From contig CM073321.1 in NCBI GenBank assembly GCA_037043015.1, positions 11,602,001-11,666,000 on the forward strand: a stretch of 64,000 nt of DNA. Direction: 5' to 3'. The translations under genes were made by a program, and so were the position numbers. The stretch is from Bryum argenteum. Lineage: Eukaryota; Streptophyta; Bryopsida; Bryales; Bryaceae. Below the pieces are notes generated by a model. It was not told the DNA's origin. It did no database searches and was given only the letters and a program-made list of their open reading frames with translations. Shown piece by piece: positions 1 to 64,000 of this stretch (the first letter of the stretch is position 1; every line of letters begins with the position of its first letter).

Positions 1-654
1 AGCAGATCGTCCAAGCCTTGCAAGAGAGCTTCAAAGAGGCTCAGAAACTCTTGCGAATACTAAACAAGACCCCTTCATGTGTTGCCAATAAAAAAGAGTG
101 GTTTTTTTCCCCATGGAAGCTTGAAAAGGCGGACAGTAAGCACTTAGCATTTGTGCCAGGCAGATCACCTAACACATAATTCATTATAATGGGAATATTC
201 AAATTATCATCAAATAACATATTTCGTTAAAGTGAGAATATTTCTATTATCATCGACCTAAATCCCACAAAAAGGACTTCAGCTCGACCTAAAGTGCAAA
301 ATAAGAAACTCAAAACTCTCTAATATAAGCAAACCATCCCATTAAAACAAGAAACTCAACTATATTGAGAACATATATTTGGAATGGTCAAAACACATTC
401 CATATCTAATCTACAAAGAATAGCACATCAGAACGGAAAACACATTAAAATGAGAAATCATCACAATGTCAAATATTACATATAGTTCTAAAGATACGAT
501 TCTATTTAAAATATCAGTTACAATACAGTGCTACTACAAAAAAAATTACACCAATCTACTTATCTGATTCTGCCTAAAACGAGAAAGCTCTAAACAACTT
601 CAACGTTGTTGAGCTTAAATCCAATTCGAGAAAAAATTATGGACGAGCCCTTGC
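1..654. other. AT-rich flank without a gene
   Basis: No coding signal is visible. The stretch contains one half-site of the TTTAGGTCGA-type motif seen elsewhere (TCGACCTAAAT near 253). A segment of about 40 bp at 167-206 (around TATAATGGGAATATTCA) is closely similar to 7842-7879 in the AT-rich loop further on. It probably contains the 3' flank of the minus-strand transposase-like gene that follows. Confidence 0.5.
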
Positions 655-899
655 CCACTTTGTCCTCCATAATAGCTAAAGCCGCGATTGACTATTCAGG
701 TCGACGTGAGCTAAATACCAATGTCTTCAGTGATCAAAATGTTTATTCCTCCTCCGCCTCAAAACCCAAAATACTTTGTTGCTCTTATCCACTTTGTCCT
801 CCATAATAGCTAAAGCCGCGATTGACTATATAGGTCGACGTGACCTAAATACCAATGTCTTGAGTGATCAAAAATTTTATTCATCCTCGACCTCAAAAC
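655..899. repeat. Direct duplication, two copies of about 111 bp
   Basis: Copy 1 is 655-765 and copy 2 is 789-899, offset 134 bp, with only a handful of differences. Copy 2 includes the last codons and stop of the minus-strand transposase-like gene ending at 877, so the duplication copied the gene's 3' end and flank. Each copy contains the motif AGGTCGACGTGA(C/G)CTAAAT (about 831-849 in copy 2). Confidence 0.85.
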
Positions 900-3768
900 G
901 CAGAATACTTTGTTTGATGATAGTAACCTGTTGCTCAGATATTGAGATTGTTGGACGTTGAGAACCAGCTTTGGTACTCGATTTCCATGCTGTAAAAATA
1001 GCACCAACATAAAGCCAGACCGGGTCATGGCTGTCATCAAAAACCCATTTAAAATTCTTTTGTGTGTCCCAGCCGACATAGGTATCTTGAACAAGAGCGC
1101 GCTTGCTAAAAGGTTTAAAAAATTGAATTTGAATACATCCCGGATTGTTGCGATCTACATCGAAATCAGTCAAAGCCCGCGCAATCCAAAAGGGTCGAGC
1201 ATCTCCATCTGCAGGACGTAAAGCCAAATATTAGCCTGCATAAACATCTCGACCAACGCGAAATGACTCTCTTGGTTTATCACACAATCGGCCAATAAAA
1301 TGGGGATCTTGCCCATATTCCTCGCGTAATTCGCCAGTGTTCAGATATTCTCGAATCAACGGTACTCGAGACAAAGGCCAACATCCATTCTTCAAAGTAG
1401 AAGAAACCTCCATGGGCGCCAACAATAAATCATTGACTGCACGCCAATATCGTAAAACGGAATCATGTCGTCGAAGAAACTCTCCTGACAAGTCTTGGGC
1501 ACATGAAGTTTCCCACAACTTAATGAAACCTGATATACCTTTCACAATTTCATCAAGATTCCTCATAGGAATTGACGCTAGAGGCTTCATTTCTCCCGTA
1601 GGCAATAGAGGCATACCAGTAATAGAATTCTCTTTCCACAATTTTAATCCTTCACTTGTCAATGGAAGCCACTCATTGTTAGAACATAACATCTTGTACT
1701 TCATCATGGGCCACCCGTTGTCATGTTTGAAAAATTTAAATTGTTGCCCTTCAGAATGACCAACAAGAACTTCGTCTTTAGAAGCGATGAAATCCTTGAT
1801 ATATCCTTTAAAATCGGGAATCTCCTCAATCAAATGCAGAATAACTGGGAGTGCCTCAGCATCCATGAACGATTTCATCAGGAGAGGAATCGTAAAATAG
1901 TCATTCTCCTTTAAAATCATACTCCAACGTCCAAACAGAGCGTTAACGTAAATTTCACCGAAAACGCCCATATGTACCAGAAGGAACCAAAAGCAAAACA
2001 TGAACCAATTTTTGTTATCGGAGGCGGCGTTGTTCAGTTGCACATGTAAAACTGGAGGAAGGGATTCCGTAGCTCCTGTTGACTCACTCTCAGGCAAAAG
2101 AGAGTTCAAACAAGCATCTTTTCCGACAAGCAATGCCTCAAACAACGGATGCGTTCCAGATCCAGCAAACAATGACTTGGAATGTGATATCGGAACTCCT
2201 TCTAAATCTCGGAGAAACTTCAAAAAAGATCCAACAGTGTGATTGCAATCACTCGGATAAATGTCAAGTCCATAGTGAGCATAACGAACATCGCAATGCC
2301 CGTGAGCAATCATTCCCGTCACAGCAATAGGAAGTTTCATAAGTGCATCATTTGTTTTTGTTTTGTGAGAAAACAAAGGACAAGCCGTTTTCGCATGATC
2401 CATTTTGTCGTGGATAATGCAAAGAACATCTTTGGGCCTTTGAATAGATAAAGAGCGGTTTGTATAATAATACTCACGATGTGTTCGCTGATGGTCCAAG
2501 TGCAGTTTAAGCTTTTTGATCCACATGTTCTCTTCACTTGAATCTAGCACCATGGACTTGATCATGGTCTCAAGTTTATCACACGTTGCACATCGCGCAA
2601 AATTGTCTCCGGGTGCTTTCTTCGAATACTCGGAGAATACTGTTCGCCTAATCTTGCTGAGAGTACTTTGCGCGATGAATTTCAGCCCCAACCTCTCGTT
2701 GATGAGATTGATATCTGGGATCGTATCTTTCCATTTGAAGGAGGAAGGCAATGACCGTGATACTACTTTGAGTCCATTACTCAGCATCTTCGCGGCATAT
2801 GATCAGCTGCGTTGTCGATTAACACTTTAAGCGTTGCAGCAGCTTGCTTCACATGAAGTCGTGGTTTCTTGGAGCCAACATTCCCGTGATGTTGAGCCCG
2901 TAAGCCAGCAGCCGCCTCTGCTTTCTTCCTGTAAAACGTTGCAGGACGAACTCCAGTAATATTCTGCCAAGCTCGAGCACAAATATCAATACCTTCCGTT
3001 GTAACCATCATACTCCCGTTAGCAGTTTTATGAAATCGATGATGTACATCAATCTTAAAGTGCGCCTTGAACTTAAAATCTGAAGACTCGTACATCTGCT
3101 TTCTCAAGGTCAAAATCTTTTGGCGAGGGAATGGCTGACAACAATTTTTACTGCAACACTTCATACGTGCAACCAAATTGACAGACTCTACGGTCAATAG
3201 TTGCTCTTCCCTCCTAGTTCTGTGGATCTTAGGATGTCTTTCTCCCAAAGTATACGGACGAACTCCTTTCCTCTTCGGTTGATCTCGAGCATAAACCGCA
3301 ATATTGTATTGCTCCCAATACAAATGATTAAGTAAAGACCAATTGTCATGAATGGCGTGGCTAAGATCCCATTTTAATGACTGAAATATTGTATCAGAAG
3401 GCAGAAACTCTAAATCCAAGCACTTTTCAATCTGAACAACTACTTGATCATCTCGCAAAGGCTCGTCATCGGAGCCCAGTACACAATCAGACCCAACACT
3501 TTGACAAATACCCTCTGCAACAATGGCCCCTCCAGGATGCAATAGTATCAAAAATTTGGTTATCCATTTGCATCTCGGGAGTCCAGGCAATCCTTCAAAC
3601 GATCCGGCAGAACGAGCTCAACATCTTCCAAATCCTAATAACTAAAAAACAATTATGTTAAACAAGGAACCACCATAGACGTCGATGGAAACAAAGCCCT
3701 GAAGATTATAATACCTCTGAAAAAAGACCTCGATTGTCCCAGTCGTCATCGGACGCACTACTCGCCAT
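877..3768 (-). pseudogene. Decayed DDE-transposase-like gene
   Basis: A likely first exon (3768-3715, acidic N-terminus, donor GTAT) is followed by an acceptor at 3635. The main body runs 3590-2781, then changes frame into 2787-1231, and continues in the same frame through an in-frame TAA (about 1232) to 877. Visible marks are a cysteine-rich CCSKNCC segment, a CATCDKLE motif, the signature CIIHDKMDHAKT (about 2385-2420), and a C-terminal block ADGDARPFWIARAL. I recognise this layout (Cys pair, then an I-I-D-x-M-D-x-x-K-T motif) from large families of uncharacterised transposase-like proteins in algae, oomycetes and animals; the DDE assignment is by recollection of that pattern. It has one frameshift and one nonsense codon, so it is a dead copy. 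Terminal inverted repeats were not found. Confidence 0.6.
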
Positions 3769-4029
3769 GTAGAGCGGTCACGCCCTGATTATAGCTCCGT
3801 GAATATGCTATACAACATCTCAAAGATTCAAATAACCATTAGAAAAATGAACACGCAAACATGATATCTCAAAACATGCTGAGAAAAACCTAAGGAAGTA
3901 GTATTTAGCTCGACTGGACTTAATTTCCTACCTAATATACTAGTTTATAAATAATCATTTAACATCCAATACGAACGATCTAAACCATTAGACTGTTGAC
4001 ATAGCTCGAAACAATAACTTAAACAAATA
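3769..4029. other. Intergenic, upstream of the transposase-like gene
   Basis: This short AT-rich spacer would hold the promoter of the minus-strand gene. I see no clear TATA box or other element. Confidence 0.4.
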
Positions 4030-4965
4030 CCGTGCGTTTAGGATGCATCGACCTAAACAGATCGGGTTTACCAGGCAGCGATCTAAACACTCTGCATCTA
4101 TATGGGATCAACCTAAATACTGCGTTTAACAGACAGCGACCTAACCACTGCCTTTATTTGGGATCGACACAAAATCGCGCACATTTTAGCGGCGACCCTA
4201 AACACTGCGTTTAGCAAACAAATGACCTAACACTACGATCGATTCATGAGAGAGTTCTTACCATCGCTTTTAGAAGGCAAAGAACCTAAACAAAGATGCG
4301 TTACGCGGCGAGACCTACACACCGAGCGCTTAGCAGGCAGGGACCTAATCACTGAATGTATAGCAGGCAGTGACCTGTACACTGATTGTTTTGAGGGAGC
4401 GACCTGAACATTGCGTTCGGTTGGAGGCGACCTGAATAGTGCGTTTAGCAGGCAGCGACCTAAATACTTTAAGTTAAACAGGCATCAACCTACACACCGT
4501 GTGCTTACCAGACAGCGACCTTGTATCTGTGCGTTTAGCAGACAACGACCTAACACTGCGTTTAGATGGGAGAGTACTCAACACTGTGCGTTTAGCAGGG
4601 AGCGTTCAAACACTGCGTTCAGTTGGGAGAGTACTAACCACTGTGAGTTTATCAAGTAGCGACCTAAACACTGCGTTCAACAGGCATCGACCTACACACC
4701 GTGCGTTAAGCGGGTAGCGACCTAAACACTGCGTTCAATAGGCATCGACCTACACACCGTGCGTTAAGCGGGTAGCGACCTAAAATCTATGCGATTAGCA
4801 GGCACCTACCTAAAGCTGTGCGTTTAGCAGGCTGCGACCTAAAAGGTGTGCGTTTAGCAGGCTGCGACCTAAAAGGTGTGCGTTTAGCAGGCTGCGACCT
4901 AAAAGGTGTGCGTTCAGAAGGCTGCGACCTAAAAGCTGTGCGTTTAGCTCGTAAAATAGGAAATA
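4030..4965. repeat. 30-bp satellite, left arm
   Basis: Degenerate copies of a unit reading roughly GTGCGTTTAGCAGGCNGCGA then CCTAAA recur throughout. Between about 4812 and 4930 four near-perfect 30-bp units stand in a row; copies are irregular further left. Each unit contains a small inverted repeat, GTTTAG...CTAAAC. It is not a CRISPR array, because there are no unique spacers. Open frames across it are repeat artefacts. Confidence 0.85.
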
Positions 4966-5582
4966 CCTGATTTTGCGACCTAAATGCACACCCATCGACC
5001 TTAATGCACAATGAAAAATGTAGAGCGCGGAGAGTCGAAAAATGCAAGATCAGATTGGAATTGAAATGCAAATGCGTAAGAAATCGGGATTGCGTATGCA
5101 AATTGCGTACCTGCTAAGAGTGGAGAGAGGAAAAGCAAGCGCGCTTGAACTGCTGAGACCCTAGCCGCAAATCAGGGATCAATACAAGTACGACCTAATC
5201 GCAGCAGAAACCCCAGCTCAATCGCAGCAGTAGAAACCCCAGCTCAATCGCAGCAGTAGAAACCCCACCTCAATCGCAGCTCAATCGCAGCTCAATCGTT
5301 GTAGTAGAAACCCTAGCTCAATCGCTGGCATGCTTGAGTAGCGCTGAGCGCCGCATGAAGGTCGGGCGAGCGCCGGTCGTCAGGCGGTGAGCGAGCGAGC
5401 CACCGGGGCCCTTGGTCGGGTAATGCGAGGCGGGAAGCCCATTCGAAATCGGGCGGGAAGCTCGCGCCAACGGGCGGCGGGCTGCCCTGCGCCTTGATGG
5501 TGCCCGCTGCCCGGCCTACCCTACGCGACGTGGCGGCGCGGGGCTGCTGCCCGGGGGTGCCCGGGGGTGCCCGCTGCCCCAG
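4966..5582. repeat. Inner part of left inverted arm
   Basis: A unique block (4966-5200) is followed by tandem copies of AATCGCAGCAGTAGAAACCC (about 5195-5320) and a GC-rich block ending in repeated GGGGGTGCCC. The reverse complement of each part lies in the right arm. The sharp change from GC-rich to very AT-rich at 5583 marks the arm-loop junction. Confidence 0.8.
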
Positions 5583-8500
5583 ATAAATCATATGATCAAA
5601 ATAAATTAAGTCTAAAATATATTTTAATTAAAAAATTAAGACATAATTCTGTAATGCAACTAACTTATTTGTTTCAAAATCATTGATTAAGATTTTGATT
5701 ATACATAGGCTAATAAATAATTTATTACTCTTTCTATCACACTTTCTAACGTTGTGCTGAAGTACTCACTTTAGATCAATCTCAAAATAAATGAATAAAA
5801 ATAATTCAAATCGAATCATACAATAACACATTCAAAATAACTAAATTATTCCATACCTAGAATAGTACATATACTTTACGAGTTACTAAACTTCGAGTAT
5901 TGATCATCAAATAACTCAATTAAAATCTTAGAATATTTCCCTTACAATATCTAGATTCGGATCTTAATAAACCAACTTTTAATGAAATTCTAATATATTA
6001 TAGCTATCATATCAAACTTCATTTACGAAATATTTATTTTAGTATACCACATCAAATCTAGTAAATAAATAAATTAACAAGATACAACATATTGTACGTA
6101 GGTAATAAACTTTGAATATTGCACTTACAACAATTTTAATCCTAGAATACCTCTATTAGAAATTATTAGTACTAATATATGTAGGTTACTGAACGTTATT
6201 TTCCAAATACTTAGATTAGAATATTTCAACGCTTAAAATAAATAAACACAAAAATTAGAATACTACTTATAAAATGTTTGAATCCTAATTATTCTTAGAT
6301 TACATCACCGAATTTAGCAAGAATTATGTTAATATAAGTTCATACTTATTTACTAAATACTATTTTGGTATACTTTACTCTAAATTTAATCAAACTATTA
6401 TCTATACTTGAAAAGCAAATAATTAAATATTATTTTCATACCAAAAATGATGTAACAAATATCATGTCTAAAGTTATTAGGATATGACGATTATTAAGGC
6501 TTTAAATAAAGTATAACAATTTATTTTTATAACTTTTTGAAAACTAAATCATACATATAACTTTTTAGAAAAAATTAGTATTTTCAGAAAATAAATTCAT
6601 CTAATATTGTTAACTTTAATATAGTCTTTAGCTTATTACGTATCAGTTGATATAAATTTTTTATAGATGTTACATTTTACATGTTATATTTATCAAAAAC
6701 TTATTTATTCACGAAGATAATACTTATAATTCAATGTATATTTCAAATACATAAACCAATTATAAATCATCAAAGTGAGCATAAATTTTTCTATAAAATC
6801 ATTAAAATCAAACGAAAAACAGAAGTAAAAAAATAAAACAATCAAGGTATTTTAATTTAAATAAATTTAAGAACAAATTATAATATATTTTAACAGAGTA
6901 AAATTATTCTTAAATTTTATATAATTTTATAATATTCAAATATAAATGATAAACTCAATTTCCATAAATAAATAATAAACAAAATACGTAAACACAATTT
7001 TCAACAAAAATATTTATTTTATATTAAGTTAGATATACATGTCATTCGTATTATACGATCGAGTTATTTTACGGGCTAAATATTATGTTAATATATACTT
7101 ATCTACCTGCGTCGGTTCTACCGTAGCAATAACGGTAACTTTTTTATGGCAACTTTAATATCCATACGAATACATCTTGATTAAAATTTGTCACAAAATC
7201 AAACATACACCTGATTTTTCTAAGTTATATTGAAACTCGGATCTGTTGTTTGAATGAAATTTCTGCTAAACAACTTCTATATAAAATTAGTATAATTCCG
7301 TTCGACTTATACTCTCGGTATTTCAAATGTTAGCTATTGTAAAAGCGCGACATATGCAAACCTCATTTTGCAATGCATCAGTCTTTCATCCACAACGTTT
7401 GAATAAGTAGAATAAAGCAGTTTCATGCTTACAAATGAAAACAAACGTTTTCGAAAAGTAAAAATATTATCAAAGATCTCTAAGTTGTATTGTAACTAAA
7501 AGTAAAGGTACATTAACACAAACTGAATACAAATTCATAATTATACAAGAGACAAAAATTAATATACTGTGACAATTTTTAATTAAATAACCATTTTATT
7601 CTTATCTTTAGTATTACTTATTTTACAACGTTGTATTAGATTTTAACTTTCATTCCCGAGGATTAAATAATTGAATAAACACTTGAATATTTAAGAAAAT
7701 CTATGTGTGAGAAATTGAAACTATTCTATGCTTATGTCTTAGATTATTTGACCTTGTGTAATCATAGGATTAAGATTTATGAAAAGTAACTAAAGAAATG
7801 AAAGTTTTTAGTACTGAACCTTAAGCTTAAACGTAAGCTTAAAACACGTAATTAGTTATAATGGGAATATTCAGATTATGAAATTGATGAAAATTGAGCT
7901 TCAGTTGAGCCAAATGTATTGTGTGGGTACATCTAGTTCAACTCAAGTTAAACCCACATTTATGCATCATTTAACTAAATATGGACTTTCGGCTTATTTA
8001 TGGACTTTAAAACATGGGGAGATCCCTCCATCTATGATTTTAAAATCTACATATTAAAAGAATATCTTCATGGAACCTAGATTTTAGAAATCAATTTGCA
8101 ACTATTGTTCTTAATTGTAGAACGCGCATTGTCCATATTTAGTCAAATATGTAATATTTCTCAAAATCAGTGAATGATACCATTATATTGAATTACAACA
8201 CTTCTCACAGTGAATAATAACATTATATTGAATTACAACACTATTCCTTGTTGGCTTTGGAGAAGGTGTATCCAACGGTCGTTTCTGACGTTCTTCCGAA
8301 CAATCCACTCAAGTTCGGACCTGCACCCATCCACGCGCTATCTACCTCATCAGCTATCTAAGCCAGGATCTTTCACCATGTTGTCCGGACGAAGTGACGA
8401 ACTCTTCAGAAAATCACCCCAATAAACCCCCAAGCAGCAACAATGTACATACATCCAGAGAATCCATATTGATTATTAAAATTGAAACGAATGAAACTAT

Positions 8501-11500
8501 TCGATCATAGATGATTTTCTTAATGTTTCATCAATATGGATAATTTATCTTCTGGCATGCACTTTAATACTTCCTTACATTTCTTTGAGGAAGAGAGACA
8601 CGACACTCGACTTGTGTTGAGTTTCAATTTTGTGTGAAAAGATTGCAATAAGTCTTATATATTTTGCATTCTTTTATGTTGAGGAGTGTTGAAACATTGC
8701 TACAGCTATGATAAAAGGTTGTAGAAGCGGCAAATACAAAGTTCTTTCCTACCAAGTTTGCGATTGTGTTTCTGGCATAACTAATGCGCATAGGCGAATT
8801 TCAATTTCGATACATAAGAAGATAAAGAATTATGTTTCTTTCTTTGATTTTAAATTGTGAACTGTCATTACATAAACAATGTTTTTGTTTGATATACACT
8901 GTTGCTCATTTGATATATACCGTTGCTTGTTTGATATACACAGTCGCATATAAAAACGAAAAAAAACCATGAAATCATGTTCACAAAAGAAGAAATGTAA
9001 TTTATTAGGATTTTTTTCATTTAAAAATTATTTTAATTGTAAATGCTTGCGAATATATTCAATATAGAATGAATGTTGATCAATTTTGCAATTAAATTTA
9101 AATAACTAGTATCTTAGAGAATTGTAAAATTGAAATATCTATACTTTTATGAAACAAATAAACTATTTTACTCTATTTATCAAAGAATAATATAAATTGA
9201 TACAAATTTCAAAAAAAGAAGTAAAATAGCAAATTATAAACTAAGAAAAATTATAAATTTTGATTAAACTAAAAATTAGCGTGTATAAATTATAAAATGT
9301 AATTTCTAAAATTATATCAGTATTACATCTATACGGTTTATTCTGATTAATACTGTTCAAAATGAACAAAATATTTAAAAATAATGAAAAAATAGATTAA
9401 TGAAACGAATAGAAAAATTCCATTATTTGGCTAGGTAAGTATCATGTTATGATTATTATAAAAAATAAAATAAAGAAAATTGTAGAAATGCAAAGAAATA
9501 TTATTGACATAATCGCATCTATATGTAATGTTATGAATGCAATTCATATAACTAACATTAATAAATAAGTATGGAATGAAAAAGTAGAATGTAAATGTAA
9601 TAACAGTTTAAACATTCAAAATATATTTAAAAAATGAAATAAAAGTGTTATTTTTGTTTTTTTTTTTTTTTTGAGTTTAATTTATGTAACTCATTTTATA
9701 GCAAACAATTAAAATATTAAGCATACAACTACAGTAGATGTGTAGTTACAAGTATATTAATAACAGCAAAGAGAGTTGAATTCCAGCTAATAATGACTAT
9801 ATAAAAATGATACAATTTTGACAAAAACAAACGAATAAAGCAATTATATGTAATAATTTATATGAAATGACGAGATTTTAAATGCTTGAAACTCAAGAAG
9901 TTAGAAGAAAAACTTAGATGTTTTATACAATATGAACAACATAATTATGATGAAGCATCGTCTTAAAAACTGTATTATAATCGTAAATTTTGAATTGTAT
10001 GTATTCGAACAATGTTTGTAAATTAACTATCATTTGTTTTATAGGTAATTAAGATGTGTATAATCTTTAAAATTAATCTAAAATGTTATTATTTTAAGTA
10101 GTACTTGTAAATAGTTATGATTGGCTAAAATCAGTCATTATATGATTAAATTGAAATAGACTAGAAGTACTTAATGAGGGACCTTAATATTCACGTAAAA
10201 TAGAACAAATTATTATAATAATAAAACTTTGTTGTGTTTGTGATTGAAAGGTAATTCGAACAACTTGGCAAATCAAATAGAGAACTGTAAATTGATATTT
10301 TGAACTTAACTTCTTAACGGTCGGGGCTATATTTAGCAAAATAGCACATTTCCATAGAAATTGTTTTAGATAAAAACCATTAGAAGCTATTGGAAGTTAA
10401 ATCGTACAAACTTGTAATAGACTTATCAAAGATATTGTGGACCAATATTTGAGGTCTTATAAATTGGAAGATCATAACTTATTAATATCAAAAATAAATT
10501 GCAAAATTTTATTATTTAGACTATGTTGTAAAATTGCTACTAATTTACGTATTGCAATGAAATTATAACCAATGAGATTATGTTGTTCGCATTTATCTTT
10601 ATGAGTTTTTTATTTAACAAAAATACATCAAAAAAATTTCTTGGCTGAAATAAAAGTCATGCAATCGTAGAAACTACTGAACATTTCAAAACATTGGAGG
10701 CCATTTCAAAAAATTAAGTTGAATTCTAACGGTGGATGAGAGAGATATAGTTTTTTAAGTATCATACATTCTTCATTTTTATTGTTGGCAAAACATCATT
10801 GCAAATCCAATATCAAAATCATTTGAAACAAGAAACTACACATTACAAAGTTGTTAAGGATCTCCTAAGATTTAACCATGAAAAAATAAAATCATCAAAT
10901 ATTATTTTTCATTTCACATAATTGCTTGCAATTGAAATACATGCGTTAGGCTTGGAAACCCAAAAACAAAAGTTCTCTTCTCATAAATGCATATCATTAA
11001 TTATACTTTATTGTATGAACTTGCAAATTTTACAACTCGAACTAGACGTGATTAATAACCAAACCAGGTAGGAATGTAATTTTCTTAGTTAGTAATTAGA
11101 AACAATTATCTTTGACTAAAATCAAATATTATATGATAAAATCGTAATAAAGTAGAAGTAAATAATAAGAATCCATAATAATTACGCCGCATAATCTTAG
11201 AATAAGGAAACTTTGTCGTGTTTGTGATTGAAGGCTAATTCGGAACAATCATTCTAACAAATCAATTAGAATCTTGAGAATTGAATGGCGTTTATAACTT
11301 AACAAACTTCAAATAGGTTACAAAACAAATAAAAAAGTAACTTATATAATTTGCTTATTGCTCTTCAAAAATGAGGTTCGATCATAATCCGCTTGTTTGG
11401 ACTCTTTGGGGTTAAATAAATCTCAAAAAGTGCAGTAAAGTGGTCTAGAGAATATTCTAATAATTAGAAAATTAATAAATTTGGACATTTTGTAAGTAAT

Positions 11501-11592
11501 GGAAAAAAGCATACAAAAATAAATATTGTGAATTACAGTGTTTGAATTTAACAAACTTTAGTAATAAAAAAAAACAAAAAAATTACAATACT
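5583..11592. other. AT-rich loop, six kilobases without genes
   Basis: The base composition is strongly AT-rich and I see no reading frame that looks coding. A 71-codon frame at 8210-8425 lies in a short patch of normal composition and has no recognisable motif. Small features are a direct repeat of about 25 bp (8177-8202 and 8218-8243, ATTATATTGAATTACAACAC), a T-tract near 9656-9672, and similarity of 7842-7879 to 167-206. It could be a non-autonomous filler, an eroded insertion or a matrix-attachment-like segment; nothing in the sequence decides. Confidence 0.6.
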
Positions 11593-13262
11593 ACGGCAGC
11601 GGGCACCACGGGGCAGTCGGGGCACACCGGGCAGCGGTGCCCCATCCCGTAAGGGCAGCGGGCACCACGGGGCAGCCATGGCACCCCGGGCAGCGCTGCC
11701 CCATCACGGGCGGGCAGCGGGCACCCAGGGGCAGCCCGGGCAGCGACCCAACGCCGCCTAATGTTCGTGGGGCAGCCCGAGCAGCCGCCACGTGGCCCAT
11801 ACCCTGGGCAGTTGGCGGGGTCGCCGACATCTCCCGCGCGAGCGCCCCGCCGACACTCTCGCTGTTTTTCGCTCGCATTGCCGTTTGCCGCTCCTCCCAC
11901 TCAGCTCCTCGCCATTCGTTCTTCGTGCTCCTCGCCATTGCTTCTTCGTGCTCCTCGCCATTCCTTCTTCGATCTCCTCGCCATTCGTTCTTCTTATCGT
12001 CGCAGGTCCTCCCGCCTTCGCGCATTTGCGCCGATCGTCGCGGTCTTCTTGCTGGTGCTCTACGTCGCCCTCTTAGCGCGATTGAGCTGGGGTTTCCGCT
12101 GCGATTGAGCTGGGGTTTTTACTGCTGCAATTGAGCTGCGATTGAGCTGTGTTTGAGCTGGGGTTTCTACTACTGCGATTGACTGGGGTTTTTGCTGCGA
12201 TTAGGTCATTCTTGTTTTGATTTCTAATTTGCGGCTAGGGTCTCAGCATTTCAAGCGTGCTTGCTTTTCCTCTCTCCACTCTTAGCAGGTACGCAATTTG
12301 CATACGCAATCCCGATTTCTTACGCATTTGCATTTCAATTCCAATTTGATCTTGCATTTTTCGACTCTCCGCGCTCTACATTTTACATTGTGCATTTAGG
12401 TGGATGGGTGTACATTTAGGTCGATGGGTGTGCATTTAGGTCGCAAAATCAGGTATTTCCTATTTTACGAGCTAAACGCACATCTTTTAGGTTGCAAAAA
12501 CTGGTATCTCCAATTTCACGAGCTAAACGCACAACTTTTAGGTAGTCAGGTCTAAACGCACACTTTTTTAGGTAGTCGCCCTCCTAAACGCACACTGACT
12601 CTCGCGTAGTCGCCGCTAACCCCCACGCTTCTAGGTAGTCTTTTCAAACGCACAGCTTTTAGGTAGCTGCTTTCTAAACGCACACCATTGATGTAGCTGC
12701 TTTCTAAACGAACTGCTTTTAAGTAGCACCCTGCTAAATGCACAATTTTAAAGTAGCTGCCTCCTTAAGGCATAGCTCGTACGTGGCTGCCTCCTTAACG
12801 CACAGATGTTTCGTTCATGCCTTCTTAACGCATATCTTTTAGCTAGCTCCTAGATAAACGCACATGTTTTACGTAGCACCATGCTAAACCCACAGCTTTT
12901 AGGTAGCTCCCTGCTAAATGCACATTTTTTAGGGAGCTGCCCCTTTATCGCACACCTCTTACTTAGTTGCCTCCTTAAAACACTACTGTTAGGTAGCTGC
13001 CTTCCAAATGCACTGATGTTAGGTAGATGACTTCATAGCGCACATCTCTTAGGTAGGTGCCTGCTAAACACACCTTTTTTAGGTAGATGCCTGCTAAACG
13101 CACATCTTTTAGGTAGATGCCTGCTAAACGCACATCTCTAAGTAGCTGCCTGCTTAACGCAGATATTTTAGGTAGCTGCCTCCAAAACGCACATTTGTTA
13201 GGTAGATGCCTGATATCGGACAGCTTTTAGGTAGCTGCCTGCTAAACGCACGGTTATTGCGC
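11593..13262. repeat. Right inverted arm with 30-bp satellite
   Basis: This is the reverse complement of the left arm: GC-rich block (11593-11870) with repeated GGCAGCGGGCACC, a CT-rich block with CTCCTCGCCATT repeats (11900-12000), AGCTGGGGTTT repeats (about 12080-12190), the unique block (12190-12460), then the satellite (12460-13262) with units near TTTTAGGTAGATGCCTGC then TAAACGCACATC. It ends about 12 bp before the start codon of gene A, so it forms the 5' flank of that gene. Confidence 0.8.
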
Positions 13263-13274
13263 TGAATTGCAGAC

Positions 13275-13298
13275 ATGGCTCGCACCAAGCAGACTGCT
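13275..13298 (+). other. Histone H3 N-terminal mimic (ARTKQTA)
   Basis: The first codons read Met-Ala-Arg-Thr-Lys-Gln-Thr-Ala. After removal of Met this equals residues 1-7 of histone H3, including Lys4, the site read by ADD, PHD and other H3K4 readers. The eighth residue is Thr instead of Arg and the sequence then departs from H3. It sits exactly at the start codon of an exon with a good donor site (13368), so the free N-terminal alanine of H3 would be reproduced. Confidence 0.85.
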
Positions 13299-13367
13299 AC
13301 AATCGTTCCCGCTCCCGCAGAGAGGGACATCCGTTCTAGGAGTCAGGATGAACCTCTTGACAATCAC

Positions 13368-13583
13368 GTATGAATTTTTCTTGTACTTTAATGGTTTGTT
13401 TTTAAATTTTGATCGTTTGTTTTTAAAGTCATATCCAGTAGATGTTAGGTAGATGACTTCATAGCGCACATCTTTTAGGTAGGTGCCTGCTAAACACACC
13501 ACTTTTAGGTACATGCCTGCTAAACGCACATCTTTTAGGTAGATGCCTGCTAAACGCACATCTTGTTGCTTCTTTAAAATCAG
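13368..13583 (+). other. Gene A intron 1 with satellite units
   Basis: The intron runs from GTATGAAT to AAAATCAG. From 13441 to 13566 it holds four units of the same 30-bp satellite found in the inverted arm just upstream. The satellite therefore lies on both sides of exon 1. Confidence 0.75.
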
Positions 13584-14985
13584 GTACCGTTTGACCTTAG
13601 TACTATTGAAGGATACCTGGAGCCCCTTGTTGTCAAGCCTACAGATGTACTTGCCTCTGCTGTCGCGGACGTCGAGCAATACGGCATGTTGTGGACTCCT
13701 AAGCCGAATTCGATTGTGTCGTGGTCCTTACACCCGAAGGAGAAAGGAATTTTCCACCTGTTTCAACAATCTGGAACTAATCCTGCCCATCTCCCATTCT
13801 GCAACGACACTTTCATATATTCGGTGAACTATGAGGAGTCTCACCTTTTAATCACGCTGAAGGTGACCTACGTTCGTGGATTTGTCTTCACCATCGTCTT
13901 TCCTACGAATGAAGTGCGATACTCGCACGACACTATCAAGTGCTACTTAGTCGGGAAGACGGAGGCGGGGCTCGTAGACCACATCGTGGGTGGCATACTG
14001 AATGTGAGCTCTCCGAAGAAATTTGTGCAGACCTACCAGCAGTATTGCATGCATATCTGGAGTGCTCTGAACGACTACGAGAGAAGCAAGGCAAAAGACA
14101 AAGCACCCGCAAGGAAGGCACTCATGCCTGCTTTTGAGGAGGGTACGGGGTCAAGAACAACGCGGTCTGGTATGGCCTCCATTGAGGTAACTCCTACACC
14201 TTCGCGGAAACGCCGCAACTCGAACCCCTCGCCAATTAAGCAGGCCAAGAGAATCAAGAGTAAATTGGCAGGCAGTACAATTACGTACATGAATCCTTCA
14301 ATCAAGCATGCCACAACCGAGAAGGACATCGACTACGAAGCTGCAAGTAAGACTCTGAAGGACTTCTGGGAAAAGTGCGAGCCTTGTTACGTTTTTGGCA
14401 ATGACTCGGCTCCTGTCAATGTGGACATCGATCTCCTCCAGAAAGCTGATGCGCGGTTCATCGTCCGAAAGCTTGAGCCCGCTGGAATTGTGCATTACAA
14501 GAATATCCTGACGAATTCGATCGATTTGAATTCAAAGCAGACCATCATCATCATGCCCATCATCACTGTAGCTCCTGCGACTTGGGACTGGGATGCACTA
14601 CTCGAGTCAAAGTGCAACTTCCGTGTGATCGATGGGCAGCATCACGTCGAAGCTGCGAAGGAGCTTATCAAGGAGGCTAGAATCTCAGCCGATAAGATTA
14701 CCGCCTTGAAGACCCGGCGGGCTCATATTGTTTGGCATACAGATGCAAAGATGATCATGGACGTGTCAATCATGGCGAACAAGACCAACAACGCGGGAAC
14801 ATTCACACCATCGTGGGCCACAAACATATTGGCCGCAAGAAGCGTTTGAATAGAATACGGGTCGCCTGCGAAGTGTGGTGCAAAGCCCAAGTCTGGTCGG
14901 GAAACAATCGAGCAAGCTATCGCTCGAAAGAACTATGAGATAAGTCTTGCATTTTCTTATAATTTTATCTGCTTGATTTGTGACG

Positions 14986-15100
14986 TTTAGGTCGACGCAA
15001 CCTAACTTTCAGGTGTTTAAGTCGATGCAAGCTAAATTCTCTGCGTTTAGCTAGACTCGACCTAAATTCCGTGCGTTTAGCTGGACTCGAGCTAAATGAT
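14986..15100. repeat. Four quasi-palindromic TTTAGGTCGA motifs in intron 2
   Basis: Four copies of the pattern GTTTAGNTNGAN(4-6)GCTAAA or its ACCTAAA form occur at about 14985-15006, 15019-15040, 15043-15068 and 15078-15099. The same pattern recurs in gene A intron 3 (16514-16534 and 16653-16673), in its last intron (42224-42244) and inside an exon (17391-17411). Confidence 0.75.
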
Positions 15101-16509
15101 CATCCCGTCATCTTCTTGAATTGATGTCGCTCTTTCTTCTTCAGGATTTTGAAGAGGCCATGGTGAAACGCTTCATGAGTATCAACACGAAATCCCTCGA
15201 CAAGCTCTTAAAGCCAGCGGACCTCCTCAACGAATTAGAAATCATCACCACTTCTAAGGAGGTGTACGAGCTGTGGTCCGAAGTTATCATTGCGGTCGGG
15301 ATGGGAGAGTTGATCGACCCCGACACTTGCGAGCCTTTCAACCGGGCTCTTGACTGGGAGTCAAAACATAAGGACATCGTCTTGACTCGCGATACCTTCA
15401 GGCAAATGTCTGCATTTGAGGAGCACGACTTCAAGACACTAGCGCTTCATCTTCTGAATAGGACTCCGGACCGGGACCTACCGTATCCCAAGGTGTCTTT
15501 GAAGAAACCGAAGCTGAACTACTGGGAGTGCGTTTTGATAAAGGTGTGGCTGGAGAAGCGCAAGAGGAAGAAATGCGTTGCAAGAGAGTTCCACAACATC
15601 AGGCCAGCACTGGGGTTATTCGACAGTGCTGACAAGTTTGTGGTTGAAAAGTGGAAGCTTTTCAAGTTCGAATACAACGTCAATCGGCAGACCATGTTGA
15701 TGCTCCTTTCCGTGCCCGGGGACGTGTTCTTCAGCAACTACCGCCAGAAGAGGACGAAGAACAAGAGTTCTGAAGAGATCTCCGAGTACGCTGCGGAGTT
15801 CTTCAAGAAGTTTTTGGAAGTGAAAGGGGATTTTTCGCTGCCAACCCCGGAACTTCACACAAGAATGTTTGATGCTGAGACGTTTCAATTCGATGGCTGG
15901 GATAATGGGTATACTTGGGACGATGGAAGATGCGCGTTGGGCATTATCGACCTCAGATGCGTCCTGAGCCATAGTAGCAGAGTGGATGATATTTCGAATG
16001 TCTACTTCAAGGACTTCCTGAATGCTTGGAAGGATTGTGTGTATGACCCATCCACCAAGAATCCTGACGTCTGGCTTATTATTATGGAGACTACCGATCG
16101 TCATTGCCAGGCCGTCGTATATATCAACGCTTTCAAGGATTTGTACAAGTCGAAGGTAGTTCACTACGCTCCCGCGAACAATGAGCGTCTCAACGGTATC
16201 TTGGAGGAGAAGGTCGTCGACAAACACCGCATTCCACTCTTGTTTCCACCGCATTCCGCTGAAGAGAACCCACTAGGTATCCGAGGTATTCGACGAAATT
16301 CCGGAGACATTCTATGCCCCGGAGTTGCCCCTGTATCAGAAACCAGGAGCTTACAGGGAGTTCTATTTCTGCATCAACGACAACGAGTTGCGCTTGGAGT
16401 TTTACATTCGCGTACTGCGAATGTTTACAGTTTCAGGAAACAGATTTCTGTCGATCATGGGTGGAACAAAGCCCATGCTTGCAGGAATTGTAAGTTTCTC
16501 ATTCCTTTG

Positions 16510-16712
16510 GACGTTTAGGTCGATGCCACCTAAATGTCTGTTTTTGTCAAGTTCGCATCTGCTCTTCTGTTGTACTTGTGAATTTATTTCCCCTAAATCT
16601 AAAGTACACTAGATTTACTTGGCGTTCTTCAAACTTGACACTGATTTGGGCGTTTAGGTCAATGCCACCTAAATGTCTGTTTTGTCAAGTTCCCATCTGC
16701 TCTTTTGTTCTT
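16510..16712. repeat. Direct repeat within gene A intron 3
   Basis: About 63 bp beginning GTTTAGGTCGATGCCACC (16512-16575) is repeated at 16651-16714 with a few changes. Each copy starts with the palindromic motif TTTAGGT...ACCTAAA. Confidence 0.75.
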
Positions 16713-17390
16713 CTTAGTTGACTAACTTTGTGTTTGCATTTCGCAGATGCTTAATCTTCAGACTGATATTGTCTACGAGGACAAAGATGAGTTGGATAAG
16801 TACATAGCCGTCCGAGAAAGTAGTTTTAATCTCGATCCGAACGACTTCTAAGTGGACGCCTACGTGAATCTAGATTGGGTTCGTGGTCTGAAGCCTAGGT
16901 GCTTGCCTCAGGCAGGGGTTACCAGATCTGCTCGTCGTGGTCGTGGGGAGGCATCGTCATCTGGTGGTCGTGCTCGTCGTGGTGAGGCATCCTCTCCTGC
17001 TGTGGCTCCTGATGGCGAGCCATCGTCTGTTGGTGGTGGGGATCCGTTGCCTGTTGGTGGTGGCGATCCGTCGTCTGCTGGTGTTGCTCGTGGTGGTCGT
17101 CCATCGTCTGGTGGTTGTGCTCGTAATAGTAATCCGTCGTCTGGTGGCCGTGCTCGTGGTAGTAATCCGTTGTCTTCAGGCGCTCGTTCATCCGGCGGTC
17201 GTGGTGGGCGTGGTCGTGGTCGTATTCGCGCACCTAGTGGGCCTTCTGGCGTGCGGGCTCTAAGCATTGAGCCCATCCAGAGCATCGTTCCTGTTTACAG
17301 GAACCTGCTGATAAATCTTGGCCCCGATGACGACGCTGATGAAGTTCTTCCATTGGTCGAGCGTCGCGGCTCTTTGGCCCGCGGTGGGGG

Positions 17391-17411
17391 TTTAGGTCGC
17401 ATCGACCTAAA
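17391..17411. repeat. Perfect 9-bp inverted repeat inside an exon
   Basis: TTTAGGTCG and CGACCTAAA are separated by three bases. It is the most perfect copy of the motif that recurs in gene A introns, and here it is translated as part of the linker. Confidence 0.9.
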
Positions 17412-18354
17412 TCCCCCTACACTCCTTGAGGAGACACTTGCCTCCACGGGCCTCCCCAAAACTCTTAGCGACGATGATAATGAAGAAGACAACTCTGATC
17501 ATCATTGAGAGACCCGCACCAAGGCTGCAAATGATGTTTTCGGGTCTGATTCGGAGGAGGACCTCGTTCTCGGGCAAGAGAGGTTGCCCAGAGATGCGCC
17601 TACTTCCGATGGTTCTGACGAAGAGAAGGCGGAAGAGGGTGCCGAGGAGGGTACTGCAGGGTCTGACGAGGATAACAATATCGATCCCTCTCCTATGAAT
17701 TTGGGAGATGATGTCGTATCCTCCCCGGCTCCTATGCAAGCCCCATTGTCGGATCGAGCACTACAAAGGGGATCAACGCCGCCTTCGACACTTGCAAGAG
17801 AATCATCCCCGCCTCCGCCGTCTCTTGTGCACGCATTACCTGCTCCTGCCCCTGTACGCGGACGGTACCTCCCTTTGTTGAAGAAGGGTGTTTGGAATAC
17901 TCATGCTGACGACCCTGCTGAGAAGGTGGAGACTACATTTTTCGAGTTCTCGGGTGAGCCGGATTCCCCCACGCCAGCAAAGGAGGCTGACGATCCGATC
18001 ATCAATCTTGGTCTCGGTCCGCAAGAGAAGGGTGAACCTTCACAACCGCGAGTGAAGATTGAGTCGAACATTCCCGTTCCACTCTTGAAGGATGCCAAGC
18101 GTGCCCTGCGTCAGAAGGAAAAGGAAGAAAGAAGTGCTGCCTAACGAGCTGAAGAAGAAGCCGCAAATGCAAGACGGGAGGCGCAAAGACTTGCAGATCT
18201 TGCGAGTTTGGACGAGCAACGGCGAGAGGATCAACTTAAATTCGAGTCGAAGTTGTCGGATTTGGAGAACTCAAATTCCAGAGTTCTTGGCGATTTGAGC
18301 GATTTGAGGGTCTTGTTGACGCAGATAGCACAGGTGGCTCTTCCCCTTGCCTCC

Positions 18355-18819
18355 TGTAACACCCTCCAAGTATGGAGGATGGCAAGGTGGACTTGGGCGC
18401 CAGAAGAATGCTGGCGCCCCTTGCTAATAGCCAGACCCGGTTGGGAGTGCCAACCTAGAGCGGGCGTATCTAGGTTGGTCGGTATGGGGGGCCGTGCTTG
18501 CGATGCGAGTACAAAGGGGGCGCGGCGCGATGCGACGCGCGGTGAGGCCAGGATGGACTCGGAGCTCGCTAGGACTAGCGTGGTAAAGCCGTGTCTCGTG
18601 TTCTGGCATTGTTGCCTTAGCGCGGGGCTCCCGAGGGTGAGACAAAGTGAGACCCACGAGTTGGACTAAGCCAACCAAGTGGCCTTGCAGGCGGATGCTT
18701 GTTAAGGTTAGAGTGCTAACCGTGTGCTTGTTTTGTGCAGGTACTTAACTAAGGTTAGTGACAACTAAGTGAGCAGCTCGGAACGGCTGGGCGTAGCATG
18801 GAGTTAGCGAAGGGTTACA
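18355..18819 (+). repeat. Gypsy 1 5' LTR
   Basis: 465 bp, starts TGTAACACCCTCC and ends GCGAAGGGTTACA. It is the partner of 41243-41707. Reading frames within it are not genes. Confidence 0.95.
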
Positions 18820-18821
18820 TG

Positions 18822-18833
18822 TGGTATCAGAGC
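18822..18833 (+). other. Gypsy 1 primer binding site
   Basis: TGGTATCAGAGC lies two bases after the 5' LTR. It is complementary to the 3' end of plant initiator methionine tRNA, the usual primer of plant LTR elements. Confidence 0.9.
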
Positions 18834-18906
18834 TTTTGAAGCGTGGTATTGCGAGGAGTCAAGTTCCGCTACTTGAGAAAGGATTTAGGCGTTTCACTCA
18901 GGAGGA

Positions 18907-21900
18907 ATGGGCAAGGCGTCTTGGTCCAAGACAGTAGAATCTTTGCGACAGGAAGCCTTAGACGACATAGGTACTCAGCAGGAGAGGATGGCCACACTGG
19001 AGGAGTTGGCGGCGGGAGCTGTCATCCGACAGAAGAAGGGCAAAGCTCGTGCTGAGGAAGTGGTATCTCTAGACGAGCAGGAGCAACTCCAGGACGCTCA
19101 GGACTCCGAGGAAGTCCCAGAAGAAGGAAATGATTAGGCCCACTCGGAAAGTGAACAGGAGGGAGTTTCAGATAGGGAAAACCCGCAACACCGGGAGAAG
19201 ATGAAGCATTGCGAGAAGCCCACTCGGCGAAAGTTGGCCTTGGAAAAGGAAATCGAGAATATGAAAAGCCAAATGGCCCTTCTCTTTAATCTCGTGAGTT
19301 GGGGAGGGCGCAGTGAAGGGAACACTCGAGGGGAGAGGTCCGACTTCCTCAAAAACGCCCCGAAGCCCGCACTTTGGGAAACAAAGGATAAGAGGAATGT
19401 TGAGGCTTTCCTCTCAGAGTATGAAGTCTACTGTGAAGCCTCGGGACTTTAAGGGGATAATGAGAAAGTGAGATCGTTTGCTCCCTTTCTGAAAGAGGGA
19501 GCATCCATTACCTTTATGTCCTGGAAGAACCAGCGCGCGGAGAAGGGTCTCATCCCGTGGAAAGAACTCAAGGAGTGGGCCATCAAAATATGGCGAAAGC
19601 CCCATCAACACCTTTGGATGTCTGAAACTTGGGGGCGATGAAGTACAAGGGTGATAACTTGGCCGCTTTTGCTGAAGAGCACAAGGCCAAGTACCTCCAA
19701 TACCGTTGTATGGAGAATCCGGGCCTTGCGAATATGAGCAGCTTCCTCGCCGCCCTAGATGACAACATTAGGAGGAAGGTGTGGGAGAGGGAAGTGCTCC
19801 CCACCAACATGAAGGAACTATATGATGTGGTCATACGACTTGGGGACGCGAGGGAGGTTGGACGCCACCACAACCCGAACAAGCTGTTTGGTAAAGAGAA
19901 CCAAGCGAAGGACTCTACTCCTCAGCATTCGGATGGCAAGAAGCGCAAGGCGTGGGGACGTCCGTCAGGTGCAGGTGGCCAGCAGGCCAACTCAAAGCAC
20001 GGAGGCAACAAGACCCCGAAGAAGGCGCGAGTCGACACCGCCGAGGCTAAGGAGAAGAATCTATGCTTCTCTTGTGGGAAGCCGGGGCACCGAGCAAGCG
20101 ATTGCCCCACCAAGAAGTCTAAGGTAGTGACTTTAGCGCAAGACCCCGAACCTGAGTCTACCATGGACTTGGAGCCAGAGTTGGAGTCAGTGGGGGAGAT
20201 AGCTCCCCCAAGTGTAAGTGTTAGGAAGCAGGTGAGAAGGGGAGGCTTCGCGGCCTCCCTCTCCACCATCAACCTTCAAAGAGGTTTGATCTATCTTGAC
20301 ACTAAGGTAAGCGGGACTAATGTGGCGATGTTGCTGGATACAGGTGCCACCAACTCCTTTATGACTCCCGAGTGCGTGAAGAGGTTGGGATTGAAGCGCA
20401 AGAAGACGGTGGAGCCCGTGAGGGTGATGTTTGCTCAAAGGCGCGCTGTTGCAACGGAGGTGGTACTAGCTGTGGGATTCAAGGCAGGAAATCGGAAGTT
20501 TGAGGAAGACTTCACGGTGTGCGAGCTTAGTGGGCTTGATTGTGTTTTGGGAAACACTTTCTTAGACTTCTACGGAGACGAAGTTAGAAGGAGGCCTAAG
20601 TTAGAAGTGGTGATGGTGAGCGGGGACGGGAAACCAACCTCGCTGCCTTACACCAAGACTCCTAGCTTAGGTAGTGTAGGCATAAAACTTGTAGCGCAAT
20701 CGGAGCTTGGTGATGAGCAGTTTGTATTAGTTATGAGGGACCTATTCCTCCTTGATGAAATAAAAGAGAAATTTTCCGAAAATGAGTCGAGTATCATGAG
20801 CAAAGTGTTGGGTGCTTTCAAAGATGTTTTGACAGATGATCTCATGGGGGAACTACCTTCCAGCCAGGAGGTTGATCATCACATTGAATTAGTTCTAGGC
20901 GCGGAACCCTCTAACAAAGCCCCGTACCGCTTGAATCAGAAAGAGCTCGTGGAGCTCAAAAGACAACTTGATGAACTCTTAGAGAGAGGTTACATCAGGC
21001 CCAGCAAGTCCCCCTTTGGGACCCCGGTCCTCTTTGTGAGCAAAAAGGATGGTAAGTTGAGAATGTGCATCGACTACCGGGGTCTCAACAAAGTCACAGT
21101 TAAGAACAACTACCCGCTACCGAGAGTTGATGATTTGTTGGATCGGTTAGCGGGTGCTAAGTACTTTAGTCGGATTGACTTGAAGTCAGGGTATTACCAA
21201 ATCAGAATACATGACCTCGATGTGGCCAAGACGGCCATAAGGACCCGGTATGGGTCCTATGAGTTTTTGGTGATGCCCTTTGGATTACGCAACGCCCCGG
21301 CTACCTTTACAACGATCATGAATTCTATCTTCCATAAGGAAATGGATCAATATGTAGTTGTCTACATTGATGACATATTGATCTACTCAAAGACCTTGGA
21401 AGAGCATGCACAGCACGTTAAAAATGTGCTCTAGAAGTTGCGAGACAACAAACTCTTTGCCAATGCGAGCAAGAGTGAGTTTGCACTCAGGGCGTTGGAA
21501 TTTTCGGGTCATGTCCTCAACGGCGAAGGCATTATGCCCAACCCCAAGAAAATAAAGGCCATTCAAGAGTGGCAAGTCCCGAAGACACAAAAGGGTGTCA
21601 GATCCTTCTTGGGGTTGGCAAATTACTACAGAAAGTTCATTAAGAACTTTTCTAAAGTGGCTGGACCACTCTCTGATCTTTTAGTCAAAGAGAGCAAGGT
21701 GATCCAATGGAATGAGGAATGTGATAATGCCTTTGCCGAATTGAAGGCACTGTTGAGCAGTGCTGGAGTATTGAAATACCCAGAATTTGATAAACCCTTT
21801 GAGGTGCACACCGATGCCAGTGACTTTGCCATTAGTGGAGTGCTTATGCAAGATGGACACCCCGTGGCCTATAAGAGTCGCAAGTTGACAGGGTGTCAAC

Positions 21901-22365
21901 TTAGGTGGCCAACTCACGAGAAGGAGTTGTATGTGGTGATCCAATGTCTAAAAACTTGGAGGTATTACGTGGGTGGGATAAAGACTAAGGTCTTTACAGA
22001 CAACATCTCACTCAAGTATTGGGATTTCAAAGCGACGGCGACACCTAAGGAACTTAGATGGTACGATATCATCATTTCAATGGATGTTGAATTGATACAC
22101 AAACCGGGGCGTGACAACTTAGTCGCGGACGCTTTGAGCAGGCGCGAGGAGTTTATGACTCCTCGCATCATGACCATGGTTCAAGAGGAGGAAGCCCGGA
22201 ATGAAGCTGGGGAGGATAATCCTGTTACAGCGGCTTTCATCCAGGAAGTGAGGGAAGCCATGAAAACCGAAATGATGCCATTTGGAATGAAGCCATCTTC
22301 AACTCGGTTCGCAAGTAGGGTACTGGAGACAGCGCTAGAAGGGTGCGTAACCTCAAGAGGAAAAA
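18907..22365 (+). pseudogene. Gypsy 1 gag-pol, 5' part
   Basis: From the ATG at 18907 the frame encodes a charged gag segment, then a capsid region (from about 19330), a CCHC knuckle [14 protein letters not shown] (about 20062-20105), an aspartic protease with [11 protein letters not shown] (about 20331-20363), reverse transcriptase with the YIDD box (about 21364), RNase H ([13 protein letters not shown], about 21807-21845) and the start of the integrase linker. It is damaged: in-frame stops TAG at 19135, TAA at 19450 and TAG at 21432, and a frame change near 19600-19640. The MULE cuts the gene after 22365 within the RNase H-integrase linker. Confidence 0.9.
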
Positions 22366-22403
22366 GGACGCAGCTACGGTGTGAGCGGAGAGCGGTGAGC
22401 GTT
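22366..22403 (+). repeat. MULE left terminal inverted repeat
   Basis: It begins GGACGCAGCTAC and then GGTGTGAGCGGAGAGCGG. The inner 24 bases match the reverse complement of the right end exactly; the outermost bases match loosely. Confidence 0.85.
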
Positions 22404-22840
22404 GAGCCATCAAATTTCAGGATTTTGAGCGCTGAATTGGTATTTTTAGTAAATAAATTTCTAAAAATAATATTTTACTATTTTTTCACGAATATTCTCA
22501 AGAATATTAGAATATTCTTGACTCATTACCGTGGTTTTGTGCTCCTAAACCCGTGGAGATAAGGCTAAATTTTCTGAAATTTGGTGGACTTAAACCACGT
22601 TCTTTAAACATGAAGAGACATTTACGAATTTTATAGAGTAGACTAGAATATTATAACTGTGAAATCAACAGTCCATGATTGTATAGCAAATCATAAATTT
22701 TTGTATATATAATAACATTTATTGATTATAGTAAAACGCTGATATCAAAATAAATAACGTGTGAAACACAAGATTACAGGGATAACATGTAGAATGGGTA
22801 GATGTAGATGCTGATTTACGTAGTGTGACATTGAGGTAGT
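22404..22840. other. MULE left subterminal region
   Basis: This AT-rich non-coding stretch lies between the terminal repeat and the end of the transposase gene. It contains a short inverted tract around AATATTCT (22490-22515). I see no gene. Confidence 0.5.
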
Positions 22841-25800
22841 CTACTCTCTAACTTGGTCTAGGATTCCCCTCTCTAGAATGTTTTTCACCTCGTTGAAACT
22901 GAGGGTGGGCGCTTGGATGAAGAGGTCTCTATCAATATCAAATTTGCATACCAATACCAACACGAAGTATAGGTGCTTGCAATGTTTATACGGTTCGCCT
23001 TTTCGTCCTAACTTAGCTATGGTTTTTTTGAACACCGGGCAAGAACACTCAGGGTTCTCACTAAGAGATAGTTTATAGATAGACTCTGAATCCGACTCCA
23101 AAGTGACGATACATCCAAAACCAGGTTGTGGTATCATGGTCACCTCGAGTATTTTTGCCTCCATGGCACGAGCTGAATCAATGTTCTTCATGTGCTTCGG
23201 AGTCACAACCTTGATGCGTCGAAGAACTTTAGACCTGCGTGATTTGGGGTACAAATCAGCCTTGTCCGGCACAGGAATATGTGACAAGTCTCTCGGTGGC
23301 GCAGAAGTATTGAATGTGCGGTTGAGAGGAAGGCGTTCCTTTTGTGGGAGCCGAAAACCCGCATTCTCCAACGCCTCTATTTCGTCTAGTGTCAGATTAT
23401 TCCCAATCTTCACGGGCCAAATAGAGGGAATAGGCGGTCGACCTTGTTTCCGAGAGAACGGCTCAATCCATTTACGACGACTGCCCTTCACACAACGCTC
23501 AATGTCGTCTGGACAAAAGAAAAACTGATCAGTTTTTTTTTGACCTTCTTGAGGACGCTGCCATACCCCGGTGTAAGTTGGAGCTGCGGTCGCCTTCCCG
23601 TTCTGGACAATGCGGGATTCACATTTCTTCCTGGTCTTAGCCATAATACCCCAACAAGCCTTGGATGAGGATTCCTTCAAACAAGGAATGTGCCATAGAC
23701 GCTCATTTACTCTCGTCTCTTGGATAGCAATGACGTACTGAATATTGGGTACTGGAGAAGCGGAGGGTTCCTGCAGTTGCTCTTGAACTTCATCTTCTTC
23801 ATGGATAGGACTAAGATTCTCAGCAAGAGCTCGTGTGACTCTTCTCCCAATTCGAGGACGTGAGTAACTCATGGTGTCAGGTCGATGAGTTTCATCTTCA
23901 GCACCAATGGGAACATCAGCCTTACGTTTCCTAGAACCAAAAATCTCTGCCCCCTCCAAGTGGGCGTCACGCGTACAATAAGCTTCTGCTTCAGGGAAGT
24001 CCATAATGGCCTTGTTGAGGCAAGATGGATTGCCGGATCGATTAGCACGACGTTGAGCGGTATAAAGACGCTGACGAAGTTCTTCAACGGATGGTCCAGA
24101 ACCACTTGCTCCGCCTTTATTGAATTAATGGTAGCCGACCACTTGGAGGAAGGCCCGAACGTAGTCATCAACGGCTGCGACGTAGAGATCCCTACTCTTA
24201 TTGCCAGACGCTTGCAGCCACGTGTTATGGATTGACTCCGCAAGATTACATGAAGGCATCTCTGCGAGTTCTTTTGCCGAATATTTTTTTTCCTGCAATG
24301 ATCAAACGTATTAGGCCTTTATTACTAATTAGGATTTGTACTTAATACAGATTCACAGTATATAAATCCACATAAAAATCAACTATTACTATATAAACAA
24401 GAACTGTTAATTTCTTTGGTACTGTCATAACATTACAAAAGCTACCATAGAGCATGAAATCAGCAGAATTATTGCAAAGAAATAGTACACTTACTAGTTC
24501 CATAAATCCACCCCATTGTCTGTATCTGAAGTGCCAGTACGCAAGCCAATGACCCAAGTGTTCTACACCAACTTCGGAGGTGGCCTTCGAGGATGCCCAC
24601 CACGCTCGAATAGCCCAATATCGGGTCTCAGCCTCTTCCATAGTGCACGCATCCTTGTACTGCTTACAGAGAATCCGGTGTTGGCCTTGCGATTCGGGCA
24701 CAATGTATTGTTTCGTATGTTTCTCAAGAGACTGTGTCCAGTGGAAATAACATGTGCGTTCGCGGCCTTCCATGGGGACAGCAGGGTTTCCAGAGCCGTA
24801 GATGATGCACACAGCGTTCCAGTTGGCTTGGGCACTATCAGCCATAAATCCTTGGAACTGCGGCTTAGGTACTCCATTCCTTGCCATCACATGATTTAGG
24901 TTTTTCCAGAAGACGAGTTGTGCATCTTTGTCCTCTGACTGAAAATCACAGCATGCAATGGTTAGAATGCGTTGGTAACGTGAGTCGTACACGTGGCAGG
25001 CCATGGTGGTCCAATCCGTAACGCGTTTGACATGGTCAAACATCATCCATGCGTGGGAGAGATTTCCTCCAGGCTGCATACGGCGAACCAGATCAACACC
25101 GCTACTGGGGCCGACCTCGGACATCTTGAAGATGAAGACTTTCTCCGATTCGTCGCCTTGGCCAGGGAACATGTTGCGTTGCACATATGCCCACTTGCTG
25201 GGACCTCTGAGCTTTGTACTCCCATCGAGAATGCCATACCTACGCAAGTACTTGAAAGTGTAGATACGATTGCGCATGCTGGGAGAGTTTAACTCTTTGC
25301 ATTGTTCAAAGACTGGTTCTAGCTGCTGAAGAGAAAGATTGCCGGTTTCGGGGTCACCTTCGTCACGAAGATGTAAGTTTCCTAACAAGTCTTTGCTAGT
25401 TTCCATAACAATTTTGGAAACGGTTGCTTGAGGGTTACGGTCAACATGCTCTTCTAGTAACTCATCTATTTTTTTCCGTACACATCTATAATCTCCGACT
25501 TTGACAGGATGTTCGTGTGTTCCTATATGGACACATGCACGCTCTTGACAATCTTCTCCAACTATGTAAAAGATCTTCGCAGAAAAAGGCGCAACACACA
25601 CATGAGGTTCTTTGCAAAGCTTACAGACCAGCGTGGATGAGGTCGGAGGCGCTCCGCCTACTGGGAAGGGGTCTTTGGTAATGCCTTCAAACTCCACGTC
25701 GTTCACTCCAGCGACTCGATCAGGTCGTTGCAAGAAGTCGCAGTTCGGGTTGTGGCACTGTAGATGACCTACACAATTCGAGTATCGGAAAGACAACCTC

Positions 25801-26618
25801 TGGGTGTTGCTGATGTTGGTGGTCATCGTTCTAGTCCGCACATGACTGTCGTACCGTTTATCCATCCCCTCCATGGACTTCGCGACCTTGTGAGTTGCAG
25901 ACGGAAGAGTGGGCGAAAAGATGAAGAGTACATCGCCATTGAACAACGGAGGCAAGAAAGGTACGTTGACACTGCGGATGGTTTTGAAATCAATTTTTTT
26001 GAGGAGAGTCTTGCTACTTGGCATTCTAGCGAGATTGCAGAGGGATGGAATAATTTTTTTGGGCTTTACAATTTGCGATGAAACTAAAGAAGAAGGGGTG
26101 GCTCTTAGATAGTTATCCCTAAGAAGAGGTGGCAATGGAATATCAGACGACAGACGACATGGTTGTAGAGGAGACTTCTTCTCGTCTTCTGATGAATCCG
26201 AAATGTCAATGGTGACTTCTAGACCTGGTTCGACCTTGACACGAGTAAGAGCTGGAGCAACCGTGGAGATAGTAGAAGAACTACGTGGGGTCAGGAGAAC
26301 TGTTGACGCGTTCATGACGGACTCCGTCAAGCCGTAGAGGCGATACTTTCCAGCTCTAAGCTTCCAGATTGTAGTATTGTTCTCGAGGATGATTGGATCT
26401 ACGACCATGGAGTACTGAACATTATTAGTATCAGGTTCTAGAACTTCTCTCTCTAACCACAGTGAAGAAGCATCGTAGCCAAATCGAATTCCAAGCCACG
26501 ATGCAGTGATGTCTACGACACCTTCAAGCCCTACGGACATGCAAATGGGAAAAAGTGCTCCCTGTGACACAATCTCAACAATGTCTGCAGCAGTGGGTTC
26601 AGAGGAGGAGGAAGCCAT
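22841..26618 (-). pseudogene. MULE transposase with SWIM zinc finger
   Basis: Two exons, 26618-24495 and 24292-22841, are joined by an intron with donor GTAAGTG and acceptor CATTGCAG, in phase 0, giving about 1,190 codons. I chose the ATG at 26618 (MASSSSEPTAAD); an upstream in-frame ATG adds 19 residues. Order: disordered acidic N-terminus; a Cys/His region with CHNPNC, CKLC and HIGTHEH (about residues 330-410), like the GCM/FLYWCH-type zinc folds of MULE transposases; the DDE core with TDWTTMACHVYD and GFMADSAQANWNAV, followed by C/H residues (CYFHWTQSLEKH); and a C-terminal SWIM finger ECSCPVFKK...YKHCKHLYF (about 22930-23060). It would bind the element ends and catalyse cut-and-paste movement in the nucleus. 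An in-frame TAA at 24125-24127 makes this copy probably inactive. Confidence 0.85.
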
Positions 26619-27041
26619 GATGTCCGAGAGGACCAACGAGCATCGACAGTGGATGTAAGGAAAGGATACACACAAGGTATGATACCGTTTATAAGAGAGA
26701 ATTTGTACTAAGATCTCGTAATGAAGTAAATAAGGTGGGGAGAGTAATTAAATCAGACAATTACCATGAGGAAGAGTGAATATTATATACCATTAGGCAA
26801 TTGTAATTAGTGTCATTAATATGCAAGTGTTGACAGTCTCAAAATTGGAAAAGTGACGGCGGCCGCCATTGTCAGAGCATTTGTATGCAAATTCAAATAA
26901 TAGATTAGCATCTCATGTCAGAGACTGTCACAGTTGACAGACCATGAGCCGTCATAGTTGTTGCAATAATTTATGATAAACTGCACAAATTACGTTAGGG
27001 GCGGCTTGTGAACTTTGTTTAAATAGGAGTAGGACGACGAG
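26619..27041. promoter_or_regulatory. Divergent promoter region in the MULE
   Basis: The spacer separates the minus-strand transposase from a plus-strand gene starting at 27042, so it should contain both promoters. GTTTAAATAGG (27017-27027) is a weak TATA-like site close to the plus-strand ATG. GTCAGAG...CTGTCAC...TTGACAG repeats occur at about 26871-26940. Assignment is by position only. Confidence 0.4.
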
Positions 27042-28029
27042 ATGGTCCTTTCTTTCGTTCGTTTAGTTGGAGTTCGTAAGGTATTGAGACGGTACGATCT
27101 GTGTGCTTCTGTTCAGAGTCTTGACATTATAGACGCGGTGAGCTTGGGGTCCGAGAGATCCAGTGACAGTGTGCCTAAGAAGAAAAAGAGGAGAGGGGGT
27201 ACTCGTTTTAGTAATACGAAAGCGCGCAAACGAAGTGCATTGCGAAAGGTGGGTGCCTGAAGGTCGAGTGGAGATGAGGGAGGCGCTGCTGATTATGATC
27301 TGAACGATGATGAAGTCGGGCCCCAGTATAGGCGGAATCTGAAAATGCGGTCGATCAATCTTGACACAATGATCAAGATTAACGAGAAAGACACTGTTGA
27401 AGAGGGGAGCAAATTCAAGAGATTAATAGAAGAGCAGGAGCGCGGTAGAAGTGGATCGACATCTAGCAAATCTCTATGTTATTACATAGGAGGTGATGAG
27501 GTTGTACAAGATTCCGAGAAGCAGGTACGCTAGTATTATTGAGTTTTTGCCAATAAATTATTGCAGTTTGAGTTTAATGAGTTGAATGTTTGTCTACTAG
27601 GGTGATGATGATGAAGGTCTTAAGGACGATGAGATAGATGATTTAAGTTTTGACGGTACGGAGAAAGATTTAAAGGAGAGTTCTGAGAACGAGGAGCGGA
27701 TGGACAAAATCAAGAAGTTGGAAGATGTTGAAGAAGATGAAGATACCATTGACCGTGTTTTAGAGGAAGAGGTAAATGACATGACGTTTTTCTTAAGTGT
27801 TATGAAGGAGTCTGGGCACTTTTTAGCATTCACGTCCATAGATTAGATATGTGATTATGTTTGTACAGTACCCCAATATAAATTTCGATTAAGTATTGCT
27901 TCAGTAAGAAAAATGTGACGAAATATTGAATATATGTTTGATTGGTTTTAAAAATTTTAAATCATGTCAGTTTTGAATGCGGTACAATTGTAAAGTCCCT
28001 TGAAGAAAAGACGCCCAATAGGATAATAT

Positions 28030-28395
28030 AAAGGATTGAAGAGTATACCTCTAATAGGTACGGGTATATATGGAGACATCCTTGGTATCGGTTGTGGGGT
28101 ATAGGGGTATCGGGATGTTGGGTAGAGCAGGGTATAATGCCACGGCTAAGTAATACCAGGGTATAAACCCCCGCCCAGAGTATAATCCCCCGGCCCCAGA
28201 GCAGGGTATAAACCCTGGGCCTTGTAGCCCTAGACCTCGGTATATACACCCGGCCCCAGACCAGGGTATAAACCACCGGCCACAGTCCAGGGTATAAACC
28301 CGCAGCCCCAGACCAGGCTATAAACCCAACCTCAGACCCAGGTATAAACCCCCGGCCCCGGCAGCAGCGCCGTTGGGTACCGGGGTATGAAGCCC
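28030..28395. repeat. GGTATAAACCCCCGG tandem motif
   Basis: About eight imperfect copies of a 30-40 bp unit containing GGTATAAACCCNCGGCCCC lie within the second intron of the acidic protein gene. Confidence 0.75.
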
Positions 28396-28414
28396 GGCCA
28401 CGCTCCCGTTCCCT

Positions 28415-28735
28415 GTGTAAGCTCCGCTCCCTGTTACCGCTCCGCTCCCTGTTACCGCTCCGCTCCCTGTTACCGCTCAGCTCCCTGTGACCGCTCCGCT
28501 CCCTGTGACCGCTCCGCTCCCTGTGACCGCTCCGCTCCCAGTGACCGCTCCGCTCCTTGTGACCGCTCCGCTCCCTATGACCGCTCCGCAGAGCCCCGTG
28601 ACCGTCCCGCTGAGCCCTGTGACCGCTCCGCTGAGCCCTGTGACCGCTCCGCTCCCTGTGTCCGCTCCGCTGCCTCGGTCCACTTCGCTCCCTGTGTCCG
28701 CTCCGCTCCCTCTCCGTTTCTTCCCTGTCCGCTTC
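28415..28735. repeat. 18-bp tandem repeat (GACCGCTCCGCTCCCTGT)
   Basis: A run of 15 or more copies of an 18-base unit that varies mainly at one or two positions. Open frames on both strands are produced by the unit length being a multiple of three and are not taken as genes. Confidence 0.9.
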
Positions 28736-29439
28736 TCAGCGGCGCGTAGCTCAGAATAACCAGTTGATGCCGGCACGTTCGGCATGTGATCCTTGGAAAA
28801 TTAGAAAGCGATAGGTCCTCCTTTGTGCGCCAGCGCAAAACCCTAGAAATCAAAAGAGAAGCCGCCCATGAGAAAAGATCCGCCTCAAGATAAGCTTGGC
28901 AGTCGACAGTTTAGAAAAGCTGTCAGGAGAGATGCTTGACAGAAAGTGTGACAATTTGGATTGTAGCTACCACAATAGAAAGGATGCAATTAGTAAAGAT
29001 GCTTACGATGAACTAATATGGCGGACCTGTTCCTATCAACAACTTCTTTCTTGTCAATATTCAGTTTCATTTGAATGAAGGAGCAACAATGGCGAACCTG
29101 GGCGTAGAAGAGGAGATCACAATGCGGCAAGAAGGTGAAGATGTAGAGAAGGAGTTGGAGAATGTGAGTTCCGAATCCTCGACAAGCCTCTTTTCTGAGT
29201 TTTACAGGGAATACACTCTCGAATATGCTCCAGGGAAAGAATTTAAGACTCGTGAAGAAAAGGAGACGTGGTTTGCGAGGGGCTTCAAGGTTAGAATTAC
29301 CTCACTTATCCTGTACTCAAATTGATACATATAAATGCCGAGAAATCTCATGCATCTCTAATGAAAGTACGAATTAGTACTTTGTCTGAATCGCTCTTCT
29401 CAGAAGAGAGAATTTTTTTTCAAAATTTGGGCCCTTGCG

Positions 29440-32105
29440 GTGGTCCTCGTGATCTATGAGTGTTCTGTTCTGGATAGAGGTCGACACCCTCCCCTTGCAC
29501 GCTAAGCTCAGAGGGCAGGACCGAATCTGAAATGGAGGAAACTATTGTGGAATTCCCGGCTTGCAGTAGTCCTCGTGATGTAGAGATGCGTTGCCTGTAA
29601 GGAGGTCGGTACCCTCCCCTTGAACTCTGAGCTCACAGCCAAGTGTTGAGACGTTGGCGTGGTACATACTGGTGTTGGGCTGCCGATGCTTGGATTCGAA
29701 GGCCGCGCTGCCAGTGAGGGAATTCCCTAAGGCGGTGGCCTGGATCTCAGCCGGTCCTTGGAGAATGGGACTCGCCACCCCCACAAGGTTCTGTGTGTGT
29801 CTTATTAGCAAGCTTGGTGAACTTTTTTTCGGGAACAGCTCCTCCTTGTGTCAGACTTTCGTCCACGAAAGTCTGGCAGGGGCTGGGGAGCTTCAATTTT
29901 TTTCTCTTTGAATGTCTGCTGATTTTCCCTCGATGTGCATTTTCTGTGGAATTCCCGGCTTGCATAGTCCTTGTGATGTACAGATGTTTTGCCACGAAGG
30001 AGGTCGACACCCTCCCCTCGTGGGCTGGGGCGCTCTGATCCAGGTGTTGGAACGCCGGCGTGGTGCACAGCAGTCTTTGCCGACCGCCGATCTTTGGGAT
30101 TCGAAGGCCGCGCTGCCAGTGAGGGAATTCCCTGAGGCGGTGGGCTGGATCTCAGCCGGGCCTTGGAGAATGGGACTCGCCACCCCCACAAGGTTCTGTG
30201 TGTGTCTGATTAGCAAGCTTGGTGAACTTTTTTTCGTGAACAGCTCCTCCTTGTGTCAGACTTTCGTCCACGAAAGTCTGGCAGGGGCTGGGGAGCTTCA
30301 ATTTTTTTCTCTTTGAATGTCTGCTGATTTTCCCTCGATGTGCATTTTCTGTGGAATTCCCGGCTTGCATAGTCCTCGTGATGTACAGATGTTTTGCCTC
30401 GAAGGAGGTCGACACCCTCCCCTCGTGGGCTGGGGCGCTCTGATCCAGGTGTTGGAACGCCGGCGTGGTACAGACTGGTGCTGCGCTGCCGCTGCTAGGA
30501 TTTGAAGGCCGCGCTGCCAGTGAGGGAATTCCCTGAGGCGGTGGGCTGGATCTCAGCCGGGCCTTGGAGAAGGGGACTCGCCACCCCCACGAGGTGCTGT
30601 GTGTGTGTGATTAGCAAGCGTGGTGAAATTTTTTTCGTGAACAGCTCCTCCTAGTGTCAGACTTTCGTCCACGAAAGTCTGGCAGGGGCTGGAGAGCTTC
30701 AATTTTTTTCTCTTTGAATGTCTGCTGATTTTCCCTCGATGTACATTTTCTGTGGAATTCCCGGCTTGCATAGTCCTCGTGGTGTACAAATGTTTTGCCA
30801 CGAAGGAGGTCGACACCCTCCTCTCGTGGGCTGGGGTGCTCTGATCCAGGTGTTGGAACGCGGGAGTGCTACAAGCAGTCTCTTCTTGCCCGATCTTTGG
30901 GATTCGAAGGCCGCTATGCGCCCGAGAGGGAATTCCCTGAGGCGGTGGGCTGAATCTCAGCGGGGCCTTGGAGAATGGGACTCGCCACCTCCACGAGGTA
31001 CTGTTTGTGTGTGATTAGCAAGCGTGGTGAACTTTTTTTCGTGAATTGCACCTCGGAGTGTCAGACTTTCGTCCACGAAAGTCTTGCAGGGGCTGGAGAG
31101 CTTCAATTTTTTTCTCTTTGAATGTCTGCTGATTTTCCCTCGATGTGCATTTTCTGTGGAATTCCCGACTTCCATTGTTCTCGTGATGTACAGTTGTTTT
31201 CCCTCGAAGGAGGTTGACACCCTCCCCTCGTGGGCTGGGGCGCTCTGATCCAGGTGTTGGAACGCCGGCGTGGTACAGATCGGTCTTTGAGGCTGCCGAT
31301 CTTTGAGATTTGAAGGCCGCGCTGCCAGTGAGGGAATTCCCTGAGGCGGTGGGCTGGATCTCAGCTGGGCCTTGGAGAATGGGACTCGCCACTCCCATGA
31401 GGTCATGTGTGTGTGTGATGAGCAGGAGTGGTGAACTTTTTTTCGTGAACAGCTCCTCCGAGTGTCAGACTTTCGTCCACGAAAGTCTTGCAGGGGCTGG
31501 AGAGCTTCAATTTTTTTCTCTTTGAATGTCTGCTAATTTTCCCTCGATGTGCATTTTCTGTGGAATTCCCGACTTGCATAGTTCTCGTGATGTACAGTTG
31601 TTTTCCCTCGAAGGAGGTCGACACCCTCCCATCGTGGGCTGGGGAGCTCTGATCTAGGTGTTGGGACGCCGGCGCGTGAGTGCGTTCGTCTTTGGGCCGC
31701 CGATCTTTGGGATTTGAAGGCCACGGCACACGGTGAGGGAATTCCCTGAGGCGGTGGGCTGGATCTCAGCCGGGCCTTGGAGAATGGGACTCGCCACCCC
31801 CACGAGGTCATATGTGTGTGTGATGAGCAGGAGTGGTGAACTTTTTTTCGTGAACAGCACCTCCGAGTGTCAGACTTTTGTCTACAAAAGTCTGGCAGGG
31901 GCTGGAGAGCTTCCCTTTTTTCTTATTTGAATGTCTGCTGATTTTCCCTCGATGTGCATTTTTTGTGGAATTACCGGCTTGCATAGTCCTCGATGTGTAC
32001 AGATGTTTTGCTTTGAAGGAGGTGGGCACCCTCCCCTTGTGGGTTGGGGAGCTCAAAGCCAAGTGTTGGGATGCCGGCGTGGTACAGACTGGTGCTTGGC
32101 TGCTG
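29440..32105. repeat. 404-bp tandem array with conserved palindrome
   Basis: Six full units and a partial first one lie in the last intron of the acidic protein gene. Each unit has an 11-bp perfect or near-perfect inverted repeat, CAGACTTTCGT and ACGAAAGTCTG, at 29852, 30257, 30658, 31062, 31466 and 31871, giving spacings of 405, 401, 404, 404 and 405. The last copy has changed both arms together (CAGACTTTTGT and ACAAAAGTCTG), preserving pairing. Frames through the array are periodic artefacts. Confidence 0.9.
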
Positions 32106-32761
32106 GTTTAGGATTGCTGTTATTTTCATTTATGTGTCAATTTTTGTCAGGCTTTCCGGCATTGAAGCGGAACTCGTGATCTACTGGGTGCTCTTTTTCC
32201 TAATGGGATTGACACTTTTCTCGATTAATGGAGCTGAATTATATTTGTTTAGTTCCTTGTTGAACGCTATCTTAATGTCGGCTTTCTAATGGTTGTGAGT
32301 GGTATTGCAGGATCATTCTAAGCCACCTGCAGTTCATCCTGAAGAGGAATCCGATGCAGATAGCGACCTCTCTTTCTTGAGAGACGAAGTGTTAGCTTAC
32401 ATTGAGTCCCGTCGATTAGTAGTAGCTTTGAGCTCGGTTCCCGGAACTCCGCCTCCTCTCACCCCTGTCGGTCACACTTATCGTGTTGACTTTGATCGGG
32501 TTGCGATTAACAAGCAAATGGGAAAGAATGATGCCAAAGCTAGACGCATCCAAGACAAATCAGTAGCTAGATGTGCACCACGTCGTTCTCCACCTCTTGC
32601 CGCAAAGTTACAATTTAAATAATTGTATCCTCATAGTATATGATATGTTTATCATATGCTTACTTATAAAGCCATTTTGATATATTATTTTTCTTATAGT
32701 GTCAATTTGACACATTCTTATTCTTTTTGTGGTGTGTTGTACTTGCTTTTTGAATTGCTAG

Positions 32762-35700
32762 ATGAATCTTGATCAAGTCCAGTTTCTTCAACCACAAATG
32801 GGATCTTCCGACGGTGACGAACTCTTACTTGATAGTGGTGGAACTGTTGGAGAGTTGAGCAATAGAGTACCGGAAGAGACTCCATCGATGACTGATGTCC
32901 AAGCTCAAGCAACGCAAAATCAAGATGGACACGAGTATCTTTCCGACGATGAAGACACCCCTTTGCCTGGAGGTGTCACTGTCGGAATCGTGCACATGCC
33001 TCCGCATCTTGAAAACAAAGATCCGGATTGGAGTGCAAACGAGATGAGAATGATTCACAAAAGTGATTCAATTGCGATCATCAACAGGTTAAGATACAAA
33101 CCTGTGAAAAAGTCTCGCATGCTAATTCCATTGTGTCGTCTTGTATGTTATCCCAAGGTTCGACCTATCTCCGAACAAGACGTACGAAAGTTGGAGAATG
33201 AATTCAACAAAGGCTATCGAGAAGGAGACCAAGTCATGTATGTTTCTCCCTTCGATAAGAAAGGGAGAGAGAAAATGGTTGACGCCGGAGATGCAGTGTG
33301 GACGAATCCACTTTGGAAGTCTGCTAATAAGGAGTTTGAGAAGACGTTACTCTCTGATCCGGATCTTCAACACTTGAGCGAGAAGTACTTTTACGTGTAC
33401 AAAGGTAACCACCGCGTTACTGCATGGATGCGTCACATTGAGAGGTACCATAAGATGGAACCTTCTTGGCACATCTCCGTGGATTGTATCGTACTTGATG
33501 CACGAGGAGAGAGCAACCTCCTCCTCGACGCTATGAACGACATCAATTGGTGAGTCATTCTCATATGTTTCAAATACAATTTAATTGTATTCTACATATC
33601 TTTAATATCTCTCATGTTTGATCCGACTGTGCAGGTCTACTGAACATGACCATGTCGAAGACGGTTTGTGTGCGAAATTGCGGCGCATGAGGAAGTTTGG
33701 TAAACTCACACTTGAGGATTTCAAGGATCTGATATCTCCAGAGGATTACAAAATATGCAAGAACGCCAAGGCCAAGAAAGATACTTGGTATCCCGTAACA
33801 ATTGACGTTTTTGTAAAATTCTTATATGCGGTAAGTTTAGTAGAATGTGTTTGAAATTTTCTGGTTGTATGTTGTTTTTTGGACTTTATTAATCGTTCTT
33901 ATGTTTTGAACAGAGGAGATTAGCAAAGGCTTCAGATGACGCAGAGACCAATTACTACGCCAGAGTCCCAAAAGAGAAACAAACAGGACCCGGAGTATGG
34001 AGTGCCATGGATAATGCGATCAAATCAGAAATTAAGGCCATTCGTGGCAAAAACTTCGACAAGATGGTCGCTGTGGCAAACCATAAATTTGGGAAAGTAT
34101 TTGCGAAGGAGGTAAAAAATCCACTCTATTCACGTTTCATATTACTATATTTGTGATCATGATTCATAACTCGATTCTTACTTATGAATTCCATGTGCAG
34201 ATTTATTCCCATTACAGCAAGAACCTGAAACCCGATATGACAATCAACCGCTTACAAATGGTAGCTACTACCAATGTTCTTTGCAATTTTAAAGGAAACT
34301 GGCTCCAATGGTGGAACTCATCAGACGAAGTTCGACGTTCTTTTCGCTTCCCTGCTGAATGTCCAATGAAAGATAAAGCTCTAGTTGCATTTCTGCATCG
34401 CGCATCTCTTTGGGCACAGGTATTTAAATTATTTTTACGTGTTGTTACTGTTACAGTTCATATAGTATTTTCATCATTAACATGTTTTTTTCACAGCTCG
34501 ATCATTCACTTCAAAGTGAATTGCAAAACCTGATTGACAATGAAAATCTCAACATTGAGTGGTCTAGTGTTGTCCTAAAGCCATCTGAGTATGTGGAGAA
34601 GTGGAGGTTGCTCTTATAGAACAAGGCATTCAACAACTATCTTGGTCCTAATGCAAGCCCAAAGTTCATCAAAGGCTCGGACCTTCAAAAGATTACCGGG
34701 GGCAAAGTTACAATTAAGCGACTTTTATTCCGGTATGTTTTTAATTTTCTCTTCAATATTATTAAATTTGTTACAACTTGTTCAATTTACACAATCTGAT
34801 TTTTCACACTTTTGTAGGTACTTAAAACAAGAGCTCGTTGCGAAGGGAGCATTAGCTTCGTTCTCCATTCCAATGGAGTTCGAGGACATTTCAGTCACGA
34901 ATGATCCCCGCAGCTTTTTCTCCACAGCCCAACAAGAGCGGTTTACCAACTCCCAACTGACGACCGGTGGATGGTTCCTGGAGTGCGACCACAACTACGT
35001 GCACAAAGAGGAGAAGCATCTTCTTCGAAACCTTGCTTCTAACCCAGCTGACTCTGCACCGATGGACATTGACGACGATGACGATGACGACCTCTCCATT
35101 TTAACAGACGCACCTGATCCAATCTCTTCTCCATCTTCACCAGTTGCACTGTCCAAGTCTCGTGCAAACAGGAAGCAACGCAACGCTGTTGCAGAGCCTG
35201 TTGTGGATCTTGAGCAAGAATCCGAAGAGAATGCTCCCCTCGGAGTTGACATTGGAGGGCCAGAAGATGCTGATCTGACTCAGGCTTCAGCGGGAGCCGC
35301 AAACAATACAACTCGGCGCGGTGCAAGATTGACTCAACTTTCAACAGGTGGACTTACGAATGTTGGGGCCCCACCTCAATCATTCACCGTTGACCACAAC
35401 TCGCAGCAGTCCCCCCGTCGCCTCAGCCAGCCAATATTTGCTAGACGCCCTCTTCCGAAACCCAATCACGTTGGTAGCAGCTCGTCTTCGAAAATATCAG
35501 TCACTCTGCCAATGCATCTCGAGAAGGGGAACATTGGGGATTTGGTTCATCAGTCATCGAAGACGGCAAAATGGGATTCGCAAATCCTAGATATCGTCGA
35601 GCACATCAAGAAGGTATTATTTCATACATTTGTCATTCATAATCTCCCTTATCACATTTTGTACTTGTAAATCTACTAGCCACTACCTAATTTTTGACTC

Positions 35701-37009
35701 GTATCTCAGATTGGAAAAGACCGTAAGTACTCGTGTTCGGCGATGGAGTATGAACCCAAGCATCCAGGGATTGATCTCATTTTTGTAGATGCACCTGAGA
35801 ACTTGCCTGTACCGGGTGTGTCTCCATCGGAAATTCCATCCTGGAACCGGCGTGACAAAACCTACTTTGAGAGCCTCTTTGTGTTTGCCGCGTATCATTT
35901 GACAGACGTTGGAGCCATTCTTCTGATGCATCCAAAATGTCGTAGAATCGAGCGTACTGTCGATTCTGAGTCCCATACGTATGGTTTTCGTCTTGTTCGA
36001 GACTGGTGGGGATATAATCCCCTCCCTATGGCCTCTACCGTACCCAAACCGAAAGTGGTACGAACCATATTCTGGTTTCTGATTTCACTATTCTTGGTTA
36101 TTGTCTTTTTTATATCTATATTAATGTATCTATACTTATGTTTTGCAGACTCACTGCTTCCATATCAAAGTGTATGTTCGCAAAGAGTATGTTTCGAAAT
36201 TCCAAACTCGGCAAGTGGCACATGCATACGCGGATGTGGCAATCGTACCTGATGAGGAAGACCACCTCTGTAACTTTGCAGAGAAGGAAACTTTGCGTTA
36301 TCATCCGGACGGTACGCCATGGCGAGGCTCACGAGAGAAGGACCCCTCCTTCATTCAATGTTTCGTCGATTGTCTCACGGACGAGGGGGGTATAGTCTTC
36401 GACTGGAGCGCAAGTACAGGTATTGTTTCCGTAGACTCTGCACTAGAATTCGTTTCTTTATTTCGCATTTTTAACGTAGGCTTCCGATTTTGTTAGGTGC
36501 ATCTGTGATTGCTTGCGCGCGCTCCAACCGACACCTCATCGCCATGGAACCTGACGAAGAAATCTTTGATGGTGTACTCGCGGATTACAAGAGTGGTCCT
36601 CCCGGTGATGAAGAAAGTGGAGAATCGGCCCCTCCTGCAAATTATGACTCTGACGAACCGGTCGTGAAGAAGCCACGAAAATTCATCGGTGCGTAATTCC
36701 ATCTTGTATTCTCTTTATCGATTAATAAAAACGCACTTACATATTGGTAGTACTGACTTTCTTTGCAATTTTAGGATCGCAGGTCTGAAAGAGCGATTGT
36801 CTCGCAACGCTCATCTCTACAAGAGTCCTCCATCAAAATTCAACCTACCATCGTACGCTGAGCGTCTTGCTCAAGAGTTTGTTCAAGCTCCATCTCCCAT
36901 TCTCTCTGACACTCCACGTCGACGTTATAGCAATAGTGTGCTCAAGTTTATAGACTTTGAGGCAGATCAGTGTGATCAGCACTTTAATGGTTCTACACCA
37001 TCTGCCTAG
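32762..37009 (+). pseudogene. Gene B: ParB-like domain fused to beta-class DNA methyltransferase
   Basis: Ten exons fit with GT-AG junctions: 32762-33549, 33635-33830, 33914-34111, 34201-34419, 34497-34732, 34818-35613, 35710-36057, 36149-36419, 36497-36688, 36783-37009. Their sum is 3,471 bases, a multiple of three (about 1,156 residues). The N-terminal half has an acidic leader, then a ParB/Srx-type block ending YVYKGNHRVTAW (about 33389-33430). The middle is helical, followed by a low-complexity linker with a seven-Asp run. The C-terminal half has motif IV IDLIFVDAPENLP (about 35767-35805; DAPE in place of DPPY) and, after a target-recognition-sized segment, motif I VFDWSASTGASVIACARS with the acidic end AMEPDEE (36380-36560). 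The order IV then I is that of beta-class amino-methyltransferases (N6-adenine or N4-cytosine). A basic NLS-like KKPRK follows. A single in-frame TAG (34617-34619) breaks this copy. The role in modifying DNA is inferred from the fold. Confidence 0.7.
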
Positions 37010-37228
37010 TGTGATTTGTTTTCCGGTAGGTACTGGACATGGTAGCGCCATACATTCGTAGTTTTCCATGATCTATTACTTATATACTATCTATATGTGT
37101 TTTTCAATATATACGTTTTTATATTTTTATAAATCGGTACTTTGTATTCAAAAAATTCCAGCACAATCAAGCCAACTCTCAATCCAAGTGTGAGTCGTGG
37201 CCAAACAACTACTATAACTAGCAATCAA
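37010..37228. other. Spacer between convergent genes
   Basis: This AT-rich region separates the 3' ends of gene B (plus) and the ADD gene (minus). It must contain both polyadenylation regions; no specific site is claimed. Confidence 0.5.
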
Positions 37229-37666
37229 CTAGTCGTAGTTGCAATCACTCCCGGAATCTCTGCTGCTGCGATCACCAGCTTCTGAAGTGAATTCCACGAA
37301 ATCCTCCCAAATCGTCTGCAGAGGCACTATCTCATACTTGTTGCAGCTGAAGCACCCCCAATATTTGCCCGTCATGTCCTTGAGGTAGTCGTCTCCCTTG
37401 TTCCGTGCGATACACGCTGCACACCACGCCTTGTTACAATAATCACACGGGATCACAAACTGCATTCCCCCACACCAATTGCATTGCTCATCATTGTACT
37501 GGGCGTTCTTCGTGAATACAACGTCGTCCAACACAAGTTTGCACGAAATGCATATGCCAACACCGAAACGAGGATGCTCCAACAAACAAGCACGGATTTA
37601 TTTCTCCCCACAGGCAGTGCAGGAATACAAGTACAATGGATCAAAATCGCCCGAATTCCCCGCCAT
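37229..37666 (-). pseudogene. ADD-domain (ATRX/DNMT3-type) zinc-finger protein
   Basis: From the ATG at 37666 the frame reads a short leader and then a near-complete ADD pattern: CTACGEK, an in-frame TAA (37598-37600), then LEHPRFGVGICISCK, DEQCNWCGG, FVIPCDYCNKAWCAACIARN, and WGCFSC. Cysteine spacing and neighbouring residues match the GATA-like finger plus PHD-like finger of ATRX and DNMT3 ADD domains. Those domains bind the histone H3 N-terminus with unmodified Lys4. The protein is short (about 145 residues), little more than the domain, with an acidic C-terminal tail. It lies next to gene B in the same MULE, convergent with it. The TAA, within the first finger, probably inactivates this copy; a start at 37585 would give only a partial domain. 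Confidence 0.8.
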
Positions 37667-39640
37667 TTGATCCGCAAGAGTGCAAGAGTGAGAAGCTTCA
37701 AAAACGAGATGGCCAACGAATTGTTTTGAGATGCTGGCTACCCTGCTCCTCCGTTCTCGTATATAAAGGGAGAACTCCGGATTTCCCTTCCAGCCTCACC
37801 AACCCGATTTCTCATCACCGGCAGTGCCGTCAGGATCGACACACCGGCAACGCCATCAAGATCGGCACACCGGCAGCTTTTCCAAGGCAGCTGTTCTGTA
37901 CTCTCGATGGCACCGACATTTTAACAAAGTAGAATTCGACACTGAATTCCCTTACATTCTCGTGACCGCCGACGTGAGTTCTCAGGGAGACCGTCGCAGC
38001 ACTTTTCTTACATTCTCGTGAGTAATGAGCACCGACACAATGGGCACCGACACTGCACAGCTACATGGGACGTATTCACCCCTTAACCGACACTCCTTAT
38101 GACACAACCCATCCAATCTCATGAAGTCTAACATCATAATGCATGAGCACCGACATTTTGTGCATGGGACGTATTCACCAACCGACACTCCGACACTCCT
38201 TATGACACAATCGATTCCCATCTAGTCCGACACAGCCCAACACATTTCCAGTACAAAAACCTGTTTTTTTTTTTGTAATATGAGAACATATTTTTGTTTT
38301 TCACAAATTAGCTAACCCATTTAATCCATTACGGCCGAGGGCGCCCTTCCTGGATTTGGCAGTATTTGGAGGCAGCCACGAATTACAGGGTAGACAATTA
38401 AATGAGTTCCCCGAGGATCCCATCAATGGAATCTCAACTGCTGGATTTCTAGATAGTGAGAATTCACTAACGTTGGGCCACATGATCAAGATATTGAATC
38501 CTTTTTGAGGAGGCTACGACTGACACAAATATGAAGTGTACCATGACGAACTGTTTCACAAGGGCACATTTGGCCGGTTTGATCGACGAGATCGATTTTT
38601 TAGAAACGATGTGCTGGGACCAGCCTCCACTCGGAACATATGAACTTCGTTTGAGCACAATTGTCATTGTGGGGTCAAGAGGGCTCCAAGTTCACTGTGC
38701 ATGGGGTCATTAGTTGCGCACTTTCAATGCCCTCCACAATCATTCAGTTGAGCCCTTGTTCAATTTGTATTCCCCTAGGTCCTCACAAATAGACCAAATT
38801 TGGCAGTCTCGGCCCAAAAGGGTTAAGAGCAAAACAACAAAAACGCCTTTAACGGTTACGTCAGCCCTAATTTTGATGTAACTTCTTCAACTTTAATTTC
38901 CATGCATCGATGTATGTAAGTGTTTAAGTTTTAAACTCAATGCAGCCTAAAAGTTTCAGAAGGTTTTTATTATTTTCCATTGGAGTGATTGAATCTTGCC
39001 AATGTTGGTAGGGGCTATAGTCCATTATATGTATAGCTCAGGATAGCTGCTTTAAGTCGCAGTGCAACGCTCAAACGAGGCCGAGGAGAATCGAACTCGG
39101 ACCACTACAATGCCACGTGAATGTCTTTCTCTACAACTTACAAGGAGAGACAAGAAGACGACCTCTAGTTATGAATTTCATATTATATAATCCGCAGCAT
39201 TTACCAATAACTCTGACAAGTGTAATAGGAAATTGATGACGTCAGCCCTAATTATTCTCTAAATCTTAAAATCGATAAAATAAACTTATTGGTTACCTAA
39301 ATGGCCATCCCAAATTTTGGTTTACATTTTGTATATGATTTGATTCAAATTGGTTACACATGATGACGCCAGACCATAATTTAATTAACTTTTATTTAAA
39401 CTTGCAAATGTGGATAATTTATGAAATTTTGTATAACCTCTATACCATGAAAATAAATGGATAAAAGACCTTTATCCACGGTTTTGGGTACTTTTTTGCC
39501 TAAAAGTGACCATTTCAAAAATTCAGAACCACCCAGTCCATGGTAATAGGGCTATTAACTTCTAATTTTTTTTTTGCAATGAGTGGTAATAGGGTCTTAA
39601 TCTTTCATGAAAAAAAAGAAAATTCTGCCAATCACCGCTC
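37667..39640. other. MULE right-hand region, no clear gene
   Basis: It contains a TATA-like TATATAAAGG (37759-37768), a direct repeat (about 38064-38115 and 38163-38215, unit around GGGACGTATTCACC and ACTCCTTATGACACAA), and a few short open stretches at 38330-38710 that may be remnants of another gene but show no motif. From 38860 to 39640 it is AT-rich and empty. Confidence 0.5.
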
Positions 39641-39678
39641 ACCGCTCACCGCTCTCCGCTCACACCCGTGCATTCCCC
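39640..39678 (-). repeat. MULE right terminal inverted repeat
   Basis: On the minus strand it reads GGGGAATGCACGGGTGTGAG and then CGGAGAGCGGTGAGCG. This matches the left terminus, with an extra partial copy of GGTGAGCG inside. Confidence 0.85.
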
Positions 39679-39687
39679 GAGGAAAAA

Positions 39688-41044
39688 CGGTCTCCATTAC
39701 TACAGACAACACAGGTTGTATATGCGGCAAGGGGAGCTAAGGCAAAGGCTTCCCATGGAGTTCCATGATAGTCCCCTTGCAGGGCATAAAGGGGTGTTGG
39801 CTACAAAGATTCAATTGGCAAATAAGTACTTTTGGCCATTTATGATGCGGGATGTTGAGGACTATGTGAAGTCCTATGTTAAATATCAGATGAACAAACA
39901 CAGCACCCAAGTGAAAATTGGGAAACTGCAACCCTTACCGATACCCAAGGGACCGTTCCAGTCAGTGTCTATGGACTTCATGACTGGATATTCAAAGTCT
40001 AATGGCTAGGATGCAATCTTAGTCATAGTTTGCAGGTTTAGCAAAATGGCCACATTTGTGCCCACCACTAAGTCAGTGGATGCTAGAGAACTTGCAGACT
40101 TGTTCTTCGACTGCTGGGTGAGGTATAAGGGTTTCCCTTGGGACATTGTAAGTGACAGAGGTCAAGTGTTTCAGTCCCTGTTTTGGCAGCACATGATGCG
40201 CAAAACGGGAGTGAACATAACCATGACCACTGCTTGGCACCCGGAAGGTGATGGACAAACTGAGAGGATTAACTCAATCCTCAATATGTATATGCGTTCC
40301 TTTTGCGACGGGGACCAATTGCAGTGGCCAAAGTTACTTGCAATGGCAGAGTTGTGTTACAACACAACTCTCACGGTGTCCCACAAGAAGACACCGTTCT
40401 TTGAAGCACACTTTCTCTCCAACCGTTCTTTGAACCACACTTTCAGGAACCTGGGGCTGCCATCGGAGTTGGCAGCTAAGTGGTCCGCTAGATGGATTGG
40501 GTCTTATAAATTCCTCAAGGTTCTCTATAAGGATGTGTACATCGTGGAGTTACCACCAAGACCAGGAAAACCTATGCATCCAGTTTTCCATGTGTCCCTC
40601 CTAAAGAAGTACCACAAGGATGATAGGAATTTGCATCTATGGCAACAGGACCCAAGACCTGAACCGGAGTATGAACTTTGGGATGGTAAGGTGGGTAAAG
40701 TGTCTGCAATTCTAGATTCCAGAAAGGTTTTTGGGAGAAACAAGCAGTATAAATGTTTGTTAGAAGGATACAGTTCATTCGAGTTTGAATGGATTAATGA
40801 AAACAACTTGGGGCATGTCAAGGAAATGGTCAAGGAATTTGAGGCTCGCCGGAGCGAGGAGGCCAAGGATACATCTAAGGCCACATCCAAGAAGAAGACC
40901 TCTTCGTTGACACCTTTGGATAAAGACGTCGAGGACTTAGAGGAAGTTCCCGAGGAGGACACTCTTCAAGACCACACTGGCCCCAAGAAAAAGTTTAAAA
41001 GGAGTAAACGGGCAAAAGCAGACCACATCTTTCATAGGCGGTGA
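39688..41044 (+). pseudogene. Gypsy 1 pol, 3' part (integrase)
   Basis: It resumes in the frame left at 22365. The H-H-C-C zinc region runs about 39760-39900 (HDSPLAGHKG, then a Cys pair replaced by Y at one position: SYVKYQMNK, so one zinc ligand is lost). The catalytic core includes SMDFMTGYS, VSDRGQVFQS and a WHPEGDGQTERINS segment with the catalytic Glu. A C-terminal barrel-like region (VFHVSLLKKY) and a chromodomain-like end follow (KVSAILDSRKVFGRNKQYKCLLEGYSSFEFEWINE). An in-frame TAG at 40007 interrupts it. The stop is TGA at 41042. Confidence 0.85.
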
Positions 41045-41228
41045 AGCCTCTTTCCTTATTCTCCCAGAACTCTGAAGTGGAGCGACTTTAGAGACTACCA
41101 CGTCAATGAGGACATTGCGTGCCTCAAAGAGGGGGAGGAAGCAGTCTAACCCTAAAGGACATCCTACCCTTGTGTCCGTTGGATGACGGATTTCCATACG
41201 GAATGCATGATGCGGACATCAAGTTCTT

Positions 41229-41241
41229 TAAGAGGGGGTGG
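41229..41241 (+). other. Gypsy 1 polypurine tract
   Basis: AAGAGGGGGTGGA lies directly before the 3' LTR, as needed for plus-strand priming. Confidence 0.8.
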
Positions 41242-41242
41242 A

Positions 41243-41707
41243 TGTAACACCCTCCAAGTATAGAGGATGGCAAGGTGGACTTGGGCGCCAGAAGAATGCT
41301 GGCGCCCCTTGCTAATAGCCAGACCCGGTTGGGAGTGCCAACCCAGAGCGGGCGTATCTAGGTTGGTCGGTATGGTGGGCCGTGCTTGCGATGCGAGTAC
41401 AAAGGGGGTGCGGCGCGATGCCACGCGCGGTGAGGCCAGGATGGACTCGTAGCTCGCTAGGACTAGCGTGGAAAAGCCGTGTCTCGTGTTCTGGCATTGT
41501 TGCCTTAGCGCGGGGCTCCCGAGGGTGAGACAAAGTGAGACCCACGAGTTGGACTAAGCCAACCAAGTGGCCTTGCAGGCGGATGCTTGTTAAGGTTAGA
41601 GTGCTAACCGTGTGCTTGTTTTGTGCAGGTACTTAACTAAGGTTAGTGACAACTAAGTGAGCAGCTTGGAGCGGCTGGGCGTAGCGTGGAGTTAGCGAAG
41701 CGTTACA
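41243..41707 (+). repeat. Gypsy 1 3' LTR
   Basis: 465 bp, the same length as the 5' LTR, with about 11 substitutions by eye and no indels. It is followed by the target duplicate CCTCC (41708-41712). Confidence 0.95.
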
Positions 41708-42374
41708 CCTCCTATATTCCCGTCAATCAGCCTACTTGGGCTATCTGTGGGCCTTCGACTTCCACCACCCAAACTCCACCCGAACTCGTAGCACCTCCAA
41801 ATCCTGCAGTTCCAGCCTGCATTCTTTTTGATCCGGCTACGCCAGTACCCGACGTTGTTATTGAGGAGATGATCAGTGACGAATCTCGTTCGGAAGCTGA
41901 TATCGCCAAGCAGGGGGAGAACAATGGCGTTCATCCGCTCGAGACTCGAGACCAGCGAAACGACGACGTGGACTACAAGGCAAGCGACCACGGACGAGCA
42001 GATAAAGATCTTCTTGATGGTGCTACCTTACACTTGGTGACCTCCATTTCGGTTGATGCAACCTCCGTGCATGAGGTTCCCGAGGGTAGTCAAGACTTGC
42101 AGGAAGATGCACAAAGAGCGGTTCAGGGTGCCCCAATCTCCCTTGTCTCTGTGATCAACAAACTGGACTCAGTACTTGCGACTAATCCCTCTGTGAGCTT
42201 CTTATCAATTGTTGCAAATCTTGTTTAGGTCAGGTCGACCTAAATTTATGTTTATCTGGTTGATGAGCATCTGCTCATATTATTGCTCTACTTGAATGAT
42301 TTTTAATTTTGTAATAATTCTTAAAGCCGGCGCTCCTTGTTTTACAGGAGTCCGACATTGAAGACGGCGAGTAG
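41708..42374 (+). pseudogene. Gene A, 3' part
   Basis: Directly after the gypsy 3' LTR the gene A frame continues (TAT codon at 41713) as a Pro-rich then acidic, low-complexity segment to a likely donor at 42223. A last exon, 42348-42374, follows acceptor TTTTACAG and encodes ESDIEDGE then TAG. The last intron starts with the TTTAGGTC...GACCTAAA motif. The segment has no domain of its own. Confidence 0.7.
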
Positions 42375-42499
42375 GTCTTGCGAGTTAGTCTTCGAATTAT
42401 TGGATGGTCTGCCACGTTTGTAGATAGTACCATGTAGTGACATCATTCAATAAAATGAAGACTTATTATTTTATCATTTGCGTCTGTACTGCGTCCGCG

Positions 42500-44228
42500 T
42501 CATTCTCCCTCATTCTTGGCGCTAAATATCGTCATTTCTCTATCGGGACCCGCCTCTGAGTACCTTATTTCGTCCGCTTGCCACCAGAACCTCCACCGAC
42601 CACCTTGTGCTGTGCGTCGGTGTGGTGGTCCGGTCCTCAATCACTCCGAGCAGTCATTTGCATGCTTCAGCATTTCACAAGGTAACACTCTTGTTTTAAT
42701 ATCGTCCGCAATGGTCACTTGTTGTGCTGCAGGCTAGATTGCCTAAATCTTCAAGCAGGACTTTCCCTACATCCTTCGGTCAACCCCTACCGCATGTGCC
42801 ATCATTCAATGGGCACCGGTCCATGCCCAAGTGGATGAATGTGGTGTTGGAGTTGAACGGCGTCCTTTGTTCCACTACCTCTATGTCTCAAGCTCCATCC
42901 CAGCACCTTATTTTTCCCAATCCCAAACACCCTCTTGTTCTTTCGTCAACTATCCCCACCGTAGTTGCTGACACGGTAGTATACTGTCCTCCTGGACTTA
43001 CATCATTCCTCAATGTGTTAGACCGTTTCTGCCACATCGACGTTTGGAGTACCCTTCAACCTGAAGTAGTCGACGGTCTTTGCACCTTCCTTTTCTCTAG
43101 AACTGTTGCCGTTCCGCAAATCATATTGGCCTCAAACTCCTGCGATGGTCTCTTGCTGAAGAATTACACGAGGGCCATGTACCCTGGCACGACTAATCCT
43201 ATCTTACTTAAAGATCCACGTCGACGTCTTCTCACTAGAAGGGATGCTAATTTCAACACCCAGAACTTTATTATGGTTGATAGCAACCCTGCGGCTTGTA
43301 TGGCTGTTCCTCCACTGAACACTCTCTTTCCTGATCCTTGGGTCCATTCACATCTGGGTCCACCCTCAGACTCTTATCCACTGAAATTAATCCACGAGTT
43401 TTGTTTTGCCGTACATTTGAGAGGTCCGCAGAACTTCCGTCAACTTATGACTAGTAGACCCTCTCACAATGACTTGTCCAAGGACTCCGAGTTGTACGGC
43501 ATTATGTCTCGGAATTTGCCCTATGTGTGGAACCAGCTCCTACTAAATGGAAGAACTATGTCGTGATTACTTTCATTTCCGGTATTAGTTAAAATTACTT
43601 TTTCCTTGACTCAGTGTTGTAATGCCTGGTCAGATGATCACCATTTCGTAGTCATGGATTTGCGAATTGCCACTTTCAATTGTTCTAGTGAGTCTACCAT
43701 TAGAATGCCTTTTAAAGATTTAGTGTTTGTTTTTATGATATTCAGGTTTTCAGCGATGGACAACGAAGTGCCTCTTTGGATGATATTCCCCCAATGGGTC
43801 CCTCTACGATGTCAGATCCCTCTTACAATAGTCAGGGGTCGAGGACACTCTCGGAGTTGGAGCGAGGGCGGTACATATATCCTGCTCGAGATGACGCATC
43901 TGCTGTGGACTTTACCAAAGACGTCATGGATGATGATGATGATGATGTCGTTGATAGTTACTTCAATGTACCGAATCGACTTGTGGCGGCTTCACGTGAT
44001 AACATCCCGGCGACGACGACAGGCACCGTGGCACGGATTACCGATACCTTAATTCATTCTACGGACCTAGGTGTACCCTGCGATTTAGCTCCCGTGAAGC
44101 TAAATGATCCTTTGCGAACTACAATCGCCCGTGTGGGACTATCCTTTGAAGGAAACTATCCCCGAGTTGTTGGGAAGCGTGACAGAAATGAGGCTTTTGG
44201 TGATGCACGTCCACGTAGTACTATATAG
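42500..44228 (+). CDS. FCP1/NIF-like HAD phosphatase homologue
   Basis: The clearest exon is 42733-43566 (acceptor GTGCTGCAG after an intron 42680-42732). It encodes the FCP1-homology pattern: WMNVVLELNGVLCSTTS (strand 1, normally DLN/DLD), a central YCPPGLTSFLNVLDRF..IDVWST segment, LLKDPRRRL and NFIMVDSNPAACMAVPPLN, the last holding the usual Asp pair region as VDSN. The first catalytic Asp appears as Glu, so activity is doubtful. A C-terminal exon from 43747 (acceptor ATATTCAG) to the TAG at 44228 encodes an acidic tail with DDDDDD. Joining between 43566 and 43747, and the start upstream of 42679, are uncertain. Plant relatives of this fold dephosphorylate RNA polymerase II tails. Whether it belongs with gene A is unknown. 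Confidence 0.5.
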
Positions 44229-44579
44229 ATTATACTGGGCTTTACTTTAGGAGGTCTACAATTACACCAATAATATGTTTTCTGGATTTTTCAAGCAATA
44301 AACCTTTCTCCTTTAGTAAATTTGTGTTAATCATTGTTTGTATTATGAATGAATTCTTCTTTTTGTTTCAGTATAGTTTGTATATTCATTATTCCGTCTT
44401 TTTATTTTGAAAATATTCTGCTATATTGATAAAACGTGCTTTTTATTTTGAGAATACTTCTCTCTATATTGATAAACTTACATTATTTGGTAATGTATTT
44501 GGCTTGATGCAATCTAAGTGCAATTGTATTACTCTAAGTCGTATTTACCATTTTGTGTATATATTTCCATTATAATGAA
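44229..44579. other. AT-rich spacer
   Basis: Between the HAD-like gene and the hAT remnant. I see nothing coding. Confidence 0.5.
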
Positions 44580-47154
44580 TTACGTGTTTACCGTGTTTGG
44601 GTTCCTCCCCCCTATTCCTAATGAAGAACGTCTGCTTGGCCTAGAAGACAAGACATCGCCATTAATTTGTCCCCCTCCATCTACAGTGTCTGCAATGCCT
44701 CTAGGCCGTATCCGTTTTGTAGTGGATGTTGAGCCTCCAAACCCTCCGCGGTCTATGTTTCCGCTAGGTGTGTTAGTTCCCCCACGTCCTCTAGCTCCGT
44801 TTCTTCCACATGTTTGGTGGTATTGTCCCATTGGATGATGGATAGCGGGCCTAGGGATAATAGGAGGTCTCCCACGGGAGCCATCAGATTGGGAAGCTCT
44901 TCCACTAGCATTTGTTGCTCCTCCACTAGTATTTGGTGTAGGTGTATTTAGCCCAGAGACTATTCTGGAGACCCGAATATCCGCGTGCCTTGGGTCAACA
45001 TCATCGGTGGGTTCAAATGCATCGTGAATCTTACTGAGATTTTCGGACTAAGACATTGGGGCGCAACAATGGGTGTAATAGTTTTCCCAATCTCTCCTAA
45101 TCTTGATGCATTTGGGCTATTTCCCAGTTCTTGCAGGACCCCATCTTCAAATTGATCCACAATTGTTGTCTAGGTATTGGGAGTTCTAATAGTACCAATT
45201 GTGCCATCTTCTCTCTTGTTCTGCTTATTGTCCTCATTGTTTCCGAAAGAGGGGTGGTTGTAGTTAACATCATGAGCGGATATGGTTTGATTTGCTTCAC
45301 GATCTAGCCCATGATCTGAATCTTCGTTTTCCAAATCCGATACTGTGATCCGCGTTTGATTGATGCCGACATCGGGAGGATTGTCTAGCGATGGAGTGCG
45401 ACGAGTAGGACTTGTACTCCATGCTCCACCACCCCAACGGATTGGCTCTTGGTCATCGTCCATTGCATCGTCTTCACCGTAATATTCCCTACTTTCCCCT
45501 AGAAGGTCCGCACCTTCAGCCCAGAGATCTGGATTTCGTCGGTATTCTCTACCTTCCCAATTGGCTTCCATGTCACTATCGTCCTCCTCTTGTAGAAAAT
45601 CTCGGTTGGGCTCATCTACCGGAATTGGGCCGAGGGCATCTCGGTCTGAATCCTCTGAGTTGACATTGTCTTCATACCATCGAAGTGGTTCAGGCCCTGG
45701 TCTTTTTGTAATACACGGCCATTGGTATAGATATATACCAATGTCTCTGCCTTTTCTGGAGCTAACCGATTTCGGCTCTTATTGTGCACAAATTAGTAAG
45801 CACTCCAATTACGCTCACAGGAACTAGCTGAACATGTGAGAGACAATATGCGTACGGCTATTTTGGAAAGGTACTGATCTCCAATCCTATACCACCATTA
45901 ATGGGGGAGCATGTTTGTTGCACGGATGTTGAAGGCAATGTCGGGGCTATATGGCCATATACCTTTATCATACTCTTGTAATTTGGACATGAAGTCTTCA
46001 TACTTCACACCCACCATGCCTTTTAATTTGTGAATTACACGATATAGCGCACGGAGGGCTACGCCGTCTTGTTTAAGCGCTGCATTCTCCTTGAGATATG
46101 GATTCAAGAGGGCAGCTGCGTAGTGAAGATCCGTAAAAAACATGGCCCTCCTCGCTTTGAATGAATCCTTCAATATTGTTGCAATATCTGGTCGGACGCT
46201 AAATGGTGGATCCCTGAATGAAGTCACATGTTGATGCAATCCTTGTAGTATGAGCCATGCCTTACCCATTGCGGGTTCTCGGCCATTAAACACGCGTAAT
46301 GCTTTCAAAACCTCCTCCATTATGTAAATAAAATTCGTGCACCGCTGCCAGAAGGCCCCATCTTCAATGGTGCGCACAATATTGCGCATGGCGGTGGCTA
46401 CCCGCTCCCCTCCCATTCTATCTCTCAATGTATTGGTATAGTTCTGAACTCGGAGATGGTCTTTCAGTTCCTCTAGGACACGCGTGAGTTTGACAAGCCG
46501 ATCCAGCATCAACATGTTGCATGCAAAGCGCGTCTCCCCCGGCACCAGGATTGAGAGTTTAGGACTCAATTCACGAAATGTTGCCATTGTTGCATGATGG
46601 TTCCTAATATAATGGCACAACTTTCTTGCCCTCCTGATAAGGTCCTTAAAGATGTTGATTTTTGCCCAATCTTATAATAGGAGATCCAAAGCATGAGCCA
46701 TGCTTCCTTGCGAGAAAATCCATGGATACTCCTCGATGATACATTACATTGCTCCAAGCATGTTTGCAGCGTTATCCGTACAGACTTCAGTCACATTCTT
46801 AGGTCTCACCTTCTCAATGAATACTTTGAGTTTATTTGCTATATACGTCGCAGATTTTGTCTGCCCAGTGGTGTCAATGCTTCCTAGAAATACATCTCCA
46901 GGTGGGCACGTCATCATTACATTCATAGAGGGCCTGCGATTAACATCGTCCCAACCATCGGTGCATATGGACACCCCATACGCGGATTTTGCAAATCCAG
47001 TTCTTGACTCAATCTCCTTCTCGACTCGCAATGTGCTGGGTTCTATGAGATTAGTCTTAAATTGGTGATAAGATGGAGGAACATAGTCAAACCTCGCCTT
47101 GGAAGTTGCTAAAACCGCTTCAATAAAAAATGGGTTCCTCGCTGTTAAGAGCAA
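44580..47154 (-). pseudogene. hAT-superfamily transposase
   Basis: One frame runs from 47154 to 45796 with in-frame TAA codons at 46744, 46672 and 45898. It begins at a probable acceptor (CTCTTAACAG) with ARNPFFIEAV, then a DUF659-like core (SICTDGWDDVNRRPSMNV, then EVCTDNAANMLGAM), the AHALDLLL and IRNHHATMA region, and the C-terminal dimerisation motif WWYRIGDQYL...SASSCERNWSAY, all hallmarks of hAT transposases. Downstream (45570-44580) acidic and Gly/Arg-rich frames continue as a C-terminal tail after a frame change. The N-terminal BED finger is missing, with a copia element abutting at about 47165. Confidence 0.85.
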
Positions 47155-47345
47155 GCTAGTTTAAGAAATAATTACTAAGGTAATTACTAGGAGTTACTAG
47201 GAGTTAATTTTTAATGGTAGAAAGTTCCTGGATCGCCTAGGTTGTATCATAACACTCCTCCTCGACCAAGGAACGCCTCATTAAAAATTCTTCTGGAAGT
47301 AAAACCCAATGGGAAACCTCCAAGATAGAGAAAAGAGTGCGCCCT

Positions 47346-49034
47346 TTACAGAAGGTCTTGGAGAGGGCGCATTCTGGCCTTATGTACCAACTCGCGGTGT
47401 TTGTATGCCGGTAGAGCCTTAGTCAGCATATCCGCGATGTTCTTCGTGGATTCAATTTTGGTGATGGCAACCTGACTTGAGTCTACAAGATCTTGCATAT
47501 ATCCAAATAAATTTGGGTTGATGTGCTTCACTCGATCAGCTTTGATGAAGCCAGTGGAGACTTTGGCTACGGCTGCGGCATTGTCTTTAAAGATCACAGT
47601 TGGGGCTGCGGAATCTTGTAACCTGCATTGATCATAGATTGTTCTTACCATTGTTCTTAGCCATACCGCTTCCCGCGCACCTTTGTGGATGAGAAGTTCT
47701 GCGTGGTTGGTGGAGGTGGCCGTCACCGTTTGCTTGACTGACTTCCACGAAATTGGCGCCTCGTTCTTCAAGAAGATGTAGCCGGTTTGAGATTTGCCAT
47801 TGGTCTCATCCGTCCGGAACCCGGAGTCGGCGTATCCTACTATCTTTGCATCTGCAGCTTTAGTGAAGTACAAACCCAAATCTTCTGTGCCAAAAAGATA
47901 CCTTAGCAGATGTTTGATGGCGGCCCAATGTCGTTGAGTAGGCTTCTTGCTGTGGCGTGCCAAAACGCTGGTTGCAAATGAGATGTCCGGGCGAGTGTGG
48001 GTGGAGAGGTACAAGAGCACGCCGACCGCTGCGAGGTACTTGGGTTTATCCACGTCTTCCTCCTCCTCCTCGCACGGGCGGTATGGATCCTCGCCAGTCT
48101 TGCTGCGCCCGATCATTGGTGCTGAGGTCGGATTTGCATCGGCCATGCCCAAGTTCTGAAGAAGCTTGCGGGTGTAGGATTCTTGGTGGAGCAGGATGCT
48201 ACCATCTAGGAAGTGTTGTATCTGCAGGCCTAAACAATATGTGGTCTTGCCTAATAATTTGATCTCAAACTGGCTTTTTAGCAAGTTCTCAACATGATGG
48301 CATTCAGGTGTTGTCCCTATAATGTTGATATCATCAACGTAAACAGCAAGAATTGCATAACCAGGTGGTTTGCATAGCACAAAAATGCATGGAAGTGCTG
48401 GGTCACAGGAGAAACCTTTCTCAGTGAGGAATCGGCGAAGGTGGTGATACCACGATCTGCCGGCTTGCTTCAGGCCGTAAAGGGCCTTGCGGAGATGGAT
48501 TCTGACAAAGTGACCGGGAGCTGCAACTGGGACTGCGGAAAGAAAATCCGGAGGTGGCTCGATGAAGATAGTCTCCTTGAGCTCGCCATAGAGATATACT
48601 GTAACAACATCCAGGAGTTGCGTAGCAAGGGAGAGTTGAACTGCAAGAGCAAGTAGGTACCTGAAGGATGTGCAATCCATCACTGGGGAGTAGGTTTGAT
48701 GATAATCAATTCCGAGGTGCTGATTGAATCCTTGTGCCACGCAGCGGACCTTGTAAAAAACGATCTCGCCGTGCTCATTCTTCTTGCGGGTGAAAACCAG
48801 CTTGTATCCAATGGGACGGGTTGATAAGTTGGTGTGCAGTTTGCCGAAGACGCCACGCTTGCGGAGAGAGTCATACTCCGCTGTCAGTGCATGTTGCCAG
48901 TTGGGCCAATCTGGTCTGGCCTTGGCTTGGTCAAGGGTAGTGGGTTCAGGATCAAGGTTGAGAAGCTTGGTGGCGAAGGTTGAAACGTCGGGGATGAGAC
49001 ATTCGAGTTCCATGTACTGAGATTCGGAGGTCAC
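47346..49034 (-). CDS. Copia reverse transcriptase and RNase H
   Basis: An uninterrupted frame of 562 codons. RVT_2-type reverse transcriptase starts about residue 60 (WQHALTAEYDSL) and has the catalytic YVDD (ILAVYVDDINII). RNase H follows (VGYADSGF, TSTNHAELLIHKGAREAVWL). It is the best preserved reading frame of this element. The upstream integrase block lies in different frames. It ends TAA at 47346. Confidence 0.9.
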   Translation of the reverse strand: MTSESQYMELECLIPDVSTFATKLLNLDPEPTTLDQAKARPDWPNWQHALTAEYDSLRKRGVFGKLHTNLSTRPIGYKLVFTRKKNEHGEIVFYKVRCVAQGFNQHLGIDYHQTYSPVMDCTSFRYLLALAVQLSLATQLLDVVTVYLYGELKETIFIEPPPDFLSAVPVAAPGHFVRIHLRKALYGLKQAGRSWYHHLRRFLTEKGFSCDPALPCIFVLCKPPGYAILAVYVDDINIIGTTPECHHVENLLKSQFEIKLLGKTTYCLGLQIQHFLDGSILLHQESYTRKLLQNLGMADANPTSAPMIGRSKTGEDPYRPCEEEEEDVDKPKYLAAVGVLLYLSTHTRPDISFATSVLARHSKKPTQRHWAAIKHLLRYLFGTEDLGLYFTKAADAKIVGYADSGFRTDETNGKSQTGYIFLKNEAPISWKSVKQTVTATSTNHAELLIHKGAREAVWLRTMVRTIYDQCRLQDSAAPTVIFKDNAAAVAKVSTGFIKADRVKHINPNLFGYMQDLVDSSQVAITKIESTKNIADMLTKALPAYKHRELVHKARMRPLQDLL

Positions 49035-50276
49035 CGGTTCCTTGGATGATCAGAGAGACTTGGCTAGTCGTGGGGTTGGTTTTGGTTGCGGGGGTAATCT
49101 CTTCTTGGAAAGGGGTGGGTTTCCGGATCCTGGGATTGGGTTGCGAAGAATACGAGGGCTAGTTTTGAAGCTATCCGGGATCTGTTGGGCTAAGGTTTGA
49201 AGGTGGAGAAGTTTCTAAACTTCAGTTTTGGCGATTGTCGTGCGTGGATCGGGGTTCATGGAGAGAGACTCAACGGCACGGAAGGTGAGAGGAGCAAAAC
49301 TGGAGGAAAACTGAAGTTTTGGAAAAACTGTCTCTATAAATCTGCAATTTTAAAAACGGGCCTTGTGTAGGGTGCCATTACGGGGGTCTATGTACCTGAT
49401 GATGCTGGGAGAATCGAAGCCTACATATAATCCTTCTAGGCGATGGACACCAATGGTGCGGATTCGAGGTTTAGGTGCCGGTATCCAGACCTGGCATCCA
49501 AAGACACAGAGATGACGGATATTTGGTACATGGCCAGATACTAGTTCGAGAGATGTTTGGGTATTGAGCAAAGTTGGTCTGAAGCGGAGAAGGGTAGCAG
49601 CATGAAGAACGGCATGACTCCACATAGAGGAAGGGAGGTTAGCATGGATCAGGAGGGGGGGGGGGTCAACTGAATTTTCTTAATGTATGCTGCAGCTAAT
49701 CCGTTCTAGGAATGCTCGTAAGGAGCAGAATGCGTGAGATCAATTCCTGAGGCGGTACAATAGTCTTGAAATGCATGGGATCTAAACTCCTGGGCATTAT
49801 CCATTCTAGGTGTCTTCATGGGCTTATCCGCGAAGTGGTTGCGAAATCTAATGAGCATCGCGAGGAGTCTAGGGAATGCCATGTTCCGGGTGCTAAGAAG
49901 AGATAGTTCTGCATGGCTTCCAGAGGCATCAACTAGAACAAGAAAATAGGCAAACTGACCTGAGACGGGGTTAGTGGGTCCGCAGATGTCACCTTCTAAT
50001 CGTTCCACTGGTTGAGGCTGGGCCGTAGGTAGCGTCCACCGTGATGGGTGCTTCGAGTACTTGCCTTGTATACATACAGTGAAGTGATCGACCTTGGCTG
50101 CATCACTTGGGCTAAGAGTGTGGCCGGTGAGGACCGGTATCATGCGGCGCAGAAGGGTCGTGCGCGGGTGCCCCAGTCGACGATGCCATATTTGGGCCTT
50201 GGGTAGTGCCGCTGTATGATAGTAGCGCAGCTCTGTAGTCGGAGAGATTTGTATCTCATACAGTCCAGAAGGTCCA
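49035..50276 (-). pseudogene. Copia integrase region
   Basis: From 50276 downward it encodes IWHRRLGHPR (GAG-pre-integrase zinc region), then the integrase core (EGDICGPTNPVSGQF, MDNAQEFRSHAF). The typical QNG signature follows, with an in-frame TAG in the position of the Gln (49706-49708). It then changes frame to 49625-49350 (HVPNIRHLCVFGCQVWIP). A poly-G run (49656-49664) may be the cause of one frameshift. Confidence 0.85.
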
Positions 50277-51572
50277 TGTCGCGACCCTAATTACTCCAAC
50301 TCATTCCTTTTTTAGTGAACCTTACTTGGTAGCGGAATCCCGGCTCACTTAGTTGGTAGCAACCGGACACGATTTTGCTAACACTTGCATGTGCCCACAC
50401 ACACAATGTTAGCACCATTCCAAGTCAAGGTGTCCAACCCACCTTGACCCCATAACTCATTACCGGATACTCATTACCCGGAACTCCCACCAACACATGG
50501 GCATGCCACTTGGTGGCACGGGGCGGCCTTCCACAAATGTCCAAGCTCCCAAGGGTGCTACTAATCACCCCCGGAGCTAACCGCCCTTATCCATTGTCCA
50601 ACTTCCCACTAGTCCCCCTTCCACTCTTGTCTCTCACTTCATTTGGAACATTGCCGGAAATCCTCCCGGAATCCGGCACTAGTTTTCCCGGGGACTAGTT
50701 TGGAGCGGGACTCGTTCCAACCCAATGTTGCGGGATGCTCAAGAGCATCCCACAATGCCCAAGGTGTGGGAGTGAGGCTTCCTTTCCATGCCTCACCCTT
50801 TTGAGCCATTCCCGGTTACTCCTGGGAACCGGCACTACTTATCACGGGGACTAACTTGGAGAGGGACGCTTCCCAACCCCATGTTTAGAGATGCTCCAAA
50901 GCACTCTCCATTTTCCACAAGGTGCGGGAGTGAGGCCCCATCCCAAGCCTCACCCCTTGGAGCCACCCCGGCTCCTCAAGGCACCATGTGCAAGTGAGGA
51001 GGGAGACCACCCCTCCTCATAGTACTCTCTGGAGTCTTCGGTAGGCCCCCCCCTCTTGTGTTGAGGGGCCTTCCGTCACACACCTTTGTTTTGGAAGACC
51101 ACCCGTTTTTGCCTTAGTCTCAAAAACGGGCCGTATCTTCTTCTCGGGCTAACGTATAGCTCAGTTATCCAAATGGGACGTGCGAGCCCATTTTTGACAT
51201 CTACTCTTCGAGCAGATGTCGATGGACTCCTCACTTGCCCCAATCGAAGCTTCCATGTGGGAGCTATGCTCCTCTGAACATTCGGGAGTCCCGGGAGGCA
51301 ACAGTCCCGGAGTCCCGAAGTCCCGATGCTTTGGAGAGCCATATCTCCCAAGGCATTGTTTTGCTCCTCACGAGCCTTAGCATTTTGGAAAGCTCTTGTC
51401 TAGAGCTTTCCATAGACATGCAACATGCCGCCATCCAAGAAGGACGACATTTTGAGTCCCGAAAGGCATCACTCCCAAGTCCAGGAGTGTCCCGGAACGC
51501 GCTTCAACTTTGGAGAGCCATATCTCATGACTCACAACTTTAAATTGCGCGTTCTTTAGACCCATGGGTGCG

Positions 51573-52863
51573 TGTCGCAACCCTTGCTAGCTCACCTTGG
51601 CTTACACCAACTTTTTCCCAACTCTAGCAAGTGTCACGAGCGCTAACTCTGCACATCCCCCACATGCACAAAGTTAGCTCCCCATACCAACCACCAAGCT
51701 CACCGCTTGGTTATCAATCCCTCCTACTCATGCAACCGGGACTCAACCCCTTCGTAGGTAGCCAATGGTTAGGTGCGGACTTCCACTTATGTCCAAGGCC
51801 CAACTTGGTGGCACTCCCATACCACGCGGCCTAACCGCACTTGGTGGTGTCTCCTCACCACCGCCCATGACCACCATGGTGACCCCAAGGCCACCAAGTA
51901 ATCACAACGCCGGCGGTGAGACACCCCCACATCGGTAGCACTCATGGTCCTCATTTTGCCTATATGAGTCCCCGTGGTGAAGCCCCAACACTAGCTCCCC
52001 ACCGGGACTCACCTTGTCCTTATGAGCCACCGTGGTGAAGCCCCAACACTAGCTCCACTCACCGTGCCTCATTTTGCACTTTGAGTCCCCATGGTGGAGC
52101 CCCAACACTAGCTCCACCCATTGGGACTCACCTTGGCTTGGGAGTCCCCATGGTGAGGCCCCAACACTAGCCACACCACTGGGACTCCCACCTTGGTCAC
52201 CACCAAGGCACCATGGGAGTGGGGAGGGAGACCAGCCCTCCCCATAGTATACTCTGTGGGATTCGGCAGCCCCTGGTCCTAGGTGAAGGGCTGGACCCTC
52301 ACACCTCTAAGGTTTGGAAGACCACCCAATCTCCCAATGCCTTAGCCGCTGGAAGGCCCCGGGAGACTTCCCGAACCTTCCAGGGCTCGTATCTACCTCG
52401 TCCCGCATCCAAACGCGACGAGCGACCACTCTATCGACATCTACTCGTCAAGTAGATGCCGATACACACCTTACTTGCCTCATTCCGACAAGTATTGAGG
52501 GAGTTATGCCCCTCTGAAGATTCGGGAGTCCCGGGCCAGCTTCCCAGTCCAGCACTGTCCCTGGACAGCACTCCCTTTAGTCCCACAATCTTCCAACTCC
52601 CATAACTTTTAGCTCACACCTCCAACTGCGGTGCTCCTTAGCATCCCGGAATCGTGGCAACATGAGCTTCCATAATCTCATGTCCATTCCCTCGTGGCTC
52701 CTAGTCTCCGTGGGTGAGAGGCGTCTCCAACGCCCGGGGTCCTCTCCCACACTAGGCCCACTTAGGTTCCCTTCACCTTGGCACCCCAAGCTCCGGGCGT
52801 CACTCCGGTGTCCCCCTTGGGCCCTTGGTGTTGCGGGCACTCCTCAAGGAGAGGTGCGCGACA
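51573..52863 (-). repeat. Chromovirus 3' LTR
   Basis: Starts TGTCGCAACCC and ends GTGCGCGACA on the plus strand. Frames at 52213-53042 and similar are LTR artefacts that recur at 58.9-59.8 kb. Confidence 0.95.
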
Positions 52864-52875
52864 CTCACCCCCACC
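52864..52875 (-). other. Chromovirus polypurine tract
   Basis: On the minus strand it reads GGTGGGGGTGAG directly before the 3' LTR. Confidence 0.8.
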
Positions 52876-53661
52876 TAATGGAGTCGATGCCCTCATCGAC
52901 TATACTTGTAGTCGGTCACACCAACTCTTGGGTTGCCATCCCCATTGGTGCAAAGATTGTGTTTCACCAGGGCGCGACCCCACAATGCACTCTCAAACTT
53001 TGGCAAAGTCTCAAAGGTGTCGTCACTAGGTGGTCCGTTTAGAACCCCGGACTTCTTCCAAGGCAACTAAACTACTCTAGACCCACCTACTTTGAGACCC
53101 TCTTGGATTGCCCTTACCTTGGCTCTCAAGTTAGGCTCCACTAGCCTAACACTTCTTCCTTGACTACTAGGGTGGACCTCAATGCTTCCACCAAGTTGTC
53201 TTGGTTGCAAACCCAAGATGGCTTTTACACCACGACTCGATCGCACGGGGGTAATGCCAAGTTCCGCCCAACTCGGATCCCACTATCTCTTTCAAGGCAT
53301 GGGTTCATGACTCCCATGCACTAGCTTGCACTAGTTTGTGGGAGTGGCGCTTTTATGAGCACGCGCCATTACCTTGTCCCCGCCCGGACAAGCCCAAGGC
53401 CAAGGGACTTCATGGTTTTATCCACTCTTTCTCCTAGCCTTGGTCCCCATTACTCGGCCTTCCCAACTCGGTTTCACATCTCTATTCCCCCTCTTCCACC
53501 AACTTAGCACAAGTACAAGACTAGGACTCCATCTCATACTCTTCTCTTTGCACACACCAAAGCCAAACTTTATTGCCAAATCCAAAGAACAAGTACAAGT
53601 GTTGTGGATCTACGCCCAAGCTACAAGTCATCCTCCCCCACTACGGAGGTTGATGTCCTCA
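52876..53661. other. Chromovirus 3' untranslated internal region
   Basis: Non-coding sequence between the end of pol and the polypurine tract. I see no second gene. Confidence 0.6.
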
Positions 53662-56600
53662 TCAATGCCTACGTTGCTTCTTGTTGGAGCTCCTATTCTT
53701 CTCAAAGTTCTCCACCACCTCCTTAGCATTCACCATGTCCTTTGCCGCCACCCACGTTGCTTCTTTCTCGTGGTATCCTCGCCACTTCACAAGGTATTCC
53801 TTGCTCTTGTTTTTGAGGTTCCTACTCTTGAGGATGGCCTCTACCTCATATTCCAAATGTTGTCCAACCAACTCTGGTGGTGGCCGAATCACTTGCTTGC
53901 GATCCGGCCACAAGGTATCCTCCTTGAATGGCTTTAACAATGAAACATGGAATGTTGGATGCACTTTGATCTCGGGTGGTAGCTCCAACTTATACACATC
54001 TTTGAACACCCGTTCCACAATGGGAAACGGACCCGCAAACTTGGACATGAACTTTGGAGTGAGGCCTTCGGGCATGGTGAAGTTCTTCACATTCAACAAC
54101 ACCTTTTGTCCCACCTCATACTCCACTTCACGTCTTCCGCATTGACTTGCTTCTCATAGCGCCTTCTTGCCTTCTCCAACAACAACTTGGTTTTTTCCAA
54201 CATATGTTCCCGCTTCTTGGCCAAGTCTTCACCATCTTGGTTGAACTCGGTGTTGAATGTGCCCCCTCGAGAGCTAAGTCGGCGGGTTGGAGTGGCTCCA
54301 CTCCATAGGCCACTTTGAAAGGTGACTCCTTAGTCGCCGAGTGTGTGGCCGCATTGTAACCGAACTCCGCCAACCCCACATAGTCTACCCAATCACGTTG
54401 GTCCGCACTCACAAAGTTCCTCAAGTATTGGTTCAAGACCCCATTCACCCTTTCAGTTTGCCCGTCTGTTTGGGGATGAAAGGCAGTGCTAAATGTCAAC
54501 TTGGTTCCCACCTTCCTAAAGAAGTGTCTCCAAAATGCACTTGTGAACTTTGGGTCTCGATCTGACACAATCACTCTTGGCAACCCGTGATGCTTCCACC
54601 ATGCATCGAAAAGATCTTGGCGGTCTCAAGCGCGATTCAGGTTCCTCTAGTTGGCACCATATGAGCCAACTTGCTAAACCGATCCACCATCACTAAGATG
54701 GCATCATACCCTTGCGACTCGGGAAGGCTTGTGATGAAGTCCATAGACACACTATGCCAAGGACCCGGCGGAATTGGCAATAGTTGCAACAAGCCCGCTT
54801 GCTTTTGATATGAAGCCCGGTTAAGTTGGCACTTCACACAAGTCTTCACAAAGTGGGTTATGTCATCTTTCATCCCCGGCCAATAGTACCTCCTTGACAC
54901 CGTTGCAATGGTAGCCTTTTCTCCCCTATGGCCGGCTATGGGACTATCATGTTCCTCCTTCAAAACCAACAATCTAAGCTTGCCTTGAGGAACATACACC
55001 CTACTTTGCTTATACTTGAGCAATCCATTCACCAACTTGATCTCCTTGAGCTTCTTGCCCTTCCTAAGATCACCAAGCATTTGTTGTGCCTCGGGGTCCT
55101 TCATGTACCCCTCTCTTATCCACCGTTCCCAATTGCCTTCACCCTTATACATGAGCCGCAAGACTTGGGTGGTGCTCATGGCATGAAACTCTTCCTTTCT
55201 ACTTAGCGCATCCGGCACCACATTGTCACGGCCCGGTTTGTGGATCAAGTCCACATTCATGAGCGCCAAAGTATCATGCCACCTCAATTGTTTGGCACTC
55301 ATTTGTGCTTGTGTCTCAAAATACTTCAAAGACACATTATCGGTGTAGACCTTAGTCTTGTGCAACCCCAAGTAATGTTGCCATGTCTTCAAACAATGCA
55401 CCACCGCAAAGAGCTCCTTCTCGTGAGTTGGCCATCTCATTTGACACCCATCCAACTTCTTGCTCTCATAGGCAATTGGCCTACCATCTTGCATCAAGAC
55501 GCCTCCAATGGCAAAGTCACTTGCATCTGTGTGGACCTCAAAGGGCTTATCAAACTCAGGGAACTTCAACACCGGTGGAGATGACAACTTGTTCTTGAGT
55601 TCCTCAAAGGCTTGGTAGCAAAATTCATCCCATACTTGGTTCACCCCTTTTTTCAACAAGTCGGACAAAGGCTTGGCAATCTTAGAGAAGTTGCGTATGA
55701 AGCGGCGATAGTAGTTTGCTAGGCCAAGGAATGACCTAAGTCCCTTTTGTGTAGAAGGCCGCTTCCACTCTTGAATTGCCTTCACCTTCTTCATGTCCGG
55801 CTTGATTCCATCTCCGGTAACCACATGGCCCAAGAACTCCATCTCAAGTTGTGCAAACTCACTCTTTTCCCCGTTAGCATAAAGCTTGTTGTCTTTAAGC
55901 TTCATGAGTACTGCCTCAAGGTGCCTTGCATGTTCCTCGGCCGTCTTGGAAAACACCAAGATGTCATCGATGTAGACAATCACAAAGTCATCCATTTCCT
56001 CTCGAAAGATGGTGTTCATAAGGGTTGTGAATGTTGAGGGTGCATTGCACAACCCAAAGGGCATCACAAGGAACTCATAAGACCCATACCTTGTGCGGCA
56101 CGCGGTCTTTTCCACATCCGCATCCGCAATGCGGATTTGGTAGTAACCCGACTTCAAGTCTATGCGACTAAAGTACTTAGCTCCCGCCAATCTATCAAAG
56201 AGATCATCAATTCGAGGCAAAGGGTAGTTGTTCTTGATGGTCACCTTATTCAAGGCCCTATAATCAATGCACATCCTAAGCTTGCCATCCTTCTTGTCCA
56301 CAAAGAGGACCGGTGCACCATATGGTGACTTGCTTGGTCTCACATAACCCCTTTCCAACAAGTCGTTTAGTTGCTTCTTTAGCTCCATCAACTCTTTTTG
56401 GTTTAACCGATAAGGTGCCTTAGAAGGTGGCTCAGCTCCAGGTAGCACCTCGATCTTGTGATCCACTTCTCTTCTTGGGGTAGCTCTTTGGGTAACTCAT
56501 TGGTAAGCACATCCTTGTACTTGGCCAACACCTCTTGAATTTCTTTGGGAAGTGGTTGTTGCACCCCCTTCCCCTCATGCCCAAGTTGCTCTTCACGAGC

Positions 56601-58281
56601 CATCACCACAAATTGATGTTCCAACATTTGGTCTAAAGAGACCAAGTTTAATTTGCCCCCCGCTATTGAAGGGCCACGAGTTAACTTCAACACTAACTCC
56701 TTGCCATCACGGCGCACCACTAACCGTGCTGGCTTGCGCCTCACATCCACTGTGTGCGCCTCAAAGAAGGTATCCCCTAAGATGAGGTCTACCTCATCCA
56801 TCTCACATAATGTGAAATTCTCAACAAACTCCAATGTCCCACACTTCAAGGTCACTTGCAACGCCACTTCCTCCGTCTTGTGCGGTTCGCCTTTTGCAAA
56901 ACGCACATTGATGGGCTTGCTTGCCTTTTTCAGTGGCAAGCCCAACTCCCTTGCTAGTTTGGGACTCATGAAGGAGTGCGTTGCCCTCGTATCAACCAAA
57001 CATGAGACATCTTTGTCCTTCACTTGGGCCTCAAGAAACAAGAGGCCCGGCCTTGGCTTGAGGCTACTTGCCTTGGCCACAAAACCTCCTTCTAGTATGC
57101 GGTCTTCAACACAAGCAAGACTTGCAATGGTACTCACTTTCTTGTCGGGGCACTCCGCAATGAAGTGGCCAATCTTGCCACAACCATGGCACCTCTTGGC
57201 CTTGGTGTCATCACCTTTGTCTCCCCCTTTAGATGGCTTTCCCCCTTGGTGTTCCCTTTTGTTAGAGGCTCCACCATCCACTTGTCCCTTGTGTTTGTTG
57301 CCAAAGCCAAACTTCTTGCGCTCTTTGCCTCGAGCCGCATTCTTATTTGATCCGCTTTGTTGAGAGGGGCCACTTGACTTCCTCTCGGGTCCATCACCTC
57401 AATCCTTTCAACAATCTTGATGATGCCCGCCACATCCTCGGGAAGTTTTGGGAACTTGAACAAGGCATCCACCACCCACTTTTTGAAGCCCACCCAAAAA
57501 GATGCACTTCTTAGAGAACTCATCCATCTTGGGTGTGGCATTCATTTGGGCATTGAAGTCACGCACATAGGCCTTGAGAGACCCAAAGTGCCTCATTTGC
57601 ACCAAGTTCATGCCTTCCCTCAACTCCCGATACTCACGGTGTGAAGCGTTCACTCAACAAGTCTTTGAAGCCACCCCAAGTCAAGTTTGCCACCAACTCC
57701 GGCTCTTGCTCCTTTTTGCTTGTCCACCATTGAAGAGCATGATCCTTGAGAAATGTCACCGCAATGGAAACCTTGTCCTCCTCATCCGGCTTTTGGACAT
57801 CATAGTAGTTATCCATCTCAAGAAGGAATTCCTTCACCTTCCTTGCCTTACCAAGTCCCGAGAAGGTGCTTGGCATGTTTACCTTAGCCAACTTTTTTGG
57901 TGGAAGATGAAGGTCGGGAGCCTTGCATCATGAGGTGTTCAATCAACCTCTCTTGGCGATCCCTTTCTTCCTTCCCACGCTTGAGCTCTTGATTCACGGA
58001 GTCCATGAACTCAAGCATTCTCATTTGGAAAGCCAATTGAGGATCTTGTTTTTCCACCCCTTGGGAAGACTCTAGGCGTCTCGACCTAGAGCGCTCCTCT
58101 TCACCCAAGGGCTCCTCTTGAAGTGACAATTCCATTTGCTCATTGCCCTCACTAGTGGCAGCTTGCTCATTGGAGTCATGAGAATGAGCCTCACTTGTAG
58201 GATCGGGGTCTTTGTTCCCCCTCGTGCGTGGCCGCTTGGAAGCTCCAGGCTCATCACCCTCAATGGTCTTCTTCTTGCCCA
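53662..58281 (-). pseudogene. Chromovirus gag-pol
   Basis: The probable start is the ATG near 58281 (MGKKKTIEGDEP). Order on the minus strand: basic N-terminus; capsid (MPSTFSGLGKARKVKEFL, 57891-57408, several frames); CCHC knuckle CHGCGKIGHFIAEC (about 57150-57190); protease with VDTRATHSFM, where the Gly of the usual DTG is Arg; reverse transcriptase and RNase H in one long frame (56466-54637) with YIDDILVF and [13 protein letters not shown]; integrase H-H-C-C and core ([27 protein letters not shown]); and a C-terminal chromodomain (YEVEAILKSRNLKNKSKEYL, WRGYHEKEATWV), which in this family targets chromatin for integration. Frame breaks lie near 57890, 57640, 57530, 57200, 56460, 54640, 54250 and 54127. 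Confidence 0.9.
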
Positions 58282-58320
58282 TTGCTCCCTCACAACTTAG
58301 CACTTGGGTACTAAAAGCCT

Positions 58321-58332
58321 GCTCTGATACCA
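58321..58332 (-). other. Chromovirus primer binding site
   Basis: The minus strand reads TGGTATCAGAGC two bases after the 5' LTR, complementary to initiator methionine tRNA. Confidence 0.9.
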
Positions 58333-58334
58333 AG

Positions 58335-59627
58335 TGTCGCAACCCTTGCTAGCTCACCTTGGCTTACACCAACTTTTTCCCAACTCTAGCAAGTGTCACG
58401 AGCGCTAACTCTGCACATCCCCCACATGCACAAAGTTAGCTCCCCATACCAACCACCAAGCTCACCGCTTGGTTATCAATCCCTCCTACTCATGCAACCG
58501 GGACTCAACCCCTTCGTAGGTAGCCAATGGTTAGGTGCGGACTTCCACTTATGTCCAAGGCCCAACTTGGTGGCACTCCCATACCACGCGGCCTAACCGC
58601 ACTTGGTGGTGTCTCCTCACCACCGCCCATGACCACCATGGTGACCCCAAGGCCACCAAGTAATCACAACGCCGGCGGTGAGACACCACCCCACATCGGT
58701 AGCACTCATGGTCCTCATTTTGCCTATATGAGTCCCCGTGGTGAAGCCCCAACACTAGCTCCCCACCGGGACTCACCTTGTCCTTATGAGCCACCGTGGT
58801 GAAGCCCCAACACTAGCTCCACTCACCGTGCCTCATTTTGCACTTTGAGTCCCCATGGTGGAGCCCCAACACTAGCTCCACCCATTGGGACTCACCTTGG
58901 CTTGGGAGTCCCCATGGTGAGGCCCCAACACTAGCCACACCACTCGGGACTCCCACCTTGGTCACCACCAAGGCACCATGGGAGTGGGGAGGAGACCAGC
59001 CCTCCCCATAGTATACTCTGTGGGATTCGGCAGCCCCTGGTCCTAGGTGAAGGGCTGGACCCTCACACCTCTAAGGTTTGGAAGACCACCCAATCTCCCA
59101 ATGCCTTAGCCGCTGGAAGGCCCCGGGAGACTTCCCGAACCTTCCAGGGCTCGTATCTACCTCGTCCCGCATCCAAACGCGACGAGCGACCACTCTATCG
59201 ACATCTACTCGTCAAGTAGATGCCGATACACACCTTACTTGCCTCATTCCGACAAGTATTGAGGGAGTTATGCCCCTCTGAAGATTCGGGAGTCCCGGGC
59301 CAGCTTCCCAGTCCAGCACTGTCCCTGGACAGCACTCACTTTAGTCCCACAATCTTCCAACTCCCATAACTTTTAGCTCACACCTCCAACTGCGGTGCTC
59401 CTTAGCATCCCGGAATCGTGGCAACATGAGCTTCCATAATCTCATGTCCATTCCCTCGTGGCTCCTAGTCTCCGTGGGTGAGAGGCGTCTCCAACGCCCG
59501 GGGTCCTCTCCCACACTAGGCCCACTTAGGTTCCCTTCACCTTGGCACCCCAAGCTCCGGGCGTCACTCCGGTGTCCCCCTTGGGCCCTTGGTGTTGCGG
59601 GCACTCCTCAAGGAGAGGTGCGCGACA
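58335..59627 (-). repeat. Chromovirus 5' LTR
   Basis: Partner of 51573-52863; a few small indels separate the copies. Confidence 0.95.
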
Positions 59628-59828
59628 GTGCGTGCTCAAACAAGGTTTCCAACCATGTAAGGCACACCACCCAGTTTGTCCCGAGCACGACGCCATTGCG
59701 TGTTGTTTGCTCGGGACTCCCCTTGGTCACTTCACCTTGTCTCTTGCCAAGCCCGGAACGTCACTCCCGGGGTCCTCTTGGCCCACCATGGTGTTTGGAC
59801 ATCCTTTTGAAAGGGATGTGACAGTCCA

Positions 59829-60372
59829 ATAGGAATCTTCGTGATGGTTTTAGTGCCCACTTGTAGTGCCATGTGTTCATCATCATTTTCCAAACTTGTG
59901 GAAATGTGGATCCCATTGGAGCACACATCCCGGTAGCTGATCAGGCTACGGAGGGCGTCCGGCGCATACATCGCCGTACTACACACGAGGGGGAATCCCT
60001 CGGGCAATACTATCGTTGCCCGGCCCTCCCGGAACTTGAAATTCCGGCTTCTGGCGATGGTGAGTATTTCACACTCTTGTCAGGGTCAGCACAAACAAGA
60101 TGAATAAAAGAATTCGTGTTTCCTAAGTATTGTATGAGTGGACCCGCTATCTAATAGTGCCTTGTCTAATGGCATTGAATGTCTAGGAGAAAGGACCATG
60201 AAATTTTCTGGATCTACTTCATTGAACGAGGGTGCATCGAGGGAGTGCACTTCCCTCTTCCCCTCTTTCAGTTTTTGAAGTTCCTGGAAAATTTCGACCC
60301 AATAGCGTGGGGTTCGGCACTCGCGCGCATAGTGCCCTATACGACCACAGTTGTGGCAAGCCCCTCTAGATG
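59829..60372 (-). pseudogene. Copia gag zinc knuckle and protease
   Basis: On the minus strand a CCHC knuckle CHNCGRIGHYAREC (about 60320-60365) is followed by the aspartic protease motif LLDSGSTHTI (about 60120-60160), then a region continuing to ALQVGTKTITKIPIG at the insertion border. There is a frame change near 60090 and an in-frame TAG near 60009. The upstream capsid is missing. Confidence 0.8.
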
Positions 60373-60380
60373 ACTTGGAA

Positions 60381-61500
60381 CCAGGGATGTCAATCCGGAC
60401 GTCTTTTGGGTTCTTTTGGTCGGACGGACGTCCGTCCGGGGGGTATCGGAATTACTATGCATGTAGTAAATTTTTTAACCGTCAGATCGTATTGTAAGTC
60501 GCATCGTAGCCGTTCAAATAGTGTTGTGAGTGTAGGTGGTTACCAGTGGATTGTAAAGGGCGGCCCAGGACCGTCCGATTGGCCCTGACCGACCGACCGG
60601 TCGACGGCATGGGATCGGTTGCAGCCGACGGATCGGTCGCTTGATCGGCCGCAGGCTGTCCGATCGGTCGCGGTTTCGGTTGGCCGTCGGATGGGGCGCG
60701 GTAGGCGTCGGGCGTCCGATCGGTCGCGGTCGGCGTCGGCCGTCCGATCGGTCGGCCGATCGGTCGGGTCGGCCGCTGGTGATCGATCGTGTCGGTCGGG
60801 CCGGTCGGCGCCGGCCGTCCGATCGGTCGGGTCGGCCTCCGCTGATCGGTCGTGTCAGTCGGGCCGGTTGGTGCCAGGGATGTCAATCCGGACGTCTTTT
60901 GGGTTTTTTTGGTCGGACGGACGTCCGTCCGTCCAGGACCGTCCGGACGTCCGTCCGGGGGGTAAATCGGAATTACTATGCATGTAGTAAATGTTTTAAC
61001 CGTCAGATCGTATTGAAAATCGCATCGTAGCCGTTCAAATAGTGTTGTGAGTGTAGGTGATTACCGTTGGATTGAATCGGGTGGCCCAGGACCGTCCGAT
61101 TGGCCTTGCCGACCGACCGATCGACGCCCTCAGATCGGTCGCAACCGACGGATCGGTCGCTTGATCGGCCGCCGGCCGTCCGATCGGTCGCGGGTTCGGT
61201 CGGCCGTCGGATGGGCCCCGGTCCGCGTCGGCCGTCCGATCGGTCGCGATTGGCGTCGGCCGACCGATCGGTCGCGGTCTCCGTCGGCCGTCCAATCGGC
61301 CGCGACCGGTCGGTCGGCAGCGGCCGTCCGATCGGTCGGGTCGGCCGCCGCTGATCGGTCGGGTCGGCCGGGCCGATCGGTCGGGCCGGTCGGTGCCGGC
61401 CGTCCGGTCGGTCGGCCGATCGGTCGGTCGGCTGCGGCTGTTCGGTCGCGCCAGTCGGCGCCGGCCGTCAGATCGGTCGGGCCGGTCGGCCATCGGCCGT
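60381..61500. repeat. 493-bp GC-rich tandem duplication
   Basis: Unit 1 starts CCAGGGATGTCAATCCGGAC at 60381 and unit 2 with the same sequence at 60874. Each has a GGACGGACGTCCGTCC palindrome, then a 140-bp normal block, then a long run of GATCGGTCGG/CGGCCGTCCG variants. Unit 2 has the longer run. Open frames in it are repeat artefacts. It lies directly upstream of a TATA box and the kinase-like gene. Confidence 0.85.
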
Positions 61501-61537
61501 CCGATTTAGGTCGCCGGTCGGCCATGCGACCGCGGCC

Positions 61538-61546
61538 TATATAAGG
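61538..61546 (+). promoter_or_regulatory. TATA box of the kinase-like gene
   Basis: TATATAAGG stands out in a GC-rich surrounding, about 170 bases before the chosen ATG and just after the GC-rich duplication. A TTTAGGTCG half-motif is nearby (61505-61513). Confidence 0.65.
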
Positions 61547-61709
61547 CCGACCGGCCTCTACTCTCCTCACTTCTTTCCTTCGTTATCAAGGTGCGGAGTA
61601 GCTGTAGGTTGGAAATTTTTTTAATTTTCATCCACTGGCTCCTTATCCTGCGGAGGAAAGCAGTCTTTTCGTTTGTATGGGGGGAGATTTTGCTTTTTTT
61701 TTCACAAAG

Positions 61710-63199
61710 ATGCCCAAACATGGGGCTCGGGGTAGTGGGGGGAATCGAGGCCGGAGACCAAGGGTTCATAGAAATTTGGAGAAGTGGGAGCACCCATCCA
61801 ATAAGTGCAAGAACTTTCTTCGGGAGAATGTAATCGTGCGGTTTTATGAGGCTAACAGTCTTCCACGTTTGTTTAGCAAATACATGAGATACAAAGAGGA
61901 AGCTCACGCCAAATTCAAGGACGACATGATGGACCTCATGATGGAAGCGCTCCAAGATCCGGTGTGGAGAACGGAGACCGATAAGCGTGGTTTTACGGAC
62001 TAGATGGAGGATAGATTAATTGATGCTCTCTGGAATGCTGTCGACATATTGAAAAGGTATGAGAGAACGAATCGAGGGGGTGATGAGGAGTTTAGGGATG
62101 TGGTATTGAGGGCGGAGGCTTTTCAACAAGCGATGAAGTTGTATTCCAATAATGCTAACCGGGTTGGTTCCATAGGATGGTGGCGCACGGAACAAGGAAG
62201 GTTAATGGAGCTGGTTCGTACGAATAATTTGGTAGTAATTCCTATGACGGCCCGTATCATCGAGCTTGAGAAGAGGACTCTAAAGGGAGGATACGGCACA
62301 ATTTCCAAAGTTCACATAAGAGGGGTTGTGGCCATTGAAGAGTTTTGGGAATTTGCTGCAAAGACTCCCATCCATGCTGTGACACGACCTGACTTGGCCA
62401 AGGTGGAGCATCAGAATGAGGCGCTTGTTGTGAGGATACAACATCCAGGTGTTATTCGTTTTATAGCCATTCATGCAAATAAATTCCAAGGCTATACGTA
62501 TTGGTGGAATGGCGGCACGATTCGATCGATGTTGGCCCTTGATGCAAGATATGGAGATGATGTTCATGGAGAGATCGGACTCTCACCTCATTCTGACGAT
62601 GAGCTTATTCGAGCTTGGCGATTGGTCCGGTTTCGCAAAAACGAATGCAGAGCTTGCTTGGGCTTTAGTGCATATCATGTGTGAAGTCCACCGGTTGAAC
62701 TACCTCCACAACGATGTGTTTCCAGACAACATACTTCTTCACTTCCCTCAAGATGAATCACGAGTGTATATTGGAGTATGCGATTGGGGGCTAACCACAA
62801 GCATGGATGATAAAATGAGGTCCTTGTATACGTTCACAAACTCCAAGAGAGAATTGATACTCTACAAGCACGATATGGGGTGGATCCCCGGGAGGCGTAC
62901 TTATACAAACGGAGTGATGACATTGACGTTATTCCCTTTTTGATTGCGCTTTGGAGGAGTTTGCTATGGCACGAATAGCACAACGCATCCTCAAGAAGAG
63001 CATGTCGAAGGCCTACGAGAATTGCCAAAGTACAACGGGGCCTGACCGGTGGTGCAATCAAGACTTGGCAAATGCTTTTGACCAATACTTGGAGATGGTG
63101 GCTGATGCATAGTATACGTTGACCCACGTTGTCAACCGCTTCATGGAATATTTCCATTGGCCGGTGCCAAATGATCATTATCGCACCAAGTATGATTAG
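61710..63199 (+). pseudogene. Protein-kinase-like gene
   Basis: From the ATG at 61710 the frame gives a basic leader, an in-frame TAG (62001), a helical region, and then a kinase fold: glycine loop LKGGYGTISKV (about 62278), the Lys strand EFAAKT, an alpha-C to HPGVIRF segment, a frame change near 62620, the catalytic loop YLHNDVFPDNILL (HND in place of HRD) and DWGLTT in place of DFG. A second frame change lies near 62885, then a C-lobe part and an alpha-helical end (MARIAQRILKKSMSKAYENC). The TAG at 63110 seems premature because coding-like residues (HVVNRFMEYFHWPVPNDHY) continue to the TAG at 63197. It would be a cytosolic or nuclear Ser/Thr-type kinase relative, non-RD. With four lesions it is presumably dead. 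Confidence 0.65.
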
Positions 63200-64000
63200 C
63201 AAATTAGTTATGCGCATTTCTTTTAGTTCTTGCGGCTTTATTAGATTTTTAGATTCTTCATTGAAGTTCGGATGTAGATGTAGGCAATTTTTTTGTAGTA
63301 AAATGTATTACATGCCTTCTATATGTATCGGCTTCAAGTACATTCTTGTTTATATATACCTTGCAATGATTCTAATGAATGACTTCTTCTCCATTGTTTG
63401 TTATTTTATTTTATTACTTCTTACCTTCAATAGAAATATCTCCAAATCTTCATGAACAATATTTGAGAATGTATAATGAATTGTGGAACTTCTTCATTAC
63501 ATCAACCTTGCGTAGTTGCGATATTAATGGTTTGTCCGAAGTCAAGTCAAGCATAATATGACTTTTCTTACATATGCTTTTTTTTTAATGAATTGATGAA
63601 CATATTATATGTTAGGTGAGAGTGTGAGACTGTGAAAAAAGGCTTAAAGCCAAACAGAAGAAATTATTACCACTAAGTGAACTTATAGTATAAAATACAA
63701 AGACATCGCCATAAAATCCTTGAAATAACAAATTAAATAGTATGTTAATATAGAACGATATAGTCCGATATTGGATAATCCATTCATAAACAAAATATGG
63801 ATTTCTGTATCCTCAAAATTGGCCCCTAGCAAGGCGAGAATGGTGTAGACATTATCCGCTGCCAAAAACTACATAACCTTCACTACAATGACACTATGTA
63901 TGATGATTTGTCATTCTTAATCCGATTCTTCATCATCGTGTTTACGACTTGGCGCAGCGCCGTAAAATGGTGGTCCTCGAGAAGATTCTCCATACAAGTA
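63200..64000. other. AT-rich right flank
   Basis: No coding signal, repeat or RNA gene is recognised. Confidence 0.5.

Follow-up and report, generated by a model that had tools for sequence, protein, structure and literature searches.

We observed that a gene carried by a DNA transposon of Bryum argenteum, here called gene A, encodes directly after its start codon the seven residues ARTKQTA, which are identical to residues 1-7 of histone H3. The host element is a terminal inverted repeat (TIR) DNA transposon of approximately 21 kb, of which gene A is an accessory gene, and the copy described here lies in the window, that is, the whole stretch of 64,000 nucleotides that was analysed. The N-terminus of gene A is best explained as a transposon-encoded short-linear-motif mimic of the unmodified H3 tail, a reading that we consider the likeliest of those weighed below and regard in itself as evenly poised between right and wrong.

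Exon 1 and the body of gene A

The match is contained in the first coding exon, which was located as follows:

13275..13367, plus strand: gene A exon 1, translated as MARTKQTATIVPAPAERDIRSRSQDEPLDNH, with H3 residues 1-7 after the Met

The likeness ends at residue 7, with T in place of H3 R8, and the bases directly 3' of the exon are GTATGA, giving a GT donor. When the exon is joined to the acceptor ending in ...AAAATCAG and followed by GTACCG, it runs in phase into the 452-codon exon at 13584-14939. Thus three statements of the earlier note, namely the ARTKQTA start with immediate departure from H3, the donor with in-phase splicing into a long exon (which contains one stop in this copy), and the improbability of a chance match, agree with what was found. 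With the amino-acid composition taken from seven related proteins, the chance of an exact ARTKQTA after Met is about 1.2e-9 per protein start, and that of at least six identities in eight to H3 1-8 is 7.5e-7 per start; a degenerate DNA pattern with up to three mismatches gave one match in the window against 0.04 expected. In 58 of the 63 copies of the exon found in the genome, an in-frame stop (54 TGA, 4 TAA) precedes the ATG by 12 nt, so translation probably begins at the ATG at 13275, provided that the bases 5' of it belong to the mRNA. The GT donor is retained in 59 of the 63 copies, as counted by eye, and a simple text search placed the exon 2 acceptor AG where expected in 42, with another tetramer in 8 and no match in 13.

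The remainder of gene A comprises the following parts:

13584..14939, plus strand: exon 2, 452 codons with one in-frame stop in the window copy and a DGQHH (ParB/DndB-like) stretch
15145..16489, plus strand: exon 3, with a frameshift near 16270 in the window copy, 445 codons in intact copies
16747..18354, plus strand: exon 4, first part, with RG-rich and acidic stretches and with stops in the window copy
41713..42228, plus strand: exon 4, last part, ending in SFLSIVANLV and a stop

Gene A therefore consists of four coding exons of roughly 1,660-1,680 codons, as obtained by summing intact exons of different copies. The window copy is broken by a stop, a frameshift and the insertion of an LTR element, and its exon 2 donor reads AT where other copies have GT.

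With regard to the family of the protein, exons 2-4 gave no match in Pfam (E<=0.05) or in NCBIfam (E<=0.1), methyltransferase families included, and the methyltransferase-like label of the earlier note is not upheld. Its placing of the gene in a ParB-methyltransferase family also falls away, as gene A belongs to a transposon and not to a host family. The proposed likeness to ParB survives in weak form: DGQHR is a motif of ParB and DndB proteins, exon 2 has an IDGQHH stretch, and DndB was matched below threshold (E 0.15) in two of nine exon 2 proteins, but no family reaches the threshold. The predicted model of exon 2 has a pLDDT of 58 and found no fold match at E<=0.001. Relatives of exon 2 with 47-66% identity were found as 11 proteins in public assemblies, none of them confirmed on a viral or prokaryotic contig. 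One of these relatives (P0010, 47%) and a relative of the DUF7869 gene described below (P0038, 84%) were each placed on a 43,751-bp ENA contig, which is probably one and the same. A full-length relative of gene A in another species, sought as a check on the start, was found in none of 7997 scored candidates at E<=0.001.

Though the window copy is broken, gene A shows the mark of past function. With 19 of 24 copies usable and a neutral nonsynonymous share of 0.75, the internal branches of the exon 2 tree carry 107 nonsynonymous (N) to 144 synonymous (S) changes, an omega-like value of about 0.25, and the terminal branches carry 381 N to 249 S, near 0.5. This purifying selection on exon 2 signifies that gene A was a working protein during the spread of the element.

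The transposon and its other genes

The boundaries of the element and the sequences between its genes were recognized as follows:

171..44588, plus strand: whole DNA transposon copy, with the TIR AACACRTAATTCATTATAATGG at both ends
171..198, plus strand: left TIR, compared with the ends of other copies
44561..44588, minus strand: right TIR, the inverted end
4923..5325, minus strand: promoter/5' UTR region belonging to the left gene, which repeats in inverted orientation the region 5' of gene A
5600..11580, no strand assigned: AT-rich spacer (2-kb windows contain 23-34% GC) with no ORF of at least 170 aa, common to other copies
12078..12496, plus strand: promoter/5' UTR region of gene A, with a possible UTR intron donor near 12289
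12646..13251, plus strand: 30-bp minisatellite 5' of exon 1
18355..41707, plus strand: LTR retroelement in gene A exon 4, foreign to the transposon, with LTRs at 18355-18819 and 41243-41707

Homology among copies starts at 170/171 (30 of 928 candidates scored), continues up to 18354 and resumes over 41713-44588 (40 of 315 and 40 of 119 candidates scored in the genome searches of this right part), and the net length of the transposon without the inserted LTR element was reckoned by hand at about 21.06 kb. All 20 ends of other copies examined (eight pairs and four single left ends) differ from AACACGTAATTCATTATAATGG by no more than two changes, as do both window ends by eye. Matching target site duplications (TSDs) of 4 bp flank seven of the eight pairs (ACAT, TTGC, CTCA, ATAT, TATT, TTAA and CATT, read by eye); by eye, the flanks of the pair at C1:21576-21598 kb and those of the window copy do not match. 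The left flank of the window copy is unique, and its right flank (44588-47142) is another repeat with a hAT-like ORF by eye and dozens of near copies (40 of 315 candidates scored). Taken together with the lack of a TSD, these flanks indicate that the ends of the window copy are not those of a simple insertion.

The LTRs of the inserted retroelement are 98% alike and flanked by a 5-bp duplication, CCTCC, seen by eye (40 of 116 candidates scored for the region). Its ORFs at 32762-36252 contain GNHR and DLIFVDAP stretches, by eye ParB-like and methylase-like respectively; they are unrelated to gene A by BLASTP and have no Pfam match. Elsewhere in the window, direct repeats at 51572-52863 and 58334-59627, 99.6% identical, surround a gypsy-type ORF, and the whole is probably a very young LTR element. 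The AT-rich spacer is conserved among copies of the element, with identity of up to 96% (40 of 2748 and 31 of 1264 candidates scored). The two promoter/5' UTR regions, 4923-5325 and 12078-12496, are inverted relative to each other at 86% identity, each followed by a minisatellite. A splice in the 5' UTR of gene A near 12289 is possible, as read from the window copy; a text search found the donor in only 3 of the 24 copies with 1.5 kb of upstream sequence.

Apart from gene A, the element contains the following coding sequences:

1231..3768, minus strand: left gene, a DUF7869 protein and candidate transposase (PF25273, E 1.8e-22), with predicted start MASSASDDDWDN
42700..43566, plus strand: gene B, an NLI-interacting-factor-like phosphatase domain (PF03031, E 8.1e-6, 26 bits against a cut-off of 21.8)
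43716..44228, plus strand: putative further exon of gene B, an open frame with no family match

The window copy of the DUF7869 gene (1231-2802) lacks FMIVGHTHDDID, several columns of which are at least 90% conserved among 30 aligned rows. The predicted model is of low confidence (pLDDT 60) with no reliable fold match, and a text search of the available literature gave no paper mentioning DUF7869. Relatives occur in Ceratodon purpureus (KC19_VG078600, 53%) and among Physcomitrium proteins. The catalytic motif of NIF/FCP-type phosphatases is DxD (DxDx); at this site gene B reads VVLELNGVLC in the window and VVLELNGV in another copy (L011), that is, ELN by eye instead of DxD, and gene B may possibly be a pseudo-phosphatase carried by the transposon.

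Copies, ancestry and possible selection on the tail

The genome searched amounts to 258.8 Mb, and the window is on its contig C1 (44.1 Mb). A 24-nt tail pattern with up to three mismatches disclosed 71 sites in the whole genome and none with the reversed control; on reading, 63 were copies of gene A exon 1 and eight were true H3 genes (MARTKQTARKSTGG...) on C2, C6 and C7. C1 carries 53 of the 63 pattern-selected copies against 10.7 expected in proportion to its size. Both Ceratodon purpureus DUF7869 relatives named among the matches listed carry KC19_VG locus tags, which by their naming we take to mean the V sex chromosome, and C1 may be a sex chromosome. At C7:12326801-12330911 and L019, the left part of the element on C7 is inverted relative to gene A, a rearranged copy.

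An exact MARTKQTA start was present in 43 of the 63 copies, the remaining 20 displaying a few residue changes or belonging to a common Q-to-M group. A degenerate exact search of the genome detected 55 MARTKQTA-coding sites, comprising these 43, the eight H3 genes that were read and four unread sites that are probably also H3 genes. When the search was made blind to the tail, with the 101 bases after codon 8 of one copy as query (40 of 68 candidates scored), 27 of the 40 copies began exactly with MARTKQTA, 12 had one or two changes when the start codon is counted as well (among these, the start codon was lost in four, and a stop was seen once, K4E once and Q5M twice), and one read MACMKMIA.

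Older copies were obtained with the divergent copy L031 as query, for which 40 of 67 candidates were scored (the query itself, 11 young and 28 older copies). Two of the older copies (L113 and L123) were dropped with the expected ATG unaligned, and the 26 usable ones together with L031, which is also counted among the 63 rows, gave 27 older rows. Their starts are commonly of the ARIKSTAR or ARTRTTAR type, with ARTKRTAR and similar forms, and exact ARTKQTA occurs in none of the 27. Of these rows, 26 have A at position 1, 20 have R at position 2, 24 have K or R at position 4, 20 have T at position 6, 24 have A at position 7 and 24 have R at position 8; positions 3 and 5 are variable, with I at position 3 in 14. 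In a tree of few columns and mostly weak forks, parsimony assigned ART[K/R/S]TTAR to the midpoint root and ARTKMTAT to the node from which the young clade arises. The change from M to Q at position 5 falls on one branch, with support 99/94, and again in L043; the young rows outside the M group and L108 number 52 of 63. The clade that gained the exact match over 1-7 had lost R8. As far as the compared sequences tell, the H3 likeness is old and the exact match newer.

These older copies bear on whether exon 1 derives by capture from a gene for histone H3, as the earlier note had suggested besides mimicry. Such a capture would show as ARTKQTARKSTGG or H3 5' UTR sequence in an early-diverging copy. 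The exact seven-residue match at a start codon fits it, as do the 24 nt, which are two to three bases away from such H3 genes as the mismatch limit of the pattern admitted; however, the copies read have no H3-like residue past R8 (nothing after codon 9), positions 3 and 5 of the older copies resemble H3 less, and the sequence 5' of exon 1 is the element's own minisatellite. The older copies being merely H3-like, the exact match arose within the family and was not copied from a histone gene, and we consider capture very improbable. Alternatively, the N-terminus may be constrained for another purpose, such as a short basic nuclear-import signal, stability of the N-terminus or an interaction with the transposase of the element, with the H3 likeness incidental. 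The conserved positions are indeed simple (A, R, K/R, T, A), and what the older copies preserve is the looser ARx[K/R]xTAR rather than exact H3; on the other hand, the kept T6 and A7 and the Ala after Met seem untypical of a plain basic signal, and the most numerous clade is exactly identical at 1-7, so that this alternative appears improbable, less so than capture.

Selection on the tail was investigated with a tree of 63 young copies built from the sequence 3' of the tail, on which changes were placed by Fitch parsimony using all 63 rows for codons 1-8 and frame-intact rows only for codons 9-31. On internal branches, tail codons 2-8 carry one N change (M to Q at H3 position 5) against five S, whereas exon 1 codons 9-31 carry 21 N to 7 S, as in neutral sequence. 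The difference between the tail and the rest of exon 1 has a Fisher p of 0.014, and the comparison of the tail with a neutral share of 71% N a one-sided binomial p of 0.0087, both resting on six internal changes, of which one in the T6 codon is on a branch with support 64/0, and on rows of which 62 of 63 had been picked by the pattern of up to three mismatches, which favours a kept tail. The synonymous changes at R2, T3 and T6 (H3 numbering) argue against a purely nucleotide-level constraint. Terminal branches show no difference between the tail (14 N to 7 S) and the rest (35 N to 15 S; p=0.79), as would be expected if most copies were dead. These counts are suggestive of stronger selective protection of the tail residues than of the other exon 1 codons.

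The same counts must be weighed against the possibility of coincidence in a founder, whereby ARTKQTA was present by chance in the copy from which the amplified clade descends and is still visible because the members of that clade are young. The path from ART[K/R/S]TTAR through ARTKMTAT to ARTKQTAT takes few base changes, position 8 moved away from H3, the terminal changes in the tail look neutral, and the scanning of many genomes would make rare matches findable. Nevertheless, chance alone accounts poorly for the contrast between the tail and its neighbouring codons on internal branches, or for reconstructed ancestors that were already identical to H3 at six or seven of eight positions, given the low probability per start stated above. 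We regard a founder coincidence as rather unlikely, yet as the most credible of the three alternatives.

Proposed role and comparison with known systems

Mimicry of the unmodified H3 tail would act through a free N-terminus. The initiator Met is normally removed before Ala, and a free ART(K) end is what H3K4 readers and LSD1-type enzymes use. Gene A would be transcribed and spliced, its Met would be removed as the next residue is Ala, and A1-R2-T3-K4-Q5-T6-A7 would be exposed at the tip of a leader of about 30 residues. This end would dock on host H3K4 readers or modifiers (PHD, CW, LSD1-like enzymes), with the exon 2-4 body holding element DNA or partner proteins, and the element would benefit by recruiting host chromatin machinery to itself or by titrating silencing or demethylase factors. 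The gene A peptide ARTKQTATIVPAPAER is thus expected to bind at least one of the H3(1-15)-binding readers, writers or erasers. The functional mimicry raised in the earlier note, the best supported of the readings yet still a hypothesis, is favoured by the start kept in most copies of both young sets and by the five synonymous changes among six internal ones. Its expectation that other copies share the ARTKQTA start holds for the 43 of 63 and the 27 of 40, but not for 20 of the 63 or any of the 27 older rows, and exact identity was apparently not always needed, a point against the mimic. That the transposon evolved an exact free H3(1-7) mimic to hijack or blind the H3K4 reading or erasing machinery, the match arising in, and perhaps driving, the clade amplified mainly on the 44 Mb C1, is a more tentative proposal, to which we give somewhat less than even credence.

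To our knowledge, most known cases of histone mimicry come from animal viruses and from host regulators, and among the matches listed in a literature search covering titles, abstract beginnings and few subscription papers, no transposon-encoded histone mimic appeared. If true, the proposal would allow a direct test of whether mimicry enables selfish DNA to escape chromatin marks or to make use of them, and the many copies with a readable path would provide a natural series of H3-tail variants. Gene A shares residues 1-7 with histone H3 itself, but its exons 2-4 match no Pfam family and so have no histone fold. SNAG-domain factors (GFI1/Snail) occupy LSD1 as H3-tail mimics and likewise have an N-terminal H3-like peptide exposed after Met; their sequence, however, is not ARTKQTA, and they are host factors rather than products of a transposon.

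As an element, the transposon resembles Sola in its 4-bp TSDs and TIRs, 4-bp target duplications being described for Sola2 (PMC3627910), a resemblance set by these features and not by transposase sequence; in contrast to Sola, it has the DUF7869 gene, gene A and the NIF-like gene. Accessory genes in TIR transposons are described for Kolobok lineages (PMC9587614). The closest parallel to the proposed mimic is NS1 of influenza A H3N2, a well-described H3 mimic whose short copy of the H3 tail, in its C-terminal region, is held to engage H3K4-recognising factors (PMC12937675). Both are proteins of selfish elements that reproduce a brief part of the H3 tail, but the predicted mimic of gene A differs from NS1 as there described (PMC12937675) in that its motif opens the protein, Ala1 could be free and seven residues match exactly, and in belonging to a DNA transposon of the plant lineage.
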